Positions 1-37,489 of a stretch of DNA of 37,489 nt are shown here, piece after piece. The DNA comes from Thermococcus celericrescens (GTDB taxonomy: Archaea > Methanobacteriota_B > Thermococci > Thermococcales > Thermococcaceae). The stretch spans positions 1 through 37,489 of the forward strand of contig NZ_LLYW01000030.1 in NCBI RefSeq assembly GCF_001484195.1, read 5' to 3'. The translations under genes and the position numbers were made by a program. The stretch's first letter is position 1; every line of letters begins with the position of its first letter. The notes under the pieces are model-generated. The model did no database searches. It was not told the DNA's origin and worked only from the letters and a program-made list of their open reading frames with translations.

Positions 1-245
1 TTCATACTGCCTACCCTTGATGAGAGCCACAAAGCCATGCGAAGCCCATCATCATAACCGTTTCCAGTGTAATTGATTCCCTTTCCTTCTCCACTGAGGA
101 AGACTACCCTGTCAAAACCCCTCTTCTTGAACCACTGGACGGCTTCATCATAAGAAGTTGGCCGTTCCCCTCCAAAGGTCATCCTCGACTCATAAGTTCC
201 AGCATCCTCATTCCACTCCACCCACCACAGACCAAACTTCGACAT
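1..245 (-). CDS. Hypothetical protein, N-terminal part only (runs off left edge)
   Basis: An open frame of 81 codons reads leftward from an ATG at 245 and leaves the window without a stop. The ATG is preceded by a GGTGAT ribosome binding site, and a TATA-like TTTTTATATG lies about 35 nt upstream (near 280-290). The visible protein begins MSKFGLWWVEWNEDAG, is rich in Trp and aromatic residues, and has no signal peptide or membrane segment. I do not recognise the family. The promoter and ribosome binding site make it a real gene; its product cannot be named from this fragment. Confidence 0.6.
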   Translation of the reverse strand, partial: MSKFGLWWVEWNEDAGTYESRMTFGGERPTSYDEAVQWFKKRGFDRVVFLSGEGKGINYTGNGYDDGLRMALWLSSRVGSM

Positions 246-461
246 AAGAAATCACCAACTACGAGTAGTTAATAGCCCATATAAAAACCTTTTGGTTAAA
301 CAAAACCATTAAAAACACCCCAAAAGTTCCAAAATAGGTTGAAATTATGGGGGTGGTAATCCATTACCACCTCACATACCCACCGCTTGGCTTAAAACCA
401 GGGGCAACATAAATGGGTCAAATTCAATGACACGGTGTCCAGAATTAGATGGGGTGATAAA

Positions 462-1292
462 ATGATCGAGCTCGTCGTCATAGGACACGTCTCTATAGAC
501 ACAATAGTCTTTCCCGACGGGAGAAGGGTGAACATGCCCGGCGGAGCGGCCGCTGCTGTTGCCACCTCCGCCGCCCTGGCCGGCGCAAAAGTGGGCCTCG
601 TGACCAGGGTGGGGGAGGATTTTCCCGGGGAATGGATGAAAAAGCTGGCCTCCATCCTCGATGTGCAGGGTGTCCAGGTGTTGCCAGGGAAGACCATCCA
701 CATCTACATGATTTACCACGAGGACGGGAGCGTGGATGCCCCCGTGGAGATGGGCGTCGCCCGGAAGATGGGCGAGACCCCGATTCCAGAGGAATACCTG
801 GGGGCGGAGCTGTTTCACATCGCACCCATCCCCCCGGAGGAGCAGCTTAAAGCCCTCAAAAGGCTCGAAGGAAAGAGGACGAGCCTCGACTTTAACCCGA
901 CGTACATGGCCGACTACCGGGAGAAAACGGACCTCATGAGGGAGGTGGTCTCGCGCGCCGAGGTCATCTTCCCAAACGAGAGGGAGGCCCTCGTTATGAC
1001 CCGCGCGGAGAGTGTCAAAGAGGCCGCGGCGGCCCTCCACGAATGGGGCGCCGAAATCGTGGTCGTAACCCGCGGCGAGAGGGGAGTTCTCATCTACGAT
1101 GGGAAGTTCAGGGAGTTTCCGGCGCTCCCCATAAGTGAAAACGAAATCGTAGACCCCACGGGCGCCGGGGACGCCTTTGCCGGCGGCTTTCTGGCCGGCT
1201 ACGCCAGGGGGGAGCCCCTGGAGACCTGCGTAAAACTCGGACTGGAGCGGGCAAGGGAAGTTCTGAAGAAAAAGGGGAGCTGGAGCGTCTAA
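462..1292 (+). CDS. PfkB-family (ribokinase-like) carbohydrate or nucleoside kinase
   Basis: A 276-residue protein of the ribokinase/PfkB superfamily, which phosphorylates a hydroxyl of a sugar or nucleoside with ATP or ADP. Seen in the sequence: the N-terminal PfkB glycine motif (PGGAAAAVATSAALAGA, about residues 26-42) and the C-terminal signature DPTGAGDAFAGG with the GAGD anion hole and catalytic Asp near residue 237. An in-frame GTG lies at 435, but the ATG at 462 follows a GGGTGATAA ribosome binding site and gives the expected family start MIELVVIGHVSID. It converges with the next leftward gene and overlaps its stop by 4 nt. The substrate cannot be fixed from the sequence; Thermococcus paralogues include kinases for ribose-1-phosphate, cytidine and myo-inositol. 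Confidence 0.88.
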   Translation: MIELVVIGHVSIDTIVFPDGRRVNMPGGAAAAVATSAALAGAKVGLVTRVGEDFPGEWMKKLASILDVQGVQVLPGKTIHIYMIYHEDGSVDAPVEMGVARKMGETPIPEEYLGAELFHIAPIPPEEQLKALKRLEGKRTSLDFNPTYMADYREKTDLMREVVSRAEVIFPNEREALVMTRAESVKEAAAALHEWGAEIVVVTRGERGVLIYDGKFREFPALPISENEIVDPTGAGDAFAGGFLAGYARGEPLETCVKLGLERAREVLKKKGSWSV

Positions 1293-1711
1293 TCCGTCGC
1301 CAGCCTGACGAAGACGTAGAGCACAACCAGCAGGAAAGCGGCCAAAGCGGTGACCTCGAGCCTCGGCAGGAGGGGCGACAGGGAAAACATCAGCAGGTAG
1401 GTGGGGAAGGCGAGAGCTATCGCCGCCAGAAGGACGGCGTAATGCTCCAGCGGCGCCCGTTCCCTGTCGAGGTGGGCCATCTCTATGACCAGAAGGGCAA
1501 GGGCCATAACCGCCAGGCCGTAGAAACCGCCGTTCCTGGTGTAGATTAGGAAGGCCCCCACGGAGACGAAAAAGAGGGAGCCGATGAAGTACCACTGAAG
1601 GCCCATGACGGCCAGGGGGAGCAGGAGGAGGGTGCGGCGGTCGATCATGGCCAGCAGGAGGAAGAGCGGAACCAGCGGCGCAAGGGAGTAGAGCCTTCTT
1701 TTTATCCTCAT
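1289..1711 (-). CDS. Hypothetical membrane protein, last gene of the MoxR/DUF58 operon
   Basis: A 140-residue protein that is almost wholly hydrophobic, with four to five predicted membrane segments and a basic N-terminus (MRIKRRLYSL). Its start overlaps the end of the DUF58 gene by 4 nt, so it is very likely translated by coupling, and it is the last of five leftward genes. Its stop overlaps that of the convergent kinase gene. No recognised domain. From its position I infer that it belongs to the same membrane assembly as the MoxR and DUF58 proteins. It is a real gene by operon logic; its function is unknown. Confidence 0.75.
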   Translation of the reverse strand: MRIKRRLYSLAPLVPLFLLLAMIDRRTLLLLPLAVMGLQWYFIGSLFFVSVGAFLIYTRNGGFYGLAVMALALLVIEMAHLDRERAPLEHYAVLLAAIALAFPTYLLMFSLSPLLPRLEVTALAAFLLVVLYVFVRLATD

Positions 1712-3012
1712 ACCACAGCCACCTCCGCCACGGCAACCTTCAGCGGCCTCCTGACGTCCCAGTCTATTATCCTCCCATAGCCCGCCATCTTTCGCAGTAT
1801 CGCCCTTCTCCGGAGACTCAGGAGCCTCAGCGCCAGCTCCTCCTCGCGGCTCTTTGGCTCAACGGCGGTGTAGGGGTCGGGGCTTATGACGACGACGTTG
1901 TAGCCGAAGGACGACATTATCCTGAGCGCCTCCCTGCTCTCCTCCGTGAGGAGGGGCGAGAAGTAAACCAGCTGTGCCCTCGGCGGGAAGCGTGAGCGTA
2001 TCAGGTGCTCGACCTGGTAGGCTATCATGTTGTTCCTGTCCGGCCTGGCGGTGCTGAGGAAGTCGATGCACTTGAAGAAGTGCCTCTTGCCGTAGTCCGG
2101 GCGGACCCAGAGGGGAACCTCCTCCGCCAGGAGCAGGCCGAAGCTGGTTCCGCTGTTCAGGGCGTTGAGCATGAGCGAAGCGGCCGCTCGAATGAGGTTG
2201 TCGAAGACCAGCTCCCCGGTGTAGGAGGCATCGACGATGAATATCACGTCCACCTTGCGCTCGCTCTCGTACTCGTTGGCCATTATCTTTCCAGTTCTGG
2301 CGGTGGCCTTCCAGTTGATTATCTTCAGCGGGTCTCCTGGCTGGTACTCCCTGATGGCGTGGAACTCGACGCCCTCACCAACCCTGGGGCTTGGGAGAGA
2401 GCCGACGGTTATCTTGGTTCCCCTTGTGGAGTAGGGCGTGGGAACGTTCTCTATTATGGGAACTCCTATGAGCTCGGTGTAGAGGTCGAACTTCTTCGTG
2501 AAGTGGAAGAAGCCGAAGGGGTCGCGGTAGCTCAGCTCGACCCAGTTGAACTCGTGGATTCCGCGCTTAACGCGGACGCGGTAGCGGAGTTCCTTCAGCT
2601 CGCCCTTTCTGAGTGACAGCACCCACTCGGTTCTCCCGTCTATCAGCTCGAGCCCCTCTGGGAGGTCCTCCCTCACCTTGAGGCTCGGAATCCTCTCACC
2701 GGCCCGTATCCTGAGCACTATCTCAATCTCAGTGCCCTCGAGGAAGCGGTTGTGGGGGACGACCCGCTCCAGCTCCACCATCATCTTAGGCTTGAAGAAG
2801 AACACCGCAACGAAGACGAGCCACAGAGCCGGAAGGAGGAGGTAAACCAGCTCCCAGCGGAGCAGAAGGAAAGCGATGAGGACAAGAAGCCAGAGGGCCA
2901 GGAAAAGCTCTTCAGCCTTCTCCGTTGGGACCATTCTCCCCTCTGGCCCGGCGTCCTCAGCAGGCCCCTTCCCAAGTTCAACGGGTGTTGGGGTTCTTGG
3001 AACCGGCTGCAC
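1708..3012 (-). CDS. DUF58 domain protein with vWA-like fold, partner of MoxR ATPase
   Basis: A 434-residue protein with two adjacent membrane segments (about residues 36-75), an extracytoplasmic beta-rich region, and a C-terminal DUF58 domain. The DUF58 signature REYQPGDPLKIINWKATART lies at 221-240, followed by a vWA-like metal site IVDAS at 259-263. The GTG start at 3012 follows GAGGTGA, and the gene lies 9 nt after the moxR stop. DUF58 proteins are nearly always encoded beside MoxR AAA+ ATPases, which are thought to act on them as metal-insertion or maturation chaperones; the client is unknown here. A start at the internal Met27 (MVPTEKAEEL) is possible but has weaker ribosome binding context. 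Confidence 0.9.
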   Translation of the reverse strand: MQPVPRTPTPVELGKGPAEDAGPEGRMVPTEKAEELFLALWLLVLIAFLLLRWELVYLLLPALWLVFVAVFFFKPKMMVELERVVPHNRFLEGTEIEIVLRIRAGERIPSLKVREDLPEGLELIDGRTEWVLSLRKGELKELRYRVRVKRGIHEFNWVELSYRDPFGFFHFTKKFDLYTELIGVPIIENVPTPYSTRGTKITVGSLPSPRVGEGVEFHAIREYQPGDPLKIINWKATARTGKIMANEYESERKVDVIFIVDASYTGELVFDNLIRAAASLMLNALNSGTSFGLLLAEEVPLWVRPDYGKRHFFKCIDFLSTARPDRNNMIAYQVEHLIRSRFPPRAQLVYFSPLLTEESREALRIMSSFGYNVVVISPDPYTAVEPKSREEELALRLLSLRRRAILRKMAGYGRIIDWDVRRPLKVAVAEVAVV

Positions 3013-3021
3013 CGTTTCACC

Positions 3022-3975
3022 TCACTCAAATTTAGGAACCGGAACGCGCTCGAGGAGCTTCCCCATTATGCTCTCCTGGCTCACCTTGGTGTACCACAGC
3101 TCGCGCTTGAGAATGAGCCTGTGGCTCAAAGCCGGAACGGCAACGGCTTTAACGTCGTCGGGAATAACGTAGTCCCTTCCGTTGAGGGCTGCGTAGGCCC
3201 TTGAGAGCTTCAGAAGGGCCAGGCTTCCCCTCGGGGAGGCACCTATCTCTATCTCCTTCTTGTCCTCCCTGGTGGCCGTCACGATGTCGGTTATGTACTC
3301 CAGTATGGCGTCGCTGACGTAGACCTCCTCGACCGCCCTCTGCATCTCGACCACTTCCTCCGCGCTCAGGACCGTCTGGACGTCCGGTTCCTCCTTCTTC
3401 CTGGCCATTCTCCTGCGGAGTATCTCTATCTCCTCCGCCTTCGAGGGGTAGCCGACGCGGAGGCGGACGAGGAAGCGGTCGAGCTGGGCCTCCGGGAGCG
3501 GGTAGGTTCCCTCTTGCTCTATCGGGTTCTGAGTGGCTATTACTATAAAGGGCTCGGGCAGGGAATAGGTGTTCCCCTCTATCGTGGCCTGCCTCTCCTG
3601 CATCGCCTCGAGTAGGGCGGACTGCGTCTTCGGCGGGGCGCGGTTTATCTCGTCCGCGAGGAGTATGTTGGTGAAGACCGGCCCCTTCCTGAGCTCGAAC
3701 TCCAATGTCTTCTGGTTGAAGACCGAAACGCCGAGTATGTCGCTCGGGAGCAGGTCCGGCGTGAACTGGACGCGGGTGAACTGGACGCCCAAGGCCCTTG
3801 CAAAGCTCTTGGCCATCAGGGTCTTGGCAAGCCCCGGCAGGTCCTCCAGCAGGACGTGGCCGTCGGCGAGTATCGTGGTCAGGATAAGCCGCAGCACCTC
3901 GTCCTTTCCAACTATCGCCTTCCTTACCTCCCCAAGGACGGCGTTACCTTTCTCGTGTATCTCCTCCACTTTCAT
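3022..3975 (-). CDS. MoxR-family AAA+ ATPase
   Basis: A 317-residue AAA+ ATPase of the MoxR class, the usual length for the family. The Walker A region has the MoxR form LPGLAKT (46-52), Walker B is LLADEI (105-110), sensor 1 follows as [22 protein letters not shown], and sensor 2 is ASPRGS. MoxR ATPases act as chaperones for assembling or activating vWA-domain proteins; here the partner is the adjacent DUF58 protein. The first 32 nt overlap the end of the upstream membrane-protein gene. The ATG follows a GGAGG site inside that gene, which points to translational coupling. Cytosolic. Confidence 0.95.
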
Positions 3976-4396
3976 TCAAATCAGCCTCCACAATCTTAAG
4001 GGCCTTCTCAAGGTTGTCGAGAAAATCCCCCTCCGAGCGGAGGGTTCGTATAGCGTCGTTCGGGTCCGTGAGGAGTGAGTGATAGGTGGAGTTGTAGTCA
4101 TCGGACAGGGTGGCGTAGATTTCGGCTATCTTCTCCTCCACCAGCGAGCGGGCGACCCTGCCGGTTCTGGCCTTTCGGAGGAGGGAAACGGTTCTATCCA
4201 TGTCTGTCTTCCTCTCAACCCTATGCTCGCGGTCCCGCCTCCGCCTCGCCACGTTCATCTCGACACCGAACAGAAAGAACGTCATCAGTGCCCCCAGGAA
4301 GAGAACGGCCAGCCACCTGACCAGGTAGGAACCGGCCAGTGTGGCCGCGAGCACCAGGACGGAGCCTATGACGAGGAGGACCTTATGAAACCTCAT
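3944..4396 (-). CDS. Hypothetical membrane protein with cytoplasmic C-terminal domain
   Basis: 150 residues: two membrane segments in the first 45 residues, a strongly basic stretch ([15 protein letters not shown]) marking the cytoplasmic side, then a mostly helical soluble domain of about 85 residues. It overlaps the DUF4129-like gene upstream by 14 nt and the moxR gene downstream by 32 nt, so it is the second gene of a tightly packed operon. No recognised family. Its place between DUF4129 and MoxR is typical of the small accessory proteins in MoxR/DUF58 clusters. Confidence 0.75.
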
Positions 4397-5243
4397 TCAC
4401 AGCACCCCTCATCTTCCTGTAAAGCTCGAGCGCCTTCTCCGCATCCTCCCACGTAACCTTCTCCGGGGCGTACTTTGCCTTCTCAAAGAGCTCCGTTATG
4501 CCCCTGAAGGGCTCTCTGAAAATTTGAACCCTCTCCGCGTGCTCCCAGTGGGTCCAGCTTTCCTTATACGGAACGCCGAGTATCTCGAGCCAGAGGACGG
4601 CGTTCTTGTATATCCCGACAACCGCCTCCCTCGGGTCGCTGAACATTTCCAGACCAAGTTCCTCGACCTTCCTGTCGAAAAGCTCGGCCCTGCGCCTCAT
4701 CTCCCTGAGCTCCCTCTTCCTGAGGGCCTTGCGGTAATAGATCACGGCGAAGTAGGACAAACCCGCAAGGAACAGAAGCGCCGCGCCGTAGAGAACGTAG
4801 CTCGAGGGAACCCCCGAGGGAGGGGCGGCTGAAACGGTGTCGTTGTGGTAAACCGGGGCCGGAGGGACAACGCTGCCGTTGGCCGTCGTGCTGTTAAGGG
4901 ATGAGTTGAGGGTGGAGTTCACGGGGGGAGTGGGATTCGAGCGGCCGATGTAGTAGAGTATCCCGGCCGCACCGGCTATCGCGAACGCCCAGGCCATAAG
5001 GTAGGACCTGACGTTAACGGGATACTTTTTCTTGCCTGGCGAGAGGTCCCTCCAGCTCAGGAGAACGAGAAAAATGACCAGCAGGGAAACGGCAACGATT
5101 GCGAGCAACAGAACGCCGAAGGAAGGGGCCTCACTCCGCTGAAGTCCGGAGTTTTTAACGCTGTAGCCCATCATAAGGGTCATCAATGCGAAGAGCAGGG
5201 TGTAGAGTGCCGCGAATTTTACCCTGATGGACATTTTTATCAA
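4383..5243 (-). CDS. Membrane protein with C-terminal DUF4129-like domain
   Basis: About 286 residues. There are three membrane segments before a Ser/Thr/Asn/Pro-rich extracytoplasmic loop with many N-glycosylation sequons (about 103-145), another membrane segment, then a cytoplasmic domain. The C-terminal part (FRGITELFEKAKYAPEKVTWEDAEKALELYRKM) matches the DUF4129 pattern found with MoxR/DUF58 genes. The longest frame starts with TTG at 5243; the ATG at 5234 (MSIRVKF) is equally good. Neither has a clear ribosome binding site, and a TATA box at 5263-5271 predicts a start of transcription near 5240, so a leaderless or nearly leaderless mRNA is likely. First gene of the five-gene leftward operon. 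Confidence 0.75.
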   Translation of the reverse strand: MIKMSIRVKFAALYTLLFALMTLMMGYSVKNSGLQRSEAPSFGVLLLAIVAVSLLVIFLVLLSWRDLSPGKKKYPVNVRSYLMAWAFAIAGAAGILYYIGRSNPTPPVNSTLNSSLNSTTANGSVVPPAPVYHNDTVSAAPPSGVPSSYVLYGAALLFLAGLSYFAVIYYRKALRKRELREMRRRAELFDRKVEELGLEMFSDPREAVVGIYKNAVLWLEILGVPYKESWTHWEHAERVQIFREPFRGITELFEKAKYAPEKVTWEDAEKALELYRKMRGAVNEVS

Positions 5244-5262
5244 GGGTGGTACGAAGGGCAGG

Positions 5263-5276
5263 TTTAAAAGCTTTTA
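5263..5276. promoter_or_regulatory. Palindromic bidirectional TATA region
   Basis: The 12-bp perfect palindrome TAAAAGCTTTTA at 5265-5276 sits between two divergent genes. Read rightward, TTTAAAAG lies 33-40 nt before the ATG at 5303. Read leftward, CTTTTAAA lies about 29-37 nt before the ATG at 5234. One AT-rich core could thus place TBP for both transcripts, which would be mutually exclusive in time. This is inferred from spacing only. Confidence 0.5.
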
Positions 5277-5302
5277 CCCTGAGGTAAACCTTGGGTGGTA
5301 GC

Positions 5303-5797
5303 ATGGAGAAGATGCCGAGGCTCTACGTGGAGGTTCCTCCAGAGGAGTGCATCAAAGGCGGAAAGGTCACCAGGGACTGTGTGATAATCCAGGGAAGCGT
5401 TGAGGTCTGGCTGAGAAAGGATGAAGGGGTTCCCGACTTCGTGGAGGCAGAGAGGGCGAAGTTCCTGGCGAAGGAGGTCTACGACAGGTTCTACCTCTAC
5501 GTGGACGGAACGGAGGGAAGGATGCTCGCCGACGCGATACTAATTCTCCCCGACGGGAGGACCAGGATATACCTGAAGAAGGGCGACGAGCTGCTCATCC
5601 TCCCCGTGGAGGGCTATACAAAGACCATCATAGCCAACGTTGGCAACCGTGTGAGGAGAGGAGACGCCTTCGCGGCGGTGACGACGAAGAAAGGGGAAGT
5701 CCACTACCTCAAGCCACCAAAGACGGGAACCGTCGTCTTCATAGACGAGATAACCAACAGGCCGCACTACGTGTACTACATCCTGCCCGAGGAGTGA
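5303..5797 (+). CDS. DUF2118-like conserved archaeal protein
   Basis: A 164-residue soluble protein with no signal or membrane segment. The C-terminal half (GNRVRRGDAFAAVTTKKGEVHYLKPPKTGTVVFI, split over about residues 117-150) looks like a biotinyl/lipoyl hammerhead fold without the modified lysine motif, as in the archaeal DUF2118 family. I assign that family with moderate confidence; its function is not established. The start at ATG 5303 follows GGGTGGTA closely. An in-frame TTG at 5291 is less likely, and an ATG at 5312 is possible. It has its own promoter (TATA at 5263-5270). Confidence 0.7.
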   Translation: MEKMPRLYVEVPPEECIKGGKVTRDCVIIQGSVEVWLRKDEGVPDFVEAERAKFLAKEVYDRFYLYVDGTEGRMLADAILILPDGRTRIYLKKGDELLILPVEGYTKTIIANVGNRVRRGDAFAAVTTKKGEVHYLKPPKTGTVVFIDEITNRPHYVYYILPEE

Positions 5798-5867
5798 GGG
5801 CTGTTTCATAGATGGTTAGAAGTGTGAAGTTTTGGTGTTTTTTGTCTTGCCGTAATTTTTAAATAGT

Positions 5868-6052
5868 TTTGAGGTGGATTTTGTTGTGATGGGCAGTCCT
5901 TGATATGTGGGGTTGTTAAGCCTGAATGGGGGCTGTCAAAAGCCTTGAAGATGTGGGGAGTCACCGTTCCCCCCGAAAGCCACCCAATGAAGACAGGAGG
6001 GTGGAAGGTTAGCCGCAACGAGATTTACAAACTTTACACAAACCACGGCTAA
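5868..6052 (+). pseudogene. Decayed ORF remnant between DUF2118 and the small leftward gene
   Basis: This 264-base gap holds a TATA-like TTTTTAAATA (5855-5864), a GAGGTG site (5871-5876) and GTG/ATG codons at 5886-5891, but that frame stops after a few codons. In another frame a stretch of about 50-60 codons is open to a TAA at 6050-6052. It reads VKPEWGLSKALKMWGVTV followed by GGWKVSRNEIYKLYTNHG. The end vaguely resembles the wing of MerR/excisionase-type DNA-binding domains. Promoter and start in one frame and protein-like sequence in another suggest a frameshifted remnant. No family can be assigned. Confidence 0.3.
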
Positions 6053-6061
6053 CCAGAACGG

Positions 6062-6358
6062 TCACCCCTTCCCCATCCCCGCCATCATGGCGTCTATGCT
6101 CGACTTGAGGGCCAGCTTTATGCCCTCCAGGGTGTCCATCCCCTTAAGTGTCCGGGTGTTGTGGGCGCTGGTTATGATTATCGACCACTTGTAGAGGTTC
6201 TCCTTAACCGGAACGCTCTGGAACATTGCGATGAACTTCTCCCCCTCCACAGAGGCCTCGAGTATCTCCACATCCGTCTCCCCCAGCTTCGTGGAGTAGA
6301 CTTCCCTAACTTCGAGGTTTCCATACTCCTTACTCAGCATGTCAGAAAGGTATCCCAT
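6062..6358 (-). CDS. Small hypothetical soluble protein
   Basis: A 98-residue protein (MGYLSDMLSKEYGNLEVREVYS...AMMAGMGKG), alternating beta and helix, with no signal peptide and no recognised family. The open frame continues far upstream through the FKBP gene on the other strand, but that part is only a shadow. The ATG at 6358 follows GGTGAT with 6-nt spacing, and a TATATAAGG box lies at about 6390-6398. An alternative ATG five codons earlier (6373) would sit at the expected transcription start. It is transcribed divergently from the FKBP gene. Confidence 0.65.
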   Translation of the reverse strand: MGYLSDMLSKEYGNLEVREVYSTKLGETDVEILEASVEGEKFIAMFQSVPVKENLYKWSIIITSAHNTRTLKGMDTLEGIKLALKSSIDAMMAGMGKG

Positions 6359-6484
6359 GTCAATCACCGGCATTATATAGTGCAACGTCCTTATATACCT
6401 GTCGTGCCTTCCGAAAGGGGACACCAAAAGCGTTATAAGGCGCGGGAGTAACCCCCCTTGAAGACAGTTTTGGAGTTGAAGGAA

Positions 6485-6982
6485 ATGAAGATTGAAGCTG
6501 GAGATTTTGTGGTGTTCCACTACATAGGCAGGTTTGAGAACGGTGAAGTTTTTGACACGAGTTACGAGGACATCGCCAGGGAAAACGAGATATACGTCGA
6601 GGAGAGGGAGTACGGCCCGCTCGGCGTCAATGTCGGTGTCGGCGAGATAATCCCCGGCCTCGACGAGGCGCTGATTGGGATGGAGATTGGCGAAAAGAAG
6701 ACCGTCACGATTCCGCCGGAGAAGGCCTACGGCATGCCCAACCCTGAGCTGGTTATAGACGTTCCCCTCACCGAGTTCACCAACATAGGGATGGAGCCGG
6801 TTGAGGGCATGTACGTCATGACTGACTCGGGGATAGCAAAGATAGCCAAAGTCGGGGAAGAGAGCGTCAGTCTCGACTTCAACCACCCGCTCGCAGGAAA
6901 GACCCTTGTGTTCGAGGTCGAGATAGTGGACATAGAAAAGGGAAAGGACTCAGAGTCCGAAGCCACCGCTGATGTTGAGTGA
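6485..6982 (+). CDS. FKBP-type peptidyl-prolyl cis-trans isomerase (short archaeal/SlyD-like)
   Basis: A 165-residue protein of the short archaeal FKBP class, which isomerises prolyl peptide bonds and acts as a folding chaperone in the cytosol. Visible features: the FKBP N-terminal strand (GDFVVFHYIGRFENGEVFDTSYE), the GVGEIIPGLDEALIGMEIGEKK segment that forms the active site, KAYGMPNPELV, then an inserted-in-flap (IF) domain of about 60 residues, and the closing strand LVFEVEIVDI. The in-frame TTG at 6458 is rejected in favour of ATG 6485, where the family starts (MKIEAGDFV). TATA GTTATAAGG lies near 6430. Its last 33 nt overlap the end of the convergent secretion gene. Confidence 0.93.
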   Translation: MKIEAGDFVVFHYIGRFENGEVFDTSYEDIARENEIYVEEREYGPLGVNVGVGEIIPGLDEALIGMEIGEKKTVTIPPEKAYGMPNPELVIDVPLTEFTNIGMEPVEGMYVMTDSGIAKIAKVGEESVSLDFNHPLAGKTLVFEVEIVDIEKGKDSESEATADVE

Positions 6983-7864
6983 CGAGACGCCTTGATAGAC
7001 GGCCACACCCACAAGCATCAACATGAGACTGTACTTAAGCCCAGCTGAGTACTTTCCTTCTCTTATTACCCCAATTCCAAGGCCGGAGATAAAGGCCTGA
7101 ATGACAACGAAGCCCAGGAGTATCAGTTTGATAGTGTCAACCGGGAGTACCACCATGTCCGTTCCCATTGTCTCCATGACCTTATAAACGACCGCGAGTA
7201 TCATGGGACCTATGAATCCACTGGTTATTATAAAAAACATCATCTGCATGCCCGTGGAAGCCTTGCGCTCCTGTCTGATTCTGAGTATCTCTCTCACGTC
7301 GTTGCCGACGTAGACCAGAACATCGCTCATAGGGGCACCGCGCTCTAGGGCCTCAATGATAATCATCATCGATCTGTACAGGACCACAGATTTTCTGTTC
7401 CGAATTGCAAAGGCCCTGAGGGCATCGACGGTGGGACGGCCCTTCTTTATCTCCGCCACGGTCTTCTTAAACTCATCAGTCAACGCCCCGAACTTGGCCG
7501 TGGTAAGCTCCTCCAGCGCCTCCGAGAAGGATATTCCAGCACGGAGTGAGCTGGCAAGGTAGAAAAACGCATCGGGAAGGTTCTTCTCCATCTCCTCAAC
7601 ACGCTTCATGACTTTCCAGTAGGGATACCCAAAGGCCATACTAAGGAAGAGGGCAATGAACGCGGCCACAGAGTAGGGCCATGTGGACACCATCTCCACA
7701 AGGAGCGCACCAATAATACCGAACAGGATGGAGATAACGAGATACTCAACAGCAAGGAAGTTCAATCCCGCCGAATAAATGAATATCTCATAACGCTTCA
7801 CCCACTTCTGGGGAAGGATCCGTTGAAACGCAGAGACCAGCAGAGACGTTATTCCACGGGGCAT
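6950..7864 (-). CDS. Type II/IV secretion F-type membrane platform (GspF/TadC-like), second copy
   Basis: A 304-residue protein of the T2SSF/TadC family, the inner-membrane platform of archaeal type IV filament and secretion machines. It has membrane segments near 40-85 and three or more at the C-terminus. The central cytoplasmic domain carries the family pattern NLPDAFFYLASSLRAGISFSEALEEL and RQERKASTGMQMMFF. The ATG at 7864 is chosen because GGTGATC, overlapping the previous gene's stop, lies 5-6 nt upstream; a GTG at 7873 is the longer option. It is the last gene of the klbA operon and pairs with the preceding F-type gene, as in Tad systems that use TadB and TadC. Confidence 0.9.
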   Translation of the reverse strand: MPRGITSLLVSAFQRILPQKWVKRYEIFIYSAGLNFLAVEYLVISILFGIIGALLVEMVSTWPYSVAAFIALFLSMAFGYPYWKVMKRVEEMEKNLPDAFFYLASSLRAGISFSEALEELTTAKFGALTDEFKKTVAEIKKGRPTVDALRAFAIRNRKSVVLYRSMMIIIEALERGAPMSDVLVYVGNDVREILRIRQERKASTGMQMMFFIITSGFIGPMILAVVYKVMETMGTDMVVLPVDTIKLILLGFVVIQAFISGLGIGVIREGKYSAGLKYSLMLMLVGVAVYQGVSSLNISGGFGL

Positions 7865-7869
7865 GCGGA

Positions 7870-8934
7870 TCACCTGGGTTCTCCCTTCTTGATCATGCTT
7901 ATGATTATGAACGACACCCCCGGAAACGCGAAGAGCAGTATCACCGCGAGGGCCTCGGGGGGCATGACGAGATGCTGGGACATCACAGAACCTGCCAGGA
8001 TGCCAACGACGAACATTGTGGGCATGACGATCGTGAGGAACATGTAAACGAAGGATATACCGTTGACTTTCTGGACGTACTCAACCAACTTCATCCTGTA
8101 CTCAAAGGAGAAATCCTCCGCCATTTTATAGAGTATCTCGGAGAGGTTGCCGCCAAACTTAACCGCCCTCAGTATCTGTTTAACCACCCTGCTAACGCTT
8201 TCGGACCCCATTTTCTGCTCAAACTTGGATAGGGAGTCTTCAAAGGAAGAACCAGCCCTCATCCCCATCAGTATAAACTCGAACTCTTCAGAGATTGGGC
8301 CGTAGTCAGCCCTGGACACCGAAAGCATGGCCTCCGCGATACCGACGCCAGCACTAAGTAGTGAGGCCATATGCCTGAGGGCGTAGGGAAGGGCACGTTC
8401 CACCTCCACCACGCGTCTCTTCCACACCATGCGGGGGTAGTGCCTCATGTACATGAATCCACCGATAAAACCAAGGACCGACAGCAGGACTATTATATCG
8501 GGTGTCAGGTAGAGCAGATATCCAAACAGGGCAGAGAACACCGCGGAGAAAATAGCCACCAGGAGTATGAGGGCAACGTATTTTTCCTTGGGCGTTGTCA
8601 TGCTGGCACGGTAAAGGTCCTCATCCAGGCCCCGGAGGGATTTGGTAAGGGACTCTATGGGACCCTTAAAGTAGCGCAGCATGGCATCCGCAAGCCTGTC
8701 AAAGAACGGGCGCTGTATTTCCTGCTTCCGCCACTCCAGGATTTCTTCAAGCTGCTTCTCCCTTTCCTCCTCCCGCTTTTCAGTTTCCATCTCCTTCTGG
8801 AGCTGTTTGAGGGCCTTCAGTCTCTCCTGAACTGACTTGCCCTCCGGTATCCTTCTGACGGGCCTTTCCGCAACCTCGATAGTTTTTCCCCCGAGGCGCT
8901 CGAGGAAGTTGACAAACGCATCGAAGACCCCCAT
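7870..8934 (-). CDS. Type II/IV secretion F-type membrane platform (GspF/TadB-like), first copy
   Basis: About 354 residues. A charged coiled-coil-like N-terminus (ERLKALKQLQKEMETEKREEEREKQLEEI, split over about residues 35-65) precedes a membrane pair and a cytoplasmic T2SSF domain (VERALPYALRHMASLLSAGVGIAEAM), then more membrane segments. It is a platform protein driven by the KlbA ATPase. The ATG at 8934 follows GGTGAT by 4 nt; ATG 8940 and TTG 8949 are in frame. It overlaps or abuts klbA upstream and shares its stop region with the second F-type gene, so the three form one transcriptional unit. Confidence 0.9.
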   Translation of the reverse strand: MGVFDAFVNFLERLGGKTIEVAERPVRRIPEGKSVQERLKALKQLQKEMETEKREEEREKQLEEILEWRKQEIQRPFFDRLADAMLRYFKGPIESLTKSLRGLDEDLYRASMTTPKEKYVALILLVAIFSAVFSALFGYLLYLTPDIIVLLSVLGFIGGFMYMRHYPRMVWKRRVVEVERALPYALRHMASLLSAGVGIAEAMLSVSRADYGPISEEFEFILMGMRAGSSFEDSLSKFEQKMGSESVSRVVKQILRAVKFGGNLSEILYKMAEDFSFEYRMKLVEYVQKVNGISFVYMFLTIVMPTMFVVGILAGSVMSQHLVMPPEALAVILLFAFPGVSFIIISMIKKGEPR

Positions 8935-8945
8935 CGACATCACCT

Positions 8946-11900
8946 TCAAATCAAAGTCCTTATCTGCCTGCTCGTCTCAGTGCTGCCCTCGGCTTCGATT
9001 TTCTTCAGAAGCGACTCCTCGTCTATGTAGAACTGCCTGATGTAGTAGCCAACTTTCTCGATGCTCCTGATACCTCTTTCAATCATCCAGTCAAGGATTA
9101 TCTTTCTCTTCTCCTTCTCCAGTTCCAGCTCAGAGACGCTCATTCCCGTGTGGTGGGCGAGGAGATTGAGGGTTCTGCTGGGGACACCCGTTGATACGAG
9201 CTCGTCCTTGGCAGGGTCGTACTTGTAGAGCTTGTTGAGCTGTATGCTCTCTCCCTCAACTCCCGATATCTCCGCTATCTCGGTGATGCGCCTTATGGTA
9301 CCCTTCTTTCTGCTGTGGAACCTGACCTGCATGATGATTATATCCAGCGCCGGAATCATGATCCTCGGAACGGACATGGGAGGGCTCTCAAGGCGTATTA
9401 CTGTCTCGCGGGCACTGTTGGCGTGGATTGTACCCATACAGTTCGAAACAAGTATACCGTTGGCAACGTAGTTGTGGTCCTCCTCGACGGTGAGGTCGTA
9501 GAGGTACTCTATACCCAGCTCCACCGGCTCGACCTCATCAACGCTCACGACCTCGTCCCAGTAGACGTCGCCGTCCGCTATGAGCTCAAGCCTCTTCGCC
9601 TGAATCCAGGCCTCGTCATCGTTCAAATCCTTCGCCACCTGCTGGAGGGCGAGGGCTATTCCCTTCAAAGCGGAGCGCCTTATCTCCTTCACCCTACCCT
9701 TCTCGACGTGGCGTATGAGGCTTTCTGAAACCTTCTCGCTGGCGTGGCTGGTGGCGAGCTTTGAAAGCTCGGAAACCCTGAGGTTGAGCCTCCCTCTTAT
9801 GGGTTCGAGCATTGACGGCGAAATCGGAACGCGGTCGGTCCTCTTTCCGCGGTGCGGTCTGTACTTCCTGATGAGCTCCTCAAGCTTCGCCTTCTTCCTT
9901 GAGTGCCTGAGGGGAATCGAGCGGTTGAACCTGATGATGTCGTCAACGCCCCTCACGGTGACCCTGAAGATTACGCCCTCCTTGTAGCCTTTGTTCCTCA
10001 CGCGGGAGACCGTGCTTATTATCCCGAGCCTCTGAAGGGCGTACCAGACCTTCCTCGCGAGGTTCTCACTCTTCGTCGTGAGGATTACAGCTGGGCCGTT
10101 CTCGTCAACGTAGCCATCGGCATCGAAGAGGCCCGCTATGAAGTACCTCAAAAGCTCGTCGTTCGACAGCACCAAATCGGGCACGTCGAGGTTCTCCTTC
10201 CTGCCCTTTGGGATTCTGAATGCCCTGTGAAGGAACTCGGCGAATATCTTCGAGCCGTAGGTCACAACGGTGTAGCCCTCGTTTCTTTTGATTTCGGGCT
10301 CGCTCTCCGGCAGGAACTCCGACAGGGCTGAGGTGAAGGCGTTCATGTAGGAGGAGTCGTCGAAGGTGGCCGAGACGTAGTAGCCGTTCGAGGAGATGTA
10401 GCCGTCGCCGAGGATTACGCCAACGGCATAGGAGAGCTTCTCGTCCACCTCGCGGACAATCCTTACGGGCTTCGAGTTGACTGAGATTAAATATTGGGCC
10501 ATTTCAGGCGGGATTCCGTCGTTCGGAACCTTCACGAGGCCCTCTCCGTTGGGGACGAGGTAGTAGTCACTTATTCTCGCGTAAACCTCCGGACTTACGA
10601 TGGCCTTCCTCTGCGGTGGCCTCGGCGGTTTCCTCATCACCGCGACCCTATCGCCGGGTTTCAGCTTCTCCGCCTCTTTTCTCACGACGTCGCCATCGGA
10701 GAAGACGAAGAACGGGTGGGTCTTGGTGAGTATCACCTCGTTGCCTGTCCTCGTTCTCACGCGGATAAGCTTCTCCCCGGGCCTTACCTTTCTCCTCCAG
10801 ACCCTTGAAACGATGTGCTTCCCGGCATTCAGGTCGGGGCCGACGCTGACTACCTCGAACCTATCCTTCTCGTCGAGGACTATGTACTCCAAATCCTTGT
10901 AGGTTTCAACCCTGTCCGAGTACTTCTCGAAGAGTTCATCGATGAGATCACCGATGAGCACGAACCTGCCGTCCGAGAGCTGTATGACCGAGAAGTCGTA
11001 GAGGGCCCCATTATGTCCCGTGTTCATTGCCGTGAACATCGTCCTCGCTTCGGGACCACGAACCTCACCAACGATGATTCTATCCGGCCTCATACGGAGG
11101 GTGTTCTTAACGAGATCGTCCATTGTTATCTCGCCCTTGCCTTCAACGTTGGGCGGTCTCGTCTCAAGCCTCACCCAGTGCTCCACCGGGAGCTGGAGCT
11201 CCGCGGTGTCCTCTATGGTGATGACGCGCTCGCTCGGTGGAATAAACATCCCGAGTGAGTTGAGGGTGGTGGTCTTACCGGAACCGGTACCACCCGCGAC
11301 GAGGACGTTGGCGGGCTTGACACCGAGTCCATCGACAAAGATCCAGAGGAGGGCCGCTATGTCGGTGTTCATAGTGCCGTATTTGATGAGGTCTATGATG
11401 GTGAGCGGGTCCTTCTTGAACTTACGGATGGTTATCGTCGGGCCGTCGAGGCTGATCGGCGGGATTGTCGCGTTCACACGGCTTCCATCGGGAAGGCGGG
11501 CATCAAGGAGGGGACTCTGCTGGTCTATCCTCCTGCCGACCTCCCTGGCTATGCGCTCGATGATGTTCAGTATCTCCTTCTCCTCCTCAAACACGATGTT
11601 GGTCTTGCACATGTTAAAGCGCCTGTGCCAGACGTAAACCGGCCTGTTGGTTCCTATGACCATGACTTCCTCAAGGTTGTCGTCGCGGACGAGGGGATCC
11701 AGTTTGCCGTAGCCTATCATGACCTGAACTATCATGTCGGCGAGTACCTCTATCCTGCCCTCCGAGAAGTGGGGGGCCGCAGACTTCAGCATTTTCCTGA
11801 TGGCGTTCATGAAGACCCTTCTCCGTTCCTCCGGATTTGGAAAGGCGGTGGGGTCTATCTGGAGCTCCGTTATTGCCCGTTCTTTTATGAGGCGGAGGAG

Positions 11901-12425
11901 TTCCTCCTCCTCTCTGCTGAGTTTAGGGAGACGTATTTCATATATCGGGACGGGTTCCCCCTTAACCCGCAAAATGCGAACGTTACCATAGGCATCGAGA
12001 ACCTCAGCCTTTCCAACGTACTTTGTTTCCTCCGCGGGGGGGAACGTGCTCAATATATCCTGAAGGGTTGAGGGGGGTGGTGATGTGGGTTTCGCCTTGG
12101 GCTTGGGCTCCTCCCTCGGCGGTGCCGTGGAGAAAATCTCCCCCAGAAGGTCTGCCCCGGTGGGGCGACTCTGAGCGGCTTCCTCGGGAGTGGTGGGCTT
12201 GCTGAGTATCTCCTGAAGGTCTATACCCCCACTTCCCGCAATGGGGAACGGGGCCGCTGGGGCCTCTTTTTCACCGGACTTCTTTCTCTCAGGTTCTTTT
12301 TTTTCCTCCTTAGGAGCGGTCTTTTTGCTGGAGGTCAGCATATTCTCCAATAGGTCACCCTCACCGTTCAGGATTTCATCTATCCAGGAGGTGGGCTTTT
12401 TCTTCTTCTCATCATCAAACGCCAA
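8946..12425 (-). CDS. klbA: KlbA-type type II/IV secretion ATPase with an in-frame intein
   Basis: A 1159-residue precursor. The host protein is a GspE/VirB11-type hexameric ATPase that powers pilus assembly or secretion. It has a variable Pro/Lys-rich N-terminus (1-130), an N-terminal domain, Walker A GGTGSGKT (378-385), Walker B region RIIVGEVRGPEA, and the His box MGTIHANSARE. Between NTGHNG and CMGTIHAN lies a 522-residue intein (residues 474-995), leaving a 637-residue mature ATPase. The start is TTG at 12425, after a G-rich site and 3 nt beyond the stop of the upstream gene. The downstream partners are the two F-type membrane proteins. The same gene holds an intein at the same site in Methanocaldococcus jannaschii and several Thermococcales. 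Confidence 0.95.
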   Translation of the reverse strand: MAFDDEKKKKPTSWIDEILNGEGDLLENMLTSSKKTAPKEEKKEPERKKSGEKEAPAAPFPIAGSGGIDLQEILSKPTTPEEAAQSRPTGADLLGEIFSTAPPREEPKPKAKPTSPPPSTLQDILSTFPPAEETKYVGKAEVLDAYGNVRILRVKGEPVPIYEIRLPKLSREEEELLRLIKERAITELQIDPTAFPNPEERRRVFMNAIRKMLKSAAPHFSEGRIEVLADMIVQVMIGYGKLDPLVRDDNLEEVMVIGTNRPVYVWHRRFNMCKTNIVFEEEKEILNIIERIAREVGRRIDQQSPLLDARLPDGSRVNATIPPISLDGPTITIRKFKKDPLTIIDLIKYGTMNTDIAALLWIFVDGLGVKPANVLVAGGTGSGKTTTLNSLGMFIPPSERVITIEDTAELQLPVEHWVRLETRPPNVEGKGEITMDDLVKNTLRMRPDRIIVGEVRGPEARTMFTAMNTGHNGALYDFSVIQLSDGRFVLIGDLIDELFEKYSDRVETYKDLEYIVLDEKDRFEVVSVGPDLNAGKHIVSRVWRRKVRPGEKLIRVRTRTGNEVILTKTHPFFVFSDGDVVRKEAEKLKPGDRVAVMRKPPRPPQRKAIVSPEVYARISDYYLVPNGEGLVKVPNDGIPPEMAQYLISVNSKPVRIVREVDEKLSYAVGVILGDGYISSNGYYVSATFDDSSYMNAFTSALSEFLPESEPEIKRNEGYTVVTYGSKIFAEFLHRAFRIPKGRKENLDVPDLVLSNDELLRYFIAGLFDADGYVDENGPAVILTTKSENLARKVWYALQRLGIISTVSRVRNKGYKEGVIFRVTVRGVDDIIRFNRSIPLRHSRKKAKLEELIRKYRPHRGKRTDRVPISPSMLEPIRGRLNLRVSELSKLATSHASEKVSESLIRHVEKGRVKEIRRSALKGIALALQQVAKDLNDDEAWIQAKRLELIADGDVYWDEVVSVDEVEPVELGIEYLYDLTVEEDHNYVANGILVSNCMGTIHANSARETVIRLESPPMSVPRIMIPALDIIIMQVRFHSRKKGTIRRITEIAEISGVEGESIQLNKLYKYDPAKDELVSTGVPSRTLNLLAHHTGMSVSELELEKEKRKIILDWMIERGIRSIEKVGYYIRQFYIDEESLLKKIEAEGSTETSRQIRTLI
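9441..11006 (-). other. KlbA intein (class 2, Ala1) with LAGLIDADG homing endonuclease
   Basis: A 522-codon intervening protein inside klbA. It starts with Ala (ALYDFSVIQL) rather than Cys or Ser and ends HNYVANGILVSN before Cys+1 of the C-extein. Block B is visible as VILTKTH (TxxH). Two LAGLIDADG helices are present: VGVILGDGYIS (about 665-675 of the precursor) and IAGLFDADGYV (about 762-772). Ala1 inteins at this KlbA site use the class 2 route, in which Cys+1 attacks the N-terminal splice bond directly. Both endonuclease acidic residues are kept, so homing activity may persist. Confidence 0.95.
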
Positions 12426-12428
12426 CTT

Positions 12429-13280
12429 TTACAGCCCCCCCGCGCTCCATTCAACACGGTAGGTTATCTCCACACCGGTTCCCGTTGTGACGACCCACAC
12501 AGGCAACTCGTATGATTCATTCGACGGGAGAACCTGACCTGGCATTCCAACACTGACACCGGTAAGAAGCGTTGGAGTGAGCTGGAACATCCCCTGTGGC
12601 ATCTGAACGCTGTTTTCTACGTTCACAGAGCGCCTCCCTGTTCCGGTGTATTCAAAAAGTGCGTCCACATACTCGCTGTAGTCCATGGTGTAGTTCGGAG
12701 TGAAGTCGTACATCCTCCCATCAACGAACACAACCGGGACGGTAACGGCAAAGAACTTCTTGAATGTACCCTCATCCCCCGAGTACACGTTGAACTTAAC
12801 GACTCCCTGGTACTCCAGAATACGGATGTGTCCATCGACGAGTGGGAACATTGAGAGCGCCGAGAGCTGGGATGGGGAGTTAAGGAGAGGAGGCACAACA
12901 ACACCGCAGCCGATGGAGGTACCATCGGTTCCCCCACACGTAATGGACGGGAGAGAGTATGACTCGGTTTTGGAGACCCTGACGTTTATCACAACGGTTT
13001 CGTACGGCATAATCCATATGCCAGGATTGTAGTTAAGGTTCATTCCCTTATCTATGTAGAACCCAAGGTCCGTCTCATTGTTCCCGCGCCGGTAAACGGT
13101 TATATTGTACGCGGGATTGAGAACAAGAAACTTGGGAAACGGGGCGGTGTTTACAAGGGTAACGTTAAGGTCGATTAGAACATCACCCTGGAGTGTGCCT
13201 GCGGCCCGCACTTGATAGTGGCCAGGCAGAGCCGCAAATAACGAAATGAAAAGTAAAAGAAATGCCGCGGGGCGTTTCAC
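12429..13280 (-). CDS. Exported protein of the klbA operon, function unknown
   Basis: 283 residues with a clear signal peptide (KRPAAFLLLFISLFAALPGHYQVRAAG, first ~27 residues), then an all-beta extracytoplasmic protein with several N-glycosylation sequons and no C-terminal anchor. The GTG at 13280 is chosen: it follows GAGGTGATAGCC and yields the signal peptide, whereas the longer frame to 13349 runs into the upstream gene. It lies between the DUF515-like gene and klbA, 8-11 nt from one and 3 nt from the other, so it is very likely an external or envelope component of that filament system. No named domain recognised. Confidence 0.75.
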   Translation of the reverse strand: MKRPAAFLLLFISLFAALPGHYQVRAAGTLQGDVLIDLNVTLVNTAPFPKFLVLNPAYNITVYRRGNNETDLGFYIDKGMNLNYNPGIWIMPYETVVINVRVSKTESYSLPSITCGGTDGTSIGCGVVVPPLLNSPSQLSALSMFPLVDGHIRILEYQGVVKFNVYSGDEGTFKKFFAVTVPVVFVDGRMYDFTPNYTMDYSEYVDALFEYTGTGRRSVNVENSVQMPQGMFQLTPTLLTGVSVGMPGQVLPSNESYELPVWVVTTGTGVEITYRVEWSAGGL

Positions 13281-13290
13281 GGCTATCACC

Positions 13291-14722
13291 TCACGTCGAT
13301 ACTCTGACAAGGTAAAGGGAGTTCTGGTTGGCCAGCACGTCCGGGACAAATATCGAGGGAACTTTGACTATAACGAGCAGCTGGGTGTTGTGGTCAATGG
13401 CCTCCAGTGACGTGTCTTTCTCGAGGTCAAGAACCTTCCATCCGTACGCACTGAGCTGCTGCTTAACCTCCTCGCTGGCCTGTATCTTACCGGCGGCTAT
13501 CGCTTTGAGTATCTCCGCCAGGTTCACGCTGTAGGAGTAACTGCCAGACGAACTCTGACTCACTGACTGGCTGTTGGTGACGGAGTCACTCGCACTGCTG
13601 CTGTCAGATATCGAGGCTCCACCCGGGGAAGCGGATGAGGAGTGGCTCTCACTGTAAGTGGTCGATGAGGAAGTGGAGGAGGAACTTGACTGACTCTGGG
13701 ACTCACTCACTGATATCGAACCCGACTGAACCGGCAGGAGGACAAGCTCAAAGTACCCGTCAACCGTCGTTGTGTTCTGGCCCTGGATAAAGAGTTTTAT
13801 TCTGTCACCCGGCGAAAGGAACGCACCGTTTATGTTTCTCTTGGGGAGGACAAGGGACATCTCCACCCACTCAACCTTCACGACGTTGTACTTCATAAGC
13901 TCCTTATAGTCCATAATGCCTCCCAACACAGCTTTGGCATCAGCCTTAGTGACCATCTTCTTGGAGTCTCCGTACTCAAGTATCACATCCTGTCCCGGGA
14001 GGGCGTCAATGCGCCAATAGTAGTAGTCCCTCCACACCTCCAGGAGGTACGGGTCGGCCTTTATGGAGTTGACCTCATCAACACTAGTGGCGGACATGAC
14101 GCGCTCCTTGAGGTCGTTCATGTACGTTACAGTTTTGGTGCGGATGTCATCTGGGAGAGGCATCGAGAGAAGCGGCTGGAACTCAAGCTCAAGGAGTTTT
14201 AATTTCTGCTCCTTTGTCCGGTTCAGCTGCTTCTCCAGCTCCACCCGATGGAGTTCATCGATACACGAATTGTACTCACGCAACGCAATGTCATAGCTCC
14301 CCTTAACATCAACGGCATTGAGTTCATCAACGGATTTGGCGTGAAGGATCTGGTCGAGCAGCTGGGATTTGATAGCGTTGGCTTTGGGGGAGCAGTTGGT
14401 ATTGTTGAATATATCGGGCTTGAAGTAGAGGTTAACCTCAGCCAGTTTTTTGTTTCTGGCGTTGGTAAGTTCCTCGGCGGCACGGTTTTGGAGATAGATG
14501 TAGGCGCCAACTGATGTCAGAATTAGCACAATTATCACGATAGAAACTCCTATTAGGATCCTCTTCCTCCGCTCTTTCTCGCGGATACTACCAACCGAGC
14601 GCGGTCTCCGGGAGGGTTTTTTAGCAGGGGCGGGTTTGGGGGCCACGGGGGGGCTCTGGTTCGGCGCTGGCTTTACCCAGCTCCCTCAAACGGCGAATCT
14701 TCGCCTCGATATCCTCGGACAC
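13291..14722 (-). CDS. DUF515-like membrane-anchored protein, apparently frameshifted near its start
   Basis: The main frame (13291-14646, about 450 residues) has a basic Pro/Lys-rich start, one membrane segment (IGVSIVIIVLILTSVGAYIYL), helical extracytoplasmic repeats, and a striking Ser/Gln-rich linker of about 75 residues before a C-terminal domain. It fits the archaeal DUF515 group encoded with KlbA. Upstream, a second frame starts at GTG 14722 with GGTGGTG six nt before it and reads SEDIEAKIRRLRELGKASAEPEPP before leaving frame at a run of seven G on the plus strand (14647-14653). Six would fuse both parts into one protein. First gene of the filament operon; a TATA box (GATATAAG) lies at about 14760-14769. 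Confidence 0.75.
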
Positions 14723-14813
14723 GTTGAGCACCACCATCAATCGTTATCATAACTGGCTTCTTATATCGAATAGTTTTTTGAACTTCAATCTTTATTTAGG
14801 TTTCGGTGAGTGT

Positions 14814-15146
14814 ATGGAGCGGTTAGAGATTCGCGTAGTAGAAATCCGGGGAAAATGTCCCGTTTTTCATGTTGGAGACAGGATAGTGGTTGAGGGGCCC
14901 AGGGTGAACCTGGATGAAACGGACGCAATATGCACCCATGCATTCGCATCGCTGCTGCCGTACATAGTTGCGCTGCGAAAGGGTATTAAGCCGAGTGAAC
15001 TAGGCCTAGGCAGGGGAGAGAAGGCATACGTTCAGTGCCTCGACCCGGGGCCGCCGTACACGGACGGCGGCACCGTAATCTTCGAGATAACGGTGGTGAG
15101 AGATGAAGGCGAGAAAGGCGTGGAGAGTGGTGAGGGAGGTAGTTGA
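14814..15146 (+). CDS. TIGR04076 family protein
   Basis: A 110-residue soluble protein with the TIGR04076 pattern: VVEIRGKCPVFHVGDRIVVEG at the start, CTHAFASLLPYIVALRKG in the middle, and AYVQCLDPGPPYTDGGTVIFEI at the end. Conserved cysteines at about 18, 44 and 80 suggest a metal or redox site; the family has no settled function. The start at 14814 follows GGTGAG, with a TATA-like TTTATTTA near 14790. The longer frame from 14724 crosses the divergent promoter and is rejected. The 3' end overlaps the GTPase gene by 44 nt, so the two are probably co-translated. Confidence 0.85.
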   Translation: MERLEIRVVEIRGKCPVFHVGDRIVVEGPRVNLDETDAICTHAFASLLPYIVALRKGIKPSELGLGRGEKAYVQCLDPGPPYTDGGTVIFEITVVRDEGEKGVESGEGGS

Positions 15147-16176
15147 CGAGGCCGACGTTATCGTCGAGGTCGTCGATGCCCGTGACCCCATAGGAACGAG
15201 GAACCGAAAGCTTGAGAGGCTCATCCTGGAGGAGGAAAAACCACTCCTCCTAGTCATGAACAAGGCCGACCTGGTACCAAAAGAATGGGCCGAGGAGTAC
15301 AAGAGAAAGAGCGAGATACCCGTGGTTTTCATCTCCGCCCGTGAGAGGAAGGGAACCGGAATACTGAGGAGGGAGATAAAGAGGCTCGCCAGGCCGCTTT
15401 TGGATGAGAGGGAAAAGGTCAAGGTGGCCCTCATCGGCTATCCCAACGTCGGCAAGAGCACCATAATCAACACCCTGAAGGGAAAGAAAGCAGTTGGAAC
15501 CGCCCCGATTCCCGGCTACACAAAGGGTAAACAACTGATAAAGCTGAGCAAAAAGCTATGGCTCCTCGACAGCCCCGGCGTCATCCCGATAGACGACTTC
15601 GACGAGCTGGTCATCAAGGGGGGCTTCCCCGCGGACAAGATAGACGAGCCCGTCAAACCGGCGCTCAAACTCATCAGGCGTATTCTGGATACGAGGAAGG
15701 AGGCCCTCACCGAGAAATTCGGCATCGAGGAGTTTGAGGGCGAGGAGGAAATCCTCCGGAGGATAGGAGAAAGGAGGGGCCTCATAAAGGCCGGCGGTGA
15801 GGTCGATCTGGAGGAGACGGCAAGGTGGTTCCTCAGGGAGTGGCAGACCGGCAGGTTCACCCTCTTCGGAAAGGAGAAACAGGAAAAAGAAGAGTTCACC
15901 CGGGACTTCGAGGATGTCCTTGAGGGAGTTGAAAGGGACCTCCTCCTGGACCCGAGGAGGATACTCTGGAAGTACGGCGACGAACTGAGGGAAAAGCTGG
16001 ACGGCACAAAGCGCGTGGGGATACGGGAGATAGAGGGCTTTACAGTCGGGATAGCCACTGGCTTCAAGAAGTGCGACGGCGGAACAAAGCTCCTGGAGCG
16101 GCTGACAGGCAAGCACGTCCTTGCGAGCGAGTGCTTCGGAAAGAAGTGGAAAGGGGTCGTGGCGATACTGGAGTAG
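15103..16176 (+). CDS. Circularly permuted YlqF/RbgA-like ribosome-biogenesis GTPase
   Basis: A 357-residue GTPase with permuted motif order G4-G5-G1-G2-G3: NKADL (about 53), SAR (about 79), GYPNVGKST (112-120), PGYT, and DSPG (about 156). This order defines the YlqF/YawG family, which assists large-subunit assembly in bacteria, eukaryotes (Nog2, Lsg1) and probably archaea. The C-terminal third (about 190-357) is charged and helical and likely binds rRNA. The ATG at 15103 follows GGTGGTGAG and lies inside the end of the TIGR04076 gene. The stop abuts the stop of the convergent ABC permease gene. Confidence 0.92.
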   Translation: MKARKAWRVVREVVDEADVIVEVVDARDPIGTRNRKLERLILEEEKPLLLVMNKADLVPKEWAEEYKRKSEIPVVFISARERKGTGILRREIKRLARPLLDEREKVKVALIGYPNVGKSTIINTLKGKKAVGTAPIPGYTKGKQLIKLSKKLWLLDSPGVIPIDDFDELVIKGGFPADKIDEPVKPALKLIRRILDTRKEALTEKFGIEEFEGEEEILRRIGERRGLIKAGGEVDLEETARWFLREWQTGRFTLFGKEKQEKEEFTRDFEDVLEGVERDLLLDPRRILWKYGDELREKLDGTKRVGIREIEGFTVGIATGFKKCDGGTKLLERLTGKHVLASECFGKKWKGVVAILE

Positions 16177-17427
16177 CTAACCGGAGCCAGAGGATACAAA
16201 GGCCAGACCGGCGCTTAGAACCGCCATGGCGAGGCCGGGAGCCACTATCCACCACCAGTAGCCCCCGTAGAGCGCCCCCTGGTTCATGGCCTCTATCATG
16301 AACGACCCCCAGTTGGTGCCCGGAATCAGGCCGAAGAACCCAAACACCGAAACCAGTGCAACTATCCTGGCCAGGAGTATGGTGGAGTACCTGAGGGAGA
16401 ACTCCCCAACCGGCGGGAGTATGTGCCTCCTCAGGACCCAGAGCGTGCCGGCGCCCATGCTCACCGCGGCTTTGACGTACTCGTTCACCTTCTCCCTTAT
16501 CGTCATCATTCTAACCGTCTTGGCGAACTTCCCGAGGGTGAGGAGGGCAACGAGGAACATGAAGAGGACGGGGTTTATCCTGACCTGCTGGCCGTAGCCC
16601 TGGGTGGAGAAGAGCCAGACGAGGACGACGAGGATTGGGAGCATCGGCAAAGCGACGAGAACCTCCAGGAGGAACGTTATGAACTCACCCAGGGCACCGC
16701 CAACGTAGCCCGAAATGAGACCTATTAGAACCCCCAAGGCCACTATTATGGCGGTGGTGAAGAAGGCCAGGTAGAGGGTGTTGTTCATTCCCTTGACGAA
16801 GCCCACCCACATGTCCCTGCCGTAGGAGTCCGTGCCGAGGAGACCGTAGCAGGTTCCGAGGATTTCAACGGAGGGTGTGGCGTTTCCCGCTAAGCGAACC
16901 TCAAAGACGTACTCTCCGTTGAGAGTCGCCATACTTCCGTCGCGGGAGAACAGGAGTTCAGTGGCGGAGAAGAGAACGTATTCAGCTTCGCTGAGATTGA
17001 GAACGTCGGAAAGCGAAGAAACAACTCCCGTGCGCATGTTGGTGTTGAGGCTGAGGTTGCTCGAGGTCGCTATACCGCCGTAGAGGGGCACTCTAATCCC
17101 GTCCGGCCTCAGAACGCTTATCTCAACCTCCTCACCGTAGGGGAGGCCGTAGAACCTAACGTCGCTCGGTTTGTCGTGGTAGGCATGTTCGTAGGAAAAC
17201 CTGTAAACTGAGGAACCGTTCTCCTCAACGAGCGACGGCTCCAGGAAGACCGTGGGAGTTCTGTCGCCGAATAGGGCGAACCACGAGGGATATGCCATTC
17301 GCGGGTTGTCCTTCCAGTAGTTGAGATTCTCCCAGTTGGCAATGTCCTCATCGCTCACGCCCGCGTTCGAGAAGGCCACAAAGAGCGCGAAGATTACGAG
17401 TATCGCCACTCCAGCTTTCCATCCCAT
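16177..17427 (-). CDS. ABC transporter permease, DppC/OppC type
   Basis: A 416-residue permease of the peptide/nickel (Dpp/Opp) family. One N-terminal membrane segment is followed by a large extracytoplasmic region (about 25-205, glycosylation sequons), then five membrane segments. The EAA loop that contacts the ATPase is present (VNEYVKAAVSMGAGTLWVLRRHILPPV). It pairs with the DppB-type gene, 1 nt upstream. No ATPase or solute-binding protein is encoded in the window. It ends back to back with the GTPase gene, so the operon stops here. Its position downstream of the radical SAM and peptide genes suggests peptide movement; direction and cargo are inferred. Confidence 0.9.
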   Translation of the reverse strand: MGWKAGVAILVIFALFVAFSNAGVSDEDIANWENLNYWKDNPRMAYPSWFALFGDRTPTVFLEPSLVEENGSSVYRFSYEHAYHDKPSDVRFYGLPYGEEVEISVLRPDGIRVPLYGGIATSSNLSLNTNMRTGVVSSLSDVLNLSEAEYVLFSATELLFSRDGSMATLNGEYVFEVRLAGNATPSVEILGTCYGLLGTDSYGRDMWVGFVKGMNNTLYLAFFTTAIIVALGVLIGLISGYVGGALGEFITFLLEVLVALPMLPILVVLVWLFSTQGYGQQVRINPVLFMFLVALLTLGKFAKTVRMMTIREKVNEYVKAAVSMGAGTLWVLRRHILPPVGEFSLRYSTILLARIVALVSVFGFFGLIPGTNWGSFMIEAMNQGALYGGYWWWIVAPGLAMAVLSAGLAFVSSGSG

Positions 17428-17428
17428 T

Positions 17429-18460
17429 TCAGCTCACCCTCGGATCGAGCAGTCCCTTGGTCAGCTCAAGTAGCAGGGAGAAGAGGAACGTTATGGTGGC
17501 TATCGACAGCGTTACGACGAAGAAGAGGCGGTAGTCGAAGCGCACCACCACGCCTATGGCCGGGACTATGGTCCTGACGAAGCTGGCCCTTAGGAGGGTT
17601 CCAAGACCGCCGAGGCCGAAGAGGACGTCGATGACTATGTAATCCGTGAACATCTCCACGAACTTCTGGACCGTGAAAGAACTCAGGACGATGGAAACGT
17701 TTCTGAGGACGTGCTTCCTGTATATCAGCCCCTCGGGAAGGCCCTTGGCCCTCTCAGTGAGGACGTAGGGCTTTCCAAGCTCGTTCCTCACCTCGTGGGC
17801 CACGGTGACCACGAACTCCCAGACGTAGACGAAGACCAGCGTGGAAACCGGGAGGACGAGGTGCCAGAGGACGTCCAGGAAACCCTCAAAGCCCTCCTTT
17901 GGTGGAGTGCTCCTCAGGCCGGCTATCGGAAAAACCCCCAGCTCGACCGCGAAGACCGCTATCAGAACCGCCCCTATCCACCAGGAGGGCAGGCCGTTGA
18001 AGAAACGCGCCAGTCCCTCAACCGTCCCAAGAAACCTTCCATTTGCCAGCCTGAAGCCAAGGAAGAGACCCAGGAGGAGGGTCAAGACCATGGCCAGCCC
18101 CATGACGGCGAGGGTCACCTTTATGACGTGGGCGAAGTCGTACTTGGGGTTCTCGCGGTAGTAGTCAAAGCTCTTCCTGAGGAGGTCTATCCCCATGAGG
18201 AGAAGGTTGTCGGTTCGGACTCCCTTCGCCTTCGTGAGTATTCGGTGGTAGTACTCATCGACTGTCAGGCCCTCCCTGGTGGCGTTCCTCTCAAGTTCGG
18301 CGTAAAGAGCGGGGTTGGATTCACGGATATGGAGAACGGCTTCGTGGGTGTACTCCCAGGCTATCTTGTTGGAGCTAGCGCCGGCTACCAGAACGATCAC
18401 TAGGAGGACGCCAAGGTAAACCGCCACCAGCCGGGCGAGGGTCCTGATCGGGAGTCTCAT
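17429..18460 (-). CDS. ABC transporter permease, DppB/OppB type
   Basis: A 343-residue permease with the DppB layout: membrane segment 1 (about 12-28), an extracytoplasmic region of about 80 residues, and five further segments, with the EAA loop KPYVLTERAKGLPEGLIYRKHVL. It forms a heterodimer channel with the following DppC-type protein. The ATG at 18460 follows GGAGAGG. It lies 58 nt after the small peptide gene; the gap holds an AT-rich tract that may be a weak terminator or a promoter of its own. An ATPase must be borrowed from elsewhere in the genome. Confidence 0.9.
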   Translation of the reverse strand: MRLPIRTLARLVAVYLGVLLVIVLVAGASSNKIAWEYTHEAVLHIRESNPALYAELERNATREGLTVDEYYHRILTKAKGVRTDNLLLMGIDLLRKSFDYYRENPKYDFAHVIKVTLAVMGLAMVLTLLLGLFLGFRLANGRFLGTVEGLARFFNGLPSWWIGAVLIAVFAVELGVFPIAGLRSTPPKEGFEGFLDVLWHLVLPVSTLVFVYVWEFVVTVAHEVRNELGKPYVLTERAKGLPEGLIYRKHVLRNVSIVLSSFTVQKFVEMFTDYIVIDVLFGLGGLGTLLRASFVRTIVPAIGVVVRFDYRLFFVVTLSIATITFLFSLLLELTKGLLDPRVS

Positions 18461-18486
18461 TGCTTACCTCTCCTATGCCAAAAGTT

Positions 18487-18510
18487 CAAAGATAAAAAAT
18501 TATTAAAGGA
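18487..18510 (-). promoter_or_regulatory. AT-rich tract between peptide gene and permeases
   Basis: On the transcribed (minus) strand this gap reads TTTAATAATTTTTTATC, with six T at 18499-18494. It lies 9-32 nt after the peptide stop and 27-50 nt before the permease start. Such oligo-T runs stop archaeal RNA polymerase, and the same tract has the position of a TATA box for the permease gene. Either use would set the peptide/transporter ratio. It cannot be decided from sequence. Confidence 0.4.
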
Positions 18511-18518
18511 ATAGCCCA

Positions 18519-18665
18519 TCAGATTGGCTCGGGTCTGTAGCATATGTCCTCCGGCCACCAGCACTCCCAGTCCTCCGGGAACGGGCAGCCGCCCTGGTCG
18601 AGAGCTCCACAGGGCCCGATCCAGATCTTGGTCTTGTCTCCGGGGTTCACGACCTCGAACTCCAT
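18519..18665 (-). CDS. Putative ranthipeptide precursor with four CX3(D/E) motifs
   Basis: A 48-residue peptide, too short for most gene finders. Leader: MEFEVVNPGDKTKIWIGP; core: from Cys19 to the end, rich in Trp and Pro. The four cysteines (19, 27, 35, 42) are each followed three residues later by an acid: Asp23, Glu31, Glu39, Glu46. No other cysteines occur. This CX3D/E repeat is the substrate pattern of PapB-type radical SAM enzymes, which join Cys sulfur to the beta or gamma carbon of the acid (freyrasin). The ATG follows a strong GGAGGTAGGTGA site that lies inside the end of the radical SAM gene, with 19-nt overlap of the two genes. The leader/core split is inferred. Confidence 0.85.
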   Translation of the reverse strand: MEFEVVNPGDKTKIWIGPCGALDQGGCPFPEDWECWWPEDICYRPEPI

Positions 18666-20113
18666 ACTTCACCTACCTCCTTTTTAATTTTTGACTCATC
18701 GGCCGAAGCCTTGCTCACCCCGTGAGGGGGTGAGTAGTAATCAAGTGATTTCAACATCTTCTCGAAAATCACAGGGTGGTTTCGCTTAACCTTGACGTAA
18801 AGCCACATGGAAAGCCGTATCAGCTCTCTAATGAACTCGCAGTAATAGGGGTCAGGTTTGTGAATGTCCCCGGAATACATGTAGTTTATGTAGTAACAGC
18901 CTCCCCTACACAAGGGATAGGCCCAGCAGTGGTTGCACGGTTCCCTCGGGGGATTGCGAAGTATCTTTTGTATCACCTCTGAATCAACATTGACACCCAA
19001 TCTAACGTCCCCCACGACGAACTCGTCCATTCCCACGAACCTCTGACATGGGTAAAGCTTTCCGTCCGAGGATACACCAAAAAGTTTCCTGCCAGCGCCG
19101 CAAGGATAGACAAGGGCACGCCTTGAGGCGAGGATCGTGAAGTACTTCCTGAAGTGGGAGTACCTAAACATCTCCGTCTCCTCGATGTGCTCGAGTTCGT
19201 ACTCGGCAATGAGTTTCAGTTGTTCCTTCAGTGGTGAGACTATCTCGCGGAAACTATCTGAGCCGATAGATGCGGGCTCAATGTGAACACTCCTAACGCC
19301 GTTTTCCACAAAAAATCTAAAAATTTCAAAATACCTGTCAATCTGCTCCGGAAGTATCGTTGCCCTCACAGTCACAGGAACACCACTGGTAAGCAGGAGC
19401 CGGAGGTTTTTCATTACAACGTCAAACGTTGGATCCCCAGTTTTCGTGGGCCTGTTGTGATTCTGTATCTCCCTGGGTCCGTCCATGCTGAGAACGACGT
19501 TAAAGCGGAATCTTTTGAAGAAATCCACAACAGAAGGCGTTATCAGGTAACCGTTTGTGGTGATGCTGAAATTAACGGTCTTCCCCAGGGAGGCTGCCCT
19601 CCGCGAAAGAGTCTCGGCAATATATCTGAGCATGTGGAAGTTCAGGAGAGGCTCACCCCCGAAGAAACCAACTGACAGTTTGGAAGACCCCCTGGAAAGC
19701 AAAAACTCAATTATGTCATCTGCATCATTTTCATCACGTATCATAAACGGCAGAATCCCGTGCTGCTGCTCATAACAATACACGCATTTAAAGTTACACG
19801 CACTCGTCAGGTAGAGGGCAACGGAAGTTGGAACAACCTCGGACGATTTAGAGTCCACGCTCAAGTAAGGAGGAACCGCGCTTAAGGCCTTCAGGCCTTC
19901 TATCACCCGGTTCACATCTTGAGGGCTGATTTCAGGGTATTTTTTTAAGAACTCACTAACGCCCTCTTCGACTCCGCGCTTTCTGATGGAATCAAGCAGT
20001 TCATAGCTCTCAGCATCCAGCCGAATAAGGTGGAGCGTCTTTGGCGAGAACAGAATGTACTCATCGAGTACCTTGTCAAGATATAATGAACTAACAAATC
20101 CATCGCCACCCAT
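18647..20113 (-). CDS. Radical SAM/SPASM peptide maturase (thioether-forming, inferred)
   Basis: A 488-residue enzyme. Residues 1-95 resemble a PqqD-like peptide-recognition (RRE) domain. The radical SAM core has CX3CX2C (CNFKCVYC, Cys106/110/113) and GGEPLLN. The C-terminal SPASM domain has the complete seven-cysteine set (338, 356, 393, 396, 402, 406, 425; visible as CNHCWAYPLCRGGC), which holds two auxiliary Fe-S clusters. Such enzymes install thioether or C-C links in ribosomal peptides. The ATG at 20113 is preferred over 20119 because GGTGA lies 7 nt before it. TATA CTTATAAG is at about 20149-20156. The substrate is taken to be the overlapping 48-residue peptide. Confidence 0.93.
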   Translation of the reverse strand: MGGDGFVSSLYLDKVLDEYILFSPKTLHLIRLDAESYELLDSIRKRGVEEGVSEFLKKYPEISPQDVNRVIEGLKALSAVPPYLSVDSKSSEVVPTSVALYLTSACNFKCVYCYEQQHGILPFMIRDENDADDIIEFLLSRGSSKLSVGFFGGEPLLNFHMLRYIAETLSRRAASLGKTVNFSITTNGYLITPSVVDFFKRFRFNVVLSMDGPREIQNHNRPTKTGDPTFDVVMKNLRLLLTSGVPVTVRATILPEQIDRYFEIFRFFVENGVRSVHIEPASIGSDSFREIVSPLKEQLKLIAEYELEHIEETEMFRYSHFRKYFTILASRRALVYPCGAGRKLFGVSSDGKLYPCQRFVGMDEFVVGDVRLGVNVDSEVIQKILRNPPREPCNHCWAYPLCRGGCYYINYMYSGDIHKPDPYYCEFIRELIRLSMWLYVKVKRNHPVIFEKMLKSLDYYSPPHGVSKASADESKIKKEVGEVWSSRS

Positions 20114-20147
20114 ATACATTCACCGCGTATGGTTCTGTAACATCACA

Positions 20148-20158
20148 AACTTATAAGA
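20148..20158 (-). promoter_or_regulatory. TATA box of the radical SAM/peptide operon
   Basis: On the minus strand TTCTTATAAGT lies 35-45 nt before the radical SAM start at 20113, which fits transcription starting near 20127. No competing TATA box is seen between it and the gene. The divergent Trm14 promoter lies about 145 nt away. Confidence 0.6.
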
Positions 20159-20207
20159 ATTACGTTGGTTGAAATTAACAGTTCGACAAATGAACTTTTG
20201 ACGATAG

Positions 20208-21428
<1,221 letters not shown>

Positions 21429-21452
21429 CCAGGGAAAGAAAAGAAAGAGAGC

Positions 21453-21965
21453 TCAGACCTTCAGCGCCTTGACCGCGCTGAGGGTCTCCTTGAGGTCGTC
21501 GTAGCCGTAGCGGAGGTATCTCCTTCCCTCGTTTTCATACCCGTCTGCGAAGGCACTCCAGGCCCTGTTGAGGGCCCTCTCGCCCCTGCTAAAGACGCTC
21601 ATGATGGTTCCGTAGGTCATGAGGCCCTCTATCCTGAGGGGCTGCGCCTTCTCGGCGAACTCATCGAGCTCCTCGAGGATTCCGGTGAGTTCTTCAACGG
21701 CCTTCTCGCGCGGGGCGTCCATTATCCTCTCGATCCTGCCAAGGGCATCGGTGAGGAGCCTCTCAAGCTCCCTGACGCCTCCGGTTCCACTCTGGGCCGC
21801 CCTGTGGAGCTCCTCCTTCGCACCCTGGCGCCTGAGGAAGATGCCCGCCCCCATGACGACCAGGGAAGCGGCTAAGCCGCCCCACATGGGAGGGATCCTG
21901 GCGGCGGTGATGGCTCCCGCAACGAGGCCTACCGTGAGCAGGACGTTTCCAACGAGCTTCTTCAT
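21453..21965 (-). CDS. Hypothetical membrane protein downstream of OPT transporter
   Basis: 170 residues: two short membrane segments in the first 45 residues (NVLLTVGLVAGAITAARI and GLAASLVVMGAGIFL), then a helical cytoplasmic domain with heptad-like leucines. The ATG at 21965 follows GGTGAT by 4 nt. It lies 10 nt after the transporter stop, so it is probably co-transcribed and may be an accessory subunit. No family recognised. A T-rich stretch follows its stop and may end transcription. Confidence 0.7.
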   Translation of the reverse strand: MKKLVGNVLLTVGLVAGAITAARIPPMWGGLAASLVVMGAGIFLRRQGAKEELHRAAQSGTGGVRELERLLTDALGRIERIMDAPREKAVEELTGILEELDEFAEKAQPLRIEGLMTYGTIMSVFSRGERALNRAWSAFADGYENEGRRYLRYGYDDLKETLSAVKALKV

Positions 21966-21975
21966 TTCCATCACC

Positions 21976-22560
21976 TCACGGGTGGAGCACTCCCATAACG
22001 GTCAGGACCGCGAAGAGGAGCGTCATTGCCGCCTCTCCGACCATCAGTCCGGCCGCGACCGGGAGCACCTTCTCGGTTATGAACTCGTTGCCCTTCTTCC
22101 TCTTCGCCACCTCGTGGACGATACAGCCTAGGCCGTAGGGCAGGATGTAGAGCATCGGCAGGTACATCGACAGGCCGACGAGGACGCCAAGTCCCGGTAT
22201 TCCGCTCATGGAGAGGGCGAAGCCGAGGATTCCTCCCGCGATGAACTTGTCCACCGGGACGTTGCCGCCGAGGATCGCATCGACCATGGACTTGAGGGCC
22301 ATGGCCTGCGGGGCCGGGACGGTCTCGTTTCCGATGCCGTAGGCCTTCCATATGAGGCCAACGACGGTGAGGGCTATTATCGGGCCTATCCAGGCGGTGA
22401 GGAGCTCAACCTTCTGCTGCCTGGAGGGAATACCGCCAACGAGGTGGCCGGTCTTGAGGTCCTGCATCATGTCGGCGGCGCCGGAGATGGCGACACCGAC
22501 GGTGGCTCCGAGGAGTATGGTCAGCGGCACCTGCTTGCCGGTGAGGTAGAGGAGTATCAT
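21976..22560 (-). CDS. OPT-family transporter, C-terminal part (separate frame)
   Basis: 194 residues continuing the OPT (oligopeptide/YSL) fold: ILLGATVGVAISGAADMMQDLKTGHLVGGIPSRQQ is the conserved C-terminal OPT motif, followed by four or five membrane segments. It starts at an ATG overlapping the stop of the N-terminal part as ATGA. In homologues this is one polypeptide of about 580-630 residues. One additional base near 22562-22568 would join the two as one chain through SLVSVMILLYL. So this is either a frameshifted gene or a two-subunit transporter made by coupled translation. Confidence 0.8.
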   Translation of the reverse strand: MILLYLTGKQVPLTILLGATVGVAISGAADMMQDLKTGHLVGGIPSRQQKVELLTAWIGPIIALTVVGLIWKAYGIGNETVPAPQAMALKSMVDAILGGNVPVDKFIAGGILGFALSMSGIPGLGVLVGLSMYLPMLYILPYGLGCIVHEVAKRKKGNEFITEKVLPVAAGLMVGEAAMTLLFAVLTVMGVLHP

Positions 22561-23726
22561 GACGACACGAGGGAGAGGCCGGAGACAGGGCTCCAGTCGG
22601 TCATTCCGGTGGACATGGCAACGAGCAGCGAGGCGACGAATATCCAGGCGACACCGACGAGTGCCGTGAGCAGGCTCCTGCCGATACCGAGGCCGCCGAG
22701 CTGGTAGGTGGTTATCAGCAGGAGGAGGAAGGCCAAGGCTATTCCGGCGTAGAGGTACTTTATCGGGAGCTCCTCGTTCCTGCCGGTTCCGAGCTTGCTC
22801 GCGTTGGCTATGCTCTTAAGGGCGACTATAATGACGGGCATCGAGAGTATGAGGCCCGCTATCGAGCCGCCGAGGAGCATTCCGATACCGAGCGGCCTGG
22901 TCATGTTGGCGTAGACGAAGCCGCTAATCGCTCCACCGGTGACGTCGCTCGGGAGCCAGCCGAGGGTCTTAACTATGGGCGTGATGATGTAGTATGAGAG
23001 TATTCCACCGGCGAGGACTATGAGGCCGTTCCTTCCGGTGATGAGGCCCATTCCGAAGACCATCAGCGAGAGGGCCATGGCCAGGCTGACCCACTCGGGG
23101 AGGTGGAGTATGGCTCCAAGGTCAATGTACTCGGGGATTATCTCCGGAAGGCCGAGCACCGGGAACTGCTGGACTAGATAGACGGCCGCGCTGACGGCCA
23201 TGCCGAGGAAGAGCAGTCTGGCCTTCTCGATTCCGCTTCCCGGGGTCTTGAGGACGGTAGCGACGGCCGTTCCGGTCGGGAAGCGAAGCCTGTCGATCTC
23301 GATCATCTGCTTCCTCAGCGGGATTATGAAGGTGATTCCCAGTATAGCTCCGGCTGCTGTGGCGAGGAAGAAGTACGTGGTGTTTATCTCCTCGTGGAGT
23401 CCCATGATGTAGAGCGCCGGGATGGTGAAGATGACTCCCGAAACGGAGATGTTGACGGCAGAGGCTATGGTCTGGACGATGTTGTTCTCAACGACGGTTC
23501 CCTTCTTGAGGATTCCCCTGAGGACTCCCCAGCCGACGATGGCAGCTATCGCCGAACCGCCGGAGGTGAAGCCCATTATCATTCCCGCGTAGGTGAAGCT
23601 GGCGGCCATGAAGGCGCCCCAGATGACACCCAGTATTATAGCAGCGGGCGTCACTTCGCGGTAGGTCTCGTCCGAATCCTTACGCTTCCAGCTCGCGTCT
23701 CCAACCTTCCAGTTGGCATCCGCCAT
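22557..23726 (-). CDS. OPT-family oligopeptide transporter, N-terminal part
   Basis: 389 residues with about ten membrane segments. Family landmarks are TPAAIILGVIWGAFMAASFTYAGM at the start and RFPTGTAVATVLKT in the middle. OPT carriers are proton-coupled importers of oligopeptides or metal chelates. The start ATG at 23726 (MADANWKVG) follows GGGGGTTGGGAG; the longer frame to 23840 reads through the leader. The sequence ends at MSTGMTDWSPVSGLSLVSS, exactly where homologues continue into the C-terminal part. Leader of about 60 nt with a palindrome; see that entry. Confidence 0.85.
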   Translation of the reverse strand: MADANWKVGDASWKRKDSDETYREVTPAAIILGVIWGAFMAASFTYAGMIMGFTSGGSAIAAIVGWGVLRGILKKGTVVENNIVQTIASAVNISVSGVIFTIPALYIMGLHEEINTTYFFLATAAGAILGITFIIPLRKQMIEIDRLRFPTGTAVATVLKTPGSGIEKARLLFLGMAVSAAVYLVQQFPVLGLPEIIPEYIDLGAILHLPEWVSLAMALSLMVFGMGLITGRNGLIVLAGGILSYYIITPIVKTLGWLPSDVTGGAISGFVYANMTRPLGIGMLLGGSIAGLILSMPVIIVALKSIANASKLGTGRNEELPIKYLYAGIALAFLLLLITTYQLGGLGIGRSLLTALVGVAWIFVASLLVAMSTGMTDWSPVSGLSLVSS

Positions 23727-23772
23727 CTCCCAACCCCCTGCACAGTTATGAGCATTCATGTCCACGTTCTTT

Positions 23773-23788
23773 AGGAATGTGCATTCCT
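23773..23788. promoter_or_regulatory. Operator-like palindrome at the OPT transcription start
   Basis: AGGAATG-TG-CATTCCT is an inverted repeat with 7-bp arms and a 2-bp spacer. A leftward TATA box (CTTTATATTA, about 23808-23817) lies 20-30 nt upstream, so the palindrome sits at the predicted start of transcription. That is a usual place for an archaeal repressor. The binding protein is not known. Confidence 0.45.
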
Positions 23789-23840
23789 TGGAGATTGGCC
23801 CGTTTGGTAATATAAAGTTTTTCAGACCTGTAAATGCCAA

Positions 23841-24067
23841 GAACGCGGATTTAAAACCAAAAACGAGTTAAAACAGACTTTTATGCCGTTTTTAGTCTCA
23901 GCATGAATAAAAATTCATCAGGAAGATGGACAAGTGGACACCAACGCACATTACGACATTGAAGGCTCGAAGGGTGTTTAATGTGCCGTTTAATCCGCCG
24001 AACGACGGTTAGTTGAAACTTGAAAATGCTGAAGCGATTTAGGAAAAGTTCTGGGAAAAACGAAGGC
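23841..24067. other. Intergenic region without a supported gene
   Basis: AT-rich sequence between the OPT promoter and the end of the lipoprotein gene. It has several TATA-like tracts (near 23850 and 23865-23875) and one 28-codon open frame (23926-24012), but no convincing gene, RNA or repeat. Confidence 0.4.
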
Positions 24068-24406
24068 TCAGACCTTAATGGTCACGTCAATGACCGCGGT
24101 CTCTTTGCCGGGGTTCCTCACCACGACCTTCCACCTGCCCTTCGGAAGTTCAACGACCGCATTCACTTCCCTGACGGTTCCAAAATCCCTCAGCACGGTC
24201 CCGTCGGAGGAGACAACCTTCACCTCAATGGGAACGCTGGAGCTTATCTCAACCGTCAGATTCGCCGGACCCCTGAAGGGCCACTCTCTGCTCTCCCCGG
24301 CTGGAACGCTCTTTCCCCTGGTGTAGACGAAGTTGTTGTCGAGACAGCCCGCAATCAGGATTGAGAGGACAAGGACGACAACCACCAGCCAACGGACGGG
24401 CTTCAT
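24068..24406 (-). CDS. Small lipoprotein
   Basis: 112 residues: a basic start, a hydrophobic helix, and the lipobox LIAGC with Cys21, so it is expected to be lipid-anchored outside the cell. The mature part (about 90 residues) is all beta with an Ig-like pattern ending VVVRNPGKETAVIDVTIKV, a putative binding or adhesive domain. The ATG follows GGTGGTGTC. TATA-like TTTTTAA tracts lie at 24425-24445, which double as the terminator of the FAH gene. No named family. Confidence 0.8.
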   Translation of the reverse strand: MKPVRWLVVVVLVLSILIAGCLDNNFVYTRGKSVPAGESREWPFRGPANLTVEISSSVPIEVKVVSSDGTVLRDFGTVREVNAVVELPKGRWKVVVRNPGKETAVIDVTIKV

Positions 24407-24451
24407 GACACCACCGAAGACAGTTAAAGATTAAAAACTTAAAAAAGTTTC

Positions 24452-25129
24452 TCAGCAGAGTATCGAACCCTCGGCCAGAACATCGAACTCGACCCTTCCA
24501 ATTCCCTCTATCCACGCCTCAACCCTGTCCCCGTGCCTGAGCGGGCCTACTCCAGCGGGAGTTCCGGTCGCTATTATGTCCCCGGGTTCGAGGGTCATCA
24601 CCGAGCTTATGTACTCTATCAGCTCCGGGACCTTGAAGACCATCTCGCTCGTCCGTCCGAGCTGTCTGAGCTGGCCGTTCACCTTGAGACCTATCTCTAG
24701 GTCCTCGATGTTAAGCTCTCGCTTATCAACCACCCTCGGACCGACCGGGGCAAAGGTGTCGAAGCCCTTAGCCATGCTCCAGGGAAGGCCCCTCTCCCTT
24801 GCCTCGGCCTGAAGGTCGCGAGCGGTTATGTCAAGGAGTATCGTGTAGCCGAGCACGTAGTCCATGGCCTTTTCCCTCGGCACGCGCCTGGCCCTCCTTC
24901 CGATTATGACGGCAAGCTCGACTTCGTGGTCTACTCTCTTGCTCATTCTGGGCAGGATTATAGGCTCGCCGGGACCGATGAGGGCGCTTGGAGGCTTGAG
25001 GAAGAAGACTGGTCTTTCCGGAACGTCGCTCTCCATCTCCTTCGCATGCTCGGCGTAGTTTTTGGCGAGGGCAACTATCTTGCTCGGCCTCAGCTCGTAG
25101 AAGCCGTCCATATACGGAAGCCTGACCAT
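24452..25129 (-). CDS. Fumarylacetoacetate hydrolase (FAH) family protein
   Basis: A 225-residue enzyme of the FAH fold, whose members hydrolyse or decarboxylate acylpyruvates and related 2-oxo acids with a bound Mg ion. Signatures: DHEVELAVIIGR with metal-binding acids, GYTILLDITARDLQ, SMAKGFDTFAPVGP, and GDIIATGTPAGVG. The ATG at 25129 follows GGTGGTGGC; the longer frame (25144) only adds MTGGG. TATA TTTTATTAAGG lies at about 25158-25168. No neighbouring gene reveals the pathway. Candidates are acylpyruvase, 5-oxopent-3-ene-1,2,5-tricarboxylate decarboxylase or oxaloacetate tautomerase. Confidence 0.9.
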   Translation of the reverse strand: MVRLPYMDGFYELRPSKIVALAKNYAEHAKEMESDVPERPVFFLKPPSALIGPGEPIILPRMSKRVDHEVELAVIIGRRARRVPREKAMDYVLGYTILLDITARDLQAEARERGLPWSMAKGFDTFAPVGPRVVDKRELNIEDLEIGLKVNGQLRQLGRTSEMVFKVPELIEYISSVMTLEPGDIIATGTPAGVGPLRHGDRVEAWIEGIGRVEFDVLAEGSILC

Positions 25130-25197
25130 GCCACCACCGGTCAAACTAAACCGAACCCCTTAATAAAAGGAGTGCCGCAGGAAGAACCCCAAGTTCC

Positions 25198-25226
25198 TGA
25201 CCTCCTCCCCACCCCGAAGGGCGAGG
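25198..25226 (-). repeat. Solo IS605-type right end / omega-RNA hairpin
   Basis: On the minus strand an 8-bp stem (5' arm CCTCGCCC, 3' arm GGGTGGGG, two G-U pairs) closed by a TTCG loop spans 25226-25207 and is followed by AGGAGGTCA. The same hairpin-AGGAGGTCA unit follows both TnpB genes in this window (31197-31225 and 37215-37188). Here no tnpB is attached, so this is an orphan end or a decayed element. Confidence 0.55.
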
Positions 25227-25301
25227 CTTTCAAAAGAAAAATGTAAAAGTTAACATCGGGAAGTATAAAAAAGTTTTGAGGGAACGAACTAAAAATCCAG
25301 C

Positions 25302-26456
25302 TCAGCCCCTCAGCGGCTCCGGAATGGACTTATCCCACTGCTCCCTCGCCAGTTCGCCGGTGTACTTGAACTTCTCGACCTTTTTCTCGGCCTCCTTGCG
25401 CTTCTTCTGGTGCTCCTTGAGGAACTTCTGGACGCGCTCAATCAGCTCGCGCTTGCACTGGCCGCAGAGGAGCTCGCCACTTTTGCACGCGTGATAGCGC
25501 TCCATGAGCTTCTTGTCGTCCGGCTCGAAGAATATCTCGAACCACTTGAAGACGACGCACTTCTCGGGTTCTCCTCCCTTCTCGCGCTGCTCCTTCGCGG
25601 TGGCCCTTCCGCCGGTGAGGGCGTACTTCCATATCTTCTTGCCCGCCTCTTCGGGGTCATCCGTGAGGTAGACGGCCGTCTCTGGCTTGCTCGCGCTCAT
25701 CTTTCCGCTGAGGCTGGTTAAACCCGGCACGAACTTGCTGTGTATGGCTGCTGTCTTGTAGTAGCCTAGGCTTTCCGCGAAGTCCCTCTGGAGCCTCCAG
25801 TAGGGGTCCTGGTCTATTGCCGCGGGAATCAGACAGCGCTTCTTTTCGAAGAACGTCGGTGCCGCCTGTATGGCCGGGTAGAAAATCATCCCAATCTTGC
25901 TCTGGTCGGTGAAACCGAACACCGCGCGGGCCATCGAGTAGTTTATCTTCTTGGCTATCGGAATGGCCATCTCGTATATCTTAGTGAACTCGCTGTCCTG
26001 GAAGATGAATGTTTTATCCGGGTCGAAGCCAACCGCTATGATGTCGAGGATGTTGTCGTAGGCCCATCTCTTCGTGTCGTCGAAGGTGAGCTTCTCCTTG
26101 AACAGGAACTTCTCGTCGTCCGTTATCTGGATGTAGAGATTGACGTCAAAGCTCTCCTGGAGCCATTTGGTGGCGTAGAACGGTATGATGTGGCCAATGT
26201 GCATGGGTCCGCTCGGCCCCCTGCCGGTATAGAGGAAGAAGCCCTTCCCCGTTTCGTAGTCGGCAAGAACCTTATCGTAGTCCCTATGGGAGAAGAAGAA
26301 CTTCCTTCTGAAGAATATTGGAAGTTCGCTCTTCGTAAGCTCCGCGGTCTTCTCTATAAGCTCGTCCGTTAGCGGACTGGTTCCGAACTCGACTATAAGC
26401 TTCGCGTAGTCTACCACACCCTCAACGTCCCATGGGGTGACCTTAAAGTCGTCCAT
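25302..26456 (-). CDS. trpS: Tryptophanyl-tRNA synthetase
   Basis: A 384-residue class I synthetase of the archaeal/eukaryotic TrpRS type, which charges tRNA-Trp with tryptophan using ATP. Class signatures are GPMHIGH (83-89) and KMSAS (252-256). The N-terminal extension and the motif QDPYWRLQRDFAESLGYYKTAAIHSKFVPGL are typical of TrpRS. A short Cys cluster near the C-terminus (CKSGELLCGQC) may bind metal. The ATG at 26456 follows GGAGGTGCTTTGA. The 120-nt gap upstream has a TATA-like CTTTAAA at the stop of the ACD gene (about 26577-26583), giving a leader of about 90 nt. A T6 run follows the stop (25268-25273). Confidence 0.97.
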   Translation of the reverse strand: MDDFKVTPWDVEGVVDYAKLIVEFGTSPLTDELIEKTAELTKSELPIFFRRKFFFSHRDYDKVLADYETGKGFFLYTGRGPSGPMHIGHIIPFYATKWLQESFDVNLYIQITDDEKFLFKEKLTFDDTKRWAYDNILDIIAVGFDPDKTFIFQDSEFTKIYEMAIPIAKKINYSMARAVFGFTDQSKIGMIFYPAIQAAPTFFEKKRCLIPAAIDQDPYWRLQRDFAESLGYYKTAAIHSKFVPGLTSLSGKMSASKPETAVYLTDDPEEAGKKIWKYALTGGRATAKEQREKGGEPEKCVVFKWFEIFFEPDDKKLMERYHACKSGELLCGQCKRELIERVQKFLKEHQKKRKEAEKKVEKFKYTGELAREQWDKSIPEPLRG

Positions 26457-26576
26457 TCAAAGCACCTCCATCTCCAGTGGAAACGAAACTCCAAACTAAG
26501 ACGGTCAAGAAGAGGTCGGCTTCACCAGGGCCAAAAGCAATCACCTGGCATGGGAAGAGAAAGGGAAGAAGGGAAT

Positions 26577-27986
26577 TTAAAGTTTTCCATTCTCCCTCAG
26601 CCACTCGCCGTACTTGACGAGGGCGTAGACAGCATCGACGCCGTCCTCGACCGTCTCATAAACGGGAACGCCCTTGAGCTCGATGTTCCTGGCCATCTTG
26701 TGCGGATAAGTCCCACCGGGGGCGACGAAGACTATCGGCTTGCCGTACTCCTGCATCCTGGCCATCGCCTCGACGATTCCCTCGTCGAGGGCCGGGCTCT
26801 GGAAGAGCGCTATGACGACGAGGACGTCAACGTTTTCATCCTCCAGCGCGTAGCGCATGGCTATCTCGTACCTGCTCGACGGGGCGTCGCCGATGACGTC
26901 TATCGGGTTCCTGTAGCTCATGTGGTGCGGGAGCTTGCCTTCCTCGATGTCTTTCCTAAAGCGCTCATTAGTTTCTTCGCTCAGCTCGGCAAGCTTCATT
27001 CCCCTCTCGAGCAGGCCGTCGCTCATCATGACTCCAGCACCGCCGCCGTTGGTGACTATCGCAACCCTGTTGCCCTTCGCCGGCTTCTGCATCGCCAAGG
27101 CCTTCGCGTAGTTGAAGAGCTGGCGCATGCTCTTGGCGCTCAGAACGCCGGTCTGCTCAAAGGCGGCCTCGTATATCTTGAAGGAGCCTGCCAGAGAGCC
27201 TGTGTGGGAAGCTGCGGCCTTGGCGCCGGCCTCAGTTCTACCGCTCTTGAGTATGACGACGGGCTTCTTGAGGGTTACCTCTTTGGCCGTGTTGAAGAAC
27301 TTCCTTCCGTCCTTGACGCCCTCTATGTAGCCGGTGATGACTCCGGTTTTCGGGTCGTCGCCGAGGTAGGCCATGAAGTCGCTCTCGTCGAGGTCGGCCA
27401 TGTTTCCGAGGCTGATGAACTTGCTCATTCCTATCTTGTGGCTGGCGGCCCAGTCGAGGATTGCAGCACCGAAGGCACCGCTCTGGCTCATGAAGGCGAC
27501 CTTTCCGAAGGGCGGCCTCGCCTGTCTCTCCGGCGGGTTGAAGTTGCAGTCGAAGCCGTTCTCGAGGTTCGTCACGCCGAGACAGTTCGGACCGACGAGC
27601 CTTATTCCCCACTTTCTGGCGCGCTTAACAAGCTCCTCCTCAAGCTCGGCCCTTCCGGCCTCCTTGAAACCGGCAGAGATGACGACGGCGCTCTTAACCC
27701 CCTTCTCGCCGCACTCGTCTATGACGTCGGGGACGAACTTCGCCGGAACCGCTATGACAGCGACGTCGACATCGTCGGGTATCTCCTTAATGCTCCTGTA
27801 AACCTGGAACTTCTTCCCGTTGACCTCGACCTCGCCGCCCTTGACGTTGACTGCGTAGACCTTTCCATCGAATTTGAGCGTTATCGAGCGCATTATCGAG
27901 TTTCCTATCTTTCCGGGGACGTTTGACGCCCCGATGACCGCGACGCTCTTCGGATAAAACAGGAAATCGAGCTTTGGTGCCTCCAT
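26577..27986 (-). CDS. ADP-forming acyl-CoA synthetase (acetyl-CoA synthetase) alpha subunit
   Basis: 469 residues. It has the CoA-binding domain at the start (PKSVAVIGASNVPGKIGNSI), succinyl-CoA-ligase-like domains, GPNCLGV, and the catalytic histidine in AAASHTGSLAG (His261), which is phosphorylated during turnover. ACD enzymes convert acyl-CoA, ADP and phosphate into acid, CoA and ATP, the main substrate-level phosphorylation of peptide- and sugar-fermenting Thermococcales. The beta subunit is not nearby, which is common because several alpha subunits share beta subunits. The ATG at 27986 follows GGAGGTGGACAAG. TATA CTTAAATATG lies near 28017-28027. The acyl substrate cannot be told. Confidence 0.92.
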   Translation of the reverse strand: MEAPKLDFLFYPKSVAVIGASNVPGKIGNSIMRSITLKFDGKVYAVNVKGGEVEVNGKKFQVYRSIKEIPDDVDVAVIAVPAKFVPDVIDECGEKGVKSAVVISAGFKEAGRAELEEELVKRARKWGIRLVGPNCLGVTNLENGFDCNFNPPERQARPPFGKVAFMSQSGAFGAAILDWAASHKIGMSKFISLGNMADLDESDFMAYLGDDPKTGVITGYIEGVKDGRKFFNTAKEVTLKKPVVILKSGRTEAGAKAAASHTGSLAGSFKIYEAAFEQTGVLSAKSMRQLFNYAKALAMQKPAKGNRVAIVTNGGGAGVMMSDGLLERGMKLAELSEETNERFRKDIEEGKLPHHMSYRNPIDVIGDAPSSRYEIAMRYALEDENVDVLVVIALFQSPALDEGIVEAMARMQEYGKPIVFVAPGGTYPHKMARNIELKGVPVYETVEDGVDAVYALVKYGEWLRENGKL

Positions 27987-28189
27987 CTTGTCCACCTCCG
28001 AAGGTTTTTCGGGAGCCCATATTTAAGCCTTCCTCCCCAGATGGGTACATCCGGGAAGGTGGATATTTTGTCCAGCAGTGGCCCTAATGAACCAGGGCCT
28101 TTACGTATATAAAGCTACCGCAGAAAGCAAAAGGGTTATATGCCATAACGTTAAAAGAAGCATTAGAACGTTTAAATTGGGTGGTGGAA

Positions 28190-28765
28190 ATGGCGAAAGT
28201 GAAGGTCATAACGGACCCGGAAGTTATAAAGCTGATGCTTGAGGACACGAGGAGAAGGATCCTCGGACTGCTCCGCAACAAGGAGATGACCATCTCTCAG
28301 CTGAGCGAGATACTGGGGAAGACGCCCCAGACGATATACCACCACATCGAGAAACTCAAGGAAGCCGGCTTAGTCGAGGTCAAGAGGACGGAGATGAAAG
28401 GCAACCTGGTGGAGAAGTACTACGGAAGAACGGCCGATGCCTTCTACATCAACATGTACCTCGGAGACGAGGAGCTCCGCTACTTCGCCCGCTCAAGGCT
28501 CAAGATAAAGCTGGAGATATTCAAGGCCCTTGGATACGAGTTCGATGACGAGGGGCTCCTCAACACGATGGATGAGCTTCTCAAGAAAGAGCATGAGTAC
28601 AAAACGGAGATATCCAAAGAGATCGAGGCCAACGAAGAGGCGCTCAAAGACTTCTCCAACGAGGATATCATCCACGCCATCGAGTGGCTGGCCATGGCCA
28701 GAATGGGCCGCGACGAGGAGACCCTGACGCTCTTGAAGAAGCTGGGAGAAATACTTAAAAAATAA
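28190..28765 (+). CDS. ArsR-type winged-helix transcription regulator (first)
   Basis: 191 residues. The N-terminal winged helix (DTRRRILGLLRNKEMTISQLSEILGKTPQTIYHHIEKLKEAGLVEV, split over about 15-62) is of the ArsR/HTH-20 type, with a wing ending EKYYGRTADAFYI. A C-terminal helical region of about 100 residues likely serves dimerisation or sensing; it has no metal-binding cysteines. The ATG at 28190 follows GGGTGGTG; a GTG at 28181 is the longer option. Several TATA-like boxes precede it (28107-28113, 28133-28139, 28149-28156). It heads a three-gene operon with DUF211 and a second regulator of similar layout. Confidence 0.87.
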   Translation: MAKVKVITDPEVIKLMLEDTRRRILGLLRNKEMTISQLSEILGKTPQTIYHHIEKLKEAGLVEVKRTEMKGNLVEKYYGRTADAFYINMYLGDEELRYFARSRLKIKLEIFKALGYEFDDEGLLNTMDELLKKEHEYKTEISKEIEANEEALKDFSNEDIIHAIEWLAMARMGRDEETLTLLKKLGEILKK

Positions 28766-28789
28766 CTCCCAAAGGGGAAGCGATGGGAT

Positions 28790-29095
28790 ATGGCAAAGGG
28801 GATAAGGTTACTGGTTCTGGACGTGCTTAAACCGCACCAGCCGATGGTGACGGAGCTGGCGCTCGGACTCAGCGAGCTCGACGGGGTCGATGGGGTCAAC
28901 ATAACTCTCGTCGAGATAGACAAGGAGACGGAGAACGTCAAGATAACGATGGCCGGCGACAACCTCGACTACGACGAGATAGTCAGGACGATAGAGGAGT
29001 TCGGCGGCGTGGTGCACAGCATAGACATGGTTGCGGCGGGTAGGAAGATCGTTGAGGAGGGAGAAACCCCCCAGGACAAGCTGGAGGAGTACTGA
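28790..29095 (+). CDS. DUF211 family protein
   Basis: A 101-residue protein with the ferredoxin-like DUF211 pattern: GIRLLVLDVLKPHQPMVTELALGLSELDGVDGVNITLVEIDKETENVKITM split across the first half, then DYDEIVRTIEEFGGVVHSIDMVAAG. Family members form ring-shaped oligomers and are suspected ligand or metal sensors. It lies 24 nt after the first regulator, and its stop directly precedes the GTG of the second. The sandwiched position suggests that it supplies a signal to one or both regulators. That is an inference. Confidence 0.9.
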   Translation: MAKGIRLLVLDVLKPHQPMVTELALGLSELDGVDGVNITLVEIDKETENVKITMAGDNLDYDEIVRTIEEFGGVVHSIDMVAAGRKIVEEGETPQDKLEEY

Positions 29096-29656
29096 GTGAG
29101 GGAAGTTTTGATAATCACAGAGCCCGAGAAGGTGAAGGTGCTCTCGGAAGGGACCAGACTCAAAATCCTACAACTCCTAAGGGATCGCCCAATGACAGTC
29201 AACGAACTCAGCGATATCCTCGGAAAGGACAGAACGACCATATACAGACACATAAAGATGCTGGAAAACGCAGGTCTCGTGGAGGAGCTTGAAGTCCAAG
29301 GAAACGAAAGGGTTTACTCCAGAACCGCGAGATTGTACCTCATCAAGGCAGACCCAGACGAGAGCGTAGAGAAGTTCAGACAGGCTTACCTCCAGGTCGA
29401 GGCGGAGAAGCTCGTCCAGATCCTCGAGAAGGCAGGGTTTAAGATAAAAAACAGAGAGAAGCTGGTAAAACTTGCCAAGGAGGTTCTGGACGAAATAGAG
29501 ATTAATTCTCAGTCGATTCTTAAGAGAATATCCCAAGCCAACATCGAGCTAACCGAGATAGAGCTCTTCCACCTCCTCAACATGCTTGTCTTCATGCAGA
29601 GCTGCGAGCTGTGCGGAAAGGCCCAAGAGGCCCGACAGATGATTGAAGATGACTAA
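29096..29656 (+). CDS. ArsR-type winged-helix transcription regulator (second)
   Basis: 186 residues with the same plan as the first regulator: winged helix (GTRLKILQLLRDRPMTVNELSDILGKDRTTIYRHIKMLENAGLVEEL, split) then a helical C-terminal half. It differs in ending with a CELCGKAQEA motif, a possible metal or redox site that the first lacks. The GTG at 29096 immediately follows the DUF211 stop and has GGAGGAG 5 nt before it, so translation is coupled. The pair looks like an old duplication around DUF211. Confidence 0.87.
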   Translation: MREVLIITEPEKVKVLSEGTRLKILQLLRDRPMTVNELSDILGKDRTTIYRHIKMLENAGLVEELEVQGNERVYSRTARLYLIKADPDESVEKFRQAYLQVEAEKLVQILEKAGFKIKNREKLVKLAKEVLDEIEINSQSILKRISQANIELTEIELFHLLNMLVFMQSCELCGKAQEARQMIEDD

Positions 29657-29871
29657 GCCTTGTTATCCTGCCCTTTCTCTTTCAACTGGCCCTCCCTAAA
29701 GGGCTAGCTCACGGAGAGAAAAACTCAATGTTGAAACGGGATGTTTCATTTCTGACATTTTTCTTTCAACAAGCCTCGTCCTTTGGGGCGGGGTACGAAC
29801 AACCACCCAGCTAGCCCTTAAGCGGGAAAGCAACACTCTTTTAAAGCCTAAGAGTCATACCATGCTTTGAG
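29657..29871. mobile_element. Left flank of the TnpB element with inverted repeats and hairpin
   Basis: A non-coding stretch of 215 bases before tnpB. It holds an 11-bp inverted repeat AAGGGCTAGCT (29699-29709) / AGCTAGCCCTT (29809-29819), an 8-bp pair TGTTGAAA/TTTCAACA around 29730-29770, a hairpin with arms CCTCGTCC/GGGCGGGG (29774-29793) like that of the right ends, and a TATA box TCTTTTAAAG (about 29837-29846) before the tnpB ATG. This is probably the left end plus the tnpB promoter. The exact boundary cannot be set. Confidence 0.5.
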
Positions 29872-31185
29872 ATGAAGCGCTCGGTAACGGTCAAACTCCA
29901 GCCCTCAAAAGAGCAGGAGAAAATCCTCTCCGAGTTAGCTCATGCTACCGCAGTAATCTGGAACAGGCTCAATTACCAGCGTTTAAAACAATTCAAAGAA
30001 TTCGGCAAGATTGATTTTAACGGGACGGAAAATAAAGCTTACCACGAGTTCAAAAACTGGATTGGCGGCTCGACAGTCCAGCAATTAGCCAGAAAAAACG
30101 CCGAAAGCTGGCGTTCATTCTTCCAACTCAACAAGAAGAAAAAGAGTGGAGGATTGCCGGAGTGGTTCAGACCAAAACCTCCCGGCTTTGTTAGAGAAGA
30201 AAACGGTAAGAAAGTCTTCATAATTTCCCTCCGGAACGACCAGTACAGGGTTGACGGGAACGTTATTGAGTTGAGGCGCCTCGGGAAGTTTGAAAGACTG
30301 AGGATTCAATTCAAGGGAAGAATTTACCTTAAGGGGAAACAGGGACGGCTTGAGATACAGTATGATCCCGTTAAAAGAAAATGGTACGCTCACATCAACA
30401 TCACGGTGGAAGAAAAACTAATCAACGGCGAGTGGGTTGAAGTCCCAAGAGAACCATTGGGAAACCTCTCTACTGGCATTGATTTGGGAGTGAACAATTT
30501 AATGGCGGTCTACGTTGAGAGCGGTGAAAGCTTCCTCGTGAACGGCAGGCCCTTAAAGAGCATAGCCTTCTACTGGCGGAGGAGAATAGCCGAGTATCAG
30601 TCAAAACTCAACAAAAGCGGCGCGAAAAAGAGTATGAAACTCAAAAGAATGCACGAGAAGGCTAAGCTCCAAGCCAAGCACTACATTAACACGGCAGTCA
30701 GGCAGACTGTCGAGAGGCTGTATCACCTTGGAGTTTCGAGGATTGTTGTTGGTTATCCCAAAGGAATTGCCAGAAACTCTGATAATGGTAAAAAGCAGAA
30801 TTTTCTCCTCTCCCACGTTTGGCGGTTCAATTATGTTATCAAACGCTTGAAGGAAGTGGCTGAGGAGTATGGTATTCAGGTTTTGCTTGTTAATGAGGCT
30901 TTTACTTCTCAGTTTTGTCCCCTCTGCGGCCAACGCCATCCTGATGGGAGGATTTTCAGGGGTTTGTTTAAGTGCCGTGGAGAGGGCGTTGTCTTGAATG
31001 CGGATTTGGTTGGAGCGTTTAATATTTTGAGGAAGGTTGTGAAAACCATAACCCCGAGCCTGTCGGGTTTGACGGCGGGTAGGGGTAATTGGGGGAAGGC
31101 CCTCCCGGAGGGGTTCTCCGAACCCCCTTCAAAAGGGGTGATGAGGATTACCCCTCGAACCTCCCCGCCATTAGCGAGGGGTTAA
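29872..31185 (+). CDS. tnpB: TnpB RNA-guided nuclease of an IS605-type element (no TnpA)
   Basis: 437 residues. The N-terminal OrfB HTH/wedge region (VKLQPSKEQEKILSEL) is followed by a split RuvC domain: Asp204 in GIDLGVNN, Glu342 in NEAFTSQ, and Asp378 in NADLVGAFNI, so all three catalytic acids are kept. The zinc-ribbon part reads CPLCGQRH...LFKCRGEG; the usual fourth Cys is absent and His may replace it. TnpB cuts DNA guided by an omega-RNA made from its own 3' end and the flank. No transposase TnpA lies nearby, so the element cannot move by itself. The right-end hairpin follows at 31197. Confidence 0.93.
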   Translation: MKRSVTVKLQPSKEQEKILSELAHATAVIWNRLNYQRLKQFKEFGKIDFNGTENKAYHEFKNWIGGSTVQQLARKNAESWRSFFQLNKKKKSGGLPEWFRPKPPGFVREENGKKVFIISLRNDQYRVDGNVIELRRLGKFERLRIQFKGRIYLKGKQGRLEIQYDPVKRKWYAHINITVEEKLINGEWVEVPREPLGNLSTGIDLGVNNLMAVYVESGESFLVNGRPLKSIAFYWRRRIAEYQSKLNKSGAKKSMKLKRMHEKAKLQAKHYINTAVRQTVERLYHLGVSRIVVGYPKGIARNSDNGKKQNFLLSHVWRFNYVIKRLKEVAEEYGIQVLLVNEAFTSQFCPLCGQRHPDGRIFRGLFKCRGEGVVLNADLVGAFNILRKVVKTITPSLSGLTAGRGNWGKALPEGFSEPPSKGVMRITPRTSPPLARG

Positions 31186-31196
31186 CTCGTTGGAAC

Positions 31197-31225
31197 CCTC
31201 GCCCTTCAGGCCGAGGAGGAGGTCA
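31197..31225 (+). ncRNA. Right end and omega-RNA 3' hairpin of the first TnpB element
   Basis: Directly after tnpB, arms CCTCGCCC/GGCCGAGG (one mismatch, TTCA loop; 31197-31216) are followed by AGGAGGTCA ending at 31225. The same unit occurs at 25198-25226 and 37188-37215 in minus orientation. In IS605 systems the omega-RNA scaffold ends at the element's right border, and the next 16-20 nt are the guide. Here that would begin at TCATCCACCCGG. Confidence 0.5.
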
Positions 31226-31275
31226 TCATCCACCCGGTGTTCTTTTACGTCCTACAATGAACAATAGTGGCAAAG

Positions 31276-31283
31276 TTTAAATA
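31276..31283 (+). promoter_or_regulatory. TATA box of the alpha-amylase gene
   Basis: TTTAAATA lies 45-52 nt before the amylase ATG, consistent with a short leader holding the GGTGGTGAT ribosome binding site. It directly abuts the glycolytic motif. Confidence 0.65.
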
Positions 31284-31300
31284 TTTCACCATCGGTGATA
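31284..31300. promoter_or_regulatory. Thermococcales glycolytic motif (TrmBL1 site) at the amylase promoter
   Basis: TTTCAC-CATCG-GTGATA matches the TGM consensus TATCAC-N5-GTGATA in 11 of 12 positions. TrmBL1/Tgr binds this motif: it represses when the site lies downstream of the TATA box, as here, and activates when it lies upstream. Maltodextrins release it. So the amylase is expected to be induced by starch breakdown products. Confidence 0.7.
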
Positions 31301-31327
31301 TATTCTGACCATCTGGTGGTGATTGCC

Positions 31328-32701
31328 ATGGCCAGAAAGGTGTTGGTGGCAATTCTAGTACTTCTGGTCTTTCTCAGCGCCTCGGCAGTTCCGGCAAAGG
31401 CGGAAACCCTTGAAAACGGCGGCGTCATAATGCAGGCCTTCTACTGGGACGTCCCAGGTGGAGGAATCTGGTGGGACACCATAGCCCAGAAGATACCAGA
31501 CTGGGCGAGTGCCGGGATTTCGGCAATATGGATTCCCCCCGCGAGCAAGGGCATGAGCGGCGGCTATTCTATAGGCTACGACCCCTACGACTTCTTCGAC
31601 CTCGGCGAGTACTACCAGAAGGGAACCGTTGAGACCCGCTTCGGCTCGAAGGGAGAGCTTGTGAACATGATAAACACGGCCCACGCCTACGGCATAAAGG
31701 TCATAGCGGACATCGTCATAAACCACCGCGCGGGCGGAGACCTCGAGTGGAACCCCTTCGTCGGGGACTACACATGGACGGACTTCTCGGGGGTTGCCTC
31801 CGGCAAGTACACCGCCAACTACCTCGACTTCCACCCGAACGAGCTTCACGCGGGCGATTCCGGAACCTTTGGCGGCTATCCGGACATATGCCACGACAAG
31901 AGCTGGGACCAGTACTGGCTCTGGGCCAGCAACGAAAGCTATGCCGCCTACCTCCGGAGCATCGGCGTTGATGCATGGCGCTTCGACTACGTCAAGGGCT
32001 ACGGAGCGTGGGTGGTCAAAGACTGGCTGAACTGGTGGGGAGGCTGGGCCGTAGGAGAATACTGGGATACCAACGTTGATGCCCTCCTCAACTGGGCCTA
32101 CTCCAGCGGCGCCAAGGTCTTTGACTTCGCCCTTTACTACAAGATGGACGAGGCCTTCGATAACAACAACATCCCCGCCCTCGTCGATGCCCTCAGGAAC
32201 GGCCAGACCGTAGTCAGCCGCGACCCGTTCAAGGCGGTGACCTTCGTCGCCAACCACGACACGGACATAATCTGGAACAAGTACCCGGCCTACGCGTTCA
32301 TTCTCACCTACGAGGGACAGCCGACAATATTCTACCGCGACTACGAGGAGTGGCTCAACAAGGACAAACTCAAGAACCTCATCTGGATACACGACAACCT
32401 CGCAGGAGGTAGCACCGACATAGTCTACTACGATAACGATGAGCTCATCTTCGTCAGGAACGGCTACGGGAGCAAGCCGGGGCTGATAGCCTACATCAAC
32501 CTCGGCTCAAGCAAGGCCGGAAGGTGGGTCTACGTTCCGAAGTTCGCCGGTTCGTGCATACACGAATACACCGGCAACCTCGGCGGCTGGGTTGACAAGT
32601 GGGTGGACTCAAACGGCTGGGTCTATCTCGAGGCTCCTGCCCACGACCCGGCCAACGGCGGGTACGGCTACTCCGTCTGGAGCTACTGTGGGGTGGGCTG
32701 A
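31328..32701 (+). CDS. Secreted GH13 alpha-amylase
   Basis: 457 residues, with a signal peptide ending VPAKA (cut before Glu26) and a mature enzyme of about 432 residues starting [16 protein letters not shown]. It hydrolyses alpha-1,4 links of starch outside the cell at very high temperature. Catalytic residues are Asp220 (WRFDYVKG), Glu244 (AVGEYWDTN) and Asp311 (ANHD). It strongly resembles known Thermococcus and Pyrococcus amylases, including the C-terminal VWSYCGVG. The Pyrococcus paired cysteines after NELH are here AG (HAGDSG), as in the Thermococcus hydrothermalis type. The ATG at 31328 follows GGTGGTGAT; the frame open from 31295 is rejected. Confidence 0.97.
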
Positions 32702-32741
32702 AGTCTCCCACTCCAGTTGTTTCCATTCTTCCCGTTTCTGT

Positions 32742-33101
32742 TTACGACGACACTTGATTGGCTCCCTTTCTCGCGAATCCGGGCCAGAGAAACTCAAAAA
32801 TCCCACTGAGAAGCCAGGCCGTGAAGAACATCATCATTTCCTTAGAAACGCCATGAACATTCCCCTCAAGGAGGGAGTACTCCGCCCCAACAAGAACCAC
32901 TAAAGCAGTATACAGAAGGACGTTCCGGAGTAAAAAGGCCCTGTCCAGTTTCCCGTTCCGGAACTCCCAGGCGCGGGGGAGGATAACACCCGCAACCCAG
33001 AGAAAGACCAGAACGAGCATTGTCTCAGGGGAGAACCCCCTGACTGCAAGGATAACGACCGGAACCGACATCATCGTCCTAACCACATTTTTGGATACCA
33101 T
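32742..33101 (-). CDS. Small hypothetical membrane protein (operon gene 5)
   Basis: 119 residues with three or four membrane segments (SVPVVILAVRGF, MLVLVFLWVAGVILP, LLYTALVVLVGAEY, MMMFFTAWLLSGIFEFLW) and a short basic tail. The ATG at 33101 follows GGTGATGAAAA. It is the last gene of a leftward run of small membrane proteins beginning at 34616. It ends close to the end of the convergent amylase gene. No family recognised. Confidence 0.65.
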   Translation of the reverse strand: MVSKNVVRTMMSVPVVILAVRGFSPETMLVLVFLWVAGVILPRAWEFRNGKLDRAFLLRNVLLYTALVVLVGAEYSLLEGNVHGVSKEMMMFFTAWLLSGIFEFLWPGFARKGANQVSS

Positions 33102-33121
33102 TTTTCATCACCCGTCGTTTT

Positions 33122-33526
33122 TTAGTATTTGTGACCCGTCCTATCTATTATCCACAAGGCCGAGCGTTTCTTTAGCCCCCAACGCCAGCCAACCCTGAAG
33201 AGCAGTAGCGTCCAGAGGAGCGAGATTACCGCGGTGGAGTACGGATAAAACCTGAAAACCCACACGAAGATGTTAGACGCCGGAACCACCCCGGAGAACA
33301 CGAACCACAGCCTGCTCTCCAGCGAGCAGTACTCAGAATCCCTGTAGGCGGAGCACATGAGCCATTCTAAAGTTGAAGAAGCCAGCCAGAAGAAACCAGT
33401 AATAAGAAGGGCCTCCGGATAAAACCCCTCACTCCCGAAGTAACCACCAAGGAGTGCTAAAACCAGCTCGGCAATCCACCAGCGGAAAAATAAGATGGAA
33501 GGAACCTCAGTTCCGTAGAGCTTCAT
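33122..33526 (-). CDS. Small hypothetical membrane protein (operon gene 4)
   Basis: 134 residues, four membrane segments, aromatic-rich (RFFW, FVWVFRFYPY), with two cysteines between segments 2 and 3 (CSAYRDSEYCSLE) and a basic C-terminus. The ATG at 33526 is chosen because GGTGGTGAAA precedes it; the longer frame to 33544 is less likely. It is spaced 20 nt from both neighbours in the run. No family recognised. Confidence 0.65.
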   Translation of the reverse strand: MKLYGTEVPSILFFRWWIAELVLALLGGYFGSEGFYPEALLITGFFWLASSTLEWLMCSAYRDSEYCSLESRLWFVFSGVVPASNIFVWVFRFYPYSTAVISLLWTLLLFRVGWRWGLKKRSALWIIDRTGHKY

Positions 33527-33546
33527 TTTCACCACCGTTAGCACTG

Positions 33547-33975
33547 TTAGATAGATTCCACTTTGAATATCCTCTCTTTTTCCTCTTTGCTGAAGGGATA
33601 ACCAGCATCGGTGAGGAGCTTTGCCGCCAGCAGTGCAAAGAGAAAGCCTGCCAAGCCAAGGAGTATGAGGTTTCCATCAAACCATCTTCCCAGTATTGCG
33701 GCAGTTATTGGTATGAAACCTATCATATATCGCGCGGCCAGGAGATTGTTGGCTATTCTGTCGGCTTCTCTTGGAGGATACACCTTCGACAGCGTTTGCC
33801 ACTCATCACGGTAAAAAGAAAGAATGATGGGAGTCATTGCAAGCAACCATAGGATGCCATACTTAACACCCACTTCTGGAGCATACTTTCCAAAGAGCAC
33901 CACCAATACCTCCGCCGCAACCAACCGTGTAAGAAAATTATGGATGAACTTTCTGTTGTGAATGTACCCCCTCAT
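33547..33975 (-). CDS. Small hypothetical membrane protein (operon gene 3)
   Basis: 142 residues, four membrane segments in two pairs separated by a cytoplasmic loop (YRDEWQTLSKVYPPREADRIANN), and a charged C-terminal tail. The ATG follows GGGGGAGC. It lies 23 nt after the true (restored-frame) end of the preceding gene. A TATA-like AGATAAAAC (near 33995-34003) could give it a promoter of its own. No family recognised. Confidence 0.65.
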   Translation of the reverse strand: MRGYIHNRKFIHNFLTRLVAAEVLVVLFGKYAPEVGVKYGILWLLAMTPIILSFYRDEWQTLSKVYPPREADRIANNLLAARYMIGFIPITAAILGRWFDGNLILLGLAGFLFALLAAKLLTDAGYPFSKEEKERIFKVESI

Positions 33976-33998
33976 AATGCTCCCCCGAATCTGAGGTT

Positions 33999-34500
33999 TT
34001 ATCTAGAAGTTTTACATTTCAAATCACGAACATATCGTGAAATGCGTTTTGAGATTTTCCACGGTTCTCTCGAAATGTCGATGGGTGTTATGAACTTTGC
34101 GTGAAGATAAGCCAAGATTGCCGCGCTCAGAAGGACTAAGAGTACTGAAAGGAGTATGCTGAATTTGTAGAAGAACCACGCTCCAAGAATAGACTATGGG
34201 GAATAGAAGGAATACTTCCACAACTCCCCTGTCAACGTAAGCCTCTGTCTCCTTAATAGCAACCTCTACAGTTTTGCCCTCTTCCCTGAGCTTTTTGCCG
34301 ATCACAGAACGGTAAAGTGTAAAGTACTGTAACACTGAGAGAAGTGGAAAAAGGACCAAGACAAACTTAACCACCCTCCAGAAAGAGCCTGCGACTGCGA
34401 ACGCACCAAATAGAAAGCCAAGACCCACAAATGCCACAAATCCCCTAACCCAATTGTCCACGAACAGTATCTCCCTAAAGTTCGATTCGTTCACTTTCAT
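33999..34500 (-). pseudogene. Small membrane protein gene with a single-base frameshift (operon gene 2)
   Basis: The frame from ATG 34500 (after GGAGGCTTCAAG) encodes membrane segments up to VEVFLLFPIVY and then turns into non-membrane, Ser/His-rich sequence to a stop at 34024. One base later the other frame continues a hydrophobic helix and a regular C-terminus (LGAWFFYKFSILLSVLLVLLS..., ending KCKTSR) to a TAA at 33999-34001, just before the next gene. Removing one base near 34184-34196 restores a protein of about 166 residues. So the gene is broken, or the base is an error. Confidence 0.7.
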
Positions 34501-34538
34501 CTTGAAGCCTCCATACCCGGTTTAACACCATAGAACCA

Positions 34539-34616
34539 TTATCCCCAATGACTCCCTGCCGTCACTCCAAGCAGGAGCAGTCCCAGGAGGACTGCCACCA
34601 ATGGACGCCACTTCAA
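34539..34616 (-). CDS. 25-residue hydrophobic peptide, TTG start
   Basis: A tiny gene that opens the membrane-protein operon. It has a basic start (KWRP), one hydrophobic helix (LVAVLLGLLLLGVTAG) and the tail SHWG. The TTG start has GAGGTGA five nt before it, and a TATA box (CTTTTAAGG, about 34662-34670) fits a leader of about 25 nt, so expression is well supported although the size is far below normal cut-offs. It could be a single-span regulatory peptide or a signal-peptide-like sequence releasing a very short tail. No homologue recalled. Confidence 0.55.
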   Translation of the reverse strand: MKWRPLVAVLLGLLLLGVTAGSHWG

Positions 34617-34781
34617 GTGATTCACCTCTAAGGGTTTTCATCTGGATATCAAATCCAAGTCCTTAAAAGTTTTTCTTTTTAGTAGTAATTTACAATCAAA
34701 ACAGAAAAAGATTTTAACTGTCTTCAAATGGCCCCATTTGATGAAACAATATTGAGTTAAAAGAGAACCCAAATAAGTCCC

Positions 34782-35426
34782 TCAGCTCAACCCGCACCAC
34801 TCTTCCTTTACCATAACAACCTCGTCGGTGAGGTATGTCCCGTTAACGACTTCCAGGGTGCACAGGAGAGTCCCGTTTTTGCCCGTGATCTCCGCGAAAA
34901 TCCCCCACGTTCTTCCAAGGATTTCAACGCTCTCGTTCACGCAGGTTGTCTCGTTTGAAGCCTGGAAGAGAAAGTAAACGATGGAGTTCCTTTCAATTTT
35001 GTAGCCAAGGTAAGTGCCATTGATGCAGGAACTCAGGGTTATCCTCCGCCGCAGGGCGTCTTCAAGGGTCGGGAAGCAGTGCCCGTCGTCGAGGACGAAG
35101 CGTCCGTCCTCAAAGACCGCCCTGCAGTAGAGCACATCTCCGTCGCGTATCTCCGCCACCACGTAATCGACGGGAAGGTCAAAGGCCTTCACGAGCCGAA
35201 AGTCCCTTCCACCTCCGCCGGAGCGCCTGAACTTGAAGAGCGCCACGTGGGTAACCCCGTTGGGATAGCCTGCCATAAGCTCCGCACCCTCAAACTCCAC
35301 TGGAGAGCCGAAGTGGGTCTCGACCTCCAACCGGTACTTCTCCCCTGAAAAGAAGATAAGAAAGGAAACCAGAGCCAGGGAGACAACGGCAAGAAAAAGG
35401 AAGGCCTTCAAAAGGCGGCCGGCCAT
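34782..35426 (-). CDS. Membrane-anchored extracellular protein, cysteine- and sequon-rich
   Basis: 214 residues: an N-terminal membrane anchor (LLKAFLFLAVVSLALVSFLIFF) without a cleavage or lipobox motif, then about 185 residues outside the cell. It has six cysteines, enough for three disulfides, and five N-glycosylation sequons in the last 80 residues. The ATG follows GAGGTGGTACG, 9 nt after the nnrD stop, so it is co-transcribed with nnrD, though no functional link is apparent. No family recognised. Confidence 0.75.
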   Translation of the reverse strand: MAGRLLKAFLFLAVVSLALVSFLIFFSGEKYRLEVETHFGSPVEFEGAELMAGYPNGVTHVALFKFRRSGGGGRDFRLVKAFDLPVDYVVAEIRDGDVLYCRAVFEDGRFVLDDGHCFPTLEDALRRRITLSSCINGTYLGYKIERNSIVYFLFQASNETTCVNESVEILGRTWGIFAEITGKNGTLLCTLEVVNGTYLTDEVVMVKEEWCGLS

Positions 35427-35435
35427 CGTACCACC

Positions 35436-36881
35436 TCAGAACTCCATCACCCACCTAACCGCGTGCGGCACTTTCTTCGCAACCTCCAAAGCGGTGAAGT
35501 TCTCGCCGAGCTCCTCCTTCACCATATCCCCGGCGAGGCCGTTGAGGAAGGCTCCAGCGGAAGCGGCCCTCAACGGTTCGTTGCCGAGTGCGAGCAGAGC
35601 GCCAACGAGGCCCGCTAAAACGTCCCCGGTCCCACCAGTGGTCATGCCTCTGTTCCCTGTTCTGTTGCACTTCCAGGTTTTTCCGTCGCTGATGACGTCG
35701 TAGGCCCCCTTGAGCAGGATAACGCCGCCAACCTCGCCGGCCTTCTCCCCCACAACCTCCGCCTTCTCTATGAACAAACTCTCGGGCTTCACGCCAAAGA
35801 GAACCCCGAATTCGCCGGCGTGGGGAGTTAAGACAAAGGTCTTTCCATTGAGAACGCTCAAATCCTCGGCCACCGCCTTTAGACCGTCGGCATCTATGAC
35901 CATCGGCTTTTCGCAGCGCTTTACAAATTCCCTCACGAATTCCTTCGTCTCCTCAGTGAGTCCGATTCCCGGGCCGATGACGACGGCGTCGGCCTTTTCA
36001 GCTATGCTCAGGAGTTCATGAACGTGTCCAGGCGAGAAGTTCCTTCCCCCAATAGGCCTGAGGATTAAATCGAGGTCGCTTATCCTCATTGCCGGTTCAG
36101 AGGGCATCGCCAGGTAAACGAGGTCAACGAGATAGCTCGCGGCCTTGGAAGCGAGGTAGGGGGCACCGTAGTAGTCCCCGCTGCCGCCGATAACGAGCAG
36201 TTTGCCGTTCTGGCCCTTGTGCTCGCCCTTCTTCCTGAGTGCGAACTTTGCATCACCTGGGCCAACGAGGTGATAGAGCTCCTTTGGATAGCCGATTTTG
36301 ACTATTACCCTCTCAAAGCCGTCGTACTCTTCCTTGTCCCACTGGAAGGTCACCGCGAAGTCCGCTTTAACGCGAACCCCGCTTGGGTAGCCGCTCGGAA
36401 GATCAATGCTGACTACCTTGGCCTTTCCGGCGTATTCGTTAATCTTCTCTATCGCGGAGCGTATCGGCTCGCGCGGCTCGCCCCTTGTGCCGGCCCCAAG
36501 AAGGGCATCAACGATAACGTCGTAAGCGCTCAGGTCGAGGGACTTTATGTAGGCGGAATCCTTGAGAACCTTGATTTTCACGAAGTCGAGGCCCTTGAGT
36601 ATCTCCCAGTTGTGCCTGGCTTCCTCGCTCCTTATCTTCGCCTCATCCCCCACGAGGAAGAGCGTGACATCGTTCTCGAAGCTGAGGTGTCTGGCCGCCA
36701 CAAAGCCGTCGCCGCCGTTGTTCCCAGTCCCGGAGAAGACTGCAATTTTGAGCCCCTTTCCAAAGCGCTCTTCAATCGTCCTGGCAACGCCTGAGCCGGC
36801 GTTCTCCATGAGCTGGTAAGGAGTAATCCCGAGCCACTTGGCGTTTATGTCCCAGATGTAAACGTCCTCGATCCTCACCAT
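35436..36881 (-). CDS. nnrD: Bifunctional NAD(P)H-hydrate epimerase / ADP-dependent dehydratase
   Basis: About 481 residues joining both NAD(P)HX repair activities. The N-terminal YjeF_N epimerase domain shows MENAGSGVARTIEERFG and SGTGNNGGDGFVAARHL. The C-terminal ribokinase-like dehydratase domain shows VIGPGIG, VIDADGLKAV, LTPHAGEF and GNRGMTTGGTGDVLAG (about 405-420), with the catalytic Asp in GTGD. It repairs heat- or enzyme-damaged NADHX and NADPHX, important at high temperature. The ATG at 36881 abuts GGGTGGTG; a GTG one codon later is also possible. TATA CTTTTATTTTA lies near 36908-36919. Confidence 0.95.
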   Translation of the reverse strand: MVRIEDVYIWDINAKWLGITPYQLMENAGSGVARTIEERFGKGLKIAVFSGTGNNGGDGFVAARHLSFENDVTLFLVGDEAKIRSEEARHNWEILKGLDFVKIKVLKDSAYIKSLDLSAYDVIVDALLGAGTRGEPREPIRSAIEKINEYAGKAKVVSIDLPSGYPSGVRVKADFAVTFQWDKEEYDGFERVIVKIGYPKELYHLVGPGDAKFALRKKGEHKGQNGKLLVIGGSGDYYGAPYLASKAASYLVDLVYLAMPSEPAMRISDLDLILRPIGGRNFSPGHVHELLSIAEKADAVVIGPGIGLTEETKEFVREFVKRCEKPMVIDADGLKAVAEDLSVLNGKTFVLTPHAGEFGVLFGVKPESLFIEKAEVVGEKAGEVGGVILLKGAYDVISDGKTWKCNRTGNRGMTTGGTGDVLAGLVGALLALGNEPLRAASAGAFLNGLAGDMVKEELGENFTALEVAKKVPHAVRWVMEF

Positions 36882-36915
36882 CACCACCCGAGAAACTTTG
36901 TCTAAGATTAAAATA

Positions 36916-36936
36916 AAAGGTCATCGCAAGACCTTT
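36916..36936. repeat. Hairpin upstream of nnrD
   Basis: AAAGGTC and GACCTTT form perfect 7-bp arms around a 7-nt loop. It overlaps the upstream side of the nnrD TATA box, where a regulator could bind. It could also be the terminator-like remnant of whatever lay upstream. Confidence 0.3.
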
Positions 36937-37039
36937 GTACTCAAAGGCGTAATAACTTCTGTGGTACCGATGACCATCAAGGCCAACCTTGGCTTTCTGT
37001 TTATGATCAGCTGGGCACTTTCCTATACCTATGTTACAT

Positions 37040-37187
37040 CTACCAGACGAAAAGACACCGATCAAGACCACCGGCAAATACCACAAGAACGCCCATCCAA
37101 GGATATTGAGGATATCCAAACGTCTGACCACATATGAGAAGCCCCACGACTGCAGATGGAAACTCAAAGACGATCGCAAGTGCAACC
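37040..37187 (-). pseudogene. Possible truncated membrane-protein remnant at the TnpB insertion edge
   Basis: Immediately after the right end of the second TnpB element an open frame of 48 codons reads VALAIVFEFPSAVVGLLICG...GVLVVFAGGLDRCLFVW to a TAG at 37040. It begins without a start codon and looks like the end of a hydrophobic protein, so the element may have inserted into a gene. A second frame through the same region is also hydrophobic, so the reading is uncertain. No gene is supported between 36937 and 37039. Confidence 0.3.
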
Positions 37188-37215
37188 TGACCTCCTTCCC
37201 GTCGTGAAGGGCGGG
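37188..37215 (-). ncRNA. Right end and omega-RNA 3' hairpin of the second TnpB element
   Basis: On the minus strand CCCGCCCTTCACGACGGG (37215-37198) forms a short stem closed by CCCG/CGGG, followed by AAGGAGGTCA ending at 37188. It matches the unit after the first tnpB. The next bases (GGTTGCACTTGCG) would be the guide. Confidence 0.5.
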
Positions 37216-37222
37216 GGTTTGC

Positions 37223-37489
37223 CTAACCCCTCGCTAAGGGCGGAGAGGTTTGAGGGGTCTCATTCAAACCCACTAAAAAGCGGGTCTTCGACCCCTCCGG
37301 CCCGGTCTTCCCCCAATTACCCCTCCCTTGAGCGTACAAACCGCCCAAGTTCAGGGTTATCGTTCCCACAGCCCTCTTCAAAATATTAAACGCCCCAACC
37401 AAGTCTGAATTGAAGACAAGCCCCGTCTCGGGACACTTAAACAAACCACGAAGGAAGCGAGCCCCCTCGTGAGGCCTCCCGCAGACGGG
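37223..37489 (-). CDS. tnpB: TnpB, C-terminal part (runs off right edge)
   Basis: 88 codons of a second TnpB. The zinc-ribbon part CPVCGRPHEG...LFKCPETG (first Cys at the very edge) and the third RuvC acid in NSDLVGAFNI are visible. The tail GRGNWGK...TSPPLARG ends identically to that of the first TnpB, so both belong to one subfamily; again the fourth zinc Cys is missing. Divergence in the middle shows it is not a recent copy. Whether a TnpA accompanies it lies beyond the window. Confidence 0.88.
   Translation of the reverse strand, partial: PVCGRPHEGARFLRGLFKCPETGLVFNSDLVGAFNILKRAVGTITLNLGGLYAQGRGNWGKTGPEGSKTRFLVGLNETPQTSPPLARG

Follow-up and report, generated by a model that had tools for sequence, protein, structure and literature searches.

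The window, a stretch of 37,489 nucleotides from Thermococcus celericrescens (contig NZ_LLYW01000030.1), was found to carry two overlapping genes on its minus strand. The upstream gene (18647–20119, minus strand) encodes a radical SAM/SPASM maturase of 490 aa, as judged from its open reading frame, NCBIfam and Pfam matches, and alignment; a second in-frame ATG at 20113, the start taken in the first-pass annotation, would yield a protein of 488 aa and is placed at a better Shine–Dalgarno spacing than the first. The downstream gene (18519–18665, minus strand) was read as an ORF for a putative precursor peptide of 48 aa. It overlaps the enzyme gene by 19 nt and is preceded by a strong Shine–Dalgarno sequence, AGGAGG (18676–18681, minus strand, by direct reading), which lies inside the 3' end of the enzyme gene. 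Ahead of the enzyme gene, TTATAA (20151–20156, minus strand) is a candidate TATA box for an enzyme–peptide transcript. The site is bordered on one side by genes for an OppB-like ABC permease (17429–18460, minus strand), 58 nt downstream of the peptide gene, and an OppC-like ABC permease next to it (16177–17427, minus strand; NCBIfam and Pfam), and on the other side by a divergent gene for a THUMP-domain RNA methyltransferase (20244–21428, plus strand; context comparison and Pfam).

In the peptide, Cys19, Cys27, Cys35, and Cys42 are each followed at position +4 by an acidic residue, namely Asp23, Glu31, Glu39, and Glu46. The four resulting CX3(D/E) motifs, which the first-pass annotation had described correctly, are encoded on the minus strand at 18597–18611 (Cys19-X3-Asp23), 18573–18587 (Cys27-X3-Glu31), 18549–18563 (Cys35-X3-Glu39, within CWWPED), and 18528–18542 (Cys42-X3-Glu46). 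It had also been argued that such spacing would be unlikely to arise by chance. When the Cys residues were held fixed and the other core residues permuted, all four acids fell at +4 in 0.22% of the shuffles and shared some single offset between 1 and 6 in 1.4%, and the window peptide taken alone is therefore only moderately surprising. In a frame control, the window and 13 context loci gave 340 stop-to-stop frames of 25–150 aa that contain four or more Cys; among them, the window peptide was the only one with an acid at a common offset (2–6) from every Cys.

The enzyme displays a CX3CX2C cluster motif formed by Cys108, Cys112, and Cys115 (residues 108–115; 19775–19798, minus strand; alignment) and a SPASM region (residues 340–430; 18830–19102, minus strand; Pfam and alignment) with Cys residues at 340, 358, 395, 398, 404, 408, and 427. 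None of these Cys residues varied among the 17 aligned sequences, and both the Radical_SAM and SPASM models of Pfam scored above cut-off. The cluster motif, the seven SPASM Cys, and the overlap with the peptide gene noted at first sight were all confirmed. In the AlphaFold2 model of the enzyme (mean pLDDT 75, pTM 0.79), an RRE-like winged-helix domain was predicted at residues 7–80 (19880–20101, minus strand), with strands at 13–34 and helices at 36–80, giving three strands and three helices within residues 13–80; the Pfam PqqD model stayed below its cut-off there (16.4 versus 23.4). The top fold match of the model was the crystal structure of the SCIFF (thermocellin) maturase CteB (Foldseek E 8e-23), which is also the closest solved structure and could be aligned from the RRE onward (Z 32.8 over 417 residues, rmsd 3.9, model residues 10–445, 23% identity). 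The proposed check of the RRE fold by a structure model thus turned out in its favor. Since the pLDDT fell below 50 near the cluster motifs, as it did at the C-terminus, no active-site reasoning was built on the model.

Among the NCBIfam models, those of PapB (NF047865; 236 bits, E 6.3e-70) and QhpD (TIGR03906, also named peaB; 235.9 bits, E 8e-70) were practically tied at the top, followed by the nif11 maturase model (222 bits); the SCIFF maturase model (TIGR03974) gave 175.5 bits. Because none of the cut-offs was reached, the enzyme was filed under none of these families. Its assignment as a PapB or QhpD member was rejected, given curated cut-offs of 340 and 453 bits, respectively, and the label "freyrasin-like/PapB" could accordingly not be upheld as a statement of membership; judged on these scores, the enzyme is PapB-like without being placed in PapB itself. 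Moreover, each of the four models matched 17 of 17 aligned enzyme relatives, nif11 and SCIFF included, and the ranking alone therefore leaves the chemistry unfixed. On the other hand, the two best models both represent enzymes with known Cys–Asp/Glu thioethers, which supports such chemistry here; the initial assignment of the enzyme class and of a likely, predicted Cys-to-acid thioether formation is supported. Considering the fold match to CteB and the nif11 and SCIFF scores, the enzyme might instead be a sactipeptide- or SCIFF-type maturase that attaches Cys at alpha carbons or at residues that are not acidic, the acids serving for charge only. We consider this improbable, inasmuch as the PapB and QhpD models outscore the other two, the SCIFF score falls far short of its cut-off of 425, and three related families each show Cys–acid spacings specific to their clade (see below). 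It speaks against the Cys-to-acid reading, in turn, that the SCIFF substrate of CteB has a Thr acceptor, as given in the review PMC8172795.

Orthologues of the peptide were detected in 4 of 94 Thermococcaceae genomes, each adjoining an orthologue of the enzyme (L005–L008; hereafter clade 1), and the remaining 90 genomes gave no peptide match at E 0.001. Residues 1–10, which resemble a leader, were identical in all four, and motifs 1, 3, and 4 were likewise kept throughout. The peptides of G016 and G022 are near-identical, with the G022 tail beyond motif 4 differing and Glu46 retained. In the most divergent orthologue, that of G017 (77% identity), residue 31 is Lys and Asp32 is retained; motif 2 is thus kept in three of the four. 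Homologues that retain the Cys and lose the acids at +4 had been named beforehand as what would refute the ranthipeptide assignment, and this came true in part: one of the four acids is lost in G017, the other orthologues keeping all of theirs. Altogether, 15 of the 16 clade 1 Cys have an acid at +4, with three of the four sequences being near-identical. Between the window's genome (G000) and G017, dN and dS were 0.14 and 0.66 for the peptide and 0.09 and 0.67 for the enzyme; by segment, peptide residues 1–10 showed no amino-acid change, whereas 11–24 evolved fast and 25–48 slowly.

A 48-residue peptide with four Cys and several Trp, for which there is no NCBIfam family and no Pfam family above cut-off, could also be a mini-protein that binds a metal (such as Zn or an Fe–S cluster) or forms disulfides, the enzyme then modifying something else or nothing. 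This explanation appears very unlikely, as the peptide gene stands with the enzyme gene at all four intact sites, the 90 other genomes gave no match to it at E 0.001, its Cys spacing is not CX2C, and the sister enzymes have Cys–acid peptides of their own.

The comparison with QhpD raised a further alternative. CWWP (peptide residues 35–38) also occurs in the stretch of Paracoccus QhpC that bears the CTQ, the match being weak and from a single pair (E 0.011, 20 residues), and QhpD is a co-top model for the enzyme; the peptide could hence be imagined as a QhpC-like redox peptide with thioethers and a Cys–Trp or quinone cofactor at CWWP, as in the CTQ of QhpC. We find this hardly credible: the Cys–Trp spacing is unlike that of the QhpC CTQ pair, the Pfam model QH-AmDH_gamma had no match to the window peptide even at E 1, and the cassette includes no gene for a flavoprotein or haem subunit. 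The same model (PF08992) matched 0 of 94 genomes at E 0.01, in a search whose control was also without a match. As in the window, qhpD lies directly before and overlaps qhpC, and its product forms Cys–Glu/Asp thioethers in QhpC, reported as Cys7–Glu16, Cys27–Asp33, and Cys41–Asp49 in PMC8172795. By contrast, QhpC is an enzyme subunit with longer Cys–acid spacings, and the genes around the window cassette include none for an amine dehydrogenase.

OppB orthologues of at least 61% identity were detected in 12 genomes, where they adjoin either the THUMP methyltransferase gene or that of the enzyme. Of these 12 orthologous sites, four have the intact cassette, three hold remnants, and five are without trace. 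In G023 (L120, reverse complement 1265–1500), an in-frame ORF of 76 residues corresponds to the enzyme RRE only and ends at the OppB start, suggesting either a remnant or a free-standing RRE; the G026 remnant consists of the promoter followed by some 30 codons that are interrupted by a 1-nt gap, and that of G077 of about 55 nt. TTATAA or a similar box was also present in the G023 and G026 remnants. Within the 300 bases before OppB covered by this test, G014, G039, G033, G044, and G042 showed no trace of the cassette, G042, with a score of 24 where shuffles reached at most 22, being counted among them. This distribution of intact, remnant, and empty sites indicates that the cassette is accessory and, as far as the site sequences go, has probably decayed more than once. 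A single recent gain was left unsupported, as three sites hold remnants of the enzyme 5' end with different break points.

All five trace-free sites have a TTTATATA-like box of their own for OppB, and none was found at the intact sites in the few bases between the peptide gene and OppB, where OppB may therefore be read from the cassette. The proposal that the OppB/OppC permeases are parts of the cassette was weakened by the finding that OppB is present at 8 of the 12 sites where no intact cassette accompanies it. Homologues of both (32–38% identity) were nevertheless encoded in five of seven clade 2 context loci and in none of three clade 3 context loci (these clades are described below), so that a functional link between permeases and cassette is possible. 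The cassette itself encodes neither an exporter nor a protease. Elsewhere in the window, a small lipoprotein-like ORF without Pfam match (24068–24406, minus strand), 4 kb from the enzyme, is 35–40% identical to an ORF that three clade 2 clusters have after their peptides. An OPT oligopeptide transporter extends over two overlapping minus-strand ORFs, 21976–22560 and 22557–23840, corresponding to profile positions 425–622 and 1–418, respectively, which represents a frameshift or a two-gene form.

When the window enzyme was used as the query, 16 of 94 genomes gave matches at E 1e-30 or better. By sequence, the window cassette belongs to a set of three related families in Thermococcales, which keep the Cys-before-acid order and differ in spacing. 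In a 35-row maturase tree, from which PapB was left out, clades 1, 2, and 3 grouped together with support of 97/97, and clades 1 and 2 with 93/88, which is below the star threshold. The rule of CX3(D/E) inferred from the window peptide thus held for clade 1 apart from Glu31 in G017, and gave way in the sister families to acids at +3/+4 or +5.

Clade 2 comprises nine loci whose enzymes are 40–43% identical to that of the window; between one and three short ORFs with CX2D/CX3D motifs come after the enzyme gene. Asp occupied +3/+4 at 87 of 106 Cys in 17 peptides, compared with a shuffle expectation of 42.3; four of the 17 peptides were singly non-significant (P 0.26–0.42). Upstream, homologous genes for an ABC-2-type permease and an ATPase were found at 7/7 loci examined (the wide context was covered for seven of the nine loci, and Pfam was run on the G000 copy), being directly adjacent in six. 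At the six loci that share the first leader, the enzymes are 86–93% identical and the 14-residue leader agrees at 13–14 of 14 positions, whereas the cores are only 25–38% identical in 12 of 15 pairs; G054, G016, and G000 have one common core. The window's own genome contains such a clade 2 cluster (L137, G000:C25:4000-18000, reverse complement 4340–14001), with three Cys–Asp-rich precursor peptides, a lipoprotein-like ORF, OppB/OppC homologues, and two ABC-2-type permease/ATPase sets.

Clade 3 consists of seven loci with 28–35% enzyme identity and an MFS-type gene downstream, the enzyme at L020 being truncated. Its peptides carry CX4D and then mostly CX4E, with an acid at +5 of 14 of the 17 Cys in eight peptides. 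An additional clade 3 enzyme is encoded on the Thermococcus nautili 33-3 plasmid NZ_OX281346.1, where an unannotated 34-residue clade 3 peptide (L150, 9492–9596) lies between the radical SAM and MFS genes. Outside the order and within the same class, G113 (L147, G113:C86, 7190–7840) has an enzyme gene followed by three CX2D/CX3D peptides; two of these have the same core, one of which lacks an ATG/GTG/TTG start. When the surroundings of 36 distant loci (33 of 80 genome-contig loci and three of G113) were filtered for short Cys–acid peptides, this was the one locus that the filter showed convincingly, besides four unconvincing ORFs. A scan of viral contigs with the enzyme gave at least 80 loci, with a best identity of 31% among those.

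The first-pass annotation knew of no described example from Thermococcales. Among the papers listed on Thermococcales and archaeal RiPPs and on CefB, from a collection with few subscription journals and without bioRxiv, none described these systems; the window pair is, however, no lone case, given the nine clade 2 and seven clade 3 loci and the plasmid copy. Ranthipeptides are among the abundant antiSMASH-predicted archaeal RiPP classes, with clusters across archaea, in a mining study whose main text lacks the string "Thermococc" (PMC12144867); the same study describes archaeal lanthipeptides that antagonise haloarchaea. Resemblance to the CefA peptides, which have a Cys at every fifth position, was limited to one of ten scanned sister peptides (a weak match of 18.8 bits versus a cut-off of 30), and with the CefB model the window enzyme scored 132 versus 600 bits.

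Among the closest counterparts is PapB of Paenibacillus polymyxa with its substrate PapA (freyrasin), which shares with the window pair the best-scoring NCBIfam model and the Cys-first Cys-X3-acid motifs. PapA is a short precursor adjoining PapB, as in the window pair. The latter differs in being archaeal, in having four motifs (three with Glu) rather than six, and in its enzyme score of 236 against the cut-off of 340; its Thermococcales sister families, furthermore, have X2 or X4 spacing. PapB is described in PMC9413430 as forming six Cys-X3-Asp/Glu links and as accepting n = 0–6 in vitro while refusing the reverse order, whereas the review PMC8172795 states that in co-expression it kept strictly to CX3D, rejecting X2 for the most part and X4 altogether. 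Because these reports conflict, the X2 and X4 sister families need not have the same chemistry. By this comparison, the Cys-first order seen here would fit PapB chemistry, and the spread of spacings between the clades appears to agree better with the in vitro report than with the strict one.

Taken together, we propose, with a probability of roughly 0.77, that the window pair is an accessory two-gene cassette for a thioether RiPP, in which the enzyme is predicted to weld the four peptide Cys to nearby acids. Going by its sequence, the enzyme likely works like PapB and QhpD. As we envisage it, the N-terminal RRE would bind the constant N-terminus of the peptide (about residues 1–10), and a 5'-deoxyadenosyl radical, generated at the SAM cluster, would abstract hydrogen from the side-chain methylene beside the carboxylate, that is, from C-beta of Asp or C-gamma of Glu. 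The Cys thiolate would then close the thioether, the electron passing to the SPASM clusters. Four rings would result (Cys19–Asp23, Cys27–Glu31 or Cys27–Asp32, Cys35–Glu39, and Cys42–Glu46), with an expected loss of about 8 Da. The leader would presumably be removed, and the product would most likely be an exported or cell-surface accessory peptide acting in competition between close relatives. The signal or antimicrobial role suggested in the first-pass annotation is a hypothesis; an accessory, competitive role is favored by the patchy presence, the remnants, and the hypervariable sister cores.

The three spacing families and the hypervariable clade 2 cores are the more interesting part compared with the window pair alone. 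It is about an even chance that Thermococcales hold their own radiation of Cys-to-acid maturases, with ring size set per clade (X3, X2/X3, and X4), in which clade 2 would be combinatorial for competition among hyperthermophiles (one enzyme and a near-constant 14-residue leader with swapped cores) and the window cassette would represent a conserved four-ring member kept or decayed by lineage. If this is true, the families would provide thioether-stapled RiPPs of hyperthermophilic archaea made by sibling enzymes differing in ring size, a natural series for studying how radical SAM maturases set the Cys–acid spacing, and a supply of heat-stable enzymes for stapling peptides, and the clade 2 clusters would turn chemical competition by ribosomal peptides among Thermococcales into a testable question. 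Separately, a different conserved Cys peptide of 39 residues was noticed at L025 (1278–1397) and L026 (1280–1399), upstream of a radical SAM enzyme of 32% identity that is followed by an MFS-like gene.
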